Shown one piece after another: positions 1 through 60,285 of a DNA stretch of 60,285 nucleotides (its first letter is position 1; each line of letters begins with the position of its first letter). The notes under the pieces are model-generated. The model did no database searches and was not told the DNA's origin. It saw nothing but the letters and a program-made list of their open reading frames with translations. The translations under genes were made by a program, and so were the position numbers. The DNA comes from a virus. The DNA is taken from the IMG/VR virus record IMGVR_UViG_3300006865_000001, positions 1 to 60,285 of that record, one strand, 5' to 3'.

Positions 1-123
1 CCTCCAGGTCGATCGGAGCTCCACCTCCAGGTCGATCGGAGCTCCACCTCCAGGTCGATCGGAGCTCCACCTCCAGGTCGATCGGAGCTCCACCTCCAGG
101 TCGATCGGAGCTCCACCTCCAGG
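1..123. repeat. Left copy of 23-bp tandem array
   Basis: Five perfect copies of a 23-bp unit plus 8 bases of a sixth. Each unit contains the palindromes CGATCG and GGAGCTCC. The same array, also 123 bases, ends the window, and the first 107 bases are identical to the last 107. There are no spacers between units, so it is not a CRISPR. It lies between the 3' end of one minus-strand operon and the promoter of the next once the ends are joined. It may be an iteron or partition-type array, a recombination site, or a repeat collapsed by the assembler. Confidence 0.95.
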
Positions 124-182
124 GTGCTAGTCTTAATGAGAATTTGCTAATGAGTAGGGTTGGTGGAGCCAGGTAGGTTTTC

Positions 183-374
183 GGAATGGTAAAAAGGCCA
201 GATTTTTAAAAGATGGCGGTGGCACTTTTACTTCTGGAGGGACGGTTTGGGGATGGCAAAAAGGCCGAATTTGTAGGATCAGCCGGTGACGGTTTTACGT
301 TTGGGAACGGGTCAAAGTGCATTTATTTAAAAGATGGCGGTAGCACTTTTACTTCTAGCCGGACGGTGCGGTGA
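183..374 (+). pseudogene. Remnant of a repetitive beta-rich protein gene
   Basis: There is no intact gene here, but two plus-strand frames hold related protein-like units: NGKKARFLKDGGGTFTSGG near 187-240 and NGSKCIYLKDGGSTFTSS near 307-357, with a shorter related unit (DGKKAEFV) between them. At DNA level, 28 bases at 208-235 recur at 329-356 with one difference. A frame change near 245-252 separates the first unit from the others. The frame with the last unit ends at TGA 372-374. An ATG at 213 opens a 54-residue frame but has no ribosome-binding site. I read it as the decayed 3' end of a repeat-containing, possibly virion, gene cut by the array. Confidence 0.35.
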
Positions 375-527
375 TCACACCCATCCAGCCCGTATCAACT
401 CAGCCGCCACTTGCACCCTGTAGAATTGTCTCAGGCTCGGCGGCAGCCGGCGCAACACCCACTCCGTCGCGCACTCCATGCTGACGCCCTCTGTGACCAT
501 CAAAGCGATCCTGACTGCTGCTGTCAT
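375..527 (-). CDS. Small hypothetical protein (50 aa)
   Basis: ATG at 527 follows a good AAGGAGGCAGC ribosome-binding site. The 50-residue product is neutral to basic with no membrane segment or cysteine pair, and I do not recognise it. It is the last gene of the leftward operon before the terminal array. Support comes from the ribosome-binding site and from its fit between the array and the next gene, not from homology. Confidence 0.6.
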   Translation of the reverse strand: MTAAVRIALMVTEGVSMECATEWVLRRLPPSLRQFYRVQVAAELIRAGWV

Positions 528-572
528 GCTGCCTCCTTGGTAAGGCGGCCATTGCTGACCGCCATCGTGTCA

Positions 573-977
573 CTATGCTGCGTGTCGCTGGCCGGTGTGG
601 CTACGCACCAGTTCGAGTTCGTGTTTGAGAGCGGCCACCTCGTCGGCTACCAGCGTCCCGTCGCTGCACTGCCAGCCGGTCACCTGCCTGGGCCACTCCT
701 GCGCTGGTGTAGCCGCTGTGCCGCGGGCGCCAGCAAACAGTTCGATGTACCCTTTCTTCTCAGCCACCTTGGTCTCGATGCTGGTGGTCACACCTTGCTG
801 GTGGGCCGCCAATACTCGCCTGACCGTAGCCGAGTCGCTTGGTGAGATCGGCTTGCTGTTCAGTATCTTGTTGGCTACTCCAGCGACTCTATGGCAGACT
901 GAGCACTCTCGCTCGGTGGCCGACATCAGCGTCACATTCTTCCGATTGCAGGTCTTGCATGTTCCCGTCGTTCTCAT
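573..977 (-). CDS. Zinc-ribbon protein, unknown function (134 aa)
   Basis: The product has an N-terminal zinc ribbon with CKTC at residues 7-10 and CSVC near 25-28, followed by a charged helical region. ATG 977 has a strong GGGGGAGGGG leader. It overlaps the end of the gene upstream by 89 bases in another frame. Such small ribbon proteins can bind nucleic acid, but nothing here shows the partner. Confidence 0.7.
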   Translation of the reverse strand: MRTTGTCKTCNRKNVTLMSATERECSVCHRVAGVANKILNSKPISPSDSATVRRVLAAHQQGVTTSIETKVAEKKGYIELFAGARGTAATPAQEWPRQVTGWQCSDGTLVADEVAALKHELELVRSHTGQRHAA

Positions 978-1143
978 GATCCCCTCCCCCGTTACAATGC
1001 TGCAGGTACCGGCAGGTCTGCAGGTAAATGGCTTGTATCACCGTATCTGCTGTGTGGGTGTTACCCGGGCCGGTGGCAGAATGGATGAGGTTGATTAGGT
1101 CAGTGGCAGTCGGTATCGGTGTGTTGAGTGATACAACGTTCAT
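889..1143 (-). CDS. Hypothetical protein (84 aa)
   Basis: ATG 1143 is chosen over the upstream in-frame start because GGAGG lies about 8 bases before it. The first 55 residues look like a real small acidic protein (for example TATDLINLIHSATG). The last 30 residues run through the start of the next gene in another frame, so the true C-terminus depends on this long overlap being tolerated. A TTGACA at 1179-1184 could be the -35 element of a promoter, but no convincing -10 follows. Confidence 0.5.
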   Translation of the reverse strand: MNVVSLNTPIPTATDLINLIHSATGPGNTHTADTVIQAIYLQTCRYLQHCNGGGDHENDGNMQDLQSEECDADVGHRARVLSLP

Positions 1144-1202
1144 CGTGTATGCCTCCATTAAAACATATCAATACAGAGTGTCAAGCTACGCGTGTAAAAT
1201 AA

Positions 1203-1586
1203 TTACGACGGTGTGTGGCCGGCGTGGCGGTGGTGCCTGATGGGCCGCTTACAGAATGGGCAGATATCAACCAGTGCAGCTGACTCGTCCACGTACTCCT
1301 GATTACAGGATGTCCGGTGGGTACATGACCCTTGATAATCCCATTCGCAGAACTCGTTGTTGTAGCGGTGAATGGTTGCCAACGCCTGCTCTAAATCAGG
1401 TGTGACCATGATGTAGCGATCCCGAATATGCGTCATCTCATAATTGATACTCGCCAGCAGAGCCGCCTCGCGCATCTCGGACGGGGTGAAATCACAGCGG
1501 TGGATTGCTGCGGTCATATAGTCAACCAGGTTGTGGAATTGCGGATCGGAGCGGTATCTGTCGCGTGCTGTGGGTCGGCTGGTCAC
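1203..1586 (-). CDS. Hypothetical protein with C-terminal Cys cluster (127 aa)
   Basis: It starts with GTG at 1586, behind GGAGGTGGCGCC, and overlaps the stop of the upstream gene by 4 bases (GTGA), so translation is probably coupled. The C-terminal third carries CTHRTSC and CPFC, a possible zinc site. The middle is helical (PSEMREAALLASINYE). No family is recognised. Confidence 0.75.
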   Translation of the reverse strand: MTSRPTARDRYRSDPQFHNLVDYMTAAIHRCDFTPSEMREAALLASINYEMTHIRDRYIMVTPDLEQALATIHRYNNEFCEWDYQGSCTHRTSCNQEYVDESAALVDICPFCKRPIRHHRHAGHTPS

Positions 1587-1843
1587 GGCGCCACCTCCAC
1601 TCCAGTAGCTATACCCTCGATATACACGCCATTTATCAATACGTGGCTGACGCCTTTTTCTATCAGGATACCGGCGGCATTTTTATTCGGGTAGAACAAG
1701 CAGTTGTTTACCGATGTGTAAGGTGCTGATATTACCAGATTGCCGTGGTAAATTGTCGGTTTGCTAACCAAGTGAGCACTGGTCAGCACGAAACATACCC
1801 ACATAACAAATAGCGATACGCCCGATACTCTCTCGCTGGTCAT
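1583..1843 (-). CDS. Exported or membrane-anchored small protein (86 aa)
   Basis: ATG 1843 is preferred over GTG 1849 because GGGAGG sits 7 bases upstream; the spacer is exactly TGTGACC. Residues 7-27 form a hydrophobic segment (SLFVMWVCFVLTSAHLV) that would act as a signal peptide or anchor. The rest alternates small and hydrophobic residues (VSHVLINGVYIEG) as in beta-helix rungs. The function is unknown; it is odd among cytoplasmic replication genes. Confidence 0.65.
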   Translation of the reverse strand: MTSERVSGVSLFVMWVCFVLTSAHLVSKPTIYHGNLVISAPYTSVNNCLFYPNKNAAGILIEKGVSHVLINGVYIEGIATGVEVAP

Positions 1844-1845
1844 GG

Positions 1846-2028
1846 TCACACCTCCCGTCGGTAAGCAGCAACGGCGGCTCGTACCACCGTGCTGACGCTT
1901 TCGCCAATGGTTAGGGCGCGTTGCTCCAGCCAGGCTGTGGTCTCGTCATCAAATCGGACGGCTTTTTGTTTGGTCTTGCTGGTGGGTGACGCCGTGCCGG
2001 GTGGTCTGCCTGGGTGTCGTATCATCAT
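1846..2028 (-). CDS. Ribbon-helix-helix DNA-binding protein (60 aa)
   Basis: The longer open frame begins at 2157, but ATG 2028 has AAGGAG 8 bases upstream and yields a compact Arc/CopG-type protein. A basic N-terminus is followed by the beta-strand KAVRFDDE and two helices (TAWLEQRA and SVSTVVRAAVAAYRRE). RHH proteins bind operators as dimers, so this is a candidate phage regulator. The two close promoter-proximal repeats elsewhere in the genome are possible targets, but that link is speculative. Confidence 0.75.
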   Translation of the reverse strand: MMIRHPGRPPGTASPTSKTKQKAVRFDDETTAWLEQRALTIGESVSTVVRAAVAAYRREV

Positions 2029-2117
2029 TGTTAGGTCTCCTTGGTTGGGCTCGGATGGAATAGCGGCTTGCACGCGGGGCATCAGATAGCTGCATGGGCG
2101 CTTTGGTCGAACGGGGC

Positions 2118-2570
2118 TCATCCCTCCCTCACGCTGATGGTCTTCCCGCACTCGCATGAGCCGTCAGGCAGATACTCGCTATCGTAGATCGTATGGTACC
2201 CGCAACCTGCTGCCCATATTTTGCTGCTAGGAACTGACCTCACCCAAACGCACACCTCTACCTTGGCAGGCTCGGATGGAATAGCGGCGAGCAATTCTAG
2301 CCATTCGTAAACATCTGATGCTTCTTTCCAGCTAGAGCACTCGATGTAAACCCGCTCCCCACTCTGAGCAATAGTTACTGCCCGCTCTTTAATCGCCAGA
2401 TGCCCCGCCGCCTCCCTTAGCGCATCCTCGCGTGCTGTGGCGAGCTGGGCGCGGAGGGTGGTAAGTTCGGCATTGAGCAGGCCATATTCTTTCTTGTTGA
2501 CCTTAATTGTAATGAAGTCGGCCATGACGCCAGATACATCGCATTCCGCACAGTACCGACCTAATGGCAC
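2118..2570 (-). CDS. Hypothetical protein with split zinc site (150 aa)
   Basis: It starts with GTG 2570; ATG 2525 is an alternative, but neither has a strong ribosome-binding site. The longer form keeps YCAEC near the N-terminus, which could pair with CGYH and CECG at the C-terminus in one zinc ribbon. The middle is a predicted coiled coil (LLNAELTTLRAQLATARED). It resembles small early phage proteins of unknown role. The coding call is firmer than the start. Confidence 0.7.
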   Translation of the reverse strand: MPLGRYCAECDVSGVMADFITIKVNKKEYGLLNAELTTLRAQLATAREDALREAAGHLAIKERAVTIAQSGERVYIECSSWKEASDVYEWLELLAAIPSEPAKVEVCVWVRSVPSSKIWAAGCGYHTIYDSEYLPDGSCECGKTISVREG

Positions 2571-2589
2571 CCCATGACTACACTACCCG

Positions 2590-3087
2590 TCAAATGGTGC
2601 GCTCATATTTATCCTCCATGTGTTCCGCAGCAGGAGCCGGGGCGAGGGCGTGAATTTCCAGCGCCATTCGGTTCCTCAGCTGCACATCGTCAGTGAATAT
2701 CGACCATCTACACACCTTTACAGCATCCTCTACGCCTCTCTGGTACTCTGCCGCGAGCTGGGATTCGGCCCTTGCTAAGTCGGCACGCAACCCCTGATAT
2801 TGAGGGAGCCACAGAGCCTCCTCAGTCTCCAGTTTTATAGCTCTGTTGCAAAGTCGCTTGTTCTCCCCTTGCAGCCGATCTACCTCGGCGCGGAAACGCT
2901 CAATCGGAATGAACATTTCAGTCATGTAGTACCTTGCCCCCTTAGCTCGGCAACCCTCCACCTCAGCAATGAGGCCGCGCACGTCGTCGGGTATGAAGTA
3001 GGCCATATCCACCCCGTTGCAGTGCGTCAGTGATTCAGGTGAACAGTCAATATAGTCCAGACAATATTTCACTCTCGCTAAATCCAT
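2590..3087 (-). CDS. Coiled-coil hypothetical protein (165 aa)
   Basis: The open frame extends to 3231, but ATG 3087 follows GGAAGGAGGGGAG and is the better start. The N-terminus is acidic. Residues about 65-125 form heptad-rich helices (RAEVDRLQGENKRL), and the tail is alanine/proline-rich. No catalytic motif is visible. It sits second in the transcript from the promoter at 3339-3367. Confidence 0.75.
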   Translation of the reverse strand: MDLARVKYCLDYIDCSPESLTHCNGVDMAYFIPDDVRGLIAEVEGCRAKGARYYMTEMFIPIERFRAEVDRLQGENKRLCNRAIKLETEEALWLPQYQGLRADLARAESQLAAEYQRGVEDAVKVCRWSIFTDDVQLRNRMALEIHALAPAPAAEHMEDKYERTI

Positions 3088-3115
3088 CTCCCCTCCTTCC
3101 GCTCTCGCGGGGTGA

Positions 3116-3298
3116 TTACTGTTGCTCACTTGGCAATTGGACACATACAGCATCACCGCCTGGGGTTCCGAAAGTCGCGCCGGTACACCACTTCCACCCC
3201 CGATCCGTCTTTGTCCAGTGCCCACCACCAACAGCTAAAGCTTTCGTCCCTATCGGGTAATCTTCCCATGGCCGGTTGATTGACTGCGATGGCTCCAT
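3116..3298 (-). CDS. Conserved-looking small phage protein (60 aa)
   Basis: ATG 3298 is preceded by GGGGGAGAGGATA; the upstream ATG at 3319 has no ribosome-binding site. The protein is rich in Gly and Trp (GTKALAVGGGHWTKTDRGWKW). It resembles short phage proteins of unknown function. It is the first gene after the promoter at 3339-3367. Confidence 0.75.
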   Translation of the reverse strand: MEPSQSINRPWEDYPIGTKALAVGGGHWTKTDRGWKWCTGATFGTPGGDAVCVQLPSEQQ

Positions 3299-3338
3299 TA
3301 TCCTCTCCCCCTGTGCCATGTAGCACCAGATATCAGTT

Positions 3339-3367
3339 TTTATATATTATTCGTAAATAAATGTCAA
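3339..3367 (-). promoter_or_regulatory. Sigma70-like promoter for leftward early genes
   Basis: On the minus strand TTGACA (3362-3367), a 17-bp AT-rich spacer and TATAAA (3339-3344) match the bacterial consensus closely. It lies just after the stop codon of the primase gene and 40 bases before ATG 3298. Confidence 0.75.
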
Positions 3368-3372
3368 GCAAT

Positions 3373-5736
3373 TTAATTGCCCTGTGCGGCAGCTGGTGTA
3401 GCCCACCCTGCCACCACTCCACCACCTGTCTGATCGTCGCAGTACCGCTTGATCACCGCGCCCGTGTCCCTGAGTTGTGACAGCAGTGAGCCTCGCAGCA
3501 CGTACAGGACCGGCTTGCCGTTGTCGAACGGGATCACACTGTGGCAGCGGCCCCCGGGCATGGATGGATGGGTAATGTACCCCATCTTACGCAGCATGTC
3601 GGCACGCTTGTTGCGCGGCAGCTTACCAGCTACCCGCTTGTCGTCCAGCAGCCGACCGAGAGCGAGTGAGCTGATCCAGCCGCCAGCGAATCCAGGGCGC
3701 CCCTCAGCAATAGCTTCCATCACCTCCTGCTCGATGCCACCGAGCGAGTTAGCCAGCGCCTCGGCTGTGCTACTGGTCTCGGGTGCCCTGTGGCTACGTG
3801 TTGCCGGGTTGAGTTCATCCGGTATCTGGTATGCACGGAGCCATCCATTGACTATCTCGAAACCCTCGTCACGCAACCAGTTGTACAGGTCGGGGAAGTA
3901 GTTGCCCGCCATACCGTCACGCTCCAGATCACCCGGCTCCTGTTGGGCGGTGAAGAATACGGCATAGCGGCGGTCGGTGCCGGTCTTCCTGATGGCATCC
4001 TTATGGTTGCTGCACAGGACAAAATTGGCCCGGTTGTCGGCGGTCCTCTGGTCTTGCCCCTTGGCCTGTATCTCCATCCGGTCGTTGGTGATCATCGGCT
4101 TCAGCGTCTCGATCAGGTCGGCGCGGTCGGCGGTGTAGACTTCCTCGATGCCGATGAACAGCTTGCCCTGTAGCCAGGAGTTGAATTTATTACTGAGGTC
4201 TTGTGCGTTGGGCAGGTGGGTGTAGCGGTTGCCGACAGCCCATGCGAGGCAGCGGGTGATGAGCGATTTACCGTTGCCCTCCATACCCACCAGCAACGGT
4301 GCCCATTGGAATTTGACCCCCGGATGCTGCACGATGGCAGCCAGATACGCCAGCAGGATGGCTTGGTCACCGGGGTCAGGCAGCATACGGGTCACATGAT
4401 CGATGAACCTGGTGGCATCGCCCTGACGAGATGGTGTGGTGATCGGCACGTAGGTATTGACCAGTTGCCGACCTTCCTCGTTGACGGTCACACCAGGCGG
4501 GCATTCGGGTCGGAAGCAGATGTCGTGGACCTTGGGGAAGCTGACTGCTTGGTTCTGCGTGAAGCCCTCCCATGCTGATTTGGTCGGCTTGGTATTGTCG
4601 GTGGTGATCATGAATTGGTGGCCCCCATAGAATGCGTTGAACCGGCTCTGATCCATCAGGCTGCCGTCAGGACACAGGATGGCGTTGGGTAACAGGACGT
4701 AGGTCATGCCCTTGAAGAAATCTACCAGACCGTTGCTGGTGAGCAGCTGAGTGCCAGTGCGGAGTTGCGGGCCGGCGTCGGTGGTGGCTGCTGGCTCAGG
4801 GGCCGGTTGGCTGTAGACGTTCTGGCACAGCCGGACCGCTTTGCCGATTGTCACCTGAGCGTAAGTCAGACCGCCACCAGCCCCCCTGTCCCATTTGTCC
4901 CTCATGCGGGCCGACTGCCGGAACAGCCTATCGATGCGCTCACAGTTCCTGCCTGTCCAGAATGCCAGATGGCTGCATAGCGCGGCGTCGGCGGCACTGG
5001 AGTCGTCGCCATAGCACTCGTCGGCAGCAGCAGCATCGGACCAGAGCGTCTGGAGTGTGGCTTTGCCGAGGAATGCACCTTGAGTCGACAGGTGGGCACG
5101 GTTCATCCTGGACACCAATTCATTATCATCATCGGGACCAGTATAGGTGGGGTCAGGCTCAGTGGTCCAGGTGGCCGGCGCGTCGGTGGGCAGGAACGTC
5201 GGGGTGAAGTAGCGGGCGACCGTGGCGTCAAGGGCGGCCTGGGCGTTGTATGCACTGGAGCCGGTGGCGCCTGTGCCAGTGACGGCACAGAATCGCTTGC
5301 CTGTGTAAAGATCGGCGTCTTGGTCAGGTCCACGTAGTTGGATACGGTGGGTCGGGCGGCTGGTGTAACTGCCGATGATGTGGATACCCTGACCGGACAG
5401 GCTGACCTCGGTGTAGCAGCCAGCGAACGTGGCGCATAACTCATGGGTCAGAGCATTCCACTCGCCGTTGGGTAATTTTGCGTTGTCGATGTCGATGAAG
5501 AACAGCGGGTCGTTGTCGGTAAAGACGAAGCCGATCCCCCGCCCGACTACCCCCGGTTCATTGCCGATGCTGCCGGCGAGGGCTACCTGGGCATCGGTGT
5601 ACGACATGTGGATAGTCGTGTCATGAGCGTCATACCGACGACCGGTGACCGGATGCAAGGGGAACTTGTCTGTCTTGTTTACGCGCGTTGGTGATGGAAA
5701 TGCGTTCCACAAAATCCACTGGTTATACCTGTGCAT
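3373..5736 (-). CDS. Primase-helicase: prim-pol N-terminus, SF3 helicase C-terminus
   Basis: This 787-residue protein would prime and unwind DNA at the phage fork. The N-terminal half looks like a prim-pol domain: FIDIDN at residues 80-85 supplies metal-binding aspartates and SGQGIHI at 114-120 the conserved histidine motif. The C-terminal half is a superfamily 3 / D5-type ATPase, with Walker A GMEGNGKS at 484-491, Walker B LFIGIEE at 526-532, sensor NFVLCSN at 571-577 and arginines at 589-590. The start at 5736 follows GGGAG with a TGTGACC-type spacer. Together with the family B polymerase on the other arm it forms the core replisome. Confidence 0.9.
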   Translation of the reverse strand: MHRYNQWILWNAFPSPTRVNKTDKFPLHPVTGRRYDAHDTTIHMSYTDAQVALAGSIGNEPGVVGRGIGFVFTDNDPLFFIDIDNAKLPNGEWNALTHELCATFAGCYTEVSLSGQGIHIIGSYTSRPTHRIQLRGPDQDADLYTGKRFCAVTGTGATGSSAYNAQAALDATVARYFTPTFLPTDAPATWTTEPDPTYTGPDDDNELVSRMNRAHLSTQGAFLGKATLQTLWSDAAAADECYGDDSSAADAALCSHLAFWTGRNCERIDRLFRQSARMRDKWDRGAGGGLTYAQVTIGKAVRLCQNVYSQPAPEPAATTDAGPQLRTGTQLLTSNGLVDFFKGMTYVLLPNAILCPDGSLMDQSRFNAFYGGHQFMITTDNTKPTKSAWEGFTQNQAVSFPKVHDICFRPECPPGVTVNEEGRQLVNTYVPITTPSRQGDATRFIDHVTRMLPDPGDQAILLAYLAAIVQHPGVKFQWAPLLVGMEGNGKSLITRCLAWAVGNRYTHLPNAQDLSNKFNSWLQGKLFIGIEEVYTADRADLIETLKPMITNDRMEIQAKGQDQRTADNRANFVLCSNHKDAIRKTGTDRRYAVFFTAQQEPGDLERDGMAGNYFPDLYNWLRDEGFEIVNGWLRAYQIPDELNPATRSHRAPETSSTAEALANSLGGIEQEVMEAIAEGRPGFAGGWISSLALGRLLDDKRVAGKLPRNKRADMLRKMGYITHPSMPGGRCHSVIPFDNGKPVLYVLRGSLLSQLRDTGAVIKRYCDDQTGGGVVAGWATPAAAQGN

Positions 5737-5740
5737 ACGG

Positions 5741-6085
5741 TCACACTCCCTCGGTAGCCTCGGTGGGTATCATAGCATCAGCGGCAGCCTGTCTGAGTGC
5801 CAGCGGGGCAGCCAACGCCTGGGGGTCACGGAGCGCGATGCCACCGGCAACGATCACAGCGTCACCTATGCGCACAGCCTCTGCCATGACGGCCTCGCGC
5901 ATCAGTCTCACGCTAAGAAAGCGGAATGTGACCAGACCGGGCGACACGTCGGCCACCTCGGCCACTCGGTTACGGGTCACGGCAAGCAGCCCCTCGGTAC
6001 GGGCAATGTGCAGGGCGACCGTGAGCAGGTCGGCTTTGCGGGTGTCGGGCGCCAGGCGGCGGGGGGGTTGCGGTGTGGTGGTCAT
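5741..6085 (-). CDS. TetR-like helix-turn-helix regulator (114 aa)
   Basis: Residues about 15-65 match the N-terminal HTH of TetR-family proteins (ADLLTVALHIARTEG, then ITxxxVAEVADVSPGLV-like spacing and a following helix). The ligand-binding half is much shorter than usual, so this is a phage mini-version. ATG 6085 has GGGAGAT upstream; ATG 6121 in the same frame overlaps the previous stop as ATGA and is a real alternative. The stretch before both starts repeats the words ATAGCAAGGG and ATGACCAC, a small duplicated initiation region. Confidence 0.7.
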   Translation of the reverse strand: MTTTPQPPRRLAPDTRKADLLTVALHIARTEGLLAVTRNRVAEVADVSPGLVTFRFLSVRLMREAVMAEAVRIGDAVIVAGGIALRDPQALAAPLALRQAAADAMIPTEATEGV

Positions 6086-6117
6086 CGTATTATCTCCCTT
6101 GCTATTGAGCGGCGTGG

Positions 6118-6234
6118 TCATCCGATCACCGCCCTTGCTATTAGACATTTGGAGCAACTGCACAGTGGCGTGTTGCTCATTGGTAGGTATTTGTTATGGG
6201 CGCGTACTTGCATGAGTGCCTGAGTGGTTGTCAT
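6118..6234 (-). CDS. Tiny Cys-containing protein (38 aa)
   Basis: ATG 6234 overlaps the methyltransferase stop (ATGA) and follows a GGGGGATACCACG leader. The product ends with CSCSKC, a possible metal site. Its own stop overlaps the upstream candidate start of the TetR-like gene. No function is recognised. Confidence 0.5.
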   Translation of the reverse strand: MTTTQALMQVRAHNKYLPMSNTPLCSCSKCLIARAVIG

Positions 6235-6884
6235 CGTGGTATCCCCCATTGGGTGACCATTGCTTGCGCCCACCCGTCGTATGTTCGGCTGCGTTCCCTC
6301 CACCTGTCCGGTGAAGGCGTCAATTTGTTCTGACCGCTATCGGTCTGGTTGGCCCATCGCTCGACCTGCTTGCCGTTGAATGTGACTATCCGACCGGGTA
6401 TCCGGCATGTTGGTACCAGCGGCGGTAGGTTCTCCAGCCACAGACCAGTGATCTTGCTGGCGTCGTCACCGTACTCATACGGCTGGATGTACTGTGTCGC
6501 CGGTATGATCCGGGTGCTGATGACCCCTCGCGGATTCTCGATCGCCTTGCGTTTGATCGGGGCTTTCATTATTACCCTGACAAAATCGAGTGCTTCGTCT
6601 CTTGCCTGCCGGCGTGCAGCGCCCACCAATGTCCCGGGTTTGATATTCTGGTGATACGGGCCGTCAGTGTATGCCCACTCAGCCGAACAGGTCAGGTATG
6701 TGCAATCCGGGTGGAAGATGCCCAAATCCCACCACAGGTCCAACACGTCCCGAACGTCACATTGGAAGTGATACGGGCTGCCGTCCTCAGCGGGCAGGAG
6801 GTCACAACTATAGGCATCGTGACCGGCAGCGCGAAACGCTCGGCGGGTGACTCCTGATGATTCACAACCGATCAGGACTCTCAC
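6231..6884 (-). CDS. C5-cytosine methyltransferase-like protein (217 aa)
   Basis: The layout is that of a small SAM-dependent cytosine methyltransferase. The N-terminal Rossmann motif is MRVLIGCESSG, then an acidic CDLLPAEDG motif, then HPDCTYLTCS in the place of the PC catalytic motif (IV), and ENPRG for the ENV-type motif (VI). There is no room for a full target-recognition domain, so it may modify DNA with low specificity, modify something else, or need a partner. It starts with GTG 6884, overlapping the upstream stop by 4 bases. Confidence 0.7.
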   Translation of the reverse strand: MRVLIGCESSGVTRRAFRAAGHDAYSCDLLPAEDGSPYHFQCDVRDVLDLWWDLGIFHPDCTYLTCSAEWAYTDGPYHQNIKPGTLVGAARRQARDEALDFVRVIMKAPIKRKAIENPRGVISTRIIPATQYIQPYEYGDDASKITGLWLENLPPLVPTCRIPGRIVTFNGKQVERWANQTDSGQNKLTPSPDRWRERSRTYDGWAQAMVTQWGIPR

Positions 6885-7387
6885 ACATCCTCCCCGCCAG
6901 TTATGAACCTGGCAATGCCGCCTTTGGCTATTACAAATTGAATGAATGCTAATTGTGCCCGCTCATGGCACGGTTTGCATATCGGTCCACGCGGTCTACA
7001 TGAGCAGGGTTTGTCGCCAGAGTAGGTCCACCCGGTCGGCTTGGTTTCCTCCGCTGTGAACACACCGTACATACGACCACACGGGCACATGGTCGGTCGA
7101 GGAAAGATCAAGTCACTGGATTTGAATACCCGATTGGTCTTGGCGGAATCATTGGCTAGGCCAAATCTAATTGGTACTCCACGCTCATCGGGCAGGACAC
7201 CGCTGTTGTTCCTCCAGGCGACGATCCCGTGCTTAGCGAGTTGGATGCGACGGGCCGCTTGCACACTAGCCTCGCTGCCAGCCGCCCCGGTGCCCACGGT
7301 CACCCCTGGTACCACGCCCATCATGGCACGTAGCTCCGCGACCGCTGCCGGCGAGATACCCCATCTGTTGGCCCATGTGGTCAGCAT
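6881..7387 (-). CDS. VRR-NUC-like PD-(D/E)XK nuclease (168 aa)
   Basis: The core resembles phage VRR-NUC nucleases, which cut branched DNA. LAKHGIVAWRNNSG is followed by a substrate-binding segment (RFGLANDSAKTNRVFKSSDLI, D in SSDL), then FTAEETKPTGW (E and K of the EXK motif) and a final helix AQLAFIQFVIAKGG. A Cys-rich insertion (CPCG, CSCR, CKPC) probably binds zinc. The start at ATG 7387 forms a TGATG overlap with the upstream gene. Confidence 0.75.
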   Translation of the reverse strand: MLTTWANRWGISPAAVAELRAMMGVVPGVTVGTGAAGSEASVQAARRIQLAKHGIVAWRNNSGVLPDERGVPIRFGLANDSAKTNRVFKSSDLIFPRPTMCPCGRMYGVFTAEETKPTGWTYSGDKPCSCRPRGPICKPCHERAQLAFIQFVIAKGGIARFITGGEDV

Positions 7388-7533
7388 CACGTTGCGCTCG
7401 GGTACTGGTCGATGATCATGGTCTCGGCAAGCAGTCGCTCGGCTTCACAGCGTCCACACAGTAGGCACCGTGTCTCAGCCTCAACAGGATCGCAGATACG
7501 GGTTCCATCATGTTTGCAAATGAAGCAACTCAT
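7387..7533 (-). CDS. Small zinc-finger protein (48 aa)
   Basis: It carries two cysteine pairs: CFIC near the N-terminus and CLLCGRC in the middle. ATG 7533 has GGAGG 7 bases upstream and overlaps the previous stop (ATGA); its own stop overlaps the nuclease start (TGATG). The tight coupling supports a real gene. Function unknown. Confidence 0.7.
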   Translation of the reverse strand: MSCFICKHDGTRICDPVEAETRCLLCGRCEAERLLAETMIIDQYPSAT

Positions 7534-7763
7534 CGTGTCACCTCCTTGACCGCCGCTGATAGATTCGGGTACTCGGTGTAACCACCATTTAAGTCATAGA
7601 CGAACACTCTGCTGGGCGGGCGCACCTCCTTACGCTGTGTGACTACCCGCCCATCGTCGAGAGCGCAACTGTACGCCGTCAGACAGAGGACCACAAGAAA
7701 AATGAACCGTGTGACGGTTGCGCGGTGGTCGGCTGCGCGGTGGTCAGTGAGTAGCTGTTGCAT
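7530..7763 (-). CDS. Small predicted lipoprotein (77 aa)
   Basis: A charged N-region is followed by the hydrophobic stretch FIFLVVLCLTAYSC, whose final Cys is a plausible lipobox although tyrosine at -2 is unusual. The mature part is about 45 residues, basic then aromatic. ATG 7763 follows AGGGAGGCAAC. The start lies inside the 3' end of the HNH gene by 20 bases. Possible roles are an envelope function or superinfection control, but nothing decides this. Confidence 0.65.
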   Translation of the reverse strand: MQQLLTDHRAADHRATVTRFIFLVVLCLTAYSCALDDGRVVTQRKEVRPPSRVFVYDLNGGYTEYPNLSAAVKEVTR

Positions 7764-8439
7764 GTTGCCTCCCTGGGGTGAAGTGATTGGTCTTTTTCAG
7801 GTTGTCGATTGCCGGTAACACCTGCAGGTTCCAAGGGACATGCAACCCGCTGACATGTTTCCCGCGTAAAGGCACGATGTGATCAACGTGGTGCTGTATG
7901 CCGGTGTTTTTGGTCAATAGATCGGACATCACGTACATAAATTCCATGTCTTTTATCTGCTCTTCGGTCAGTTTCAGTGTTCTTTGTCTCTTGGCTGCGC
8001 GTCTACCGGCTGCGTGAGCGGTGACCATATGAGGATTTCGTTCACGCCACAATTTAGTTTTAGCTAAATGTTTATCTCTATTTTTAGCGTATGACAATCT
8101 TTCCTTCTCTAGAAACTTTTCAATATCTGTCTCTCTGCGTGTCTTGTCGTACAATGCTATGCGCTCTTTATTTTTAGCACACCACTTATGGGTGGCTTGT
8201 CTTGCTTTTTCGGGGTTTGCATCTCTCCACTTTTTGACGTAATCATTCATCTTCTCTTTGTTGTTTTTGACCCACTCAGCGTGTTGCTGGCGCGATTTTT
8301 CCTTATTCTTCTGGTAATGTGCCGCACTTCGTACACCAGTACAGGGCTTACAATAGCAAACGTGTCCATCTTTTGTACGTTTAGTTTTGGCGAAATCGGT
8401 CAGCGGTTTCACTACACCACAATCAAAGCACTTTTTCAT
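7744..8439 (-). CDS. HNH endonuclease with basic coiled-coil arm (231 aa)
   Basis: An N-terminal zinc motif (CFDCG, CYCKPC) leads into a long lysine-rich helical arm (about residues 40-150) that would grip DNA. The C-terminus holds the HNH site: HHVDHIVPL near 183-191, then NLQVLPAIDNLKK. Such genes are often free-standing homing endonucleases. The base composition is AT-richer than its neighbours, a sign of transfer. It starts at ATG 8439 overlapping the helicase stop (ATGA). Confidence 0.85.
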   Translation of the reverse strand: MKKCFDCGVVKPLTDFAKTKRTKDGHVCYCKPCTGVRSAAHYQKNKEKSRQQHAEWVKNNKEKMNDYVKKWRDANPEKARQATHKWCAKNKERIALYDKTRRETDIEKFLEKERLSYAKNRDKHLAKTKLWRERNPHMVTAHAAGRRAAKRQRTLKLTEEQIKDMEFMYVMSDLLTKNTGIQHHVDHIVPLRGKHVSGLHVPWNLQVLPAIDNLKKTNHFTPGRQHATATH

Positions 8440-10139
8440 ATGGTCACACCGCTCTTAGTCAGTACAGACTCTATCCTTTGACGTAGATCATCGGCGTCTG
8501 GTCTACCCAACGCTTGAGCCGAAATGATGTCTACACCGAACTGGTGGTAGAAAGCACGCTGAGCCGTTCTGGTATCACGCCCCATTGATTCCTGTAACCC
8601 TCCATACCACATCATAATTTTTCTAAGGGACTGCTGCGATTCCTGCCTGGCGGCGTGCTGTTTCGCTGCTCCATGAAATACAACTGGTGGGTTGCCCGCT
8701 CTTTCCATCGCATTGCGTATCTCGTCGGGATGCCGATCAACCTTAGCTACCTCGCCGCGCATGGCAGCCAGAACTTCCGGTAGCAGTTCGCATAGGTCAC
8801 CATCTACCATCTCGGGGTTTGTGCGACCGACCGGCACAGGTGTCCAACCGCAGAAGGGGCATGTTACATATATTCTCTCAAAAGGAGACATACAGACAGG
8901 GTTGCAGCAAATACGCATCGGGATGGCGTTGGGGTCTTTGTCTTTTTTAGCCGACCGCTCTCGACGGTCGAGTGTCCATTCTTTGCCAATTCGGTCGGGA
9001 AGCAGATGACGGGTCACATTGCCCACATGGTCGATGATCAGTGCCTTCTCCTTGCCCTCCATCGGCCTGAGCGCACGACCGAATTGTTGACAGTAGAGAC
9101 TATACGACTGTGTGGCCCGCGCCATCGACACTACTTCAATGGCCGGTAGGTCGAATCCTTCTCCAAAAATATCGCAATTTACGAGTTGCAGTATCTCTCT
9201 GTTCCTAAATCGACGGATTATCTCACGGCGAAAATTGTCGGGGGTTTTGGCTGATACCGCCTCGGCGGGTACTCCGGCCACGTTGAACAGTCGAGCGAAC
9301 TCAACGGAAGTTTCCACGTCAGGTGCAAATGTCACACCGAGTTTACCAGGGGCCATGCGCAGATAGTGTTCGACCACGTGACCCATTATGCTACTGCTAC
9401 GTGTCTTCTTGGAGAGTTGACCCCTGATGTAATCACCATCGGCACCAAGTGCCACGTCCGTCAGGTCCAAATCAGATGGAGGGCAGGCTATGCGATAGTC
9501 GGTCAGAAACGGTGTGACTATCCCCCGGTGGTCAGGTAGCCCGTTGATGAGTTGCCGCATCCCGGGACCTTCTATCATTACATCCACGATGCCGTCAGCA
9601 TGGCGCCCGAGTCCTTTGCCATCAGCCCTCTCGGGTGTGGCTGTAACCAGCAGGATACGTGCGTGCGGGAATAACGCCAGAGCTTTGCCCCACTTATTCG
9701 TAACCAAGCAATGATGACCCTCGTCGCATACAGCATACGTTACCTGCGCAGCCCAACGAGTGAATGCGTGGTGCTGTGGACTGGTTGGTTTTGCCCACGA
9801 CATAATCGTATCGACGCCGGCCACGGCGCAAATTGCCGAGGGGTTGTAAAAATCCTTGCCTAGTTCAGCGATATGTTGTTGAATGATGCCCCGCACAACA
9901 TTTGTCGGCGCTATGATGCGGTGCCGCACCCCATAACGAGCCAGAGCCAGAGACATTTGCCCGACCAGCTCCTGCCTGTGAGCGATAGCCACACTGCTGC
10001 CACGATGCTCGGAAAGTTCGCTGGAGAACAGGACCGTCTTACCAGATCCGGTTGGTAGTACGGCCATTACAGCCTTGGCGGTGGACCAGGATGATGCGAT
10101 CATTTGTCTCATTTCTGCCTGGTATGGTCTGAGTTGCAA
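8436..10139 (-). CDS. SF2 DEAD/DEAH-box helicase (567 aa)
   Basis: An ATP-driven DNA helicase or translocase. It has a Q-motif-like RPYQ at residues 4-7, Walker A PTGSGKT at 29-35, motif II DEGHH at 139-143, motif III VTATPE at 165-170 and motif VI QQFGRALRP in the second RecA domain. A C-terminal zinc ribbon (CCNPVC, CPFC) follows. The open frame runs up to 10247, but TTG 10139 has GGAGG 9 bases upstream and puts the conserved RPYQ at the N-terminus, while the extra residues fall in promoter DNA. It heads the leftward early operon. Confidence 0.9.
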   Translation of the reverse strand: MQLRPYQAEMRQMIASSWSTAKAVMAVLPTGSGKTVLFSSELSEHRGSSVAIAHRQELVGQMSLALARYGVRHRIIAPTNVVRGIIQQHIAELGKDFYNPSAICAVAGVDTIMSWAKPTSPQHHAFTRWAAQVTYAVCDEGHHCLVTNKWGKALALFPHARILLVTATPERADGKGLGRHADGIVDVMIEGPGMRQLINGLPDHRGIVTPFLTDYRIACPPSDLDLTDVALGADGDYIRGQLSKKTRSSSIMGHVVEHYLRMAPGKLGVTFAPDVETSVEFARLFNVAGVPAEAVSAKTPDNFRREIIRRFRNREILQLVNCDIFGEGFDLPAIEVVSMARATQSYSLYCQQFGRALRPMEGKEKALIIDHVGNVTRHLLPDRIGKEWTLDRRERSAKKDKDPNAIPMRICCNPVCMSPFERIYVTCPFCGWTPVPVGRTNPEMVDGDLCELLPEVLAAMRGEVAKVDRHPDEIRNAMERAGNPPVVFHGAAKQHAARQESQQSLRKIMMWYGGLQESMGRDTRTAQRAFYHQFGVDIISAQALGRPDADDLRQRIESVLTKSGVTI

Positions 10140-10173
10140 GGTGTGTGACCTCCGTGTGTCTGTGTGCCGAGAG

Positions 10174-10202
10174 ACGGTATACCTAATTGCCTTCGATGTC
10201 AA
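10174..10202 (-). promoter_or_regulatory. Promoter for the leftward helicase operon
   Basis: On the minus strand TTGACA (10197-10202) is followed by TATACC at 15 bp or TACCGT at 17 bp. The spacer GAAGGCAATTAGG resembles that of the divergent promoter at 10275, so both may share a regulator. Confidence 0.5.
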
Positions 10203-10274
10203 CAATAAATATGAGGGTCGTAACCGGTGGTAATTATTAGCATACACTTATTTTCATAGGGGCTAAAATAATTA

Positions 10275-10302
10275 TTGACATTGAGGGCAATAGGCGTATT
10301 GT
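10275..10302 (+). promoter_or_regulatory. Promoter for the rightward operon
   Basis: TTGACA (10275-10280), a 16-bp spacer and TATTGT (10297-10302). It drives the plus-strand genes beginning at 10370. The spacer sequence CATTGAGGGCAATAGGC recurs with two small changes at 25430, at another promoter. Confidence 0.65.
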
Positions 10303-10369
10303 TGCTCGGCATACAGCGTCACACTATCATTAAAGGGGTTTTGACCCCGATCACAGGGAGGGTACACAG

Positions 10370-10612
10370 ATGAATTTCAAGGCAATGGAATCGACAGACT
10401 CTACTTTTAAACCTCTTACACTCGCCATCACTTTCGACAAGGTTTCCCAACTCAACGCATTCTACGCATTGTTTGCGCACAGCGACATCTGCATATTCAT
10501 GAGGGATCACGGTTTCGACCCGACTCCGATGCGTTATGAAATCGATGGGGTCAACGGTGAACCGAAGTACGGTGACGCATTTACGCAATTACGCAAACTC
10601 AACTCGCTGTAA
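10370..10612 (+). CDS. Hypothetical early protein (80 aa)
   Basis: First gene of the rightward operon, with CAGGGAGGG upstream of ATG 10370. The product is mixed alpha/beta with no motif that I recognise. As a first early gene it could act on host functions, but this is inferred only from position. Confidence 0.75.
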   Translation: MNFKAMESTDSTFKPLTLAITFDKVSQLNAFYALFAHSDICIFMRDHGFDPTPMRYEIDGVNGEPKYGDAFTQLRKLNSL

Positions 10613-10639
10613 GCAACACACCACAAGGGAGGGTATCAA

Positions 10640-11638
10640 ATGCAACCGAGCGTTAGTTTTACCGTACCACTGACTGCCGCAATACTGCGGGCCATGTTGA
10701 GCGACCTGGAGGGTACGGCTGCCAGCGCCGAGTGCTGCGGGGGCAAGAGTTGTACGGACACCCCGGCCACCACGATCACTGCCAATGGATTAACCGGTGT
10801 GACCGCAGCAACCGATCCTGACTGCGGCGTAGCTGAGCCGCTGACCAGTGGCATCGTGGAGCATGACAACCCGTTTGTGGCCATGCCGGCCCTGACGCCG
10901 CAGCCGATCACCGAGCCATTCATCCTGACCCCCGAGGGCATAGTGCCGGTCACCGATGTGACCGATCCGTTTCTGCTACAGGTAGCCGCACCCCCTGTGC
11001 TGCCGCTCCCCATGCCCCCTGTGATCACCCCACCCCTCGCCCCGCCGACCGGCGTCAAGGTGGATGGTGAGGGTCTGCCGTGGGACCAGCGTATCCACGT
11101 ATCCACCAAGACATTCCGTCAGTCTGACAACACCTGGAAGCTCCGTAAGGGCGTCGATGCTACGCTGGTCGAGGCCGTAAAAGCCGAACTGCGTGCTTGC
11201 ATGGCTGTGCCGGTGCCCGCCAGCCCGCTCACCACAGCCCTCAATACAATAGCGACACTGGACCTCGCCCCGGCGGGCGTACCGCACCTGTCGGGTAGCT
11301 GGACACCCGAGACCGGTCATGTGGTCGGCATCCCTGTGCCGCCTGTGCCAGTGGTCACACCGCCTGTACCAGCACCCCCCGTGACCGTCGCTCCCGAGCC
11401 ACCGCCCGTCGTCACACCACCCCCTGCACCCGGCGCCATGTCCTTCACCGACTTTGTGACCTGGGCCACCGGTAAGATGGTTGCCAAGGAAATCAGCCGG
11501 ACGCAGCTTGAGGAAGCCTGCAAGAGCGAGGGGATCAGCAGTATGCCCATGCTCCAGAACCGTCCCGACCTGATACCGGCTATCCATAAGTTCCTGGAGA
11601 GCATCTGCCTGCCGGCCAGCAGCGTGGGAGGTGTGTGA
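10640..11638 (+). CDS. Conserved phage protein with Pro-rich linkers (332 aa)
   Basis: It has a helical N-terminus and a central segment (GLPWDQRIH, then STKTF and WKLRKGVD) that matches a motif seen in many phage proteins encoded next to RecB-like exonucleases. Long Pro/Val/Thr linkers and a C-terminal helical domain (SFTDFVTWATGKM onward) follow. The linkers suggest tethered domains. The enzymatic role is unknown. The start at ATG 10640 follows AGGGAGGG. Confidence 0.8.
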   Translation: MQPSVSFTVPLTAAILRAMLSDLEGTAASAECCGGKSCTDTPATTITANGLTGVTAATDPDCGVAEPLTSGIVEHDNPFVAMPALTPQPITEPFILTPEGIVPVTDVTDPFLLQVAAPPVLPLPMPPVITPPLAPPTGVKVDGEGLPWDQRIHVSTKTFRQSDNTWKLRKGVDATLVEAVKAELRACMAVPVPASPLTTALNTIATLDLAPAGVPHLSGSWTPETGHVVGIPVPPVPVVTPPVPAPPVTVAPEPPPVVTPPPAPGAMSFTDFVTWATGKMVAKEISRTQLEEACKSEGISSMPMLQNRPDLIPAIHKFLESICLPASSVGGV

Positions 11639-11640
11639 CC

Positions 11641-12210
11641 ATGAGCCGACTGACCAAGGACCAGAAGACCACTATCATCAACAAGGTTCTCAACAAGACC
11701 TTTACCGAGCGACAGGAAGCATTGGTAGCCGGGTTTAAAACACTCGGTGACAGTATTTGGGAATCGTTGTACGGTACTCACCGTAAGGTGATCGCTGCAA
11801 TGCCTGAGAGCTTTCTATCGATGGTAACCAGTGTGCCGGTCCACTTCGACGGCGCTAGTGGTCGGTGGGGTTACGACCACATCCCGATGAGCGGTGAACA
11901 ACCGGTACCGTCAAGGGTTGCCAGAAACAATCAGGCCGCTGCATCCTATGATCAGACCGAGCCGTTCGCCATCGAGCACAAGCGGTTGTCCGAGGTCAAG
12001 GACAAACTCAGCAAGGACCGTGAACTGCTCAAGCGTAGCCTCGACGGTATGTTCTACTCGGTCAACACCCGGAAACAAGCACTCGCTGCATGGCCCGAGT
12101 GCGAACCGTTCCTGCCGGCTGATGTGCCGGTGATCAAGAATCTACCGACCTTGCCGACCCACGATCTGAACGCTCTGATCGCCAGCATGTCGGCCACAGG
12201 AGGTGCGTAG
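11641..12210 (+). CDS. Nmad5-like protein (189 aa)
   Basis: The N-terminal pattern (LTKDQKTTIINKVLNK, then a long helix with FTERQEALVAGF and a PESFL turn) resembles Nmad5, a domain of phage nucleotide-modification contexts; the match is by eye and tentative. ATG 11641 is preferred to GTG 11635 because GGAGG lies upstream with a TGTGTGACC spacer. The gene ends one base into the next start. Confidence 0.55.
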   Translation: MSRLTKDQKTTIINKVLNKTFTERQEALVAGFKTLGDSIWESLYGTHRKVIAAMPESFLSMVTSVPVHFDGASGRWGYDHIPMSGEQPVPSRVARNNQAAASYDQTEPFAIEHKRLSEVKDKLSKDRELLKRSLDGMFYSVNTRKQALAAWPECEPFLPADVPVIKNLPTLPTHDLNALIASMSATGGA

Positions 12211-13355
12211 TGGGTAAACACAGCCGCCTCAGCCCATCGGCAGCCAACCGATGGGTAGCTTGCCCGGGCAGTGTGACCCTCAGCGAGCGTTACCCCGAGC
12301 CACCCGGCTCCAGTAGCGAATCGGCAGCCGAGGGTACAGCCAGCCATTGGGTCGGTGAGCAACTGCTCAGGGGGCTGCCGACCCCTACACCCGGCACCCG
12401 TTGCCCCGAGAACGGTGTGGTCCTCAGCATGGAGATGATCGACGGCGCCCATGAGTACGCCACGGTCGTGCTGGCCGCCGCCAAGCACACTACCGCCGTG
12501 CAACTCCATGTCGAGGATCGGCTTGCCGTACCCCGTATTCATGAGGAGTGTTTCGGCACCGTGGACTGCTGGTTCTGGTTGCCGTACAGCCAGGAACTGC
12601 ACATCATTGACTACAAATTTGGATGGCAACCTGTCGAGGCTCGCCAGAACCACCAGCTCATCTGCTACGCTGCCGGCGCGATGGATAAGATGGGTGTAGA
12701 CGGTATTAAGGACCAGCAGATCACGGTCGTCCTGCACATCGTCCAACCGCGACCGCATCACCCGCTCGGCACTCATCGGGAATGGCGGGTGTCGGGCTCC
12801 GATCTGAGAGCGCATATCAACGCTCTACGCCACGCTGCTACTATGGCGCTCGGTCCCGATCCGGCGGCTTGCTCAGGTGAGCATTGCAAATACTGCCGTG
12901 CTCGCCATGCCTGTCCTGCACTTGGTCAGGCGGCAATGATTGCCGTGGACTACGTGTGCCAGGCACAACCTGACGACCTGTCGTATGCCGCGATGGCTCT
13001 GGAGTACCGGACGCTGGAGCGGGTGGCTGCGTTGGTCAAGGCTCGGCTGTCGGGGCATGAGGCCCGTATGATCGGTCAGATACAGTCTGGCGGGTCGATA
13101 CCAGGCTACTCGGTCGAGTCGGGGTACGGCAGGGAGTCGTGGAACAGGCCGGTTGCCGAGGTGCTGGCGCTCGGTGAGATGATGGGCGTATCGGTCGCGG
13201 CACCCGTTGCAGCTATCACACCGGCTCAGGCCCGTAAGGCCGGACTCAGTGCCGAGCTGATCGCGGCATACGCTGGCAAGGAGAAGACCGGGCTGAAGCT
13301 GGTCGCGGTAGCAGAGAGCAAGGCGGCATTGGCGTTCGCGCCTGCCGCGCAGTAG
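12210..13355 (+). CDS. RecB/Cas4-family PD-(D/E)XK exonuclease (381 aa)
   Basis: It resembles DUF2800-type phage exonucleases. An N-terminal LSPSAANRWVACPGS motif is followed by E in EGTASHWVGE. The active site is GTVDCWF with IIDYKFG (D, D-x-K). A cysteine set (CSGEHCKYCRARHAC) probably holds an iron-sulphur cluster as in Cas4/AddB. It would process DNA ends for recombination with the ssDNA-binding protein encoded just downstream. It starts with GTG 12210, coupled to the upstream stop. Confidence 0.85.
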   Translation: MGKHSRLSPSAANRWVACPGSVTLSERYPEPPGSSSESAAEGTASHWVGEQLLRGLPTPTPGTRCPENGVVLSMEMIDGAHEYATVVLAAAKHTTAVQLHVEDRLAVPRIHEECFGTVDCWFWLPYSQELHIIDYKFGWQPVEARQNHQLICYAAGAMDKMGVDGIKDQQITVVLHIVQPRPHHPLGTHREWRVSGSDLRAHINALRHAATMALGPDPAACSGEHCKYCRARHACPALGQAAMIAVDYVCQAQPDDLSYAAMALEYRTLERVAALVKARLSGHEARMIGQIQSGGSIPGYSVESGYGRESWNRPVAEVLALGEMMGVSVAAPVAAITPAQARKAGLSAELIAAYAGKEKTGLKLVAVAESKAALAFAPAAQ

Positions 13356-13379
13356 CCCGAGGGGGCAAGGAGGTACCAC

Positions 13380-13764
13380 ATGGAATGGTGGCATATTTAT
13401 TTGTTCACAAGGTTGGATAGCTTCTCGACGTTTTTCACCGTAGTAATGGTCGTCACGACAATCGCAGTTATCGCGGGGGGGCTTGCTTTACATCCCTGCC
13501 ATGGCTGACTTCGGTGACGACCATGGTCCGGCAATCAAGAGAGCATTTAAAATCACAGTAGCCGTGTGGCTGTTTGCTACGTTCGCCGCTCTTGCTATCC
13601 CTACACAGAAAGAAGCCGCTGCGATCTACCTGCTACCAAAACTGGCAAAGAGTGATTTCACAAAAGAGGCGAGCAAGATTCCGACCGACGCGGCAAAACT
13701 CATGCGATTGAAGTTGGAGTCGTGGATTGCCGACATGGAACCCAAGAAACCCGAAACCAAGTAG
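13380..13764 (+). CDS. Two-helix membrane protein with apparent frameshift
   Basis: ATG 13380 (GGAGG upstream) opens a 42-residue frame ending at TGA 13506-13508. A second frame continues from 13483 to 13764. Dropping one base from the G7 run at 13475-13481 joins them into one 127-residue protein with two membrane segments (TVVMVVTTIAVIAGG and ITVAVWLFATFAALAI) and a soluble charged tail. Either the assembly carries an extra G, or expression needs +1 slippage. It lies between the exonuclease and the ssDNA-binding gene; role unknown. Confidence 0.65.
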
Positions 13765-13789
13765 TTACACCACCCACAGGAGGCAGCAA

Positions 13790-14599
13790 ATGGCAAGATT
13801 TGGCGAAAACGCAGTAATCACCGGAGCAGCAGCGATCATTTGGGACGGCATCACCCGGCCCGAGACCACGAAGAACGGGGTGGCACTCCCCAAACCGATC
13901 TACTCGATCAAGGTGGCGTTCAACCCCGCGGCCCCCGAGAAGCTGGAACTGGATGGCTTGGTGCAGGCGGCTCTGATCGCTAGCGAGTTCAAGGGTGTTA
14001 TGCCTTTCAACGGTGACCATCCGGTCAAGCAGTGCGATCCGACACTGGCTGCCGGGGCACTCACCGGCCTGGTCAGCATCAACGCGAAGACCCGCAACGG
14101 CGCACCCAAGGTGTTCGACCTGAACGGTCAGCAGATGGAACCGATGGCATACGGCTCCATGCTCTACCCGGGCGCCCTGGTCAAACTGCTGGTCACCGCC
14201 TACGCGTTCAACAAGGAGGGCAACAAGGGTGTGGCTCTGTCGCTGGACGGCATCCAGATCGTTGACGCAACGGCCCCCCGCCTGCCCATCGGTGGCGCTG
14301 GTCCCGATGCCGCAGCGGCATTCGGCGGTCAGGCACCGGTAGCAGCCACACCGCCCGTTGCTCAGGGGTACGTTGCTCCCAATAGCGGTGCAGTCGCCAC
14401 ACCCCCCGTGGCACCGGTAACCGTCAACACGCCGGGTGTCGTGCCGGCTCCCTCGTTCCTGGCCCCGCCCGTACCGGTCGCCCCGGTGCCCGCTGGCCCG
14501 GTGATGACAGCCAAGGCGAACGGTATGACCTACGAGGCGTTCAAGGCGAATCCGGCCTGGACCGATGAACTGCTCCGTTCCGAGGGGTACATGCTGTAG
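13790..14599 (+). CDS. Enc34-type ssDNA-binding protein (269 aa)
   Basis: The first 165 residues match the phage ssDNA-binding family DUF2815/Enc34: the N-terminal strand region, KPIYSIKVAFNP, and a conserved segment around GSMLYPGALVKLLVTAYAF. A disordered Pro/Ala/Val-rich stretch follows, then a short helical tail (MTYEAFKANPAWTDELLRSEGYML). ATG 13790 has ACAGGAGGC upstream. It coats single strands during replication and exonuclease-driven recombination. The long linker with a terminal peptide suggests protein-protein contacts, as in SSB tails. Confidence 0.85.
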   Translation: MARFGENAVITGAAAIIWDGITRPETTKNGVALPKPIYSIKVAFNPAAPEKLELDGLVQAALIASEFKGVMPFNGDHPVKQCDPTLAAGALTGLVSINAKTRNGAPKVFDLNGQQMEPMAYGSMLYPGALVKLLVTAYAFNKEGNKGVALSLDGIQIVDATAPRLPIGGAGPDAAAAFGGQAPVAATPPVAQGYVAPNSGAVATPPVAPVTVNTPGVVPAPSFLAPPVPVAPVPAGPVMTAKANGMTYEAFKANPAWTDELLRSEGYML

Positions 14600-14659
14600 G
14601 TAACCAGTGGCGGGGTGGTCTGTCTGACGCCCCGCCCACCACTCAAGCGAGGTGTGATT

Positions 14660-14896
14660 GTGCCCCATGAACAGATTGAGGATAGCTACCATGGTGAGGA
14701 AGATACACCAATCAGCACAGTCAGACGTAACCTCTTGAATGAGAGGGGGTATTCCCCCTACTGTGGAGCGGAACGATGCTACTTGACTTGGCCGCGTACT
14801 TCTTTTGATGGTGAGCAGTTTAAATGCCGTTGTGGCTGGCGGTCGTCATTTGAGTTAGAATTTATAACAGAGTACAAAGTCAGGTGGCATAAATAA
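14660..14896 (+). CDS. Small zinc-ribbon protein (78 aa)
   Basis: GTG 14660 follows AGCGAGG. Two cysteine clusters, YCGAERC and KCRCGW, form a likely zinc ribbon. No family is recognised. The gap before it (14600-14659) holds a GC-rich imperfect hairpin without a T run. Confidence 0.65.
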   Translation: MPHEQIEDSYHGEEDTPISTVRRNLLNERGYSPYCGAERCYLTWPRTSFDGEQFKCRCGWRSSFELEFITEYKVRWHK

Positions 14897-14919
14897 CCAC
14901 CCACTCTGGAGGCATAGCT

Positions 14920-15108
14920 ATGCTACTCTACAATGTAGTTGTATCATATCCTGTAGCTAGACCGAGTGGTATAGAATTCTACCCGTCAGTTGTCAATCCG
15001 CGCCCTGTGGACCGTGAGACGGCTGACGAAATTATGGCAGATTGCAAGAGTCGGGGCGTGAGCTGTCGGCTGGAGGGGTCGGTCCGATGGGCCGCCCGGG
15101 AGGTGTGA
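14920..15108 (+). CDS. Hypothetical protein (62 aa)
   Basis: ATG 14920 follows CTGGAGGC. It is a compact mixed alpha/beta protein (VDRETADEIMADCKSRG), possibly a ferredoxin-like half fold; not recognised. Confidence 0.65.
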   Translation: MLLYNVVVSYPVARPSGIEFYPSVVNPRPVDRETADEIMADCKSRGVSCRLEGSVRWAAREV

Positions 15109-15110
15109 CC

Positions 15111-15197
15111 ATGTGGATAGTCGTAGCGTTCATGGCTGGTGGGATGGTCGGCGTGGTGCTGATGTGTTTGTTGCAGATAAACAGGGGGTCTGAGTGA
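15111..15197 (+). CDS. Single-span membrane peptide (28 aa)
   Basis: ATG 15111 sits behind GGGAGG with the exact TGTGACC spacer. The peptide is almost one hydrophobic helix (WIVVAFMAGGMVGVVLMCLL) with a short polar end. Its stop overlaps the next start (TGATG). The strong initiation site supports a real micro-gene. Confidence 0.6.
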   Translation: MWIVVAFMAGGMVGVVLMCLLQINRGSE

Positions 15198-15346
15198 TGC
15201 GGTGCCCATACTGCAAGACCGATATTCCCGAACATGTAATGAAAATGATGGAACTGTTGGATGATCTGGAAAAATACCCGTATCTTCTTGAGGTTCCTGA
15301 ACTGCAACCAGAATGGTATCGTCTGCGTAAACTATTGGGGGTATGA
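15197..15346 (+). CDS. Small protein with CxxC knuckle (49 aa)
   Basis: It begins MRCPYC and continues as an acidic amphipathic helix. It is coupled to the membrane peptide by a TGATG overlap. Only one cysteine pair is present, so a zinc site would need a partner or dimer. Function unknown. Confidence 0.6.
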   Translation: MRCPYCKTDIPEHVMKMMELLDDLEKYPYLLEVPELQPEWYRLRKLLGV

Positions 15347-15352
15347 CCACAC

Positions 15353-15679
15353 ATGCAACAGTTAGAGCAAGACATTAAGTATTGGGCCGATAGCCGCTGG
15401 CCCACTCGCACCCTGGCAAGCCGCCTGCGGAAGCTCGGGGAGGAAGTAGGTGAGTTGGCTGAGGCTGTGTGCCTGCTGCCGGGCACTGGTCGAGCCAGTC
15501 GTGAGGCCGCCCGTGAAGCAGCCGACTGTGCCATTGTCCTAAGTGACATCTGTAGCCTGCTTGGCTACTCGCTGTCAGCGGTCATGCAGGAGAAATTCGC
15601 CGAGGTGCAGGCGAGGCCGGTGTATCAACCAGAGTGCATGTGTCATGTAATGTTCGGCCCATGCGAGATACACGGATGA
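15353..15679 (+). CDS. MazG-like nucleotide pyrophosphohydrolase (108 aa)
   Basis: An all-alpha NTP-PPase. The metal site is KLGEEVGELAEAV (EEXXE, residues about 26-38) and EAADCAIVLSDI (E, D and D about 52-63). Phage MazG proteins hydrolyse NTPs or alarmones and tune the nucleotide pool. It is close to the usual single-domain length and sits beside DNA polymerase, as expected for such a role. Confidence 0.85.
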   Translation: MQQLEQDIKYWADSRWPTRTLASRLRKLGEEVGELAEAVCLLPGTGRASREAAREAADCAIVLSDICSLLGYSLSAVMQEKFAEVQARPVYQPECMCHVMFGPCEIHG

Positions 15680-16035
15680 CCACACCCGGCGTGAAGATCG
15701 AAATAATGGTATCCAAACAGGATGCCCGCTCGCTGGCGCTCCTTGCAATGGGAGACGCACTCTTCACCGACCTGGAGACCCGGTTCAATCGGGGCTCTAT
15801 GGCACACGCAGAAGTGAAGGATGTCCTTGAGAAAATAAAGACCATAGACAGCCGTATCAAGGGGCGAGTCTGTGACGATTACATGCTGGCGACCGAGCGG
15901 TTCTTTGCACGCGTGCAGCTCGCCCTGGATGAGTTCTGGGGGGAAATCACCGATCAGGACCGGGAGGACGCCGACAAGGCCTGGGCCGGCGAGAAGGACG
16001 ACCATCGGATACTCCGACCACTGGAGGCAATGTGA
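15676..16035 (+). CDS. Hypothetical helical protein (119 aa)
   Basis: ATG 15676 overlaps the MazG stop (ATGA), so the longer upstream open frame is not needed. It is a mostly helical, acidic protein (EVKDVLEKIKTIDSRIKG). It directly precedes the polymerase and overlaps it by 4 bases; a polymerase accessory role is possible but unsupported. Confidence 0.7.
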   Translation: MTTPGVKIEIMVSKQDARSLALLAMGDALFTDLETRFNRGSMAHAEVKDVLEKIKTIDSRIKGRVCDDYMLATERFFARVQLALDEFWGEITDQDREDADKAWAGEKDDHRILRPLEAM

Positions 16036-17921
16036 CCGCTGACCCCCGCGATATCGTCTACGATACGGAGTCCTATGCCAACGTGTTCACCCTGTCAGCC
16101 AAGCACGCGACTACCGGTGTCCGTTGGCGGTTTGAATACTCCAACCGTCGCAACGACATACCGGCCATGATCGACTGGCTCACCGCCCTGCGGTCAGGTG
16201 GCTCCAGGATGGTCGGATTCAATAATATTTCATTTGACTACCCGGTGCTGCATTTCATCCTGAACACTCAACCCCTGCCCACGCCGACAGAAATCAACGC
16301 CTTTGTTCAGCGCATCATCAACGCCGATCACAGCCGCCGCTTTGACCATATCATTTGGGATCGTGAGCGGTATGTGGAGCAGGTTGACCTGTACAAGATT
16401 CACCACTTCGACAACGTGGCCCGGGCAACCAGCCTCAAGGTGTTGGAATTTAACATGCGGTCACGTAGTATACAGGATTTGCCGTTCAAGACTGGTACCA
16501 CTCTGACCGACAGCCAGATAGACGAGTTGCTGGATTACAACGACCATGACGTAGACAAGACCGAAGAGTTCTATTATCACACGCTGCCGGCCATCCGGTT
16601 CAGGGAGGCATTGTCGGCCAAGTACGGTCGGAATTTCCTGAACCATAATGACACGAAGATTGGCAAAGACTATTTCATCATGCGGCTGGAGCAGGATGCG
16701 CCGGGTAGCTGCTACTGCGTGGGACCGGACGGCAAGCGGGTGCCGAGGCAGACGATCCGTGAGAGCATAGCACTGAAGGATGTGATATTTCCTTGGATCA
16801 AGTTCAAGCGGCCTGAGTTCACCGCCATACAAGAGTGGTTGGCTGCTCAGGTCATCACCGAGACCAAGGGGGTGTTTGAGAAGCTGTCGGCCACCGTGGA
16901 CGGTTTTCAATTCGATTTTGGCACCGGAGGGGTGCATGGGAGTGTGACCAACCGCATTGTGCGCTCGGACGCTGACCACATCATCCAAGATTGGGATGTC
17001 GAGAGCTACTATCCGAACATCGGTATCAAGAACAGGGTGCACCCTGAGCATCTTGGTGAGGTGTTCTGCGACATCTACTCGGATGTGTTTGAGCAGCGTA
17101 AGTCGTATCCCAAAGGAACGCCTGAGAATGCTATGCTCAAACTGGCATTGAACGGGGTCTACGGTGACAGCAACAACAAATACAGCCCGTTTTACGATCC
17201 GGCTTACACGATGGCAATCACGATCAACGGTCAATTGCTTCTGTGCCTGTTGGCTGACTACCTGATGGACATCCCGGGTCTTGAGATGATCCAGGTCAAT
17301 ACGGACGGTTTGACCATCAGGATACCTCGCAACCGTGAACCCGATGTGACTGCCGTGACCGATTGGTGGCAGTCACACACCTTACTTCGGTTGGAGATGG
17401 CTGAGTATGATCGGATAGCCCTGCGAGATGTAAATTCGTACCTCGCGGTCAAACCGGACGGTAAGCTCAAACGCAAGGGGGCGTATGAATGGCAGGCAAC
17501 CGACCAAGGCGGCACTCTCGGTTGGCACCAGAACCACAGCGCCCTGGTCATACCGAAAGCTGCCGAGGCGGCATTGGTCGAGGGGATACCGGTCAGGGAG
17601 TTCATCCTGAACCATGACGACTTGCACGACTTCATGCTCCGCACCAAGGTACCTCGGACAAGTAGGCTGGTGCTGGAGACCGATGGGGTTGCCACACCTT
17701 GCCAGAACATCACGCGCTACTACGTGTCGAAGCAAGGTGGGTCGCTGGTCAAGATCATGCCACCACTTACCAAGAAGCCGGGTGTCGAGCGTCGGATAGG
17801 CGTATGCGTGGGGTGGGCCGTGTGGCCCTGCAACGAGTTGACGGGCGTGAGTGGGACGGACATCAACATGGAGTATTACATCAACGAGGCCGAGAAGCTG
17901 GTGCGACCATTAAGGGGGTAA
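16032..17921 (+). CDS. Family B-type DNA polymerase with proofreading domain (629 aa)
   Basis: Replicative polymerase. The exonuclease domain has Exo I (D11, E13), Exo II GFNNISFDYP at 62-71 and Exo III YNDHDVDKT at 169-177. The polymerase domain has motif A DWDVESYYPN at 320-329, motif B KLALNGVYG at 370-378 and motif C VNTDG at 422-426, where the usual first Asp of DTD is Asn, a variant common in small phage polymerases. At 629 residues it is compact. It starts with GTG 16032, overlapping the upstream stop. Confidence 0.9.
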   Translation: MTADPRDIVYDTESYANVFTLSAKHATTGVRWRFEYSNRRNDIPAMIDWLTALRSGGSRMVGFNNISFDYPVLHFILNTQPLPTPTEINAFVQRIINADHSRRFDHIIWDRERYVEQVDLYKIHHFDNVARATSLKVLEFNMRSRSIQDLPFKTGTTLTDSQIDELLDYNDHDVDKTEEFYYHTLPAIRFREALSAKYGRNFLNHNDTKIGKDYFIMRLEQDAPGSCYCVGPDGKRVPRQTIRESIALKDVIFPWIKFKRPEFTAIQEWLAAQVITETKGVFEKLSATVDGFQFDFGTGGVHGSVTNRIVRSDADHIIQDWDVESYYPNIGIKNRVHPEHLGEVFCDIYSDVFEQRKSYPKGTPENAMLKLALNGVYGDSNNKYSPFYDPAYTMAITINGQLLLCLLADYLMDIPGLEMIQVNTDGLTIRIPRNREPDVTAVTDWWQSHTLLRLEMAEYDRIALRDVNSYLAVKPDGKLKRKGAYEWQATDQGGTLGWHQNHSALVIPKAAEAALVEGIPVREFILNHDDLHDFMLRTKVPRTSRLVLETDGVATPCQNITRYYVSKQGGSLVKIMPPLTKKPGVERRIGVCVGWAVWPCNELTGVSGTDINMEYYINEAEKLVRPLRG

Positions 17922-17925
17922 CGCT

Positions 17926-18123
17926 GTGGAGGTAATAGTCAAACATTCGGTGCAATCATGTCGCCAATGCCCGCACTCAGACAACAGTGCGATGAGGCAC
18001 GATGATCCATTCACCAGTAGCCCCGCGAACAATACTTGGTTCTGTAATCATCCAGAGAGAAACAAGTGGCACGACATCATCGAGGATGAGAATAAAATAG
18101 ACAAACGGTGCCCGTTGGCATGA
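17926..18123 (+). CDS. Cys-rich small protein (65 aa)
   Basis: It starts with GTG 17926 after AAGGGGG. CRQCPH, WFCNHP and RCPLA give a likely zinc-binding fold typical of short phage ribbon proteins. It lies directly after the polymerase; function unknown. Confidence 0.7.
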   Translation: MEVIVKHSVQSCRQCPHSDNSAMRHDDPFTSSPANNTWFCNHPERNKWHDIIEDENKIDKRCPLA

Positions 18124-18137
18124 GGGGGTGAGTGGGG

Positions 18138-18578
18138 ATGACTTACTGCAAGAAACACGGACATACGTTTAATTGTGATTGCGCAGAGTGTGTATCCACC
18201 ACTCAGACTCGGGCTGGCGTACCAGCCCACGCCACCAAGCCGTCTGACCAAGTGAAGTACCCTGTGCCACATACTCCCACAGCCATCCAACCCGGCTACG
18301 AGTCGCTTGCCACGGTGCTCCAGTGTGCCCTTGACCAATCGCAGTCAGGCAAGGGCAAGGAACGCCATGCTACCGGCGACACGCCGTTCCTGCAGCAGCC
18401 CATCTGCACCATTGGGCGCATGACTGGTATCGGGTACAATGTCGGTCAGGCGATGAAGAAAGGCCAGGAGGCTATGCGGCTGCCCCGCGACAGGGCACAA
18501 GCCGAACTGCTCGGCGCCATCGTGTACCTGGCGTCAGCGTACCTGCTGTTGGGTGAGCGTGATGGCAACGGGCGGTGA
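18138..18578 (+). CDS. Conserved phage protein, DUF5664-like (146 aa)
   Basis: An N-terminal cysteine cluster (YCKKHGHTFNCDCAEC) is followed, after a linker, by GKGKERHATGDTPF and a helical bundle ending ELLGAIVYLASAYLLL. This C-terminal region resembles phage DUF5664 proteins, some annotated as dATP/dGTP diphosphohydrolase-like; I do not assert the enzyme activity. ATG 18138 follows GAGTGGGG. Confidence 0.65.
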   Translation: MTYCKKHGHTFNCDCAECVSTTQTRAGVPAHATKPSDQVKYPVPHTPTAIQPGYESLATVLQCALDQSQSGKGKERHATGDTPFLQQPICTIGRMTGIGYNVGQAMKKGQEAMRLPRDRAQAELLGAIVYLASAYLLLGERDGNGR

Positions 18579-18738
18579 GCCGCGGTACTCATGCAGTGAC
18601 TGCGGTGTGGCCGGCGCCGATCGGCCACTGAACGAGATGAATCACATTTACCCTACTAAGGGACTATGGGGCACCGTGTGGCTGAATCGGTGCTCGGCGT
18701 GCTACTGGAGGTGGCGAGATGAGGGAGTTAAAATTTAG
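18562..18738 (+). CDS. Small zinc-ribbon protein (58 aa)
   Basis: ATG 18562 lies inside the end of the previous gene, behind GGTGAG. It has CSDCG and CSAC pairs. Its end overlaps the YopX start by 20 bases. Confidence 0.65.
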   Translation: MATGGEPRYSCSDCGVAGADRPLNEMNHIYPTKGLWGTVWLNRCSACYWRWRDEGVKI

Positions 18739-19087
18739 AGTCTGGACCGGTGAAAGAATGTGGACCGATATCACGGGTTTTGAATGCACCAATGGTCTGA
18801 TTGACGGTGTGTTTATTGACGGAGACTATCGGAATCTATCAAAGGGTGAGGACGGTATAGAACTCATGCAGTTCACCAGCCTCCTAGACAAATCGGGCAA
18901 GGAGATTTACGAGGGGGATGTTGTGAGAACGCCGAATGGAGACTGGGGTGTGATCCAGTACGAAGCCCCGTTTTTTGGCGTTACCGTATCCGACTCCGAA
19001 GTGTCGAACTACCGTCGCGATTGGATGGAGTCGTGCGAAGTCATCGGCAATATCCACAAGAATCCTGAACTAATGGAGGTGATGTGA
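18719..19087 (+). CDS. YopX family protein (122 aa)
   Basis: The N-terminal ELKFRVWTGERMW and the C-terminal pattern LLDKSGKEIYEGDVV, then ESCEVIGNIHKNPEL, are typical of YopX proteins found in many phages. The biochemical role of the family is unknown. ATG 18719 follows TGGAGG. Confidence 0.9.
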   Translation: MRELKFRVWTGERMWTDITGFECTNGLIDGVFIDGDYRNLSKGEDGIELMQFTSLLDKSGKEIYEGDVVRTPNGDWGVIQYEAPFFGVTVSDSEVSNYRRDWMESCEVIGNIHKNPELMEVM

Positions 19088-19431
19088 TGAGCCACAGAGA
19101 CGAGTGTCTGATTACCACCGTAGAGGAAGCAACCGACTGGCTGGATCGGTATCACCACACTGTCGGGACATTCGACCCGCAGGTACTTCGGGTGATTGAG
19201 GTGTTGGAGCGGCGGCAGAGTGAGGCGTTGCTGGACGCTGAGCGGGAGTGGGTACATATCAACGACCAACTGACCAATGCCAACAGCAACCTGACAGAGG
19301 CCGAAGAGAAGATTGAAAAGTTGGAGGCAGTGCAGGAGAAGTTGCTTGAAGCAGCCGAGGAATGGGCGGGGTACGTGACCGCCGACGATGCACCCCGAAC
19401 TCTGATTGAACATCTCAACAGAGCACTCTAA
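19087..19431 (+). CDS. Coiled-coil hypothetical protein (114 aa)
   Basis: ATG 19087 forms a TGATG overlap with the YopX stop and has TGGAGG upstream. Residues about 40-95 form a long acidic coiled coil (LTNANSNLTEAEEKIEKLEA). Not recognised. Confidence 0.7.
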   Translation: MSHRDECLITTVEEATDWLDRYHHTVGTFDPQVLRVIEVLERRQSEALLDAEREWVHINDQLTNANSNLTEAEEKIEKLEAVQEKLLEAAEEWAGYVTADDAPRTLIEHLNRAL

Positions 19432-19451
19432 CCCATAATGAGACACACAGT

Positions 19452-19619
19452 ATGAAGAGTTTCGACAAGTTGATCACCACCATCCAGGCAGCACAGATCG
19501 AAGCAACCAAGCACGACGCAGGCAACAAGGCAGCCGGCACACGGCTCCGTGGGCTGATGCAGGATGTGAAGGCAGCGGCTGGCGAGGTGCGGGCTGAGGT
19601 ATTGGCGGCTCGGAGGTAG
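19452..19619 (+). CDS. Hc1-like histone/nucleoid protein (55 aa)
   Basis: Too short for many gene callers. The C-terminal part (AGNKAAGTRLRGLMQDVKAA) matches the helical region of chlamydial Hc1-type histone-like proteins, which bind and compact DNA; the N-terminal helix is amphipathic. It is the last gene of the rightward operon. Its ribosome-binding site is weak. It may coat phage DNA or act on the host nucleoid. Confidence 0.65.
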   Translation: MKSFDKLITTIQAAQIEATKHDAGNKAAGTRLRGLMQDVKAAAGEVRAEVLAARR

Positions 19620-19642
19620 CATAGGAGGTGTGACCATACAGT

Positions 19643-19674
19643 AACGGCCCACTGTCACACGGCAGTGGGCCGTT
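19643..19674. terminator. Bidirectional hairpin terminator
   Basis: A perfect 12-bp stem (AACGGCCCACTG at 19643-19654 with its complement at 19663-19674) encloses an 8-base loop TCACACGG. It lies between convergent operons. A short T-rich tail follows on the plus strand. The loop contains part of the genome-wide GTGTGAC word. Just before it, 19622-19636 carry a perfect GGAGG-TGTGACC initiation site with no gene behind it. Confidence 0.85.
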
Positions 19675-19678
19675 CTTG

Positions 19679-19825
19679 CTACTGCTTACGAGCCGCCCAT
19701 GCCCGCCGTGTCCAACCCGCCACGTTGATACCGAACAGACCACCGACCGCCCCTACCGCAGCAGCTCCAGCAATCACACGCCAGTCCATGCACCCGACCG
19801 AGGGTGGCAATGTGCCGGTTGCCAT
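19679..19825 (-). CDS. Small membrane protein (48 aa)
   Basis: The central segment VIAGAAAVGAVGGLFGINVAG is a glycine-rich membrane helix followed by a basic tail. ATG 19825 has GGTGGAG upstream; ATG 19867 is an alternative but overlaps the upstream gene. It is the last gene of the lysis region and could be holin-like, though a single short span does not prove it. Confidence 0.55.
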   Translation of the reverse strand: MATGTLPPSVGCMDWRVIAGAAAVGAVGGLFGINVAGWTRRAWAARKQ

Positions 19826-19853
19826 GGCTCCACCGAGACAGCTTGCTATGCGT

Positions 19854-20153
19854 CTAGTAGGCTTCATCTATCGCCTCCGCTTGCATTTTTTCACATCTGT
19901 CGGACCAGTAACGGTGTGTCTTCTTGACACTCCGATGGTGAACGGGGTAGGACGGATCGGATGCTGCGTAAATATCGCCATACAGCCTTGCATAGCTACA
20001 TGCCAGCGCGTCATCGGCTTTTTTCCCGGCCATATCGATAGCTGCCTTTAGTTCAGATTCGAACTCTTGCCAGTTAATCGGCCGGCAGCAATCGTGAGCA
20101 GAGGCGAGGGTGGGAAGGGTCAGTATCGCAAGTGTGATAATCAGTCTTTTCAC
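19854..20153 (-). CDS. Secreted small protein (99 aa)
   Basis: A classic Sec signal peptide (MKRLIITLAILTLPTLASA, cleavage before HDCC) leads a 79-residue periplasmic domain with four cysteines, likely disulphide bonded. It starts with GTG 20153 coupled to the upstream stop. Its place after the endolysin suggests an envelope or lysis-linked role. Confidence 0.75.
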   Translation of the reverse strand: MKRLIITLAILTLPTLASAHDCCRPINWQEFESELKAAIDMAGKKADDALACSYARLYGDIYAASDPSYPVHHRSVKKTHRYWSDRCEKMQAEAIDEAY

Positions 20154-20503
20154 GGTGCTTCCACACTCAACATACCGTTATCCCGTGCCTTGCCGCCGCC
20201 GATGGCCCATGTGAACCAGAACCAATATCTCGCCCTGGCCCACCGACCCTCAGCCTTGAGGATGTCCTGTAGAACCTGGCTGCACTCCCAATTACTCAGG
20301 CGGGTACCGTCATCCCACATGCCGGTGTTGCAGAGCTGGTCATGCACCCACCAGCCGGCGCTGTTGATGTCCGTGGCTCCGGTTGCTCCATCGTAGATGC
20401 CTGCTCGGACAGTGACTGATTTACCGTAGCGCGGGGAGGTGTAGGTGAAATCCTCATGCAACTGGTACTTGCCGTCTTCAAGTACCGTCTGGTTGATTCT
20501 CAT
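20150..20503 (-). CDS. DUF1353-like protein (117 aa)
   Basis: The pattern RAGIYDGATGATDI, then WWVHDQLC, then a helical region with SQVLQDILKAEG and FTWAIGG matches DUF1353 proteins, common near phage lysis genes and of unknown activity. The conserved H and D residues (VHDQ) could bind metal. ATG 20503 overlaps the lipoprotein stop. Confidence 0.7.
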   Translation of the reverse strand: MRINQTVLEDGKYQLHEDFTYTSPRYGKSVTVRAGIYDGATGATDINSAGWWVHDQLCNTGMWDDGTRLSNWECSQVLQDILKAEGRWARARYWFWFTWAIGGGKARDNGMLSVEAP

Positions 20504-20736
20504 CGTTTCACCTCATATCGAAACTCGGCGCCGGCTTGCCAATTGGTCGTGCCGTCGCGGAACAGTTCGCTTACTGATCGTCCGACCTGGGCGCGGTATG
20601 TCACTCCGGTGAGGGTGTGACCACATCCGGTGAGCAGGAACAGTGTGGCCGCTGCGACCGCAATTCGACAACTCGATCCGTAGCGGCGTACAGTTTGGCA
20701 AGCGTCCGGTCGGCGCTGAGTCTGAGTTCCTTGCAC
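20500..20736 (-). CDS. Lipoprotein, candidate outer-membrane spanin (78 aa)
   Basis: GTG 20736 with AGGAGACATT upstream is the only good start in this frame and lies inside the preceding gene. A basic N-region, the hydrophobic stretch VAAAATLFLLTGC with a good lipobox, and a 45-residue mature domain follow. A lipoprotein gene starting inside another frame next to an endolysin is the architecture of Rz/Rz1 spanin pairs. The overlapping partner does not show a clear i-spanin anchor, so the spanin assignment is tentative. Confidence 0.6.
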   Translation of the reverse strand: MQGTQTQRRPDACQTVRRYGSSCRIAVAAATLFLLTGCGHTLTGVTYRAQVGRSVSELFRDGTTNWQAGAEFRYEVKR

Positions 20737-20804
20737 AATGTCTCCTGGCTTACCAGAGCGGCGAGATTCGTGGCTGCAACGAGTGCTTCCACGATGACTC
20801 TCAT
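20601..20804 (-). CDS. Small helical protein overlapping the lipoprotein gene (67 aa)
   Basis: ATG 20804 overlaps the upstream stop (ATGA). The N-terminal half is an amphipathic to hydrophobic helix (VIVEALVAATNLAALVSQ) followed by charged helices. By position it would be the Rz-like partner, but the first helix is weakly hydrophobic for a membrane anchor. It could be a cytoplasmic protein instead. Confidence 0.55.
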   Translation of the reverse strand: MRVIVEALVAATNLAALVSQETLCKELRLSADRTLAKLYAATDRVVELRSQRPHCSCSPDVVTPSPE

Positions 20805-20992
20805 CGGGCGGCCTGCGGGGTAGGAGCCTGCTGCACGTTGCGTTGGCGACAGTTCCGACACTCGACCGGGTTGCGCTTGGCGCACTCCTGCACGTTGTTG
20901 CCATGGACACAATGGCCCATCGCGTAGCTGCAATATGCCCCACCCCGGGTGCCGTATGACTCTAGCATCTTGATCCGTTGACTGTCTTCCAT
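20801..20992 (-). CDS. Cys-rich small protein (63 aa)
   Basis: ATG 20992 follows GAGG with a TGTGATC spacer, a variant of the common initiation word. Five cysteines (YCSYAMGHC, EC, ECRNC) suggest a zinc-binding fold. Function unknown. Confidence 0.65.
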   Translation of the reverse strand: MEDSQRIKMLESYGTRGGAYCSYAMGHCVHGNNVQECAKRNPVECRNCRQRNVQQAPTPQAAR

Positions 20993-21001
20993 GATCACAC
21001 C

Positions 21002-21652
21002 TCACCGGGCCTCGTATTCCTTCACTGACCGCATGACCTCGATCTTCATCCTACGTGCCCATGTATCCAAGAACTGCATCTGAGCGGGGTTGTGATCAAC
21101 TATCTGGATATACCGCCCGTGGGTCAAGCCGACCAGATGGACGAACAGCAACGTCTGGTCAACTTCGTTCAGCCGGCGCACGGTGCCCGGGCCGATATTA
21201 CCGTCAACGGCGATGGGTGGTCGAGGGTAGCCTGCATAGTTGATTGCTCTTTGCATGATCCGTGCTGCGGTACCTTGGCCTTGGTTGACAGCCCATCCAA
21301 AATAGACGTTGGCGATGATCTGTGACCGCCACTCGTCGCACCGGCTGGCACCCCAAAAGTCCCGAGAGTAGATCACGGCTGCTCGGTCAAGGGTCAGGTT
21401 CCGGATATCCTCATTCGGGTAGCTGTTGGCCGCGATGCCGTACTTGGTACCCTTGAGATCGCCCTTGCCGATGGCACCGCCGGTCCAGTTACCCCGGTCG
21501 CCGCGCATTGCTTGGTAGCCGCCCTCATGTGCGAATGTGGCTTTGAGTGCCGGCTTGATGTCGGCAGCATGGGCGGTGGTGGCGAGGGCGAGTAGGATGA
21601 GTGCTGCGAGTATGCTGGTCACACCTTCCCGCCTCGCTTTTGTTATGGTCAT
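21002..21652 (-). CDS. Endolysin, GH108-like muramidase with signal peptide (216 aa)
   Basis: It cleaves peptidoglycan for host lysis. Residues 11-29 form a hydrophobic signal (ILAALILLALATTAHA), so it is exported by Sec or held as a signal-anchor form. The catalytic domain begins ATFAHEGGYQ with Glu43, the acid of the GH108 family, followed by the GNWTGG and KGTKYGIAANSY region. The C-terminal half matches the family's second domain (IGPGTVRRLN). ATG 21652 follows TGAGGAG. Confidence 0.9.
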   Translation of the reverse strand: MTITKARREGVTSILAALILLALATTAHAADIKPALKATFAHEGGYQAMRGDRGNWTGGAIGKGDLKGTKYGIAANSYPNEDIRNLTLDRAAVIYSRDFWGASRCDEWRSQIIANVYFGWAVNQGQGTAARIMQRAINYAGYPRPPIAVDGNIGPGTVRRLNEVDQTLLFVHLVGLTHGRYIQIVDHNPAQMQFLDTWARRMKIEVMRSVKEYEAR

Positions 21653-21666
21653 TGGTTACTCCTCAT

Positions 21667-23496
21667 TCAGTCAAACGCTAGCGAAAATTCAACGCCATCG
21701 AGCGAAACGTAATTGTTTGCACCGTAGCTCAGTGAAACCTCCCCGGCTGCAGAGATGATCATCTCTCCTGTCACCGCCGTAACACCGTTGTAGCAGAGTA
21801 CGTGGAATCGTTTAGCAGACGCCGGACGTGCGCCGACCGGAAGCGTGAAAATGGTAGTGCCGAGAGTGCCGCTCTTGATAAGGCCCGCGAGCCGCACTCT
21901 GCCGTTGTCCACCCACCACGCTGCCACCGGGTTACCTCCTCCGAAATCCACCCAGGAGTTGGAGAGTGCCGGGTTAGTAACGGCGATGTCGGCGTCAGTG
22001 GTCATCGAGACTGCTCCTGCTGCATAGACAATGCCGTCGCCAAACCTACCCCCCTCCATCTGTAGTGAGGGTGTGGCTACGTTTAGACCGGCGATGGTAT
22101 TCGCTGCACTGGTACAGTCGAAAAGGCGGGTACTGAGACTGGCAATATCGAAGCCCCGTACACCATTGGCTCTGGCGCGGCACCTGACTAGGTCGATATT
22201 GGTTGCCCCAAGTTCGATGAGGAATCCGGTATTCAGGCCACTGTTCACTACACCATCAATGATGGTCACATAGTTAGCCGTCGCACTCACCTGCACCCCG
22301 AAACCTGTCACGTTGGTGATACTGATTTTGTTGATAGTGATGTCTTCGGCTACGTTTCCTGGCAACCCGTTTATCTGCAAACCAAAGCTGGTGTTGTTGA
22401 TAATCACATCGGACACGTCGATATGGCCCAGATTGTCGGATGCAGCGAACAGTACCAGCCCACCGCCTACACCCTGCGTGGTGGACTGAATGTTGATGCC
22501 AGAGTAAGAGGATTGGCCGCTCTGAGCGTAGCTATCAGACTTGATAATGACACCTTCCCCTGTGCAATCTTTCGCCCACAGCCCGATACCAGTTGAGTTG
22601 GTTGCCTTGAACACGATACCATGCAGACCATACTGAGTACGGATGTTTTTAACAAAAGCACCGTCCACATACTCGCACAGAAACCCGTGGTTCATTGTGG
22701 TGCCGGCTGTATCTTTCAGCAACACTTGGATATTTTCAGCTCGGAATCCCTTGAACGGTGCCGTTGCCGCGGGGTGGGTGCTGAGGTTGGCGATAGTAAA
22801 CCCCTCCTGGGACGTACCCCCATAAAGGGCATCGCACACGGTCAGCCCGCAGTCAACGCCGAGGTCGAGCACCGTAACATTGTGAGCGAAGACCATGAAC
22901 GAACCCTGTATGATTGTACCGTTTTCCAGTGCCGTGTTGCCGGCGTTGACATTGGGCATCTTTGCGCCGGCAAAGGTAACGCTGTTTTTTGTTAGATGGC
23001 CAGCCTCAGTGTCATAGGGGGAGATGTACACTGTGGGGAGCAGTCGGACCGTGCCACCCGCAACAAGGGAGTTGACCGCTGCGGCTACGGTTGCAGCCGC
23101 GCCACCGGAACCCCACCACTCAGGGCGTGCTTCTTTCAGACCAACGATACTGCCGGCCCCTGCAAACACTTGTCTAGCACCGTGGTCAGGCGATTCACCG
23201 AGAAATCTGAAGGTGGTCGTGTTGCCGAGCGACCCATCGGCCGTGATAACCAGTTTCCTGTCAGCCGGCCAACCGTGCAGGGTGGCGCTGGAGATATTAC
23301 TCTGCACAGCACTCAGCGCATGAGTAACCACCACTGTCTTGCCGGCAGCATCAGCGGCAGCGGCAGCGGCAGCCAGTGTGGTCTTGACAGCGTAGGTGCC
23401 ATTAGACCCCTGCACCAAGATAGCGGCAGGAGCCGGTGAGCCGCAGCCACACAGCGCCAGCACGGTTACTACGGTGATCAGTATGCGCGTGATCAT
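21667..23496 (-). CDS. Beta-helix tail-spike-like protein with lipoprotein-type signal (609 aa)
   Basis: The long middle part has the periodic Val/Ile/Asn pattern of a right-handed parallel beta-helix, as in pectate-lyase-like spikes that bind or cleave host polysaccharide. The C-terminal 100 residues look like a carbohydrate-binding beta sandwich. Unusually for a virion protein, it begins with a signal sequence ending in a lipobox (VLALCGC). ATG 23496 follows TGGAGG. It may be a spike or an exported enzyme. Confidence 0.75.
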   Translation of the reverse strand: MITRILITVVTVLALCGCGSPAPAAILVQGSNGTYAVKTTLAAAAAAADAAGKTVVVTHALSAVQSNISSATLHGWPADRKLVITADGSLGNTTTFRFLGESPDHGARQVFAGAGSIVGLKEARPEWWGSGGAAATVAAAVNSLVAGGTVRLLPTVYISPYDTEAGHLTKNSVTFAGAKMPNVNAGNTALENGTIIQGSFMVFAHNVTVLDLGVDCGLTVCDALYGGTSQEGFTIANLSTHPAATAPFKGFRAENIQVLLKDTAGTTMNHGFLCEYVDGAFVKNIRTQYGLHGIVFKATNSTGIGLWAKDCTGEGVIIKSDSYAQSGQSSYSGINIQSTTQGVGGGLVLFAASDNLGHIDVSDVIINNTSFGLQINGLPGNVAEDITINKISITNVTGFGVQVSATANYVTIIDGVVNSGLNTGFLIELGATNIDLVRCRARANGVRGFDIASLSTRLFDCTSAANTIAGLNVATPSLQMEGGRFGDGIVYAAGAVSMTTDADIAVTNPALSNSWVDFGGGNPVAAWWVDNGRVRLAGLIKSGTLGTTIFTLPVGARPASAKRFHVLCYNGVTAVTGEMIISAAGEVSLSYGANNYVSLDGVEFSLAFD

Positions 23497-23753
23497 TTTT
23501 CCTCCAGCGCAGTGATCCTGAGACCCATGCGTTCCATGTCAGATTTAATATCCCGGTCAACATTATCCAGCCGGTTGATTTCCTTGGCTACCTCGGCCCG
23601 CATGACGGGCGCCTGCCAGAACACCGAATAGCTGAGTAGCCCCACGGCTGTGATACAGAGCGCCACGACGGTGTTCATCTTGGTTGTGAGTACCGCTTCC
23701 TTGACCTGCCGGTCGGTGAGGCAATTGGGTGTGAGACAGGATTGCTCAGGCAT
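23493..23753 (-). CDS. Membrane protein with coiled-coil tail (86 aa)
   Basis: A single span (VVALCITAVGLLSYSVFW, residues about 29-46) is followed by a heptad-rich helix ending TALEEK. This is the shape of hemolysin XhlA-like or i-spanin-like proteins. ATG 23753 follows GGAGAACCTACT. It lies two genes upstream of the endolysin, so a lysis role (holin or inner-membrane spanin) is plausible. Confidence 0.65.
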   Translation of the reverse strand: MPEQSCLTPNCLTDRQVKEAVLTTKMNTVVALCITAVGLLSYSVFWQAPVMRAEVAKEINRLDNVDRDIKSDMERMGLRITALEEK

Positions 23754-23832
23754 AGTAGGTTCTCCCCGGACGTGGTACCGGTGTCGGTTTTTTGACAGGT
23801 GGTTTGGGACGTTTAATCGGTTTACGTGGCAT
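23746..23832 (-). CDS. Basic Pro-rich peptide (28 aa)
   Basis: ATG 23832 with AAGGGGG upstream opens a peptide made mainly of Lys, Arg and Pro (RKPIKRPKPPVKKPTPVPRP). It overlaps the next gene by 8 bases. A longer but similar Lys/Pro peptide is encoded at 42696-42821. Such peptides could bind DNA or be packaged in the virion. Confidence 0.5.
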   Translation of the reverse strand: MPRKPIKRPKPPVKKPTPVPRPGRTYYA

Positions 23833-23834
23833 GG

Positions 23835-24386
23835 TTACCCCTTATACCAGTTATTATCTACCGCTGATCGAACCAGCCGGATACCCACACCCTGTACATC
23901 GAGGTCAATGTACGGTTGGCCCTGCACGGTGCCAGTTGCTGGTGTGATCCTGACAGGATTGACACTGGAGTCGGTCTTGAATATCTCGTAGTAGGCGGGT
24001 GCCAGGGGGTCGTCGGCGGATAGGATGTTGGCGTTGTAAATGGCTGCAGCAGCATCGCCGAATATCTGGAGGGTTGCACCGATACTGCCGGTATCTATAC
24101 CAGACACCATGTCGATTGTATAGATCAGCAGACCGTCTGCATCGTAAAGTGCCACGGAGTATGAACCGTTCAACCACACAGAGGCCCGACCGGCTGCATC
24201 AAGTATGACAGGGTTTGAGTTGGCTATCTGCCCCGTGGCATCAGTGTAAGTTGATTTAGGGAAGGATTGCCCGGGGCCGGCTGTGGTGGTCGGTTGGGCG
24301 GTGTAGAGTAGTCCGCCAGCGGCTGGTGCGCCCGATGGTAGGAACTCGGCAAAGCGTGGCATGGGACAGAGGACTGTCAGAGACAT
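23835..24386 (-). CDS. Tail fibre/spike head-binding domain protein (183 aa)
   Basis: The N-terminal 110 residues match the virion-binding domain of many podoviral tail fibres: PRFAEFLPSGAPAAGGLLYT, then the TYTDATGQ, NPVILDAAGRA and VWLNGSYSVALYDADG repeats. The rest is short, so it may be an adaptor onto which a separate spike (for example the product of 21667-23496) is mounted. ATG 24386 has only a weak ribosome-binding site. Confidence 0.8.
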   Translation of the reverse strand: MSLTVLCPMPRFAEFLPSGAPAAGGLLYTAQPTTTAGPGQSFPKSTYTDATGQIANSNPVILDAAGRASVWLNGSYSVALYDADGLLIYTIDMVSGIDTGSIGATLQIFGDAAAAIYNANILSADDPLAPAYYEIFKTDSSVNPVRITPATGTVQGQPYIDLDVQGVGIRLVRSAVDNNWYKG

Positions 24387-24465
24387 GGGGTACCCGCCTG
24401 TATGGGTTGAGAGTCACCACCCTGTATGCTGGTGACTTGTGTGATGACCGTTACCACAATACGAG

Positions 24466-25389
24466 TTAAAAAGCAAGCAATCCTTGTGGGTCGAACGGGT
24501 CGGTTACCCACTGCAACACTTCCTTCATCCCGAGTTGGTTCATGCAGTATTTATACTCGTCAGGGTGTGTGACCATCATTCGGTCAAATCGCCCTGGTTT
24601 TGGTTCCATGTGACAACCGAACGCACAGAACATGCAGCCGGTTCGGTTATACCCCATGTCATACACTGAGCAGTAAGGCACATTGTTGCTCTTGAGATAA
24701 AACCAGACATCTTTCTCAAGCATGATACTCATCGGGCGGGATTGAATCTTTTTCTTATCGAAAGCGTTACAGCCAAATTTCAGATAGTCTTTAAGTCGTA
24801 ATCGGCTGTCACACGCCATCGTGCCAATGAAAGGTTTACGTCCAGTTTCCTTCTCGTATTTCACGAAAGGTGCTTTCTTCATGTAGTAGCAGCATTGTTC
24901 GCTAATCTTGAACGGGGCGTCCAGCAGGTACTTCCATTTCTCAGGGATCACGCCGGCCGACTGTTTCTTGCCTGTCATGAAGTCAATGCCGCCGTTCAAC
25001 CGGTAGTCACGTTGCGCCTGGGATTTAGTGTTCTGATAACGATTGATCGCCGTAGCGACTTCTTTACTGACGACAGGATAACCGAATTTTTCAATGACCT
25101 GATCGAACCGGTGCTTGGGTTTGAGCCACGTGACATTGGTGTGAGTTGCAACATGATCGCGTATCTGTCTGAACTCAAGACCTGTATCTGAGAAAACTAA
25201 GGGTACTTCTGGGTAAAGACGACGCACCCTGTCACGTAGAAACTCGGAATCCTTGCCACCGGAATAAGCGACATACACCTGACCATTCTGTGACTCGTAG
25301 AACTCCTGTATTTTGATGTCCATGTACCGTAGTTTGTACTCAAACGGTAAATGCTGGCGTTCTGTCAATTCCTGATGAGTCACACTCAC
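24466..25389 (-). CDS. PAPS reductase-family (adenylyl-PP-loop) enzyme (307 aa)
   Basis: The PP-loop SGGKDS lies at residues 43-48. Many cysteines follow (SEQCCYYMKK, CMFCAFGC), which could carry an iron-sulphur cluster or zinc. The family includes PAPS reductases and the DndC sulphur-transfer enzyme; phage members are common but their substrate is unclear. It starts with GTG 25389, behind AGGGGG. It has its own promoter at 25413-25441. Its C-terminus ends with DPFDPQGLLAF, a motif shared with three unrelated proteins here. Confidence 0.8.
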   Translation of the reverse strand: MSVTHQELTERQHLPFEYKLRYMDIKIQEFYESQNGQVYVAYSGGKDSEFLRDRVRRLYPEVPLVFSDTGLEFRQIRDHVATHTNVTWLKPKHRFDQVIEKFGYPVVSKEVATAINRYQNTKSQAQRDYRLNGGIDFMTGKKQSAGVIPEKWKYLLDAPFKISEQCCYYMKKAPFVKYEKETGRKPFIGTMACDSRLRLKDYLKFGCNAFDKKKIQSRPMSIMLEKDVWFYLKSNNVPYCSVYDMGYNRTGCMFCAFGCHMEPKPGRFDRMMVTHPDEYKYCMNQLGMKEVLQWVTDPFDPQGLLAF

Positions 25390-25412
25390 CCCCTATGTCA
25401 AGTCACACGGGG

Positions 25413-25441
25413 AGCATACAGTTAATTGCATTGAGAGTCAA
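25413..25441 (-). promoter_or_regulatory. Promoter for the PAPS reductase-like gene
   Basis: Minus-strand TTGACT (25436-25441), 17 bp, TATGCT (25413-25418). The overlapping plus-strand sequence CATTGAGAGTCAATAGGC nearly repeats the one at the 10275 promoter. Confidence 0.65.
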
Positions 25442-25445
25442 TAGG

Positions 25446-28400
25446 CTATTTACCCTTGCTCTCGTTGAACCGCCGCTTGGCGTCTTCTACCAGTTTCTTC
25501 CATTTAGCGTCACCCATCATACTCGATTTGGGTACATCGAATAGGGTCTTACGTAAGTTGGCTAGATTGGATGGCAGGATCACAGCCTGTTCTGCTTTGC
25601 CGGCAAACTCACCAATCTCAGGATGGTTCGCATACTTAACCACATCAGCGGCGGGTATATCCACGAATGATAAACGGCCTTTAGTTCCAGCGGTTTCCGA
25701 GGCGGTCTGACCGAAGTGCTCGGCAGCTTCCCGGTCCAGGCTGAACCATCGACCAGCGGACGTATCAGCTGCTGTTGTTGCGAACTTGGGTGTCTCGCCA
25801 CGGTACAACCGCACAAGACCTTTTGCCACGATGGGCTCCACGAATGACGCAGCGGCATCCCATGATTTCAAGGTGATACCACCGATGGGTAGTGCTTTCA
25901 TCACGTTACCCACCAACTGACGCCGCTCTGCTGACGACATTTCCTTGCCGCCCGTGCGTAACAGTTCACGTGCCTCCTGCTTGGTGGTGTCGGCGGGTTG
26001 CACACTGGCTTCGGGTCCACCACCCTGTGCCTCCGATGGTGGTCCAGCCTGTGTAGCCATTATCTGGATGAAATACGGCTTGAGCGTGTCGGCTGCGCGC
26101 TGGCTGATGTCCGTGTATTTTTTAGCACGGTAGATTTCCATCAGCGATGCGGCCACATTGCCATCCAGTAGTCCGTCCTGTATGATCTGGTCTACCCGCG
26201 CCTCGGCTGATTTCATGGGATTCTTGACCACAGCGCCGACAGCCCCCTTGATCGAGTTCATCAGCCAGCCGGCCTTGGCAAGTACCGCACCGAACATAGA
26301 CACCTTGTCACCGAGTGCCAGTAGGTCCAGCTTCTCGGCGGTATTGCTACCCCTGAGTGTGGCTACCACGTTGCTGCGTTCGGATATTTCCAGTGTATGC
26401 GCCCAATCCATCACCGCCCGGGTGCTACCGAAGTATTTACCGATGCTCGGGCCAAACTGCTTCTTGGCGAATTTGATAGCCATTCGAGCCGACATGGTGG
26501 GATTACGCAGGGAGTCCACCCCCAGGCCGTCAAGGTGGGTGCGTATCGCCTTGGGCAGCTGACCCTTGATGATCTGCTCCACGTCCTTGGTCAGACCGAG
26601 AGTGTTCAGCACCTCGGCATTGTCGCGTAGGAAGCGTTCGGCTGCCGGTACACTCATCACGCCGGTTGACGGCTCGATAGCTGCCTTGGTGAACCGTGTG
26701 ACCACGTGCGGGTAGACCAGCTCGCCGGCTGCCTGCCGACCGGCTGTGAACCTGGCTGCTTGGTCTACGGGTCCGGTGGCCGGCACGTAAGGCATCTTGG
26801 CTCTGACCAGTTCAAACGCACCACGGGGCGTGAACACCTTGTCGGGTATCTGCTCCAGCGGGGTATTCAGACCGCCGTACTGATCGCCCTTCTTGAGGAT
26901 ACCGGCGATGGTATCCCGGGCGAAGCGGTCTTTCTGTTCTTCGCGGGTATACCGGCGTGCGCTGGCGTAGCTGGCCGCCACATCCTCGGCTGGTTGGGCG
27001 GCGGTCAGGGTGTCCTGTAGCGCCTGGCGGCGAGTGGTCAGTTCGGTGAGGGTGTTGGACGCAGGTGCCGTAGGTGCTGCTGGTTGCGGTGCAGCCTTGA
27101 TTTCCTGCCACTCAGCGCCTAGACGCTTCATCGCGCCGGCATGACCACCTTCTGATTTCATGTACTCGGACATTTTGGAGCCAGTAAACTCGTTCCATGT
27201 CTGCTGTGGTGCAGGCGGCGGCGTGACTGCGGTACCCTGCTGCCCCTCTAGCGGCACCGGTTTGCCAGCCTTCTCATACTCCTTGGTCAACCTGGCAGCG
27301 TAAACCGCATCCGACTCCCCCGTCACCTTCATCATACCAGGTTGAGCACCCATCTCAGCACGCATAGTTGCTAGGTCGGGCTTGGCGCCGGCTGCTTGCT
27401 CTGCGGCAATGCGTTCATCGAGTGTGGCTATCTGGCTGCGTAGCTTGCTCGGGTAGATGATACGCCCCTCATGGATAGCTACATCCCCCGCCTCGGCAGA
27501 CTTGCCCATCGCCTCAAACGAGTCCCACACACCCTGTTTGACACGTTGCAATGCCGATGCTGCCGCCCGGTCGCCTGACTGGATAGCCTGACTGATCCTA
27601 CCATCAATGGTCTCCTTAATCGACTTGAGACCACCAGCCGTCTTGTCAGCACCCTTGGCGAACGCAGCCACACCCTCTACGGCCTTGCGCGCCGTCTCGT
27701 CCAGGTTGCTATCGAGTGTTGTCTGTAGAGCGTCATCGAACTCAACACGGGGCATCTCGTACTTATACCCCTCTTGGTTGAACAGCCGCTTGACCTCCGG
27801 TGCCACCTGGGCTTCCGACTCCTGCACCGACTTGATGATCCGCTCGCCTGTCGTGCTGGCGTACTCGCTGGCTGGTAGCTGCTCACCTCTACCGACTTGC
27901 CGGTTGACACGGGTCAGGGCGGTATCGGCGTTGACGGCGCTGTTGAGGTTCACCCGCTCATCGAATGGCATGGTGCCGTCGCTGGTACCCCTGGTCTTGT
28001 ACTTGAGCCGTTGCTTCTGCTCCAGGGCAAGTAGTTTACCACCCTCGCGTTGGCCAGCTGACGGTTGCAGTGGTCGCTGACCCGGGCGGTCGGCGTTCAG
28101 GCGGTTGAACAGCGCGTCGTCACGGTTGCGGGTAGCCTGTTTGACCTGAGCCAACCGGTTGCTGTCGGTGACGGCGGTGCGCTCGGCAAATCCCGGGTCG
28201 GTCGTCTTCCAATTACCCCCAACACCCGTGGCAGCGTCACCGAACTCCTGGGCCGCGTTGATACGATTACGGGCAGGGCTGAATGGGGCACCACGCTGGA
28301 TGAGGTTGCGTCCACCCTGTACCAGCGCACCAGCACCCTTGGCAAGTACGGCACCACCCATCTCCAAACTGGCACCGGTCGCAAGCTGGTTGACTGTTTT

Positions 28401-28880
28401 ACCCACCTGCTGTGTGACTGTACGGTTCGGTACCCCCTCGATCATGTCAGCGAGCTGGTTGCCCGTAGCGTAACCGAGAGCCGAACCGGTCACCGTGCCG
28501 ACTGTTGCACCGGGGATCGCGCCGACCAGTGGGATAGTCACACCCCCCGTCAGGCCGCCGACTGCGGCACCGCCGATACCGCCAGCAACCGCTCCACCAC
28601 CCTCTAGAATAGGACGCACGGCATTGGCTACTCGCTTGCGCCCCTCGTCAAAGGTTACGGGATTCTGTGCCATGCTCTGACCCTTAGCCTTGCCCCAATT
28701 GCGTACACGGGTCGGCACGGTGCCCTCTTCTGCCAGGAAGTCACTGGCTGTCTTGCTGCCGCGGCGTACCGGTGCTGGGGTGCCCCCGTGCTGCGCGGCG
28801 AGCTGGTCGAGGATACCACCACCGCTGGCTGCTGGAGTCGCTGTTGCGTGCTTGGCTGCCAGGTCGTCAAGGATTCCCAT
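25446..28880 (-). CDS. Large ejection/internal virion protein with ART-like C-terminus (1144 aa)
   Basis: In the position of the largest P22-type ejection protein. The N-terminus repeats GILDDLAAKH and GILDQLAAQH. Residues about 90-150 are a glycine/alanine-rich hydrophobic stretch (GGIGGAAVGGLTGG) suited to membrane insertion. Long helical regions follow. Residues about 1021-1105 (LYRGE, GRWFSLD, AEHF, AEQAVILP) resemble an ADP-ribosyltransferase-like fold. It would be injected with DNA, forming a trans-envelope channel and perhaps delivering an enzyme. The homology is judged by eye. Confidence 0.75.
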   Translation of the reverse strand: MGILDDLAAKHATATPAASGGGILDQLAAQHGGTPAPVRRGSKTASDFLAEEGTVPTRVRNWGKAKGQSMAQNPVTFDEGRKRVANAVRPILEGGGAVAGGIGGAAVGGLTGGVTIPLVGAIPGATVGTVTGSALGYATGNQLADMIEGVPNRTVTQQVGKTVNQLATGASLEMGGAVLAKGAGALVQGGRNLIQRGAPFSPARNRINAAQEFGDAATGVGGNWKTTDPGFAERTAVTDSNRLAQVKQATRNRDDALFNRLNADRPGQRPLQPSAGQREGGKLLALEQKQRLKYKTRGTSDGTMPFDERVNLNSAVNADTALTRVNRQVGRGEQLPASEYASTTGERIIKSVQESEAQVAPEVKRLFNQEGYKYEMPRVEFDDALQTTLDSNLDETARKAVEGVAAFAKGADKTAGGLKSIKETIDGRISQAIQSGDRAAASALQRVKQGVWDSFEAMGKSAEAGDVAIHEGRIIYPSKLRSQIATLDERIAAEQAAGAKPDLATMRAEMGAQPGMMKVTGESDAVYAARLTKEYEKAGKPVPLEGQQGTAVTPPPAPQQTWNEFTGSKMSEYMKSEGGHAGAMKRLGAEWQEIKAAPQPAAPTAPASNTLTELTTRRQALQDTLTAAQPAEDVAASYASARRYTREEQKDRFARDTIAGILKKGDQYGGLNTPLEQIPDKVFTPRGAFELVRAKMPYVPATGPVDQAARFTAGRQAAGELVYPHVVTRFTKAAIEPSTGVMSVPAAERFLRDNAEVLNTLGLTKDVEQIIKGQLPKAIRTHLDGLGVDSLRNPTMSARMAIKFAKKQFGPSIGKYFGSTRAVMDWAHTLEISERSNVVATLRGSNTAEKLDLLALGDKVSMFGAVLAKAGWLMNSIKGAVGAVVKNPMKSAEARVDQIIQDGLLDGNVAASLMEIYRAKKYTDISQRAADTLKPYFIQIMATQAGPPSEAQGGGPEASVQPADTTKQEARELLRTGGKEMSSAERRQLVGNVMKALPIGGITLKSWDAAASFVEPIVAKGLVRLYRGETPKFATTAADTSAGRWFSLDREAAEHFGQTASETAGTKGRLSFVDIPAADVVKYANHPEIGEFAGKAEQAVILPSNLANLRKTLFDVPKSSMMGDAKWKKLVEDAKRRFNESKGK

Positions 28881-29118
28881 GTGCTAGACCCCTCATAAAC
28901 CAGTAGTATGCTCGACTGTCAATCTCACCTTGGCAATGATTGCATCGGTATTTCTTATTCAGCGGATTGTCAGGCGTGATGTCGGTGAAGGTGTGATAGT
29001 CACACTCTGCCAGCCGACGATGGTTCTCTTTGACCTCTTCCCACAGACTGGTCATCTCAGTACGCGGTATTCCGCTGACCCGTGTCAATGCGTCTCCTAG
29101 TGTCTCGGGGGCGGTCAT
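28867..29118 (-). CDS. Small protein with Cys/His site (83 aa)
   Basis: ATG 29118 overlaps the upstream stop (ATGA) and the protein overlaps the large ejection gene by 14 bases. CDYHTF and CNHCQGEID could form a zinc finger. It is sandwiched between virion genes; role unknown. Confidence 0.7.
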   Translation of the reverse strand: MTAPETLGDALTRVSGIPRTEMTSLWEEVKENHRRLAECDYHTFTDITPDNPLNKKYRCNHCQGEIDSRAYYWFMRGLAHGNP

Positions 29119-30941
29119 ATTCCCTTGGCCCTCTGGAATGCCTGACCTATCTCGGTATCGGAGAAGCCGCGACGCTTCAGGTTATCGTAGACAGCCTGTT
29201 GCCTGCCAGCATCATTCCACTTGCCGCGCATATCGCTACCGATCCATTTGGTGGCTTGACTGATACGCGGGGGTGCTGCTGGCTCCTTGCCGCCTGCCAT
29301 GCGTTGCTTAATCTCGACGCCGGTATCCTTGAGAGCCTTGATCCTGTTGCCACCCTCTTGCCGTGTGGCTGCCATCAGTTTCAGCATCTCGCTCAGGGGT
29401 AGGTTCTTGTCGTGTATCTTGTCCATGTCCACACGGGCGCCTTCCGACACCTGGGCTACTGAGCCAGCGCCACCGGCCTGCAGTTTGGCATTCTCCGTAC
29501 TGATAGCCGATACCAGCATGTCATAGATGTTGATGTTGGCTACGCCGACCAACCTCTTGTTGAAGTCCCGGGTACCCATGTTCAGGATGCGATTGCGGTC
29601 CAGATTGAGCGTCTTGGACATCGTGGTGATATGCTTCTCAAGCTGGTCGATGTTGTTGTCAATGGTCCTGACGAAGCTGCTGGAGGCGTCGAGCTGCTTT
29701 GTGTTGAACTTGAGCGACCCGGCATCAGCCTTGAACGATTGGGTGTCGGCACTAGCCTCCGCACCGGAGATACCTTTGCCCTGCGCCCACTGCGAATACT
29801 CCTTGGCAAATTGGGTACGACTCCTACCGGCCTCCTTACCCCACCCGAAATCGGGTTTCTCGCCTGTCGCCTTCTTGTTCTCAAACCACCATTCTTTATC
29901 TTCCTTGCTCCAGGCGGTGAATGAGTCGGGTGGTTGACTGCCGCTGTTCTTGAGGTCGAATGTGAATCTCTTGTTGTCCTTGGCAGCGGCGGCGTTCTCG
30001 GCACGTACCTGCTTGGCCGCTTCAAACTCAACCTGCTTGGGTGACCATTTGGGGTTCTTGGCGGCGAGTTGGGCTTTGAGACCATCGAGGTATGCACCCT
30101 CCGTGCTGATCGGGTCACGCGGCTCTTTCGGCTCCCATCCCACCGGTCTACCGCCCTTGGTGGTCATCTTGTACATACCAGGGGGCGTATCAGGTGTGAT
30201 GCCGAGTTCAGGATGCTTGACGGCTATGCCGGCTATCTCCGGTGCGGTGAACTGTTTGGTGACTTCGACTTGCTGCTTGCCGGTCACCTGTAGATCGACC
30301 GTGTTGGGTATCATACCCTTCACATCGGGATCGGCTTGTGCCTGTTTAGACAGTGCCTGGAACGTCTCATTGTCACCGGCATCAGCAGCCTTGCCCATCA
30401 TGTCCTTGTAGAAGGCCATTTTGGAGGTTGTTCGGGGTGCGTTGGCGGCAGTCTGAGCGGCGGTAATCTGCTGGTCGTATGTCTGAGCATCCTGCGCGGT
30501 GATCTGACCGGAGTTGTACAGATCGCGTAGGCGAGTGCGTTGTGCGGTGTAGTCCGGTGTAGTGGATGCCGGTGCAGGAGCAAGTTGATTGGTCACACCG
30601 GGTTGTGCTGTGCCACCAGGCACCTGAGCCATCTCACCGTACAGTGTGGCCGCCTGTGGCTGGCGCTGTGCCGCTATCAACGGGTCCATGCCACTCGCGG
30701 TCGGTGCCGGCTGCGGCTGCTGTGCCAGTTGGTTGACCGGCTGCGCTGCGGTCTGCTGCCTAGCACCATACAGCGACTCAGCTACCAGACCGGCAACCGA
30801 CTTCTTGCGCTGGTCCTCTGCCGCTGCCATACCGGCCAGTCGATTCTGTAGCCGGTTGGCCTGCATCGCGTCACCGTAGGCGGCTGCTTGCATTGCGTTC
30901 AGCGGAGCGTTCGAAATGGGGGTGAAGTCAAGTGGTTGCAT
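29115..30941 (-). CDS. Internal virion/ejection-type protein (608 aa)
   Basis: A long, Gln/Ala-rich, mostly helical protein with no catalytic motif, in the place of the middle ejection protein of P22-like phages. The N-terminal 130 residues are low-complexity (Gln/Pro/Ala). ATG 30941 follows TAGGAGACCGT; the upstream in-frame TTG is not needed. The adjacent smaller gene upstream and larger gene downstream complete a three-protein ejection set. Confidence 0.75.
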   Translation of the reverse strand: MQPLDFTPISNAPLNAMQAAAYGDAMQANRLQNRLAGMAAAEDQRKKSVAGLVAESLYGARQQTAAQPVNQLAQQPQPAPTASGMDPLIAAQRQPQAATLYGEMAQVPGGTAQPGVTNQLAPAPASTTPDYTAQRTRLRDLYNSGQITAQDAQTYDQQITAAQTAANAPRTTSKMAFYKDMMGKAADAGDNETFQALSKQAQADPDVKGMIPNTVDLQVTGKQQVEVTKQFTAPEIAGIAVKHPELGITPDTPPGMYKMTTKGGRPVGWEPKEPRDPISTEGAYLDGLKAQLAAKNPKWSPKQVEFEAAKQVRAENAAAAKDNKRFTFDLKNSGSQPPDSFTAWSKEDKEWWFENKKATGEKPDFGWGKEAGRSRTQFAKEYSQWAQGKGISGAEASADTQSFKADAGSLKFNTKQLDASSSFVRTIDNNIDQLEKHITTMSKTLNLDRNRILNMGTRDFNKRLVGVANINIYDMLVSAISTENAKLQAGGAGSVAQVSEGARVDMDKIHDKNLPLSEMLKLMAATRQEGGNRIKALKDTGVEIKQRMAGGKEPAAPPRISQATKWIGSDMRGKWNDAGRQQAVYDNLKRRGFSDTEIGQAFQRAKGI

Positions 30942-30949
30942 ACGGTCTC

Positions 30950-31732
30950 CTACCAACTCATCGAGGACGTATCCCCGAAGCTGCCGAAGTCTACGTTGTT
31001 GATATTCCCACCAGCCTGATTGTAGGTCTGACCGTTTGCCAGATAATTCTGATACATCTGGTTCTGGTTGTAGGCACCATATGCGTTGATGCCGGTCTGG
31101 ATGCCAGAGTTGAGTATGTTGCTCTGGTTGGCTGCACCCTGCATCCGTATGTTGCCCTGGTTGGCTGCTCCGGTCATCAGCGTGTTGCCGATCCCTTGTG
31201 CCATCCCCATGCCGGCAGCACCGAGCTGTGTGGCTGCGGTCTGCCCTGTGCCGGCTACCCCTGACAGACGGTTGAAATTAGTGTTCTGAGCATTTAAACC
31301 GCTGTTGAACTGGTCCATCTGGCTACCGTAAGCCCGCTGATATGCTGCACCGTACTCCTGGCTCCCGAGTTCCTGACCGTAGTTCTGCAGGGCCACGCCG
31401 AGGTTGCCGCTGCCGAGGTTGCCGCCCGCCGCACCGGCTGCCGTGATCGCATCCACACCTTGCTGCATTCGGAACGCATAACCCGGGTCTGTCTGCACCT
31501 TGCTCTGGTCGAACTGGAATGTGGGCGTCGATGCGAACTGACCACCAGGCTGGAGACCGGCACTGAGTTGGTTGACCGCCCCCGTGCCTGATGTGAGCCA
31601 CGGACGCATGTTATCCTGCGTTATGCCGAACTGTCTGCGCTGCTCGTCTACCGACTGACCGGATGCCTCAGCGTTTGACTCAGCGGCGTCCTCGGTTGCA
31701 TTAGCGCCCATGATACCGGATACTACGCTCAT
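30950..31732 (-). CDS. DNA-transfer/ejection-type virion protein (260 aa)
   Basis: The pattern is typical of podoviral DNA-injection proteins: an N-terminal helix, EQRRQFGITQDNMRPW, a DPGYAFRMQQGVDAI motif, LQNYGQELGSQEYGAAYQRA, then Gly/Asn/Gln-rich repeats (GAANQGNIRMQGAANQ). It is probably ejected with the genome. ATG 31732 lies 4 bases into the GNAT stop. Confidence 0.8.
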   Translation of the reverse strand: MSVVSGIMGANATEDAAESNAEASGQSVDEQRRQFGITQDNMRPWLTSGTGAVNQLSAGLQPGGQFASTPTFQFDQSKVQTDPGYAFRMQQGVDAITAAGAAGGNLGSGNLGVALQNYGQELGSQEYGAAYQRAYGSQMDQFNSGLNAQNTNFNRLSGVAGTGQTAATQLGAAGMGMAQGIGNTLMTGAANQGNIRMQGAANQSNILNSGIQTGINAYGAYNQNQMYQNYLANGQTYNQAGGNINNVDFGSFGDTSSMSW

Positions 31733-32172
31733 TTTAGTTCTCCTTCATAGTGCATCTCTAGCAAAGAGAGACCTTCCCGCTCATAGAATCGTTTGAGTTC
31801 ATCAGGCATAGAGCATGGTAGGTAGATCATGGCGAGGCGGGTAGCCCCTTGCTCTCTAGCCCACTGCTTGAACCGGCTGTAGAGTTTGATACCAGCGCCC
31901 CTGCGTCCAGCAGCCGTGTACCAGAACATCTCTATGGCCGTCAGTCTACCGCTCAATGGCTCGGGTGATACGATACCACCAATTCCCCCTGTGACCACGC
32001 CGGCTGGATCGACATCGAGGAATATGACGCCTATTTCGCTGGTCAGGGCACGTCGCCAGTATTCCATGTAATGATAGGCGTTGAACTCCATACCCGGGAT
32101 AATATCGGTGTACTCACGGGCGCATGGCAGGATACGCGGTATATCAGCGAGTGTGGCTTTGACCAGTGCCAT
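31729..32172 (-). CDS. GNAT-family acetyltransferase (147 aa)
   Basis: The fold is that of Gcn5-related N-acetyltransferases: N-terminal helices, the IGVIFLDVD strand, AIEMFWYTAAGRRGAGIK for the acetyl-CoA pyrophosphate loop (RRGAGI), and a final LERFYERxGL-like motif (RFYEREGL). It lies among virion genes beside two radical SAM enzymes, suggesting modification of a virion protein or host target. ATG 32172 follows GGAGGTAGC. Confidence 0.8.
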   Translation of the reverse strand: MALVKATLADIPRILPCAREYTDIIPGMEFNAYHYMEYWRRALTSEIGVIFLDVDPAGVVTGGIGGIVSPEPLSGRLTAIEMFWYTAAGRRGAGIKLYSRFKQWAREQGATRLAMIYLPCSMPDELKRFYEREGLSLLEMHYEGELK

Positions 32173-32173
32173 G

Positions 32174-33181
32174 CTACCTCCCGTTTAGTAACCCTGTGAC
32201 CACGAAATTATTCACCGATCCGTCATCTGCACGGTGGTATGGACCACAGTCTATGTCACATAGGTCCACGTTATTTATGTCATACCACGAAATGAGCATT
32301 AAGTGTTGATTTTTATGCTTGACATTCGCAAAAGATGTTTTGTTGTTCCGGTTCAGCAGCAACTCGGTGCCTGGGTCGCGGTCACATAGCCAGCGTAGCA
32401 TGTCGGAGATGTAGATGTGATTTGTCACACCGGCCTCAGCCCACACGTTGCTGGCAGCCTTGATTCGCAGGCTGAGTAACACATCACGGTATGCCCCGTA
32501 CACAGTCAGCGCGTCAGCCATCTGGTCAACGTGATCGATCACCCAAAATCCTGTATCGACCTGCAGACCCTGAGTACGGCATGATTCCAAGAATTCTATG
32601 TCTCGACCACCTGACTCCCTGTGGAATGACAGACCGGCATGGAGCAGTTTGCCGGTGCGCGGCAGGTTGGCGGTGCCGTTGGTACCATTGGTCAGCACAT
32701 AGGCGTCGGGGAGTTGTTCAAGAATGGTGGCGAGGTCAGGGTGCAAGGTAGGTTCGCCACCCGTCAGGATGATTGGGCCGAGGTCGCGGTGTGCCCGGGC
32801 CTCAGCTATGATGTCGGCTGCTGGTCGGTCGGCGGTGCCGGTTGGATGGTAGCAGTATTTACATTGCAGGTTGCACCTATCGGTTATGTCGATCATATAA
32901 CCATCGTAGATATTGGTGCAACCGAGGTCTCGGCAATACTGCCAGTACGCTGGATCGCGCTCGACCATGGCTGTGGTGGCACCGTGTTCAGGGCAAATCT
33001 TATGCATCCACACTGCGCTGTGGGTCAGATAGATCGCTGCCGGTATGACGGCGTGACAGGTGGGGCATAGGCTGGTGGTCATTGTGTGGGGCATGACGGG
33101 CTGCCTGTAGAGTTCTCGGCACTTCATGGTCGCTACTTCGGCGCTATCACCGTGCCTCGGCATCGGGTCGGATTTGATCAT
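32174..33181 (-). CDS. Radical SAM enzyme with N-terminal Cys-rich domain (335 aa)
   Basis: The cluster motif CNLQCKYC at residues 103-110 and GGEP at 141-144 show a radical SAM core. The N-terminal part (CPTCHAVIPA, VWMHKICPEHG) resembles the substrate domain of MJ0619/Tes-like enzymes that act on pterins or lipids; this subfamily hint is by eye. Extra cysteines near the C-terminus (CDIDCG) may hold a second cluster. It follows the B12-type radical SAM gene, so the pair probably acts in sequence. ATG 33181 follows TGGAGGGG. Confidence 0.85.
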   Translation of the reverse strand: MIKSDPMPRHGDSAEVATMKCRELYRQPVMPHTMTTSLCPTCHAVIPAAIYLTHSAVWMHKICPEHGATTAMVERDPAYWQYCRDLGCTNIYDGYMIDITDRCNLQCKYCYHPTGTADRPAADIIAEARAHRDLGPIILTGGEPTLHPDLATILEQLPDAYVLTNGTNGTANLPRTGKLLHAGLSFHRESGGRDIEFLESCRTQGLQVDTGFWVIDHVDQMADALTVYGAYRDVLLSLRIKAASNVWAEAGVTNHIYISDMLRWLCDRDPGTELLLNRNNKTSFANVKHKNQHLMLISWYDINNVDLCDIDCGPYHRADDGSVNNFVVTGLLNGR

Positions 33182-33203
33182 ACTCGTTCACCCCTCCAGG
33201 TGG

Positions 33204-34310
33204 TCATGACATTGGGTAGCAATTCATCCCCCTGTTTTCTGCGAACTGTTTGAACGTGCTGTTGAGCGAGGCGGCCTGCTCAATGGTCACACTCCGCTCT
33301 CGATACGCCGTGCCAAGGAACGGTTGGACCATGACGGGGAACACGTTATACCCTTGCGGTATCTCGGACAGCTCGTTCAGTATGTCCGAGTACGATTCGC
33401 CGGGTAGACCGAGCAGCACGTTGCCGTGGTACGGTATACCATGCCGGTGCAGGGTGTCCAGCGCCCGGGTGATCTGTTCGACGGTAACCTGCTTGCACAT
33501 CTCATCCAGTTTATCCTGTCGGAACGACTCGACCCCTATGACAAAATACTGACCGCCTGAGTTACGGAATGCCCGGGCCATCTCATCGTCGAATATATCA
33601 GCCCGTATAGCCGCCGACCATGCAAGACCCCGACCACGCATCCCCTGGCAGATTGCCATAAACCTACCGCGACTGGCATTGAGCGTGTTGTCATTAAATA
33701 CGACGCTGGTGATGCTGTATCGCTGCTGGTATAGGTCTATCTCTTGGAACACTGCTGCCAGCGACCGGCATTGGTAATGACATGTGTGGGCACAGAATCG
33801 GCAGGAATACGGGCAACCCCTGCTGGTCAGGATACCCATGTATCGGTGTGAATGGCGCCGATGATACTCCTGGATACCAAACCCCTCGTAATCGGGCAAC
33901 GGCAGGGTGTCGAGTCGCGGTCGGGTGCCATACAGGATACCCCGGTGGGTCAGCGACTGGCTGGCTACCACATCACCCTCACCAACCACCACGCAGTCAC
34001 AGTGGGGTAGCATCTGGTCAGGGGTGAATGCCGCCAGCGCACCGCCTACGACTGTGTGAACACCCGCCTCACGGCATATAGCAGCATCTCGGATGATATA
34101 TGGCAGGAACTCGGACCAGCCCGTGAACAGCACGACGTCCTGGCCCTGTATCTCGGCGGCAAAGTCGTAATCCCACAGGTTGTAATTCAAAACTTTGACA
34201 GTGTGACCGGCTTGCTTGAGTGCTGCACTGATCAGCATAAATCCGAGCGGGTAGCAGCACGGATCGTGGATGCTGACGGCATATTTATGGCTGACCAGTG
34301 TGACTTTCAT
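33204..34310 (-). CDS. B12-binding-type radical SAM enzyme (368 aa)
   Basis: An N-terminal Rossmann-like domain (residues about 1-125) in the place of a cobalamin-binding domain is followed by the radical SAM motif CPYSCRFC at 166-173. I see no DXHXXG cobalamin ligand. Family members methylate unactivated carbons or build lipids and peptides. ATG 34310 lacks a ribosome-binding site, and the -10 box of a good promoter lies 8 bases upstream, so the mRNA may be leaderless. Confidence 0.85.
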   Translation of the reverse strand: MKVTLVSHKYAVSIHDPCCYPLGFMLISAALKQAGHTVKVLNYNLWDYDFAAEIQGQDVVLFTGWSEFLPYIIRDAAICREAGVHTVVGGALAAFTPDQMLPHCDCVVVGEGDVVASQSLTHRGILYGTRPRLDTLPLPDYEGFGIQEYHRRHSHRYMGILTSRGCPYSCRFCAHTCHYQCRSLAAVFQEIDLYQQRYSITSVVFNDNTLNASRGRFMAICQGMRGRGLAWSAAIRADIFDDEMARAFRNSGGQYFVIGVESFRQDKLDEMCKQVTVEQITRALDTLHRHGIPYHGNVLLGLPGESYSDILNELSEIPQGYNVFPVMVQPFLGTAYRERSVTIEQAASLNSTFKQFAENRGMNCYPMS

Positions 34311-34318
34311 GGGTCGGC

Positions 34319-34347
34319 ATGATACGTGATGTCCAGATGAATGTCAA
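34319..34347 (-). promoter_or_regulatory. Promoter for the radical SAM genes
   Basis: Minus-strand TTGACA (34342-34347), exactly 17 bp, TATCAT (34319-34324). Transcription should begin at or within about two bases of ATG 34310. Confidence 0.7.
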
Positions 34348-34775
34348 TACACCACCATCAGCACGCCGGTTGCCGTCCGATACACTGCACCAGCGACCAG
34401 CCCACCGACCAGAGCAGCAGCGTTGTCGGCATGGACCGGCAGCGCGGTGAAATCGGGCACGGTGCCCAGTATCCCGTGGTCGAATGCCGCCTCATGCGCT
34501 GCCACCGCGCCGGCAACCTCACCGTCCACGTCCGCGAGTGTGACAGTCACATCGGCTGTGAGAGCATGACCATTGACCGTGCGGGTATCCGGTACGGCGC
34601 CTGTCACCTGGCTGGCTGTGTAGTCACCAGTCTCGGGGGTCACGGCACCAAACCGACCGTTGAAACCCGTGACCGCTCGGTCGAACGACTGCTGAAACCA
34701 TTGCAGCCATGCCGGCGTGGTGATACGGGTTGATGGTTCACCGTGTTTGAGGGGTGCTTCGACCGGCGCTCTCAT
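34344..34775 (-). CDS. Tail needle/fibre-like virion protein (143 aa)
   Basis: The central part (FNGRFGAVTPETGDYTASQVTGAV, then RTVNGHALTADVTVTLADV) is a motif of phage tail fibres. It lies directly downstream of the gp10-like gene, where P22 encodes its gp26 needle, but no long trimeric coiled coil is visible. ATG 34775 overlaps the upstream stop. Confidence 0.7.
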   Translation of the reverse strand: MRAPVEAPLKHGEPSTRITTPAWLQWFQQSFDRAVTGFNGRFGAVTPETGDYTASQVTGAVPDTRTVNGHALTADVTVTLADVDGEVAGAVAAHEAAFDHGILGTVPDFTALPVHADNAAALVGGLVAGAVYRTATGVLMVVY

Positions 34776-36523
34776 ACGGGCTGCACCACGTATCCGAGGA
34801 TTACCCGCTTACATGGCGAGCTGCAGCGTAGTTGGAACACCCTGTCCCGCGCTCGACCGAGCGACCGCCACACCAGCCGTTGCCGGTAATTGCCCGGGCC
34901 ACCCATACTGCGTGGGTACTCGTTGCTCCAGGTGTGACCGGCATCACGGCTGATACTCAGTGCCATGAGTGGTCGGACGGGTTGACCCAATACGATCACC
35001 TCCGGTGGTGAGGTATACCCGCTACCTGGGTTGGTCACCGTGATATTAACCACACTGCCGTATGCCAACGTGGCCGATGCCGTAGCGCCCGATCCGTTGC
35101 CATCCACTGACCGCAGTATCACCGTGACCTGGGGGGTCAGAGCGGTCATTACCTGACCGTCATCAAACGTGACTACTGTCCCATCGTTGTACAGTACGGC
35201 CTCATATTGGTCCCGATTGTCAATATAGTCGGCTCCCGGATATGTGACAGTCACACTAACCACACCACCCGACACGTCCAGTGCGGATAGTGCTGTCGCC
35301 GGTACAGCCGGTCCGTCCAGACCTACGCCTGACTCGATGGCTACTTGCAACTCGCCAATGAATATGTCGCCCATATCGGCATCGGCTAGGTGCTGAGTGC
35401 GTTGTAGACCGGTGATCGGCTGACCGGCGTCCGTATGGTACCGGCTACCCATCTCGTACAGCCGACCGCTCTGGTGGTCACCTACCAGATGCATTCCGTA
35501 GGATCGGACATAGCAGTTTGCTCTGTGCCTGCCGGTCGTGCCACCGCTGACCCGTTCATGCCACATCTGAGTGGTCAGATCGTAGACCCATGTCCAGTTG
35601 TCAACCGGATTGGTCAGGACGTAGAACGTATGACCCTCGTCACTGTAGCAGTACGCGAAGCATTGGGTCAGGTCGGTGGATTGGCTCATGTGCCATATAA
35701 TCGCTGGTGGGCTGACCACTGTCGGCATATAACCGTTCAGCATCACGACGCCGATGAAATTATCTCGCTCATGTGCCAGGAACAGGACCGATGAGCCACC
35801 GAGGGCGACCGACCACGGGGCGGGGGTGCCGTAGTTGATGACCGCGCCGGCCATCCGACTGTAAGGAAATCCGACACTGGTGGCGGTACCGTTGTTGTAA
35901 TATATCTCGGTGCTGAACTCCTTGATGAAGAATAGCTGCTGGTACAGGCTCAGGACTGTCTGCACCGAGTCGGGTGACGCTTGGATGGGCGCCGTGGCGA
36001 GGGGATTCCATGTCAACCCGTCGTAGATGTCGCTGGCGTATGCATTCATGGTGCCATCCACGCCGATAAAATAGCTGTCGATGAACACCAGATGGGTGAG
36101 CGGCATGGTGACGGTGGTGAATACCCCCGTGACCGTGTTGTAGATGTAGGTGTTCTCGCCGTCTGCGATAGCTATCTGGTTGCCACCGATCCCGTCAGCC
36201 AGCAGACCGTTCTGCGCCATGCTGACCCTGCCCGTGGAGGTGGTCAGGCTGCCGAGTGATAATGATACGGCGCCATCGGCGCTGACACGGACCAGCGCAT
36301 TGCTCTGGACAGCGTACAGCAGACCATCCGGCCCGGTGATCACACCCCGCACGGGGCTGGCGATGCCGGCTGAAAACAGACGTAGCCCGGGGGTGCCGAT
36401 GAGCATTGCTATGCTGGCGCTGCCCGGGGCATTGGTCAGTTCGGGGTACCAGTTGATCAGCCTGGCTGACTCTTGGTTGATGCTGCGGCCTGCGTAGGCT
36501 GATGGGATTGTGGGTAGACGCAT
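34772..36523 (-). CDS. P22 gp10-like tail hub / packaged-DNA stabilisation protein (583 aa)
   Basis: The N-terminus (MRLPTIPSAYAGRS, INQESARLINWYPE) is characteristic of the P22 gp10 family, the tail hub that plugs the portal and carries the needle. Beta-propeller-like repeats fill residues 40-400. Residues about 403-515 look like an insertion containing two related GGVVxxVTVxxPGxxY units; the family C-terminus resumes with LSISRDAGHTWSNE. ATG 36523 follows TAGGAG. Confidence 0.85.
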   Translation of the reverse strand: MRLPTIPSAYAGRSINQESARLINWYPELTNAPGSASIAMLIGTPGLRLFSAGIASPVRGVITGPDGLLYAVQSNALVRVSADGAVSLSLGSLTTSTGRVSMAQNGLLADGIGGNQIAIADGENTYIYNTVTGVFTTVTMPLTHLVFIDSYFIGVDGTMNAYASDIYDGLTWNPLATAPIQASPDSVQTVLSLYQQLFFIKEFSTEIYYNNGTATSVGFPYSRMAGAVINYGTPAPWSVALGGSSVLFLAHERDNFIGVVMLNGYMPTVVSPPAIIWHMSQSTDLTQCFAYCYSDEGHTFYVLTNPVDNWTWVYDLTTQMWHERVSGGTTGRHRANCYVRSYGMHLVGDHQSGRLYEMGSRYHTDAGQPITGLQRTQHLADADMGDIFIGELQVAIESGVGLDGPAVPATALSALDVSGGVVSVTVTYPGADYIDNRDQYEAVLYNDGTVVTFDDGQVMTALTPQVTVILRSVDGNGSGATASATLAYGSVVNITVTNPGSGYTSPPEVIVLGQPVRPLMALSISRDAGHTWSNEYPRSMGGPGNYRQRLVWRSLGRARDRVFQLRCSSPCKRVILGYVVQPV

Positions 36524-36602
36524 GTGTTAGGCTCCTAGTGGTCAGCCGGCCTCGATGATTCGCGGGTTGCTCCCTTCGCCACCCCGAGTTCAGCGCGGTT
36601 GT

Positions 36603-38354
36603 TTACAGAATACGCAGCCAGCCAGACCCGTCACTTACCAGCATTAGCCTATCGCCGTCTGCTACGGCAAGAGTGGCTGCGCTCTCTATGGTTGACCCCG
36701 TTGCCGCTAAAGTGAACCCGGCGGGCGCTGAGGACCGTATGATAAATATCTTGCCAGAGTTGCCTGTCGCGGTAGGAAGCGTGACGGTGATGCCCGAAGT
36801 ATTCACCAGCAGCACCACGTTACCCGCAGTTATCGTTGTGGTTGTACTAACAACGGTGGGCCGCAGAAAAAAATCAGCGATTTGACCACTACTATTTACT
36901 ATCAGCTTGTCCACGCCGCCAACAGTGACCTTAAATGCAGCGGTAGACGCGTCGGAAATTTGCATCCCGATCACATCGCCGCCTGACTTAAAGCCTACCT
37001 TTGCACCCAGAGACGCGCCTGGAAACTTCGCTGAGTAGAAGCCTATCCTGCTCCCAGTCAATGAACCATCTTGATAAGACAGGGCGTTCATTTCAGATGA
37101 TTTCTCTGTGTACAGCCCGTAGGTGGTAGCCGAGTCGCTATAAAATCCCCGAGTAAACCCGTTGCGTGCCGCATATGCAGCCTTTGCCTTCTCCCCTCCC
37201 AGCCAGACTGTATCAAACCCGTAAGACAGCGCTCCTGACCCTGTTTTTGTCAGCAGCGTTCCTAATTCAAACCCTGTGGCGGAACTTGCGTAAGCCGCTG
37301 TGGGAATCTCCACATTTGCATTGTGCGCCCACACTTTAGTAGCAGGATTAACTTTGATCGTAGCTCCGTCTGCGGGTGTAGTGGTGTCCCGTGTACCATC
37401 GACTTTGTACCAGTTGGACACATTAACTGTACTACCTATGATGCTAGTTATGGTTCCTGTTATAGTTGGACTACCAACTACATCAATTAGCATACCTGTT
37501 TTAAGTTGTGACGCCACTGAAGAGAAGTCAGCACTAGTAACAGACGTGGTCGTAAATGTAGTGTTGGCTGTAGATAACAGTATCGGCTGTGCAAGGTTCT
37601 GCACGAACATTGCTACAGAGTCCCGGTTAGAGTAAACGGACGCATCCGAGGGGTCATCAAACCCGAGTACCTGTGTTTCTGGCTCAGTCGCCCCCCCTCC
37701 CGCCGTTACACTGACGGTGGCGGCGGTGTCTTTAGTGCCGTAGGTCTGCCTCCACGCTTTTTGTCCAGAGTCTTGATGCCCCGTGGCGTATTCATCAGAT
37801 GAGGCAAACCAAGATTTTTGAGTAATTGCGCCTTGTCTAAACACGACAGCCTGACTCGCTCCGAAGCACCCATCTGACCCCTCAAACGCCCCGCCGATAA
37901 CCACACTGGCCGAGCCGTTGAGTTGCCCACCCGGCAGTACCCGTACAGCAGCCGTGAGCGTAGCCGGTACGGTAGTCCACACCTTGCCGATCACCAGCAG
38001 CTTACCTGCAGCCGCCGCAGCCGTATCAGCCGCCGCGAGTGTGGTGTACGCACGGTCATCCACCCATGGGCCAAGCACCCCTGTCATCAGCAAGTCAGCA
38101 GTCTGGATGCCTGTCGTAAATGTTTTGTTTCCGCCAACAGTCTGATCCCCTGTCAGGTTGACCGTACTGCCTCGCACGTACCCGTCGATCTGCCCCAGGG
38201 TCATCTTGTAAGCAGTCGCGCTGCCCGATCGACCGGCTGCCATGGCGTCGGTGCTGACCAGGGGTAACGGGACAGATGGTTGCTGAGTCAGGGTGACCGC
38301 GTGGGCTGCGGTGGACAGGGTGAGTAGTAGGATGGTTGTGATCATGCGGATCAT
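36603..38354 (-). CDS. Tail spike/fibre protein with N-terminal signal peptide (583 aa)
   Basis: After a Sec-type signal (MITTILLLTLSTAAHA) comes a phage-fibre segment (SVPLPLVSTDAMAAGRSGSA, YKMTLGQI) and repeats rich in Thr/Ser/Gly/Val. The C-terminal part includes TVTLPTATGNSGKIFII, common in fibre tips. It is probably a receptor-binding or depolymerase spike. ATG 38354 follows ACAGGAGACACC. The DNA from about 36.9 to 37.7 kb is AT-richer than its neighbours. Confidence 0.8.
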   Translation of the reverse strand: MIRMITTILLLTLSTAAHAVTLTQQPSVPLPLVSTDAMAAGRSGSATAYKMTLGQIDGYVRGSTVNLTGDQTVGGNKTFTTGIQTADLLMTGVLGPWVDDRAYTTLAAADTAAAAAGKLLVIGKVWTTVPATLTAAVRVLPGGQLNGSASVVIGGAFEGSDGCFGASQAVVFRQGAITQKSWFASSDEYATGHQDSGQKAWRQTYGTKDTAATVSVTAGGGATEPETQVLGFDDPSDASVYSNRDSVAMFVQNLAQPILLSTANTTFTTTSVTSADFSSVASQLKTGMLIDVVGSPTITGTITSIIGSTVNVSNWYKVDGTRDTTTPADGATIKVNPATKVWAHNANVEIPTAAYASSATGFELGTLLTKTGSGALSYGFDTVWLGGEKAKAAYAARNGFTRGFYSDSATTYGLYTEKSSEMNALSYQDGSLTGSRIGFYSAKFPGASLGAKVGFKSGGDVIGMQISDASTAAFKVTVGGVDKLIVNSSGQIADFFLRPTVVSTTTTITAGNVVLLVNTSGITVTLPTATGNSGKIFIIRSSAPAGFTLAATGSTIESAATLAVADGDRLMLVSDGSGWLRIL

Positions 38355-38408
38355 ATGGTGTCTCCTGTGATTAATATGGGGGTTATGAGAAACCTCCCCA
38401 GCGCCTGT

Positions 38409-40232
38409 CTACAATCCGAGGCCCATGCCGAAGCCTAGACCGTTGCCGCCGTTCTGCCGCCGCGCAATATACTCATACGCCCCGATATCAGGAAGTCCCT
38501 TGATCGGCTTACCATCGAAGTCGGTGGTGAGGCCAACGTCTACTCCGGCGTTGATGCATGGGGAGCCACCTCGGGTATGGTAATCGGTAGAGGACTTAAA
38601 AAGTGGGTCACCATACTTTGACGTGCTCTCGTATAGGGCATGGTACTGTGCCCATGTCATCCCTCCGCCACTTGTTGTGGCAAAATTATCCTCTACTACG
38701 CCGTTTCCAATATGCATATATACGTTGTTGCTGAATGCATCGGCCACCACAGTGTCGCTTGTTTGGATTTCAACAGGGTAGTTGCCCACTAAAATATTAT
38801 TTTTTACATTCCATCCCGCAGTCCCTGTAGTTGAGCTGATATTTACGCCGCCTCGGATTCCTAACCCGGCGTAAGCTCCACCGTTAAAGTAGCATACGTT
38901 GTTATAGATAGACCCCGCCGAGTCATTAACCATAGCGAATGCCGTATTGAGGTTATGGTGTACTAGGTTATTATGAAATAATAAGCCTGTGCATCCCAAA
39001 TGTGCTGTATACCCATCACCAGAACTTCCTACCCCTATTTTACCGTTATATGCTGATTCGCTATACCGGACTGTTATATTGGTGGCTGCATCCGCTGCCG
39101 ACTGTGTACCGAAACCCACGCCGTCTTCTGAGTTGTAGTTAGTGACCAAATGCTCAATCATAAGGTCGGTAGCCCCGCTAATATGGAGTCCGTTAGCCTG
39201 GGCCACTAACCCGTTATAGTTGCTAGTTCCGGGTCCTATGTCTGCGTGCGATAGTCCTACAGTTTTTATACCAAAACTGCCGTTGTTATTAGTGTCCAGA
39301 TTTGAAAGATAATTTCGAGGGGATGTATTGTATGTAGCTACACCTTCAATGGTTATCCCGTAGTTTGAGTTATAATTTGAGCTGATGTTGTTTAAGAATA
39401 AACCTAGTCCAGTTGGGGAGGCCGCATGGACTATTTTAACCCCCCCATAGTATGCCGAATGACTGACATCCCAGTTATTGCCAGTTGCCGTATATCCGGT
39501 TAGCAGGTTCAAAACGATCCCAATTTGCAGCCCTGCGCCTCCTGGTCTCCCTATCACGATAAGGTTATCCGCCGTAAGTGATGCTGCCTTGAGAGATATG
39601 CCACTAGATATCCCGCTCGCTGAGTAGTCTACGGTAAGACCGTCAATAGCCACGTTAGTTGCGATTTCTATCTTTGCGGCGAACTCACTTGATTCTGCTG
39701 ATATGGCACTTACATTCTGAATTATGGCTGTACCGATGGAACTTAGCATCAGGCCATTCCGCCCGCCCGTGAGCGCACAATTCTTTATGGTGATACCAGT
39801 CGTAGACGCGCCAACACCATACCACCCGTACTTACCGAACCCTGGCGCACTTGTGTTTGTAGCGTTGATTCCATCCCATGTAATATTCCCTTTATTTGCC
39901 ACGTAAACGGGGTACGTCGTGCTATTCGTTAGTAAAGGAGTCTCGCCTATCACATTTTTGTATGTAATCGGGTTCCCTGCTGTACCGGATGAAGGCACGG
40001 ACAGTGCGACCTCAGTATAATCCCCGCCCGCTGCAGAAATATAAATAGTATCTCCTGCGGCATACGCCTGGCTATTGTGGGTAGCGATGGACATTGATGT
40101 ACTTGCAGAATTTGCCGATGTCGCTGCTGCTTTATTCACCGCCGTTCCATCCGTTCTTACATAATAAACCGCCGCCCATGATTGGCTCGTTACGGTTAAA
40201 AGCATGAATACTGCAAGTATAAAACGACTCAT
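38409..40232 (-). CDS. Pectate-lyase-like beta-helix spike with signal peptide (607 aa)
   Basis: ATG 40232 follows GGGAGGGGGGTAGTA; the upstream in-frame start is not used. The signal peptide ends SQSWA before AVYYVRTDG. The body has parallel beta-helix periodicity with many Asn/Gly/Ile turns. The C-terminus (SPCINAGVDVG, TTDFDGKPI, PDIGAYEY) is typical of right-handed beta-helix polysaccharide-active proteins. It is clearly AT-richer than surrounding genes, which suggests recent transfer. Spike or secreted depolymerase. Confidence 0.85.
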   Translation of the reverse strand: MSRFILAVFMLLTVTSQSWAAVYYVRTDGTAVNKAAATSANSASTSMSIATHNSQAYAAGDTIYISAAGGDYTEVALSVPSSGTAGNPITYKNVIGETPLLTNSTTYPVYVANKGNITWDGINATNTSAPGFGKYGWYGVGASTTGITIKNCALTGGRNGLMLSSIGTAIIQNVSAISAESSEFAAKIEIATNVAIDGLTVDYSASGISSGISLKAASLTADNLIVIGRPGGAGLQIGIVLNLLTGYTATGNNWDVSHSAYYGGVKIVHAASPTGLGLFLNNISSNYNSNYGITIEGVATYNTSPRNYLSNLDTNNNGSFGIKTVGLSHADIGPGTSNYNGLVAQANGLHISGATDLMIEHLVTNYNSEDGVGFGTQSAADAATNITVRYSESAYNGKIGVGSSGDGYTAHLGCTGLLFHNNLVHHNLNTAFAMVNDSAGSIYNNVCYFNGGAYAGLGIRGGVNISSTTGTAGWNVKNNILVGNYPVEIQTSDTVVADAFSNNVYMHIGNGVVEDNFATTSGGGMTWAQYHALYESTSKYGDPLFKSSTDYHTRGGSPCINAGVDVGLTTDFDGKPIKGLPDIGAYEYIARRQNGGNGLGFGMGLGL

Positions 40233-40258
40233 TACTACCCCCCTCCCCGCTGCCGCTC

Positions 40259-40630
40259 TTATTGCTGTTGCCATTCATGACCCCCCGACCCCGATGATAT
40301 GTTGACGAACGGCGTGGCGACGTTCTTGACCCGGGCGCCCAACCACGTCCCACCAAGTACGGTCACCTGCGGGTATGTGCCCTTGGTAGTGGTGGGCATG
40401 AGTCGTATCTTGCAATCGGACGGGCAGTACACATCGTATGCCAAAAACTCGGTCAGGTTGTAGGTCGCTGACCGGGCCACGCTGACCACCGTGGTGTACA
40501 GGCCGTTGGGTGACCACCCCTGCACGTAAGTCCCACGGTAGAGCAGCGACCCATCGCCTTGGTTCTCTGCAACAGCAGCGGTAACGGTCAGAGTGAGCAG
40601 TATTGCCAGAGTGAGCAGTATGCGGGTCAT
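40259..40630 (-). CDS. Secreted beta-rich protein (123 aa)
   Basis: The signal peptide MTRILLTLAILLTLTVTAAVA is followed by a 100-residue beta-rich domain with a Cys pair (YCPSDC). It is coupled to the gp4-like gene (TAATG) and followed by a spike gene that also has a signal peptide. It could cap or chaperone the spike; not recognised. Confidence 0.7.
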   Translation of the reverse strand: MTRILLTLAILLTLTVTAAVAENQGDGSLLYRGTYVQGWSPNGLYTTVVSVARSATYNLTEFLAYDVYCPSDCKIRLMPTTTKGTYPQVTVLGGTWLGARVKNVATPFVNISSGSGGHEWQQQ

Positions 40631-41325
40631 TAATATTCTCCTGTCAGAATGTTATATTGCCCCTGTATCACGCCAGGCACATCAGTCCGGATGATCATGG
40701 GTCGGGCGTTCATGTTCTCGATGACCTTCATGGTCCTCTCAGCCATCATACGTATGTCGGGTGGCGGGGGGCCGGTACGTCCGAGTGGTCTCCAGCAAGC
40801 CATCGCACCATTGTAGGTCAACATAGCGAGGTAGGCGTCAGGAAATGTCACTGTGTCGGTCAGACCGCTGAACTGTGTCAGGTATTTCAAACTGTCGATG
40901 GTCAGTGTATCAGCAGCATCTGGTGCGGGATTCAGGTGAATGGTACCGAGCGGCGTGGCAGTCTGAGTGGCGCCGGCATCATAGTATAGTTCCCGCGGTC
41001 GTCCGCTGACCGTATCCCATCTGTTGTACTCACCCTGCGTCGTGACCTCGACCGGATCGTCACCGATGTAGGCTGCGGTGATATTGATCGGTTTGGAGGT
41101 GTTGAAATTGGCGCCTACACCGATAGTGTACGATGACTGACCGGCCACCAGCGTGAACGACTCGGTAGTGGGAGTGAGCTGGACCAGATGCCGAGCCGAC
41201 AGGCTGCCAAGTAGCATGTTGACATGCCGCTTGACCTTCTGCATATCACTGGCCTCGGGCTGCTCGTCCAGGGTCACGACGCCTACGACCTCAAGGATCG
41301 CGATGAATAGTTCTCGTACCTGCAT
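40630..41325 (-). CDS. P22 gp4-like head-tail adaptor (231 aa)
   Basis: ATG 41325 sits behind GAGG with the TGTGACC spacer. The helical N-terminus (LFIAILEVVGVVTLDE), ESFTLVAGQSSYTIG and TFPDAYLAMLTYNGAMAC segments match the tail accessory factor family of P22 gp4, which binds under the portal and closes the packaged head. The gene order between coat and gp10 agrees. Confidence 0.85.
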   Translation of the reverse strand: MQVRELFIAILEVVGVVTLDEQPEASDMQKVKRHVNMLLGSLSARHLVQLTPTTESFTLVAGQSSYTIGVGANFNTSKPINITAAYIGDDPVEVTTQGEYNRWDTVSGRPRELYYDAGATQTATPLGTIHLNPAPDAADTLTIDSLKYLTQFSGLTDTVTFPDAYLAMLTYNGAMACWRPLGRTGPPPPDIRMMAERTMKVIENMNARPMIIRTDVPGVIQGQYNILTGEY

Positions 41326-41339
41326 GGTCACACCTCGCT

Positions 41340-41528
41340 CTACGGCTCGCACCGGATGCCAACAAGTCTGTTGTTCACGCCGTTAACCATCATTTTCGGC
41401 TTCAATCCGGCATCTGTGCATTCTTTACACGCTTTGATCACCTCGGACCGGGGCATTTCCTCTTTGACATCACACCCCGTCAAAATGACCATACATGCGA
41501 TAACCAGTATTAATTTGATCATTGTCAT
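41340..41528 (-). CDS. Small lipoprotein (62 aa)
   Basis: ATG 41528 overlaps the upstream stop (ATGA). The hydrophobic stretch IKLILVIACMVILTGC ends in a good lipobox; the mature part (about 42 residues) has a cysteine motif ACKECTDAG. The longer open frame upstream is a shadow. A possible superinfection-exclusion or envelope role is inference only. Confidence 0.65.
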   Translation of the reverse strand: MTMIKLILVIACMVILTGCDVKEEMPRSEVIKACKECTDAGLKPKMMVNGVNNRLVGIRCEP

Positions 41529-41968
41529 ACCTTCTTTTTGGCCCGGTTGGGTCGCGGTTTCCAGATACGTTTCGGTTTGGCCGGTGCGGCAGCGGGTGGC
41601 TCGGGCGGTGTGACTACCGGCGCAACGACAAGGGCAAAGTGTGAGTTGTGAATGAACCACTCGCCTTCACCATTGAAATTTGCCATCCAACCGTTCTCGG
41701 ATGGAGCGGCCAGCACAGCCTGCTGGCCGGCACGCCACAACGGGTGATTTTCTTCCGTTACGACAATCCAATCACCCGTGTTGTACGCCGGGGGCGCCTC
41801 GGCGGCCTGCTGCTCGGCGGCGGCCTGCGCCAGTATCTCAGCCAGATTGGGTCGGAACTCGCGTATCTGATTGACCTCGGGTGCCGGCTCCACCTCGCTG
41901 AATACCGATATGGTACGGAACACCCCGTTTGACTCGTTGAAAATCCTCTTGCCTACGTTTACCCTCAT
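41525..41968 (-). CDS. Hypothetical virion-region protein (147 aa)
   Basis: ATG 41968 has GGAGGGG upstream; GTG 41977 overlaps the previous stop and is an alternative. An Ala/Glu/Gln-rich helix is followed by a beta domain (TGDWIVVTEENHPLWRAGQQAV, SH3-like spacing) and a Lys/Pro-rich tail. Not recognised. Confidence 0.7.
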   Translation of the reverse strand: MRVNVGKRIFNESNGVFRTISVFSEVEPAPEVNQIREFRPNLAEILAQAAAEQQAAEAPPAYNTGDWIVVTEENHPLWRAGQQAVLAAPSENGWMANFNGEGEWFIHNSHFALVVAPVVTPPEPPAAAPAKPKRIWKPRPNRAKKKV

Positions 41969-41973
41969 ACCCG

Positions 41974-42639
41974 TCACCCCTCCGTCAGATACGTATGGAA
42001 ATTACCATGCCGTCCAGCGTGTGTAAATGAAATATTGCACACGACACACATCTCCCCGCCTATTTCCCTCCACAGGCGGCAAAATGCGTAGTCTTCACCG
42101 ACCCACCGACCCCCGCTCACCCCTTGAGGGAACAGGTCGTACAGTGTGCCTGTGAGTACGCCGTTCTCATCGTATTCCTCGTACCGCTGACCCGGGTAGC
42201 TCGCTATCATGCGTTCCAGCGCCGAGCGGTGGATGCACAGGAAGCCGGTCGGTACCGCTGCGGCAGCCACACAGCCATCAGCACGCTGCACGGGGCAGTC
42301 ATCGGGCGTGGTGTGGATGACAACCGGGAAGCGTAGCGGTTCGGTCTTCATCGGGTAGATGCCGGCCACCACTTCACCTGGGGTCTCGATCACCTTGAGC
42401 GCGGCGGTCGCCGGCCAGGATATGTCGTCATCCAGAAAGAACAGCACATCGGCATCGGAGTCGAGGAAATGCTTGACAATCTGGTTACGGGCGGTCTGCA
42501 CGTAACAGCAACCCGTAAGCATGTAAAATTCAGCCTGGTGACCGCGTTCAGCGCACAGTGCTATCGTTGCCTCAAGCGAGTCGAGGAACGGCGCGTAGGT
42601 GATGCCTCGGTATGATGGGGTGGCGAAGAGTATTTTCAC
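41974..42639 (-). CDS. GT-A type glycosyltransferase-like protein (221 aa)
   Basis: The N-terminal KILFATPSYRG strand, RNQIVKHFLDSDADVLFFLDDDI with the metal-binding DDD, and the downstream WVGEDYAFCRLWRE motif match phage GT-A (GT2-like) enzymes. It may decorate a virion protein or cell-surface sugar. It starts with GTG 42639, without a strong ribosome-binding site. Confidence 0.8.
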   Translation of the reverse strand: MKILFATPSYRGITYAPFLDSLEATIALCAERGHQAEFYMLTGCCYVQTARNQIVKHFLDSDADVLFFLDDDISWPATAALKVIETPGEVVAGIYPMKTEPLRFPVVIHTTPDDCPVQRADGCVAAAAVPTGFLCIHRSALERMIASYPGQRYEEYDENGVLTGTLYDLFPQGVSGGRWVGEDYAFCRLWREIGGEMCVVCNISFTHAGRHGNFHTYLTEG

Positions 42640-42656
42640 AGGGTGTCCGTATGAGT

Positions 42657-42689
42657 GAGAGCCGGTGGTAGATAGTCACACCGGCTCTC
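42657..42689. terminator. Perfect 11-bp hairpin, attenuator-like
   Basis: GAGAGCCGGTG (57-67) pairs with CACCGGCTCTC (79-89) around an 11-base loop. There is no T run, so it may slow rather than end transcription, or shield mRNA. On the minus strand the GTGTGAC word begins in the last bases of the stem and runs into the loop. Confidence 0.5.
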
Positions 42690-42695
42690 TGGTTA

Positions 42696-42821
42696 TCAGC
42701 AGTTTTTCATCGGCTTGCCCACGGTTATGACCATGCCGCCCATCTTCTTACCGCTTGTGACGGGTGGCTTCTTGACCTTGGGTTTGCGGTTCTGGATCGT
42801 TGGCAGTTTAGGCGCCGGCAT
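42696..42821 (-). CDS. Basic Lys/Pro-rich peptide (41 aa)
   Basis: It starts at ATG 42821 in a TAATG overlap with the upstream gene. The product is rich in Lys and Pro (RKPKVKKPPVTSGKKMGG). It resembles the 28-residue peptide at 23746-23832 in composition. Possibly a virion or DNA-binding peptide. Confidence 0.55.
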   Translation of the reverse strand: MPAPKLPTIQNRKPKVKKPPVTSGKKMGGMVITVGKPMKNC

Positions 42822-43045
42822 TATGCTTCGCCCTTGATTATCCCTACCGCGACCAGTGCGGCCCTGATCTCATTGACCAGCGTGACGATGGCGTCGGCCT
42901 GGGTCGCTGCGCCGAAGCCGTAGGGCGTGGTGGAGGTGGCTGCGGTCGTGGTGACGGCTGCCTGATCTGCACCGGCACGCATACCGATGGGCTTGGTGCC
43001 CGACAGCGGGCCGTAGATGGTAGTGGAGTGGGAATCGAGAGACAT
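42821..43045 (-). CDS. Capsid-associated small protein (74 aa)
   Basis: It lies directly after the coat gene, with AAGGAGAACACATC before ATG 43045. The C-terminal ADAIVTLVNEIRAALVAVG is a motif of short proteins encoded next to phage coat genes (head fibre or decoration type). The N-terminus (PLSGTKPIGMRAGADQ) is also typical. Exact role unproven. Confidence 0.75.
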   Translation of the reverse strand: MSLDSHSTTIYGPLSGTKPIGMRAGADQAAVTTTAATSTTPYGFGAATQADAIVTLVNEIRAALVAVGIIKGEA

Positions 43046-43070
43046 GATGTGTTCTCCTTATTGTGATGTA

Positions 43071-43091
43071 GGGGCTGTGGTGAGCAGCCCC
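43071..43091. terminator. Small hairpin after the coat gene
   Basis: GGGGCTG and CAGCCCC form a 7-bp stem with a 7-base loop in the gap between coat and the next gene. No T run. It could give partial termination or 3'-end stability so that coat is made in excess. Confidence 0.4.
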
Positions 43092-43111
43092 GTTGCTGGT
43101 TGAGGGTGGTG

Positions 43112-44446
43112 CTACCCGCCGAGTCGCACCGCCCATTCGGGTCTATGTGTGGAAAATCCGCCCAAAATATCCAGTCTCGTAATTTCCTGTGTCGAGATGA
43201 TGTCATAACCCGTGACAATCCTCATCGAGATACCATCCTCGACAACGCGGGTGGCGCGGCAGTTCGGCATGTTAACGGGGAGGTCGGCGGTACCGAGGGT
43301 GAATGCCGACTCGTGGAAAGCCAGGTTCTGCGGGCTGACCGTGGAAGCCGCGCCGGTCGTGAAGACCACGGCGGCGGTAGCACTGGTTGCGGTCAGCACG
43401 ACGGTGCCGTATGCGGTGGTCGGACCAGCTACCTTGGGCGGGTTGGCAACGACCACGTTGTTGGCGCCGGTCGCCAAGGTCAGTGCTTCGGCCACGACGA
43501 ACTGGTACAGGATGCCGGTGTTCTGCTGGTTGTCAGGGTTGACCGCGTAGACGTTCGCCACGGTGAAAGAGTCACCCGGGACCAGGGTCTTGTTGTTATC
43601 ACCGCCTGCCGCAGTGAAGACCATGGTTGCCGAAGGGGTCGTGCCGGCAGTCCATGCGGACGTGGTAGTGGTCTCGTTACCGCTGATGGCGCGGCTACCC
43701 GAGGTGAAGACGTGGACGTTCTGGTCCATGGCAAACTTGAACCGGAGAGCATCACCCATCATGCCCTTGCGATACTGCTCCGCGATGATCCCCTGCGGAT
43801 TGAACAGGCCGGTCAGCGAACCGACGCTGGATGCCTGTGCAGCCGAGTTGAGCAGCATGTGACGGTTGCCGTCGTCGGGTGCGCAGGCGTTGTCGAGCAG
43901 CATACCGGCGTTCAGGAACGCGGTCGGCGCGTTGTACTGGAGCAGACCGGATGCCGAACCACCAGCCGTACCGATGGTGGTACCGGGGGTGCCGATGACG
44001 GTGTTGACGGGGCCGGCGCCCGGGCAGGCGTAGGAGCCGAGGCTGTTGGCGGTCGGGTAGAGACCGGTGCAGGCAGCCACATGGCACTCCCAGTCCATCT
44101 GGCTGACCATCTTGCTGATCGCCGGCACGATGTAATCCTTGCGGAAATCGTTGATGTGCAGTGTGCGCTCGGCATCGCTGAACGACATCGGGATGGTCCA
44201 GAAGCGGTTGAGGGTCAACGGCACCGTCTCGTCACTCTGCCCCTGTGGGATGATCGACGGCCCCTGCTGGACCATCCAGCGTTTCGGTTTCTTGACGTTG
44301 ATCGTGTCACCGATCTTGGCGCCGGTCCTGGCGAACTGGTCGGAATGCTGCTTGCGAACGCCTCTCAGGAAGCCGATGGAGTTCTGAAACTCCATGAGAG
44401 CTTCTTTGGCTATTACCGAGTCCGTTAAAATTACGTTGGAAGCCAT
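43112..44446 (-). CDS. Major coat protein, P22 gp5-like (444 aa)
   Basis: Forms the icosahedral shell. The N-terminal region (LTDSVIAKEALMEFQNS, then INVKKPKRW and the RFWTIPMSFSDAERTL stretch) and the overall layout match the P22 coat family (HK97 fold with an inserted domain). Length is close to P22 gp5. ATG 44446 follows AAAGGAGATTATTA. An equally long open frame on the opposite strand is a shadow. Confidence 0.9.
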   Translation of the reverse strand: MASNVILTDSVIAKEALMEFQNSIGFLRGVRKQHSDQFARTGAKIGDTINVKKPKRWMVQQGPSIIPQGQSDETVPLTLNRFWTIPMSFSDAERTLHINDFRKDYIVPAISKMVSQMDWECHVAACTGLYPTANSLGSYACPGAGPVNTVIGTPGTTIGTAGGSASGLLQYNAPTAFLNAGMLLDNACAPDDGNRHMLLNSAAQASSVGSLTGLFNPQGIIAEQYRKGMMGDALRFKFAMDQNVHVFTSGSRAISGNETTTTSAWTAGTTPSATMVFTAAGGDNNKTLVPGDSFTVANVYAVNPDNQQNTGILYQFVVAEALTLATGANNVVVANPPKVAGPTTAYGTVVLTATSATAAVVFTTGAASTVSPQNLAFHESAFTLGTADLPVNMPNCRATRVVEDGISMRIVTGYDIISTQEITRLDILGGFSTHRPEWAVRLGG

Positions 44447-44463
44447 TAATAATCTCCTTTATT

Positions 44464-45339
44464 TTACCTGCGTAGAGGTTTCATCTGTGTTTGCCGCCAT
44501 GCCCTGTACTCGGCCATACTAGCCGTTTCAGGGTCAAACGGTTGAGGGCTTACGCCCAACGGCACCGTGGCAATCGGCTCGGGTGCCAGTGATACTGCGC
44601 GGGGCGGTGCCGGTGCCGGTTTGCTGGCGAGGGTGGCGGCAATCTGCCCGAGTGCCATTGCGGCCTGTGTCGGTGGCAAGGCGTTGATGCGGTTTGCTTC
44701 GGTTAAGTTGGTGCCGAGGTAGTAGGCAATGTCTGCCCCTTGCTCATGGGTCTTGATGGCCTCGGCAACGGTGGCTGACTGACCGAATGCCGGATTACTG
44801 ATTACTTCTTGGAAGTCGGGGTAGCGTGTGACGGCTGTGACCCGTTGCTTTTCCCACTTGGCATCCGTCTCCTGCTGGTTGCGCTGCTGCGTGCGCTGCT
44901 GGTCGATGGTCTGCAGGTTCTGCATGACGTTGTGTTCGGCCAGCTTGACAATGTACTGACGGTCGGCTGCCTGGAAATCATCCCAAGACTCATAATCGTC
45001 GGACTTGGGTGCAGCCGGTGGACCCGCTGGTGCGGCTGGCTCGGGTGCCGGGGCCGGTGTGGCTGCGGCAAGCTGTCCACGGAGAAATGCTGCTTCCTCG
45101 CGTGCCTGTCGTGCCTGCTCCTGTGCTTCCTGTCGTTTGCGCCGTTCTGCTGCCGCCGCTGCCTTGAGACCCGTTGCGCTATCAGGCTCTGGTGCGGTGG
45201 GTGGCTCGACAGGTGCCGGGGGTTCGGTGGGCGCTGGTTCCGGTGCGGGTGGCTCGGTGGTGGCCGATGGTGCGGTCGGCTCGACAGGTGCTGCTACAGG
45301 CTCCGTTGTGGTGGTCACACTCCCGTCAGTAACTTCCAT
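44464..45339 (-). CDS. Scaffolding protein (291 aa)
   Basis: Directly upstream of coat. Its N-terminal 55 residues are a Pro/Glu/Thr/Ala low-complexity region, then a long charged helix (AAAAERRKRQEAQEQARQAR), and a basic C-terminus ending KPMRPLRR that would bind coat, as in P22 gp8. ATG 45339 follows AAGGAGAGGAAA. Confidence 0.85.
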   Translation of the reverse strand: MEVTDGSVTTTTEPVAAPVEPTAPSATTEPPAPEPAPTEPPAPVEPPTAPEPDSATGLKAAAAAERRKRQEAQEQARQAREEAAFLRGQLAAATPAPAPEPAAPAGPPAAPKSDDYESWDDFQAADRQYIVKLAEHNVMQNLQTIDQQRTQQRNQQETDAKWEKQRVTAVTRYPDFQEVISNPAFGQSATVAEAIKTHEQGADIAYYLGTNLTEANRINALPPTQAAMALGQIAATLASKPAPAPPRAVSLAPEPIATVPLGVSPQPFDPETASMAEYRAWRQTQMKPLRR

Positions 45340-45422
45340 TTTCCTCTCCTTGCTTGCCCGTGAGCCGGCACCGCTTTTGGTCTATTGCCCGTTGGCCGGC
45401 ATCGCCTGCTGCTATGCTGCTG

Positions 45423-45644
45423 TTAGAATCCGTCTCCGATTGCCAATCGTCTCCATTGGGAAGACGATGCACACATGAATACATAGGCGTCGTTGCGTTT
45501 CATCTCACCGACTATGCAACCAGCCGGTTTGGTAGAACTGGACACGTTTCTGAATGGAATGATCATCTGGTTGGGTTTATCCCCCGTTGCACCGAACGCG
45601 ATTCCCGACAGAATGAATATCATCAAAACGATGAGGTATCTCAA
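45423..45644 (-). CDS. Small exported protein, TTG start (73 aa)
   Basis: TTG 45644 has TGGAGG 7 bases upstream and creates a proper signal peptide (RYLIVLMIFILSGIAFG before ATGDKP). Downstream ATG codons have no ribosome-binding site, and the longer open frame covers another gene. The mature domain of about 55 residues has two cysteines. It sits between portal and scaffold; role unknown. Confidence 0.6.
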   Translation of the reverse strand: MRYLIVLMIFILSGIAFGATGDKPNQMIIPFRNVSSSTKPAGCIVGEMKRNDAYVFMCASSSQWRRLAIGDGF

Positions 45645-45645
45645 T

Positions 45646-45849
45646 TTACACCTCCACTGGTTGAAGTACGCCGTCGATGATAGCGAGCCGGTACACTTCA
45701 CCGTTACTATCATCTGCTATGGTCAGTATGCCGTTGTCGTCTATTGCGGCGGTACCTGGGGTGGATGCGGTACCCCGATTGATGACGTATATCTCACCGC
45801 TCTCTCTTTCTCCGATTGTGACATCATCGACTACGTATCGGGTGGTCAT
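45646..45849 (-). CDS. Small acidic beta-rich protein (67 aa)
   Basis: It starts at ATG 45849, coupled by TGATG to the portal stop (ATG 45852 is also possible), behind AAGGAG. It has beta-hairpin-like repeats (GILTIADDSNGEVYRLAI). Possibly a virion component; unrecognised. Confidence 0.65.
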   Translation of the reverse strand: MTTRYVVDDVTIGERESGEIYVINRGTASTPGTAAIDDNGILTIADDSNGEVYRLAIIDGVLQPVEV

Positions 45850-48074
45850 CATTGCACTCCTTGCTGTGGCTGACCATGTAACTCGGCCAGCACGCTCAGT
45901 ATCTCCTGTCTCAGACTGCTCATCTCGCCCTGTGCTTCTTTGCCCACGCGAAGTTTCTCAACCTCGACCTTGGCAGCCTGTAGCTTGACCTTCTCCTGCT
46001 CCAGTTTGACCTTCTCCATCTGCATCTGTGCCATGGGGTTGGGTGGCTGTGGGGGCATGGGTTCTTCGCCAGGGGTCGGCTTGGCGATACCCGGTGGCAG
46101 GGTCTTCTTGATCCGTTCAGCCAGCACATCGGCACCCACTACGCCTGAGTTACCCACGATCAGGTCGGCACCGAGACCCATCTGCTTGGGTAGGGCGCTG
46201 ACCAGGCGCAGCATGTACTCGCTCGACTCCTGGCGCTGTGTAGCGTAGCTAGGCCCGACTGTGACCTTGACCGCGTACCGACCGGCTGTGATGTCGTTGA
46301 ATTTGGCATCCCATCCCTGCTGCTGACCGGCTGCTATGAGCCGAGTGGTGTTCATCCCCTTGTAGCGTTCGGGATGCGCCATGATTGCGTTGTAGGCGTC
46401 CCTGACCGTCATGTTGACTGGCAGGTAGGTCTCGGTGTCGTCCAGACCACGCAGGCGCACGTCGCGGGGCGTGTCGTACAGTTCGGGAATCATCTCGTTC
46501 TTGATCTTGGCACCGTGTGCGATACCACGGGCCAGGTTGTCGATGTAGCTGAACGTCCGAACGTCACCAGGCTTCTGGCGGGCGGTCACAGCGGCTCCTG
46601 TGCGCTCAGGGCCAGCTTGGCCGAGGTCGGCGCCATGCATCCCTATGGTTGACTCAAACATGCCCATGGCCGACTGGAGCTGGCTGAATAAGGCTGCGGG
46701 CACCGGACCCGGGCCTTGGCGCATGGGCGGGGGAAGCGGAGCACCTGTCTCGGTCTGATCGGGGTTGTATTTGAGGAACGGGAAGTTCTTGGTATTGGCT
46801 GTGGCGTAATCCTGCTCATAACCATCAAACTGACGAGCCGTACCAACCCACGGTGCCTTAGGCTCCAGAGCGATCCGCTCGGCAAGCGCAGAGCACCAAT
46901 AGTTGACATTCCGTGCCGAGTCCTTGGCGTTCCGAACCAGACCGCTGATATATGTCTTACCCTCGATGTTGGTCCGGTGGCCGGTCAGCAGGATGATCGG
47001 GACGTATGACCCAGGCACGTCCTCACCTTCCAGACCGTTCTTGCTCAGGATGTCACACGCGGTGATGATGTACTGCTTGATTGTGGTGTACTCGGCGTCG
47101 GCCTCGCGGATGATGGTGGGTCCGACAGCCACAGGGGTTTGTTGCACAAGTGGCATAGGTGCCGATACAGGCGACCCCTGTGGCTGCGGTGGTGCGGGTA
47201 GTACCGGTGCCGTCTGAGGAATTGCGGGTAGCTCATTGGGAGGGGCAAGGGGCTGTTCCGAACTCAACTCAGGCGGCACCGATGCGGCTGCCAGTGATGG
47301 CACATCGGCTTTGGCGATTACACTGCCGTCAGACATCAGGCACATGGCTCGTTTGTGCTTCTTACGGACGAAGTACTCGGCAACGGTGACGGTCTCGGTG
47401 TCGAACCAGTTTTGGTAGCTCAGACCTTCGCCTACCGGCAAGGAGTCGCCGGGTACCTTGGCCTTGGGGTACTTCTTCTCGAAATCATCACGGGGCATCT
47501 TGCTCAGGATGTAACCATGCCCTGCGTCGGAATAGATGGGACATACGGCGTGCCGATCCATGACCACAGTGAATGGGTTAGGGATCAGCTCGTCGTAGAA
47601 CTCCTGGATGAAGGGGTTTTCTTCGGTGTAGCGGGTACGTATACGCCAGGCGCCGTAGCCACACGTCACGTTGCTGGTCGCAGCCTCGACGTAGATATAG
47701 TCGCTGTTCGATTGGTACTCGGAATCAGCGATGATACCTTCACGGATGCGGGCGATCTGAACGTCTGCGGTGGAGTCACCGGGGGCAATGCGGGCGCGGG
47801 GGCGATTGTGGCGTATGTCGCCGGTCACTTGGTTGATGAATTGGGGGAAAAGGTTTACTTCCAGAGAGGGGCGACCGTCGGTCTCACGCTCGGCAAGTAC
47901 CTGAGCGTCCCACATGGCACCTTTGACCGTGGCAAACTTCAGGTCTTCGACAGCATCGATGCGATTATGAGAATCAGCCAGGAGGTCAGCATCAAGTTCT
48001 TTGATGCGCTCGGCCAGAAACTCAGCTACCGCTGTGCTGGCGGCGTTGGATGTGATCTTGCGGGGTGATGCCAT
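45849..48074 (-). CDS. Portal protein, P22 gp1-like (741 aa)
   Basis: The dodecameric DNA gate. The N-terminal and wing region (DLKFATVKGAMWDAQVLAER, PSLEVNLFPQFINQVTGDIR) and the pattern around YVEAATSNVTCGYGAWRI are typical of P22-family portals. A Pro/Ala-rich insertion lies around residues 265-320, and the C-terminus has a long coiled coil (AQMQMEKVKLEQEKVKLQAA) like the P22 barrel. ATG 48074 follows AGGGAGCATCGGCAC. Confidence 0.9.
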   Translation of the reverse strand: MASPRKITSNAASTAVAEFLAERIKELDADLLADSHNRIDAVEDLKFATVKGAMWDAQVLAERETDGRPSLEVNLFPQFINQVTGDIRHNRPRARIAPGDSTADVQIARIREGIIADSEYQSNSDYIYVEAATSNVTCGYGAWRIRTRYTEENPFIQEFYDELIPNPFTVVMDRHAVCPIYSDAGHGYILSKMPRDDFEKKYPKAKVPGDSLPVGEGLSYQNWFDTETVTVAEYFVRKKHKRAMCLMSDGSVIAKADVPSLAAASVPPELSSEQPLAPPNELPAIPQTAPVLPAPPQPQGSPVSAPMPLVQQTPVAVGPTIIREADAEYTTIKQYIITACDILSKNGLEGEDVPGSYVPIILLTGHRTNIEGKTYISGLVRNAKDSARNVNYWCSALAERIALEPKAPWVGTARQFDGYEQDYATANTKNFPFLKYNPDQTETGAPLPPPMRQGPGPVPAALFSQLQSAMGMFESTIGMHGADLGQAGPERTGAAVTARQKPGDVRTFSYIDNLARGIAHGAKIKNEMIPELYDTPRDVRLRGLDDTETYLPVNMTVRDAYNAIMAHPERYKGMNTTRLIAAGQQQGWDAKFNDITAGRYAVKVTVGPSYATQRQESSEYMLRLVSALPKQMGLGADLIVGNSGVVGADVLAERIKKTLPPGIAKPTPGEEPMPPQPPNPMAQMQMEKVKLEQEKVKLQAAKVEVEKLRVGKEAQGEMSSLRQEILSVLAELHGQPQQGVQ

Positions 48075-48150
48075 GTGCCGATGCTCCCTGTTTAGCTATC
48101 GGTCTGATCACACAGCCCCCGTGAATGCGGCTATGCGTTGTGTCGCAGCT

Positions 48151-48180
48151 AGAGTACCTGCGACATGTGACAATTGTCAA
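48151..48180 (-). promoter_or_regulatory. Possible promoter upstream of the portal gene
   Basis: Minus-strand TTGACA (48175-48180), 18 bp, TACTCT (48151-48156). The -10 is weak; CATGTCGCAGGTAC may contribute. It would boost structural genes from portal onward. Confidence 0.4.
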
Positions 48181-48202
48181 GTGTTTATTTCATTGGGCGG
48201 GG

Positions 48203-48340
48203 TCACACCTCCCCCGCCGCGCACCGCCGTGCGTAGGCTACCATTGCCTCCCACCTGGTGCCCGCCCTACCAGTGTGACCTTGTGGTCCTCTGCAGACCC
48301 ATCTGCCGTTGCGACTCTGTGTTACTTTGACTCGTTGCAT
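48203..48340 (-). CDS. Small basic protein (45 aa)
   Basis: ATG 48340, with GGAGGGCTGAGCC upstream, fills the gap between the next gene and the portal promoter. It is rich in Arg and Gly (VTQSRNGRWVCRGPQGHTGR), perhaps nucleic-acid binding. It ends GEV followed by TGA within the word GGAGGTGTGACC. Confidence 0.6.
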   Translation of the reverse strand: MQRVKVTQSRNGRWVCRGPQGHTGRAGTRWEAMVAYARRCAAGEV

Positions 48341-48343
48341 GGC

Positions 48344-48643
48344 TCAGCCCTCCAGGCCAGTCACCTTGACCATGTCCAATACGTTGCCCATCCTATCCTT
48401 TGTGAACATGACTACGGTGTTAGGAGGACATTCAACGACAGGTTGCACCTCGTCTACAGGTGCCAAGCAGTCCTTGCATTGGTACCACGGTTTTCTACCC
48501 GGAATGTTATCAGCAACCTTGATGTGGTTGAATGCTTCGTCTGTACCGACGACAACACTCACCTCGTCGTTCGCCATCCCCTCGCAACAGTTGTGGTTGA
48601 TACATCTGACCCTCATTCCTATCTCAAATCGCCGCTGCTCCAT
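48344..48643 (-). CDS. Hypothetical protein with Cys pairs (99 aa)
   Basis: ATG 48643 follows GGGGAGG. An SH3-like beta pattern (IGMRVRCINHNCCEG, EVSVVVGTDE) is interrupted by a CKDC knuckle and followed by VVMFTKDRMGNVLDM. It lies between TerL and portal. Not recognised. Confidence 0.65.
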   Translation of the reverse strand: MEQRRFEIGMRVRCINHNCCEGMANDEVSVVVGTDEAFNHIKVADNIPGRKPWYQCKDCLAPVDEVQPVVECPPNTVVMFTKDRMGNVLDMVKVTGLEG

Positions 48644-48662
48644 CCCACACCTCCCCGGGTCG

Positions 48663-51572
48663 TTACCCCCATTCACCCTTCACCCTACCACTGGCACCGC
48701 TCCCCTGTGCCATGAGTGCGGTCACACTGACCACCTTGCGCTTTGCGTACCTGTGAAACGGGAACACTCGGAACATATCGTACCCATAGCTGACAATGTT
48801 CAGTATGTCCGAGTGCCCGAACCCAAATTGATCCATTTCCTGCTTCATCTTGTCGATGTAATCCGGTGCGATCCCGGTGCTGTAATACAGGTTACCGTTG
48901 TTCAGCGGCCATTCCAACGCGCTCGATATGCGGTTTTCCAGTTTGCGGCCGGCCGGCCTGAGCAGGAACAGGTTGCCGTGCTGCACCGAGAGCTTACGAC
49001 CCTTGGCGGCTAGAGCATCGACCACATGTATCTCGGTGGTACTCAGGGAGACCTTTTCAACACCTACCTGCATGATCATGCCGTGTTTCAGGTACATCCT
49101 GACGATGGTATCGATTGCCTGTGAATGCGTGAGTCTGTCGGCAACCAGGTCTTCTACACATACGTCCGAGATACCCAGGTCGTCGTCGGTCGCTTCATCG
49201 CCGTTGCGCTTGGCGAGGCTGTCGCTCGGGCAGATGCTGACCACGCCGATGGCCCATAGGTCGCCTGGGCCGCCGACGTTGGTGTCTGTGCCGCCCGCTT
49301 GGTCTACCACCAGGAATTTGTACCGATCGGCCCATTTGCCGGTGCGCAGGAATGCCGGCTCGATGCGGTTGAGCATGGATTTGTCGAGGGTGATCGTGTC
49401 CACAGGTGCTGGGTTGCACAGGTACTGGCTGTCGAAGTTCTTGCCCGACTTCTCGATACATGCCTGCAGGTACTCAGGGCTGAATAGAACCGGTTTGCCT
49501 GTTCGGGTACCGTCGTGTGTGCAGGGTTTGATAATCAGTCGGTAGACTGGTGTGCCATCCAGCTTCTTTTTGTCCCTGATGCGGATCAGGGGGCCGTGGA
49601 AATGGTAATAGGTACCGTGGATAAGTTCCGTGCCACCCTGGCGACCGAGTGAGAATGACATTTCAAACGAGTTGAAACACAGATTCATCTGGTCGGCTGA
49701 TTTAGCGATGTCGAACGTCTCCACGTCATCGTAAATGCGGTGGTCGGCATGGCCACCTATAGGCATCCCCTCGACCAATCCAAACGCCTCCACAGTCTTC
49801 TCACGGCGGCTGGCCGACTTCCTTTTGACCACAATGCCGTTCTGCAACGACCATGAAGGCGACTCGTACCCCGGGTTGCTGTAGAAAATCTCAGGGAATG
49901 CCCAAATCAACAGTGGACGCTCAAAGGTCTCCTTGATAGCGGTCAAAAACTTGGCCGCAGCGTCTTTTTTGTAGCTGAAAATGAAGGTACAACAGTCGGG
50001 ATCGTTGATCACACGCTTGATTGTCAGTGCGACCGTGCGTATGGTTGAGTTGTGTGTGGTCACCATGTTCTTGCCGATCAAGTACAAGCCATCGGGTCGG
50101 TCAACCTGGATGCAGGATACCGGTATCGGTTCCACGGCCACACAGGATTTGATGAACCTTTTAGCTTTACGGATACCGTCTTTGCACTTAACCAGTTTCC
50201 TTTCCAACCTGAATACCGGGAAGATGGTGTACGCCTGGAAAGAGACCTGAAAAAAAATGTAAGGTAGACCATTGACCGTCGATTTATGCTGCCTGCGCCT
50301 CGGTTTCAGACCCAACCCGGTCGCCAGTTCAGTAAAATCGTCTATCAGTCGCTCGTTTATGTTGCAGAATGTCGCGGTTCCTCTTGTGTCAACCGTACCA
50401 TCCGTGTCCATCATCCCCTGTAGCAAAGCCAGCCGTTGCTCAACAGAACCTTTGAAGAACGCTCTCGGGATGTGCTTTTCGTTGTCGTAAAGTAGCCCTA
50501 ATTTCTTGAGTTCCAGACCTAGTGATTTGGGTTTCGGCTCAGTTGTTGGCTTTTTATTTTTACAACCAGCACAACGCTTGATCCCTTTGTTTTCGTAGTA
50601 TCCAACCTCGCCCATATTGTGCCCGTTAAGACAAATTTTAGACCGGTCGGTATCGAATGCTACAGTCAGACAGTTGTCTTTCTTGGCAGCAAATTGCAGA
50701 TTGTGACCCGCCGCTTTAAAATGCTTTTCAAATGACGGGTAATCGGTATTGGAACAAGTAAACCGTGCCGATGCTGAGTGACCGTCGCCAAGCCACGCGC
50801 CCATAACATAGGGGTCTACCGTCAGGTTTGCTGTCGGGAACTGGATCGGCTGGTTTACATTGACAGAGAAACGGCCATCTGGCAGATGCTCATGTGTGGC
50901 TATTTCCCGCGTTGTGGTCACACGGGTCTTGCCTGATCTTGTGACTTCCCATAGGTGGTCGCCGCTGCAAACGACGCTGTATCCATCATCAAACGTCACT
51001 CTGTAGCAGTCAGCCTCATTGAACACCTCGGTCTTACCGACGACCTTACATGGCTGCCCATCAGGTCCAAACACCCTGTCGCCAGCAACCAGATCACCGT
51101 GGTTCTTCCACCCTTTCGTGGTGAATACCGGCTCCAGCAGGTCAATAGCCTTGAAGTGTTCGCGGCTCTCGATGTCCAGTATGTCGGTTGCACTCAGCCC
51201 ACCATCGGGCGTACTTTCTTCCAATTCACGGCAACTATCGATCACATAGGGGTTGTTACACAGGTCGAGCGGTACTTCCATGACAAACGCCACGATGTAG
51301 AACAAATCTTTGGCGATGAGCATGCGCTGTGCACCCTTGGCACGGGCCTCACGGTCGTGGTCCTCACCGCCAGCGATATCGCGGAAAATGTCCTCGTACC
51401 GAAATTTATACCATGATTTATACGGAAAATCAGGATGTTTGGTCAACTCCTGAATATCGTCACCCTGCAGTTTGTGTGACAGACCAAGTTTTTTACGCAA
51501 CTCCAGCAACGTAGCGTCATATACGCTCTTGCAAGGTGCTATTTCAGGATGTGGGACGAAATTAACAGCCAC
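48663..51572 (-). CDS. terL: Terminase large subunit precursor containing an intein (969 aa)
   Basis: The DNA-packaging motor. The N-extein ends LDIESREHFK and the C-extein begins STIRTVALTI; spliced together they restore a phage Walker A of the REHFKST type, so the intein sits between the P-loop Lys and Ser. The C-extein continues with the ATPase (CTFIFSYKKDAAAKFL), DHRIYDDVE and an RNase H-like nuclease (KFLVVDQAGG, VCVEDL, VGVEKV). GTG 51572 is chosen since it limits overlap with the HNH gene and has GAGGCGG upstream; ATG 51617 is an alternative. Splicing gives about 600 residues. Confidence 0.9.
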   Translation of the reverse strand: MAVNFVPHPEIAPCKSVYDATLLELRKKLGLSHKLQGDDIQELTKHPDFPYKSWYKFRYEDIFRDIAGGEDHDREARAKGAQRMLIAKDLFYIVAFVMEVPLDLCNNPYVIDSCRELEESTPDGGLSATDILDIESREHFKAIDLLEPVFTTKGWKNHGDLVAGDRVFGPDGQPCKVVGKTEVFNEADCYRVTFDDGYSVVCSGDHLWEVTRSGKTRVTTTREIATHEHLPDGRFSVNVNQPIQFPTANLTVDPYVMGAWLGDGHSASARFTCSNTDYPSFEKHFKAAGHNLQFAAKKDNCLTVAFDTDRSKICLNGHNMGEVGYYENKGIKRCAGCKNKKPTTEPKPKSLGLELKKLGLLYDNEKHIPRAFFKGSVEQRLALLQGMMDTDGTVDTRGTATFCNINERLIDDFTELATGLGLKPRRRQHKSTVNGLPYIFFQVSFQAYTIFPVFRLERKLVKCKDGIRKAKRFIKSCVAVEPIPVSCIQVDRPDGLYLIGKNMVTTHNSTIRTVALTIKRVINDPDCCTFIFSYKKDAAAKFLTAIKETFERPLLIWAFPEIFYSNPGYESPSWSLQNGIVVKRKSASRREKTVEAFGLVEGMPIGGHADHRIYDDVETFDIAKSADQMNLCFNSFEMSFSLGRQGGTELIHGTYYHFHGPLIRIRDKKKLDGTPVYRLIIKPCTHDGTRTGKPVLFSPEYLQACIEKSGKNFDSQYLCNPAPVDTITLDKSMLNRIEPAFLRTGKWADRYKFLVVDQAGGTDTNVGGPGDLWAIGVVSICPSDSLAKRNGDEATDDDLGISDVCVEDLVADRLTHSQAIDTIVRMYLKHGMIMQVGVEKVSLSTTEIHVVDALAAKGRKLSVQHGNLFLLRPAGRKLENRISSALEWPLNNGNLYYSTGIAPDYIDKMKQEMDQFGFGHSDILNIVSYGYDMFRVFPFHRYAKRKVVSVTALMAQGSGASGRVKGEWG
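50049..51149 (-). other. Intein with LAGLIDADG homing endonuclease inside TerL
   Basis: 367 residues. The N-terminal block starts AIDLLEPVFTTKGWKNHGDL (alanine instead of the usual cysteine, as in some phage terminase inteins); block B lies near VVCSGDHLWEV; the C-terminal block ends LYLIGKNMVTTHN with Ser as the +1 residue. The two dodecapeptide motifs VMGAWLGDGH and LALLQGMMDTDG mark the homing nuclease. A CLNGHN...CAGC zinc module lies between them. The DNA is AT-richer than the exteins, in line with transfer. Confidence 0.9.
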
Positions 51573-52077
51573 TCTGTGCCGCCTCGGTTTGGGTGATATG
51601 TCTCCAGCGTTGACCATTCTTAAGCTTACTGATTGTTCTTCGATTAACCGGATAATCCTGTGCTATTTGACCATTGTCACGCGGGTCGTTTATGATTTTG
51701 ATCACATCCTCGGGTGTGAGTTTAGCATTGTACCGTGATTCACCACGACTCTCGCGCTGTTTTGCTCTCATATCCAGAATATTGTCAAGATTGCTACCGA
51801 GAGTCAGGTGTTCTGGATTAACGCAGCCGGGTGTGTCACATTTGTGCATAACACAGGTGCCGTGAAACCCTTCACCTTCCGGTATTGGACCAATGTGGAA
51901 TTCGTAGGAAAGTCGGTGGGCTTTGTAGTCCTTGCCACCATGTCTGAGATGACCATAACCCTTCTGGTCAGTAGAGGCGGTCCAGAGCCAACAGCCTGTC
52001 CAAAAGTCCAGTTTGAACTTGTCCATGAAACTGTCTCTGAGTGAACCGTTGATACGTTTTGCGCGGGGTTTCTTCAT
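51562..52077 (-). CDS. HNH homing-type endonuclease (171 aa)
   Basis: An HNH_3-type nuclease: GCWLWTASTDQKGYGHL, YKAHRLSYEFHIGPIPEG, then the metal site VMHKCDTPGCVNPEHL and a C-terminal helix-turn-helix-like recognition region (EDVIKIINDPRDNGQIAQDY onward). ATG 52077 is set by GGAGG 8 bases upstream. It overlaps TerL and is a free-standing neighbour of the intein, suggesting the TerL locus is a target of two homing elements. Confidence 0.85.
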   Translation of the reverse strand: MKKPRAKRINGSLRDSFMDKFKLDFWTGCWLWTASTDQKGYGHLRHGGKDYKAHRLSYEFHIGPIPEGEGFHGTCVMHKCDTPGCVNPEHLTLGSNLDNILDMRAKQRESRGESRYNAKLTPEDVIKIINDPRDNGQIAQDYPVNRRTISKLKNGQRWRHITQTEAAQSGC

Positions 52078-52116
52078 CAACCACACCTCCGTCGGGGTGT
52101 CCGTATGGTAAACTTC

Positions 52117-52168
52117 GCGCTCCGGTCTGGTACGGTGCCAGATTTTCCCCCGCTAAAGGTAGGAGCGC
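52117..52168 (-). promoter_or_regulatory. Structured 5' leader of the HNH gene
   Basis: The 95-base leader between the promoter at 52173 and ATG 52077 folds by eye into an outer stem (GCGCTCC 52117-52123 with GGAGCGC 52162-52168) enclosing a small hairpin (TCTGG 52126-52130 with CCAGA 52138-52142). It is not a tRNA. A leader with this look upstream of a mobile nuclease may control expression. Confidence 0.4.
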
Positions 52169-52172
52169 AAAC

Positions 52173-52201
52173 ACATTAACGCTGTGTGACCGCTATGTCA
52201 A
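52173..52201 (-). promoter_or_regulatory. Promoter for the HNH/TerL genes
   Basis: Minus-strand TTGACA (52196-52201), 17 bp containing GGTCACAC, TAATGT (52173-52178). Confidence 0.65.
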
Positions 52202-52211
52202 GCTGTATCTG

Positions 52212-52322
52212 TCATTGTGCGGCGTCGCACACGAAATCGGCGGGATGGTAAACGTCATCGTGGACAAACACCCCATCGTCACACTGTATTTCCCGATTAC
52301 ACCAGATGCACCAGTATCCCAT
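52212..52322 (-). CDS. Tiny zinc-knuckle protein (36 aa)
   Basis: ATG 52322, with GGGAGGGG upstream, overlaps the previous stop (TGATG). The peptide has CIWC and further Cys/His residues (CDDGVFVHDDVYHP), suitable for one zinc. Short but well initiated. Confidence 0.55.
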   Translation of the reverse strand: MGYWCIWCNREIQCDDGVFVHDDVYHPADFVCDAAQ

Positions 52323-52540
52323 CAACCCCTCCCGTCCAGTCGCTTACCGAGCATCTGACCCAATGTGAACCAGAGATGCTCAGCGTGTTCCTTGCTGCGT
52401 ATGGTGATGCCGCCGTTGCTCTCATCGTTGGTATGCATCTCAATCATAGACCATTCGGTGCCACTGTCCTTGCTCACCGTGAGAGCGTCTACACCCTCCG
52501 TGACGGTCTTGCAGTAGAATCGTTTCCAGTATGCTTCCAT
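52322..52540 (-). CDS. Hypothetical protein (72 aa)
   Basis: ATG 52540 sits behind GGGAGG with the exact TGTGACC spacer. Alpha/beta mix (EWSMIEMHTNDESNGGITIR). No family recognised. Confidence 0.7.
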   Translation of the reverse strand: MEAYWKRFYCKTVTEGVDALTVSKDSGTEWSMIEMHTNDESNGGITIRSKEHAEHLWFTLGQMLGKRLDGRG

Positions 52541-52552
52541 GGTCACACCTCC

Positions 52553-52735
52553 CTATGCCTCAGCCAATACCACCAGATCAGCGGCCACTCGGCGTACTGC
52601 CGCTTGCTCCAGTTGCCGCTCCCGCTGCAGGCGGTCACACTCGGTCAGCATCTGTGACAGTCGGCTATATGCCGTGGCGCCGAGGGTATCGTACTCACTG
52701 TCTGCCCATTTTCGCATCTCGATCAGGTCTAGCAT
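52553..52735 (-). CDS. Small coiled-coil protein (60 aa)
   Basis: Nearly all helical (LSQMLTECDRLQRERQLEQA). The start at ATG 52735 lies inside the end of the next gene upstream (7-base overlap) behind AGGTG. Not recognised. Confidence 0.6.
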   Translation of the reverse strand: MLDLIEMRKWADSEYDTLGATAYSRLSQMLTECDRLQRERQLEQAAVRRVAADLVVLAEA

Positions 52736-53157
52736 GGGTCACCTGCTGTGATCGAATCAATACCGAGGCCACAGTGTATGTCGAACCGGCAAGCTATCTC
52801 AACGGCCTCAACGGCACTGCAACCGGCTGCCATCGCGCCGATGGCGTAGTCTGCTCCTGATCCAGCACCCCATATTGTCACATCCATTGGTAGTGCTACC
52901 AGTTGCTTTTCATAGCGGTAGAGTTTGCCGTTCTGCACAACCAATGCTGCAAAACCATCCTCAACCGCAGGTTTACTGTCCGCTGGCTCACCTTTGCGGT
53001 ACCACTCCACGAATTGCAGGCTCTCAGATACGCTGCCACTGCAGCCGATCATCTCGGCACCGCTACGAAAGAGTTTTGTGAAGGGTACAGGTGTCCCACC
53101 GAAAGTGGCCTGTTTGTCGGCAGCCAGTGTTTTACCGTCCCATGCTATCACAGTCAT
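52729..53157 (-). CDS. HslV/20S proteasome-like Ntn hydrolase (142 aa)
   Basis: The N-terminus MTVIAWDGKTLAADKQAT and the segments MIGCSGSVSESLQFVEW and DVTIWGAGSGADYAIGAMAAG match phage-encoded proteins related to proteasome beta subunits and HslV. The usual catalytic N-terminal Thr is at residue 2 after Met. It may be a self-compartmentalised peptidase or a catalytically changed relative. ATG 53157 follows CGGAGGC. Confidence 0.8.
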   Translation of the reverse strand: MTVIAWDGKTLAADKQATFGGTPVPFTKLFRSGAEMIGCSGSVSESLQFVEWYRKGEPADSKPAVEDGFAALVVQNGKLYRYEKQLVALPMDVTIWGAGSGADYAIGAMAAGCSAVEAVEIACRFDIHCGLGIDSITAGDPC

Positions 53158-53306
53158 CGGTGCCTCCGCTGAGTGATGTCCAGACCATCAGCCACCTTGG
53201 CGGCCTTGCTGGACTGACGGTCATGTAGCACCTTGGCGATTGCCTTACGCACTGTGGTGATGGGTATCGTGCCGCGTTTGGCTGGCGACTTCACCTGTTG
53301 TATCAT
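53154..53306 (-). CDS. Small basic protein (50 aa)
   Basis: ATG 53306 sits behind GGAGG with the exact TGTGACC spacer. Lys/Arg-rich helix (TTVRKAIAKVLHDRQSSKAA), possibly nucleic-acid binding. Its stop overlaps the Ntn hydrolase start. Confidence 0.65.
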   Translation of the reverse strand: MIQQVKSPAKRGTIPITTVRKAIAKVLHDRQSSKAAKVADGLDITQRRHR

Positions 53307-53368
53307 GGTCACACCTCCGTGTGCGGTGTCTAGTGCCACTGTGCTGCCTCCCCTATTGCCTTGTGTGT

Positions 53369-53398
53369 CAATACACCATGTGGTGTGGTTATGTCAAG
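53369..53398 (-). promoter_or_regulatory. Promoter upstream of the 53306 gene
   Basis: Minus-strand TTGACA (53393-53398), 18 bp, TATTGA (53369-53374). A second TTGACA lies just downstream (53366-53371) without a good -10. Confidence 0.5.
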
Positions 53399-53403
53399 GG
53401 GTA

Positions 53404-53634
53404 TCACTCGGCACCCAGGAACAATACCCGTTTGCCGTGGTATGGGTGGTCGGGCTTGACCTGTGGGCCGCTGGTGAAGTCGATCAGGTCCATGTTGTCG
53501 CTGTATGTGTCCAAGTCCAGTGCAACCCACTTGGTACAGGTGTCATAGTGGCGTCTGTACGCCTCCAGAACCTCTATTTCGGTGTCAGGAGGGAGTGTGG
53601 TTAGGTAGGTGATCAGGTCGGCTGCTGTGGTCAT
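53404..53634 (-). CDS. Hypothetical acidic protein (76 aa)
   Basis: ATG 53634 follows AAGGAGCC. The N-terminal LITYLTTLPPDTEIEVLEA resembles short phage proteins whose N-terminus begins with this pattern; role unknown. Confidence 0.7.
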   Translation of the reverse strand: MTTAADLITYLTTLPPDTEIEVLEAYRRHYDTCTKWVALDLDTYSDNMDLIDFTSGPQVKPDHPYHGKRVLFLGAE

Positions 53635-54323
53635 GTGGTGGCTCCTTGTGTGTTAAACGACCCGATTGAGTGCTGTGCTGGGTATACCATGGGTAATTCA
53701 CCCCTGTTAGGACTGACTTGACCGTACTGGCAATTTGAGCAGACCCAATACCCGCTATTGGTCTTGCCACCGAAGTCTCTTGGGTAGTAGTCGTGGCATT
53801 TGTGACATCGCTTGTGGCCTTTTGGTATATCCAACACAGGACGTTCTGCGACAGTATATTTTATCACTGGCATATAGCCTAACGCCATAGCATTCTCAAT
53901 ACCTGACGGGTACATTCCCTCTGGTGTTCTCATGGCCCAAAACGGGACTTCTATATCGCTTGATCTGTGTAGGTGATTATGACACCCTTGGCATACTAAT
54001 ACACAATCATCTTCCTCTAATTTGTCACCTTTACCCCAATTTTCATATTTGAGGTGATGAATAATGCCATTTTTTACGATTTCATTATGACATCTCCAGC
54101 AACAGTACTTATCCCGCTTCTTGACTCTTGCTACCAACTCATGCCACTCCCGTGATCCCTGATACACTCTGTACACCTCGACCATCAAGGCACGGTGCGT
54201 GTATGCGCCGGGTTGAATGATCTTCTGGAGATGTGCCAGATGCTTCATATCCATCGGACCATCGCCTATCATGCGGGGTGGCTCAAGTAACCCCATAGGG
54301 TCGAACAGGTCTACTTCCCACAT
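53631..54323 (-). CDS. HNH nuclease-like protein with C-terminal zinc ribbon (230 aa)
   Basis: The HNH site is KYCCWRCHNEI, then IIHHLKYEN and CQGCHNHLH (residues about 72-121). The C-terminus has a second ribbon (CHKCHDYYPRDF, CSNCQYGQ). The N-terminus carries LFDPMGLL, a variant of the DPFDPXG motif seen in three other proteins. It overlaps the resolvase by 13 bases and starts at ATG 54323 without a strong ribosome-binding site. Confidence 0.8.
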   Translation of the reverse strand: MWEVDLFDPMGLLEPPRMIGDGPMDMKHLAHLQKIIQPGAYTHRALMVEVYRVYQGSREWHELVARVKKRDKYCCWRCHNEIVKNGIIHHLKYENWGKGDKLEEDDCVLVCQGCHNHLHRSSDIEVPFWAMRTPEGMYPSGIENAMALGYMPVIKYTVAERPVLDIPKGHKRCHKCHDYYPRDFGGKTNSGYWVCSNCQYGQVSPNRGELPMVYPAQHSIGSFNTQGATT

Positions 54324-54892
54324 ATAGCACCCCCTGCGGCAGCCGCCCGAACGATCCGATACACCGACGCCAGACTGATGCCTATCTGGTCTGCGGCAGC
54401 CTGACGAGTGAATCCCAGGTCCAAGAGAGTCAACACTTCCTCGGACCGACGTTGTGCGGTCGGCACACGGCCCTTGTACTTACCCTCAGCCCGTGCGCGG
54501 TTGATACCGTCTTGCTGCCTCTCCAGCAGCAGTGTCCTCTCAAACTCAGCGATGGCACCGATTATCTGCAGCATCAGCGTGCCGAATGAGTTACTGGTGT
54601 CGATAGGCGAACTGAGTGCCTTGAATGCCACACCTCTGGCTTTCATGTCCTTGACCATGATAAGCAGGTCGAGTGTGCTTCTGGCGATGCGGTCGATCTT
54701 ACAGACCACCACCAGATCACCAGCCTGTACAGCGGTGAGCATCGCGGTGAGTTGTGGTCTGTCGGCGCCGGCCTTGGTGCCGCTGGCCTTCTCCTTGTAA
54801 ATCACCGTGCATCCTGCCGCTGTGAGCTGCTCAATCTGTGCGTCCAGGTGCTGATCGGTGGTGCTGACTCTGGCGTACCCGTATGTGGTCAT
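54311..54892 (-). CDS. Resolvase/invertase-type serine recombinase (193 aa)
   Basis: The catalytic domain begins YGYARVSTTDQHLDAQ with Ser at residue 8. The conserved arginines are present (DRPQL, KIDRIARS), then the E helix (LMLQIIGAIAEFERTLL) and a C-terminal helix-turn-helix (GFTRQAAADQIGISLASVYR). Length is typical of Tn3-type resolvases and invertases, not of large integrases. ATG 54892 follows AAGGAGGG. It may resolve genome multimers or invert a segment. Confidence 0.9.
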   Translation of the reverse strand: MTTYGYARVSTTDQHLDAQIEQLTAAGCTVIYKEKASGTKAGADRPQLTAMLTAVQAGDLVVVCKIDRIARSTLDLLIMVKDMKARGVAFKALSSPIDTSNSFGTLMLQIIGAIAEFERTLLLERQQDGINRARAEGKYKGRVPTAQRRSEEVLTLLDLGFTRQAAADQIGISLASVYRIVRAAAAGGAICGK

Positions 54893-54914
54893 AGTGTGAC
54901 CCTCCTTGCGATAC

Positions 54915-54943
54915 ACAATATGTCATACGGGTCTAGTTGTCAA
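54915..54943 (-). promoter_or_regulatory. Promoter for the serine recombinase
   Basis: Minus-strand TTGACA (54938-54943), 17 bp, TATTGT (54915-54920). Confidence 0.65.
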
Positions 54944-54946
54944 TGA

Positions 54947-55225
54947 CCAAATAAAGTGAACGTCGAAAATATTTTCGCACCCTGTCAGGTGGGTGGCGGC
55001 CTTTACTCAACGAGCCGCAAAAGTGGTCAGGCCCCCCGGTCGCCGGCTGAATACATGAGATTTTCAGACCGGATCAACCCGCCAACGAGCTAGAACACCT
55101 ATTGGCGCGGGTCTACGGTTACCAATCTACATATAGTGGTATCATTGGACTAATCCCATGTGACAAAGTGTTACAAATCAACCACTTGGCAAATTGCCCA
55201 CCTGGAGACCGGCAACCTGGCCCCT
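54947..55225. other. Intergenic region without a supported gene
   Basis: About 280 bases between the TerS-like stop and the recombinase promoter. A plus-strand open frame crosses it and runs into the TerS-like gene but has no ATG or ribosome-binding site. A weak GCGGC/GCCGC hairpin lies near 55001-55023. The site is well placed for a recombinase target (res-like site), but I found no clear inverted repeat pair. Confidence 0.4.
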
Positions 55226-55768
55226 TCACTTATACCGATCCAGCTCAAACGGCAGGTAGTCTGCCAAGTTACCGTTTAGATTGATGTTCTGCCGGACGAT
55301 TGGATCAACTCGGTCCTGGACCATTGACGCGGCTGCTAACATGTTCGTGTGAGAGGGGTATTGATTGTCAGTATGATCAATAACTTGGCCGGTCTTCCTG
55401 TCAATGGTGGTCCGTTCGCATACCATCGGCTTGCCTTTGAGTGTATTTTTCACAACTCGGCTAGCCAGACGCTGCATTTCGTCCGTTTGCAATGAATATT
55501 CTTGAGCTTTTTGGTTAATGCCTGTCAACGTCTGCTTGCCTGGAGGTCTACCGTTCACTAGGCTGTATGCCTCTTTAGCATCCACGCCATGCTCAACTAT
55601 CAGTTTTAGCGTCTGTTTAGTGTTCCTTGCCAATGCACCCTTGGGTTTTGCCGGTAACATGCGTGTTTTGCCATTCTTTGTGACATATGTCTTGCCTGAG
55701 TCGGTCGATGCTCTCACAGCGGGTGCCGTCGCTGCAAAAAATCCTTCTGGATCAAAGGGATCGGTCAT
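55226..55768 (-). CDS. Terminase small subunit-like protein (180 aa)
   Basis: First gene of the late operon, with AGGAGGCGGACATA before ATG 55768. After DPFDPEGFF and a basic linker comes a helical DNA-binding-like region (ARNTKQTLKLIVEHGVDAKEAY). The C-terminal KNTLKGKPM and MLAAASMVQDRVDPIVRQN segments resemble the oligomerisation part of phage TerS-like proteins. The match is by pattern and position, not proven. Confidence 0.6.
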   Translation of the reverse strand: MTDPFDPEGFFAATAPAVRASTDSGKTYVTKNGKTRMLPAKPKGALARNTKQTLKLIVEHGVDAKEAYSLVNGRPPGKQTLTGINQKAQEYSLQTDEMQRLASRVVKNTLKGKPMVCERTTIDRKTGQVIDHTDNQYPSHTNMLAAASMVQDRVDPIVRQNINLNGNLADYLPFELDRYK

Positions 55769-55800
55769 TATGTCCGCCTCCTGATGCGGGTGTGTACTCC

Positions 55801-55836
55801 ATGTACTCAGTGGTGTGTAGGTTATGTACTCAGTGG
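55801..55836. promoter_or_regulatory. Direct-repeat operator candidate
   Basis: ATGTACTCAGTGG occurs at 55801-55813 and 55824-55836, 23 bp apart (about two helical turns), with a partial third copy at 55793-55799. It lies between the late promoter and the TerS-like start, so a bound protein would block or control late transcription. Confidence 0.5.
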
Positions 55837-55852
55837 CTAATTGCTTTGCGGG

Positions 55853-55882
55853 ATAATAGCGTATGGGTGCTCCGCGTGTCAA
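55853..55882 (-). promoter_or_regulatory. Promoter for the late operon
   Basis: Minus-strand TTGACA (55877-55882), 18 bp, TATTAT (55853-55858), the best -10 in the window. Transcripts would begin about 75 bases before ATG 55768 and cross the direct repeats. Confidence 0.75.
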
Positions 55883-55959
55883 GCGGGATGATCACAGGTG
55901 GCGCTGCCCGGCGGTGTGACTGTGATGGGTGGTGGTGTGACGAGTGATCCGTTTGAACA

Positions 55960-56275
55960 GGGATATAAACCCCAGAACCAACTTTACTAACCCCAGAACG
56001 TTCTGGGGTGAAATAACCTAATGATATTGGTAAGTTCCAGCATTACGGAAAAACCCCAGAACGACGACTACTGGCTAAATAAAAATAGAAGAACAGTAGA
56101 TAGTAAACATGCTATCCTATCTCACCCTAATCTCTATATCTCTCTTCTCTCTCTCTACTAATATAGATATCCTTAAGGGGTTAAGGGGTTAGTAAAGCTA
56201 AGTAGCTGAAATCATTACAACCCCAGTACCCAGAGAGTAAAATGGTCCTATTCGGGGTTCGGGGGTTGTAATTTC
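55960..56275. other. Repeat-rich AT-rich region, candidate replication origin
   Basis: CCCCAGAAC occurs at 55970, 55991 and 56054, with CCCCAGTAC at 56221. The second copy is part of a perfect 18-bp palindrome, CCCCAGAACGTTCTGGGG (55991-56008). A long AT-rich stretch and a pyrimidine tract (about 56128-56160) follow, then TTAAGGGG twice at 56173-56188. TTACAACCCC (56215-56224) is inverted at 56262-56271. The composition differs sharply from the rest. Iteron-like repeats plus AT-rich DNA between divergent promoters suit an origin or a multi-site operator. Confidence 0.5.
56215..56243 (+). promoter_or_regulatory. Promoter for the zinc-ribbon operon
   Basis: TTACAA (56215-56220), 17 bp, TAAAAT (56238-56243). 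The spacer contains a CCCCAG repeat, so a protein bound to the repeats would overlap the promoter. Confidence 0.55.
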
Positions 56276-56384
56276 AATGAGTTACGGCTGCTGCAGCATG
56301 ATCGGTGAGTTATCCGTTGTAATTTTTGTTTGGATATGCTATCAGCATAAAAAGCTGTTCACTATGCGAAGGATAGGAGACTAC

Positions 56385-57095
56385 GTGCAATACAAATGTC
56401 TGAAGTGCAATCATGTATGGTCTAGCGGGTTGGCTCATTCACCTAAACAATGCCCCTCGTGCAAGCGGAAAGATTGGGATGGTCTGCATAATAGCTCGGG
56501 TAAGCTGCTGGCTGTGCCGGTGGCGGCTGTACCTGCCGGCGGTGTGACGTGTGGCCGTTGCGGGTCAAGCTGGTCAAGTGGCAAGGCTGGTGTGACCGCT
56601 TGCCCGTTCTGTGGTGCGGCTGTGGGTGGTGCGGTGCCGGTGGCTGTGGGTGGTGCTGTCACTGGTGCGGCTGTCACACCCAGCGCGGTGGCGGTCGATC
56701 CGTTTGACCCGGATGGCATGTTTGACTCTGGTCGCTGTAACTGTCGTAAGTGCGGTAACTCGTGGTTGCCTCGCGTACCTAACCCTGCTCAGTGTCCTAA
56801 ATGCAAGTCGCGGGATTGGAGCGAGGCGGCATCGGCTGCGGCTCTTGACTCGCTGGTAAACCCGGTATGGCGGGATTGCGACAGGCGGCACGTGATGACG
56901 TTAATTGGTCCGTTGGGTGATGAAAATGGTATCCATCGGTTCATTGACTCGGCTAAAACCGGGCTGTGTCCAAAGTGTGGTTGGAATAACAATACAGGGG
57001 TTCAGGTGGGTATTGATAATCCTCAGCAACCTGGCGGCGATGCTGCTGAACAAATCAAGCGGGAATGGGAGTTAAAGCATGGAAAGAGATGGTGA
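56385..57095 (+). CDS. Multi-zinc-ribbon protein (236 aa)
   Basis: At least three zinc ribbons: CLKC...CPSCKRKDWDG near the N-terminus, CGRC...CPFCGA, and CRKCGNSW...CPKCKSRDW, then a final CPKCG. The linker has DPFDPDGMF. GTG 56385 with TAGGAG upstream starts exactly at the first ribbon (QYKCLKC); in-frame ATGs at 56277 and 56364 lack ribosome-binding sites. Tandem ribbons suggest DNA, RNA or RNA-polymerase binding, hence a regulator or an adaptor. Confidence 0.7.
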   Translation: MQYKCLKCNHVWSSGLAHSPKQCPSCKRKDWDGLHNSSGKLLAVPVAAVPAGGVTCGRCGSSWSSGKAGVTACPFCGAAVGGAVPVAVGGAVTGAAVTPSAVAVDPFDPDGMFDSGRCNCRKCGNSWLPRVPNPAQCPKCKSRDWSEAASAAALDSLVNPVWRDCDRRHVMTLIGPLGDENGIHRFIDSAKTGLCPKCGWNNNTGVQVGIDNPQQPGGDAAEQIKREWELKHGKRW

Positions 57096-57285
57096 TAAGA
57101 CTAGGGCGCTGCGCGGGCTGACTGTAAGTCGTGGGCGGGACATAATGAAGGTGGTATATCCGAGTAAGCGCCGGTGTCGGGCGTGTGGTACGGATCGGCC
57201 TAGCAGATTGGCGTATGATGACCGGTGCATGGTTTGCGAGGGTAAACGGGCGGCGTGGTTGGCTGGTGGTGACGATGGGCGGTAG
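57079..57285 (+). CDS. Small zinc-ribbon protein (68 aa)
   Basis: ATG 57079 lies 17 bases inside the previous gene behind GGGAG. CRACGTDRPSR and CMVC pairs form a probable zinc ribbon, with a basic N-terminus. Role unknown. Confidence 0.7.
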   Translation: MERDGDKTRALRGLTVSRGRDIMKVVYPSKRRCRACGTDRPSRLAYDDRCMVCEGKRAAWLAGGDDGR

Positions 57286-57337
57286 TGGTGCCGGTACGTG
57301 AGCCGGTGTGATGGTTGACAGGATAAGGGGTGATACG

Positions 57338-57655
57338 ATGGAAATTTACAACGTGCATGTGTTGGTGATGGATTATTCCTGCTGCGATGTGGTTCATGAA
57401 GATGAGACGATAATTATCGGGTTGGATCACGCTAAAGTTTGGTATGGTAAAATGCTGGAGCATGCCCAATCAGAATGGGGTAGCAGTTTGAATTGCACGA
57501 TAATCGTTGAACTGATAAAACCGTGGGTGTCAACTGCGACAGGGATACCGTGTGTCATAATTGGTGAGCCTGCTGTAGATCGGTATGTTCGGTTAGCGCC
57601 TGGTGCATCAGTGCTGCCTGAGGTGGGTATCCGGTGTAAGTTCGCAGGGCGGTGA
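57338..57655 (+). CDS. Hypothetical protein (105 aa)
   Basis: ATG 57338 follows AGGGGTGATACG and is better than the in-frame ATG 57311 or the 57308 start. Alpha/beta pattern (YNVHVLVMDYSCCDV, TIIVELIKPW). No family recognised. Last gene before the hairpin at 57664. Confidence 0.65.
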   Translation: MEIYNVHVLVMDYSCCDVVHEDETIIIGLDHAKVWYGKMLEHAQSEWGSSLNCTIIVELIKPWVSTATGIPCVIIGEPAVDRYVRLAPGASVLPEVGIRCKFAGR

Positions 57656-57663
57656 GCGGTGGG

Positions 57664-57693
57664 ACCCGGCGCAGTGTGGCGGCTGCGCCGGGT
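57664..57693. terminator. Bidirectional hairpin between convergent operons
   Basis: ACCCGGCGCAG (57664-57674) pairs perfectly with CTGCGCCGGGT (57683-57693) over an 8-base loop TGTGGCGG, the same stem/loop style as 19643-19674. No T run on either side. Confidence 0.65.
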
Positions 57694-57711
57694 GGCTGGT
57701 GGGTGGGGGTG

Positions 57712-57870
57712 TCAGTAATCCGCCTCAATCCGCACGGTCACCCATTCCCAATAGCCTAAGCGGGTATCGTCGTTGGCTACTTCGTATTTCCAATCGTCAA
57801 GCGTGTACTCGGTATGTTCTCCCCATACTCCGCCGTTCTCGTTCGCTATTCTCTCCGCTTGCTCCGTCAT
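57712..57870 (-). CDS. Small acidic phage protein (52 aa)
   Basis: ATG 57870 follows AAGGGGATTACC. The pattern ENGGVWGEHTEYTLDDW then YEVANDDTRLGYWEWV is one I recognise from short proteins of many phages and prophages; its function is not known. Confidence 0.75.
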   Translation of the reverse strand: MTEQAERIANENGGVWGEHTEYTLDDWKYEVANDDTRLGYWEWVTVRIEADY

Positions 57871-57893
57871 GGTAATCCCCTTGCGCCGTGGCG

Positions 57894-57959
57894 CTACCCC
57901 CTATGCCATGTGATTATACACCATATTGCTATGCTGACGGCTGCTAGTATCTCAGTCAT
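57894..57959 (-). CDS. Possible membrane micropeptide (21 aa)
   Basis: ATG 57959 overlaps the upstream stop (ATGA) with AGGT upstream. The peptide is one hydrophobic helix (ILAAVSIAIWCIITW). Real only if such short frames are expressed; the coupling is the main support. Confidence 0.35.
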   Translation of the reverse strand: MTEILAAVSIAIWCIITWHRG

Positions 57960-58231
57960 GGTTGCACCTGCTTGGTGGCTGGTGCAAGGGTGTCAAGGCA
58001 GTCAACAATAACCATGCGTCCCTGGGTTATAATGTAGGATGTGCCGCTGTTGCTGTAGCACATGACATAGACCCGATAGCGGCGGCGGGTCTCAGTGTCG
58101 ATCAGCATGAACGTAGTGGGTATCTTGCAGCCGTATCCGGTGCGGCTGCGGTTGACCGGCGCCTTGCGGGTCTGGATCGCGGTCACGCCGCCTGTTAGGT
58201 ATTCAAGGGATCCTCTGGTCTCGGTTGTCAT
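57956..58231 (-). CDS. Hypothetical protein (91 aa)
   Basis: ATG 58231 has AAGGAGCC upstream. A beta-rich protein (TGYGCKIPTTFMLIDTETRRRYRVYV) with a Lys/Arg-rich N-terminus. Not recognised. Confidence 0.65.
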   Translation of the reverse strand: MTTETRGSLEYLTGGVTAIQTRKAPVNRSRTGYGCKIPTTFMLIDTETRRRYRVYVMCYSNSGTSYIITQGRMVIVDCLDTLAPATKQVQP

Positions 58232-58234
58232 GGC

Positions 58235-58408
58235 TCATGGCTCCTTGGTCAGTGTAGGTTGCATCCAACCGGCGCGTTCCTCGGCGTGTCGCTCCTGGGC
58301 GGCTGCTGCCTGGGGTCGGGTGTCGTGTGCCGAGATGAAGCGCAGGACGTGCTGTTGGGTGGCGGCTCCGGTGTATTCCTGGGTTATTTGGTAGCGTCGG
58401 TCTCTCAT
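58235..58408 (-). CDS. Hypothetical small protein (57 aa)
   Basis: ATG 58408 overlaps the upstream stop (ATGA) and follows AAGGAGCCC. Begins RDRRYQITQEYTG; helical, charged. Upstream in-frame starts lie in the previous gene. Unknown role. Confidence 0.65.
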   Translation of the reverse strand: MRDRRYQITQEYTGAATQQHVLRFISAHDTRPQAAAAQERHAEERAGWMQPTLTKEP

Positions 58409-59352
58409 TGCACGGGCTCCTTGGTGGGCTCCCACAAGAAACCAATACGGTTCATGGTCTCGCGAAATTCAGCCATAAGCGCGGGTAATCTTGCCTCAAG
58501 TGCGGCCTTCAGGGTGTCGCTGGTCAATTCCTCGTCGGTCGCTTCAGGCCATACAGCACAACTCCTGGCGGCGTCAAGGTCGCGGGTTTTGCCGGTGCTG
58601 TATGCCGTGGGGATCATTACAAACTGGTGCGGAATTCTCAGCGCGGCGCAAAACTCCTCTGCCTCGTTTATTGTGTCAAACGGGCATTCATGCCATTTGA
58701 CATCGTACCCTTTGAACGTGTACTTATCCGCGAAAGAATAATCGTTCTTCTCTTTACCATGTGATACTGCTACGGGTTCAAAGCGCACATAATCAGGGTT
58801 GGTTTTAAGCGCCGTCGCGTTGAAATTTTCGGCTGCTATCAACCAATCATAAAACCTTTTTTCGATCTTCTGCGTAAGGGGTGACGATCCGAATCTGACG
58901 CCGTGCGCATAACTGCTCGGCTCTCCTGCTCGGCGGCCGCTGGCGTCGCGGCCGCTGGCGTGATACAGGGTATTAGCGACGTAATGCATAGGGCCGTCTG
59001 TGCTGGTAAGGTGCCATTTGGTGAGCGGTGCCAGTTCAGGGAAAATTTTGGCTATCTCTTCATGCATGCATCCCCCAGCTGCAATGTCTTTCTGGCGGCG
59101 GCTCTCTGCCGTGTAAACGTCTGCCGTGATGCTGAACGATTGGTGACCATTCTGGCATTCGTCGTCAAAGCGGATCGTCACAGACATCTGGCCATTGGTG
59201 CCGTAGCCGGTAACGGGGCGGCTTAGGCTCTTCCATGTCTGATTGCGGTGTACCATGTTGCCTCTCACTTCCTGCGGGGCGTGAATGGTAAACATTCTGC
59301 CGGTTACACCGTTGATGGTGTGTTCATGTTCTGCGATGGGATAGGTCGTCAT
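58405..59352 (-). CDS. Phage protein of unknown function (315 aa)
   Basis: ATG 59352 follows CAGGAGGCATGAC; the longer frame is not needed. The N-terminal half has many aromatic and His residues (EHEHTINGVTGRMFTIHAPQEV, GNMVHRNQTWKSLSR); GPMHYVANTLYHA is another marked segment. I recognise the style from phages but not a named family or motif. As the largest product of this operon it may be an early host-takeover or defence-related protein; that is only an inference from position. Confidence 0.75.
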   Translation of the reverse strand: MTTYPIAEHEHTINGVTGRMFTIHAPQEVRGNMVHRNQTWKSLSRPVTGYGTNGQMSVTIRFDDECQNGHQSFSITADVYTAESRRQKDIAAGGCMHEEIAKIFPELAPLTKWHLTSTDGPMHYVANTLYHASGRDASGRRAGEPSSYAHGVRFGSSPLTQKIEKRFYDWLIAAENFNATALKTNPDYVRFEPVAVSHGKEKNDYSFADKYTFKGYDVKWHECPFDTINEAEEFCAALRIPHQFVMIPTAYSTGKTRDLDAARSCAVWPEATDEELTSDTLKAALEARLPALMAEFRETMNRIGFLWEPTKEPVQ

Positions 59353-59430
59353 GTCATGCCTCCTGGCTGCTTGGCGCCGTGGCGCGTTGGTTACGTGTCG
59401 GGGGTGTGGCTGCCTCACGGCTGCGGGGTG

Positions 59431-59640
59431 CTAACGCTCACCCTTGGCGCGGTTGTCAAGTTTGCTGTCACATGCCAAAGCGTGCATGATACAGGATCCT
59501 AATTCCTTGGCCGCTTGGCTATAGGTAAGGTGGTCTTTAACCTGCAACCCATACGTTACGGTGAAGGAGTCTAGGCCGGTCTGCTCCAATTTGATTGGAA
59601 AGGCGGCATCGGTGAGTTCAAAGCAAGTGGTTCGTTTCAT
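59431..59640 (-). CDS. Hypothetical protein (69 aa)
   Basis: ATG 59640 follows GCAGGGAGGATCG and overlaps the upstream stop. A beta-hairpin start (RTTCFELTDAAFPIKLEQ) and C-terminal helix (SQAAKELGSCIMHALA). Not recognised. Confidence 0.65.
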   Translation of the reverse strand: MKRTTCFELTDAAFPIKLEQTGLDSFTVTYGLQVKDHLTYSQAAKELGSCIMHALACDSKLDNRAKGER

Positions 59641-59867
59641 GGTTCGATCCTCCCTGCTCTCTGGTTCGGCTGCTCCTCTGAGCGGCTGCAGCGGGTTACG
59701 TCGATCCATGCGGTACCGGTGCCCGATACGGGGGTTACCTGCACGCGGGGCACTCCGTAGGCTGTCTTGGCGTCAAGTACGCGCATTGCAACGGTGAAAG
59801 AGCGGTCAAGGGTTACTAGGACGGTCTGTCCGATTGCCTGTTGTAATGTTGCGGCTGTGTATGTCAT
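59637..59867 (-). CDS. Small beta-rich protein (76 aa)
   Basis: ATG 59867 overlaps the upstream stop (ATGA) behind AAGGAGCC. An SH3/OB-like pattern (GQTVLVTLDRSFTVAMRVLDA). Possibly nucleic-acid binding; unproven. Confidence 0.65.
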   Translation of the reverse strand: MTYTAATLQQAIGQTVLVTLDRSFTVAMRVLDAKTAYGVPRVQVTPVSGTGTAWIDVTRCSRSEEQPNQRAGRIEP

Positions 59868-60001
59868 TGGCGTGGCTCCTTGGTGGTTGGCGGGTAGCCT
59901 AGCAGTTCAGCGGCTGCTTGTTCGGCTGTCAATTGCTTCTGCCATAATGTGGCGCGGATTTTGATTTGTCCGTTGATGCGGCTGTAGATGTAAACTAGCA
60001 T
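59864..60001 (-). CDS. Small helical protein, first gene of the last operon (45 aa)
   Basis: ATG 60001 with ACAGGAGCC upstream. The sequence (INGQIKIRATLWQKQLTAEQ then AAAELLGYPP) looks like a basic strand followed by a short HTH-like helix pair, so it could be a tiny DNA-binding protein. It directly follows the promoter at 60047-60075. Confidence 0.65.
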   Translation of the reverse strand: MLVYIYSRINGQIKIRATLWQKQLTAEQAAAELLGYPPTTKEPRQ

Positions 60002-60046
60002 GTGGCTGGCTCCTGTCTGCTGTCGTTATCCGTTGTAGGTGATAGG

Positions 60047-60075
60047 ACAATAACACCGTTGCAATTACCTGTCAA
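60047..60075 (-). promoter_or_regulatory. Promoter for the operon next to the terminal array
   Basis: Minus-strand TTGACA (60070-60075), 17 bp, TATTGT (60047-60052), with AT-rich DNA upstream. The right-hand array lies about 90 bp behind it. Confidence 0.7.
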
Positions 60076-60162
60076 TCATTTATTTACAATTTATTTTCAG
60101 GGGGTGGTTTTTACTGGTCGCGGGATCGCTGCGGAGCTGGTGTGGTTATATAGTATAGCGCT

Positions 60163-60285
60163 GTCGATCGGAGCTCCACCTCCAGGTCGATCGGAGCTCC
60201 ACCTCCAGGTCGATCGGAGCTCCACCTCCAGGTCGATCGGAGCTCCACCTCCAGGTCGATCGGAGCTCCACCTCCAGGTCGATCG
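60163..60285. repeat. Right copy of 23-bp tandem array
   Basis: Five full units and a partial one, in register with the left array so that the last 107 bases equal the first 107. The window stops mid-unit. In a circular genome the two arrays are one array of unknown copy number. The stretch 60076-60162 before it shows nothing but AT-rich promoter upstream sequence. Confidence 0.95.

Follow-up and report, generated by a model that had tools for sequence, protein, structure and literature searches.

Radical SAM genes of phages are mostly classed as auxiliary metabolism. In the locus described here they lie in a neck/ejection operon, beside one constant partner, and are more conserved than the surrounding virion proteins. 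The window, meaning the whole stretch of DNA that was analysed, is the virus record IMGVR_UViG_3300006865_000001 (60,285 nt); it carries an exact 107-bp repeat at both ends (1–107 = 60179–60285) and is therefore probably a complete phage genome. Three intact ORFs, rSAM1, then rSAM2, then GNAT, lie in a row on its minus strand, in keeping with the row of two radical SAM genes and an acetyltransferase that a sequence-only reading had placed there. The features of the region are as follows.

30950–31732, minus strand: first ejection protein, P22 gp7-type (phrog_598 'DNA ejection', 2.6e-30), overlapping the GNAT stop codon
31729–32172, minus strand: GNAT acetyltransferase, 147 aa (PHROG match, phrog_1249), acetyl-CoA loop RGxG kept
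32174–33181, minus strand, probable start 33082: rSAM2, 335 aa as called, Tes/GDGT-MAS-like (Pfam domains, alignment of relatives)
33204–34310, minus strand: rSAM1, 368 aa, compact B12-binding plus radical SAM protein (Pfam domains, AlphaFold, Foldseek)
34319–34347, minus strand: sigma-70-like site TTGACA-17-TATCAT, 5' of rSAM1
34344–34775, minus strand: small tail gene at the position of the P22 needle; its only PHROG matches are weak ones to tail proteins
34772–36523, minus strand: gp10-type head-closure protein Hc3 (PHROG profile match, phrog_578, 1.3e-85)
40630–41352, minus strand: tail-protein gene (phrog_12985/phrog_10775) in a gp4-like position, common to rSAM1 phages
41974–42639, minus strand: glycosyltransferase-like gene (phrog_1574; phrog_2456 glycosyltransferase, 7.6e-5), between the capsid and gp4-like genes

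The gene order is P22-like, running from the gp4-like gene through gp10, the needle position and the cassette to the gp7-type ejection protein, and the GNAT stands in the slot of P22 gp14 / T7 gp13. The needle-position gene upstream and the phrog_598 gene downstream bear out the earlier placement between a needle-like gene and the first ejection protein. The cassette had also been credited with a promoter of its own, and this was upheld only in part: a site with 11/12 consensus matches does lie upstream of rSAM1, where chance alone would give about 0.12 sites of this quality in 12 kb. However, we regard it as weak and unconserved, because the end of its −10 box is 9 nt from the rSAM1 ATG and because in several relatives the cassette start overlaps or abuts the upstream gene instead.

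The enzymes and the GNAT

Judged by sequence, both rSAM1 and rSAM2 are members of the radical SAM superfamily, each with CX3CX2C in a PF04055 domain. In rSAM1, Pfam scores lie above the cut-off for B12-binding (PF02310, 52.7 bits) and for radical SAM (PF04055, 59.4 bits), as the earlier B12-binding call had predicted. Its cluster cysteines (C166/C170/C173) are kept in 13/13 alignment rows, and C18 and C221 are invariant beyond them. The AlphaFold model (pLDDT 88) gave full-length Foldseek matches to AprD4, TsrM, MgmA, OxsB, CysS and TokK, with AprD4 at the top, MiaB also close and a generic match to Elp3. The N-terminal B12-binding Rossmann domain and these full-length fold matches point to an enzyme of the class-B (cobalamin-dependent) type. 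Cobalamin binding may nevertheless be degenerate, because the linker is shortened and the GEG motif changed in most relatives, several of which lose GEG.

The rSAM1 phage clade is well separated, with 650 bits for a member versus 165 for the best other match among 297 genomes of one phylum. In those genomes no cellular source cluster was found, and the best rSAM1 matches were ordinary long B12-radical SAM proteins. Cultured-phage records yielded only three distant matches, each under half the rSAM1 length, and phage records gave no match to the rSAM1 of relative L014. In a viral fold library, the radical SAM proteins retrieved were likewise either longer or generic, and the compact rSAM1 clade was not recognisable among them.

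The second enzyme, rSAM2, had been said to carry an N-terminal Cys domain resembling MJ0619/Tes, and this proved accurate: the scores of the PF23545 HMPTM (MJ0619) zinc ribbon and of PF04055, 58.4 and 38.2 bits respectively, both exceed the cut-off. Its rubredoxin-type site, C39-X2-C42-X20-C63-X2-H66, keeps the Cys in 9/9 and the His in 8/9 alignment rows, and the radical SAM cysteines at 103/107/110 are kept in 9/9 rows. Since relatives begin just before the first CPxC, the true start is probably 33082, not 33181. GDGT-MAS is the best match in both sequence and fold, the structure model being of low confidence (pLDDT 68) and too weak in parts for detailed use. However, the NCBIfam Tes/GDGT-MAS score is 64.3 bits against a cut-off of 450, and the 9-row alignment holds no second cysteine triplet of the kind that ligates the N-terminal auxiliary [4Fe-4S] cluster of GDGT-MAS. 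At most one or two C-terminal cysteines are conserved, with C312 alone invariant. By these features rSAM2 appears to be a shortened Tes/GDGT-MAS relative, not a demonstrated member. Window rSAM2 found no match in phage records, and its sole match outside the carrier among the 297 phylum genomes (in G297) is a short chromosomal frame with no phage genes recognised around it.

The acetyltransferase call for the third gene is upheld by its phrog_1249 match (1.3e-12), although the GNAT Pfam score of 19.1 bits is below the cut-off of 20.7. A GNAT-family query matched 38 phage records. In SIO1, phage KZY1 and Lentibacter ICBM2 the immediate neighbours of the GNAT are tail genes on one side and internal virion genes on the other; in Pam1 it sits within the needle/injection genes, and in some autographiviruses elsewhere, before the portal gene. 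Two relatives (L028, L029) have it in the same module, and in these, as in SIO1 and other Zobellviridae, it occurs without any rSAM; most GNAT phages are rSAM-less. The GNAT is an old, ordinary resident of the podovirus ejection module. No significant hhalign match was obtained between it and T7 gp13 or P22 gp14, the targets being single sequences.

Recurrence and conservation in relatives

Relatives were drawn from scans of viral contigs and a genome collection, and are mostly metagenomic contigs, some of them fragments. rSAM1 was found in 11 further distinct loci besides the window (the near-identical L005, L006 and L007 records being counted once), and a further scan added no new rSAM1 record. 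There are 15 distinct rSAM-bearing loci, seven with rSAM1 only, three with rSAM2 only and five with both, and in 15/15 an rSAM gene directly abuts a phrog_1249-type GNAT, gene order and rSAM kind varying; the two reading frames usually overlap or lie 1–2 nt apart. The sequence-only reading had set two tests beforehand, co-occurrence in relatives and retention of the cluster-binding cysteines; the neighbourhood survey found rSAM and GNAT recurring in divergent phages at the same module, and the cysteines are kept in every row of both alignments. The suggested need for low oxygen is plausible, one carrier contig (L014) being in a Desulfobacterales MAG.

At every rSAM1 locus, the tail/ejection stretch has rSAM1 upstream of the GNAT, and downstream of gp10 and the tail genes where these were identified. 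rSAM2 lies between rSAM1 and the GNAT in five loci (the window, L001, L008, L014 and L026). Three loci have rSAM2 and no such rSAM1: the order is gp10, tail, rSAM2, GNAT, ejection in L091, and gp10, ejection, GNAT, rSAM2, next ejection-position gene in L092 and L094. Since the GNAT occurs alone and the two rSAM genes are found separately, the trio is ruled out as one inserted cassette, and the earlier claim that it was inserted as a set falls. rSAM1 and rSAM2 are separate gains, coming and going independently.

When all ORFs of the rSAM1 phages were clustered, the widely shared genes were gp10, the gp4-like gene, the gp7-type protein, GNAT and rSAM1, and the capsid/portal genes formed sets without sequence similarity to each other. 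This pattern suggests that rSAM1 tracks the neck/ejection module across phages with unrelated heads, for which linkage alone could be the cause. rSAM1 is also the best conserved gene of the module, with a mean pairwise identity over ten loci of 56% versus 41% for GNAT and 32% for both gp10 and the ejection protein, and it keeps 44–58% identity across phages with gp10 sharing about 20%. Within the close clade, dN/dS was 0.07–0.16 for rSAM1, 0.18–0.33 for gp10 and 0.20–0.48 for the ejection protein, although synonymous sites were almost saturated; in that clade rSAM1 is under stronger purifying selection than either. The gp10 and ejection-protein trees strongly support a clade of L001, L009, L011 and L013, which rSAM1 does not reject (AU test p 0.265), so long vertical retention of rSAM1 is possible. 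The same test gave no support for rSAM1 having recently moved laterally from one phage group to another.

What the cassette may do

The identity of the cassette genes, their intact motifs, their recurrent adjacency and their strong conservation are observed. The explanation that we tentatively prefer, at somewhat short of even confidence, is that the genes form a late modification cassette centred on the GNAT that is resident in a P22-like neck/ejection module, that the hosts are probably anaerobic bacteria, and that rSAM1 acts on a neck/ejection protein. Co-translation, cobalamin binding, methylation and a protein substrate are the parts of it that we infer. The GNAT in the gp14/gp13 slot would probably have a role in particle assembly, and the cassette would probably be expressed late, within the assembly operon. 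rSAM1 would be a minimal class-B (methylcobalamin-type) enzyme; such chemistry suggests C-methylation most of all, or else a different radical change, at an unactivated carbon in one of the neck or ejection proteins of the neighbouring genes (gp10, needle or gp7-type protein). In the phages that have it, rSAM2 would add a second radical SAM step of the Tes/MJ0619 type, on this product or on one close by. Late expression, the GNAT as unvarying partner, the way rSAM1 follows the neck/ejection genes, and strong constraint would together point to modification of a module protein, and conservation and linkage favour a virion protein over a lipid or small molecule as the target.

MgmA C-methylates a glutamine of MCR. 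The mcr operon adjoins a radical SAM gene on which MCR modification depends (PMC5943407), and this gene-neighbour precedent was counted, with the MgmA-like fold of rSAM1, for the protein-substrate reading. Methylated phage proteins have been detected by mass spectrometry in free virions of other phages, through an enzyme that, according to the abstract, is not a radical SAM enzyme (PMC13288928). The more specific proposal, namely virion maturation by radical chemistry in which a cobalamin-type rSAM, together with the GNAT and in some phages with a Tes-like enzyme, puts a C-methyl group or another carbon-centred mark on a neck/ejection protein, is possible but doubtful. As a guess, the GNAT could acetylate the ejection protein at its N-terminus, for which the conserved MSxxSG start would be suitable. 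Neither gp10 nor the ejection protein showed a substrate peptide or a common motif confined to rSAM1 phages. Against our preferred explanation we counted the GNAT without rSAM in most phages and the GT-like genes nearby in several carriers.

These GT-like genes underlie the main and serious rival to virion-protein modification, unlikely as we judge it: a glycan pathway in which rSAM1 (and rSAM2), glycosyltransferases and the GNAT alter a sugar or polyprenyl-linked sugar, either for virion decoration or for a change of the host surface polysaccharide. The GT-like gene of the window (41974–42639) is a possible partner of the cassette, phrog_1574 occurs in four carriers (G007, G008, G010, G312), a GT2-like gene lies inside the L014 cassette and another upstream in L008, L009 has an O-antigen-ligase-like gene, and the best fold match to rSAM1, AprD4, has an aminoglycoside sugar as its substrate. 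However, several carriers (some of them fragments) showed no such genes, their place varies where they do occur, and phrog_1574 is also frequent among unrelated cyanophages.

It is rather improbable that the enzymes serve host-directed metabolism, making or altering a host small molecule, cofactor or lipid, with the late module as their expression site only. GDGT-MAS, the closest solved relative of rSAM2, is a lipid enzyme, and the substrates of B12-type radical SAM enzymes include many small molecules. Nevertheless, rSAM2 is without the GDGT-MAS auxiliary cluster at the N-terminus and without most of its auxiliary ligands at the C-terminus, late expression better suits virion modification, and the linkage to the GNAT and ejection module is strict. 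Neutral or selfish cargo, inserted at a tolerant intergenic spot and carried along, would fit the variable presence of the rSAM genes and the alternation of rSAM1 with rSAM2, but the low dN/dS, the identity that rSAM1 retains where gp10 has diverged and the retention of all cluster cysteines make it very unlikely; it is already disfavoured by purifying selection. Least probable is a split Elp3-like chemistry, with the GNAT holding acetyl-CoA on which the neighbouring rSAM makes a radical for transfer to a substrate: constant adjacency and the generic fold match would suit it, but Elp3 is one fused enzyme where these are separate genes, Pfam found no Elp3-type C-terminal domain in rSAM1, and the GNAT has partners of two unrelated rSAM types and also occurs alone.

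If the injection machinery is indeed modified, as the preferred explanation holds, the result would be virion maturation of a new class, confined to anaerobic hosts, and to our knowledge the first radical SAM-modified virus particle. It would also provide a testable context for the long-unexplained GNAT of podovirus ejection modules. The earlier description of the pathway as undescribed agrees with our searches, the arrangement not having been found in the literature covered, which took in few subscription journals.

Comparison with known systems

Like the class-B enzymes MgmA, TsrM, OxsB, CysS, TokK and AprD4, rSAM1 has an N-terminal Rossmann B12-binding domain followed by a CX3CX2C radical SAM domain. 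Unlike them, its family is about 350–370 aa long versus roughly 430–740, with the linker shortened in most members, and it is far below every NCBIfam cut-off for the named B12-radical SAM families, including PhpK, HpnJ, BzaD and MgmA (best 91.5 bits, cut-off 600). rSAM2 shares with Tes/GDGT-MAS (MJ0619) the radical SAM core and the exact CX2C-X20-CX2H spacing of the GDGT-MAS rubredoxin-type site, C9X2C12X20C33X2H36 (PMC9433317), and differs in its length of about 300–315 aa versus about 500.

Radical SAM genes are already known in phages, for example in viruses of anoxic ecosystems (PMC9723712). The B12-type gene of Streptomyces phage SF3 adjoins thymidylate kinase, not a virion module, and shares 26% identity with rSAM1 over half the length. 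The podovirus GNAT has been likened to T7 gp13 in a cobavirus paper (PMC6775973), and the window GNAT resembles those of SIO1, Lentibacter ICBM2, KZY1 and Pam1 in its family and in its place beside internal virion/ejection genes; unlike in the window, the GNAT of those phages has no radical SAM neighbour. The window follows P22 (4-10-26-14-7-20-16) in gene order and in its gp10 and gp7 homologues, and departs from P22 in that the gp14 position is taken by a GNAT without detectable homology and radical SAM genes are added.

Conserved residues of the first radical SAM and ejection proteins

Residues 16-19 of rSAM1, the B12-binding radical SAM protein of the window, form a DPCC motif with an invariant C18, located in a loop of the predicted cobalamin domain, and C221 is likewise invariant. 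The MSxxSG N-terminal start of the gp7-type ejection protein is kept across phages that are divergent elsewhere.

Window 33204-34310, (-): rSAM1
Window 30950-31732, (-): gp7-type ejection protein

Genome ends and other genes of the window

An exact direct terminal repeat of 107 bp occupies positions 1-107 and 60179-60285, and because of this repeat at both ends the phage genome is probably complete. The terminase large subunit has an unusual length (984 aa) and contains a LAGLIDADG homing-endonuclease-like insertion, which is probably an intein. The PAPS-reductase-domain gene adjoins ejection and lysis genes.

Window 48663-51617, (-): terminase large subunit
Window 24466-25389, (-): PAPS-reductase-domain gene (phrog_424, PF01507)
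Window 3373-5736, (-): replication protein carrying an HBD domain of the NrS-1 polymerase type together with VapE-like/DUF5906 domains
Window 11635-12210, (+): gene with nucleotide-modification-associated domain Nmad5

Radical SAM and glycan-type genes in other phages

Besides rSAM2, the Tes/GDGT-MAS-like radical SAM protein, at its GNAT, the phage of contig locus L094 carries a second, longer B12-radical SAM gene (424 aa), which adjoins a gene of the glycosyltransferase-like family phrog_1574, close to the capsid gene. In L009, a locus carrying rSAM1, an O-antigen-ligase-like gene is flanked by capsid and gp4-like genes. Neighbouring B12-radical SAM and radical SAM genes also occur in a different, larger phage (L118), surrounded by genes that resemble those of sugar dehydrogenases and methyltransferases.

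L117 (record of L094) 13092-15262, (-): B12-radical SAM gene and phrog_1574 gene
L009 1803-2834: O-antigen-ligase-like (Wzy_C) gene
L118 3350-9800, (-): B12-radical SAM and radical SAM genes
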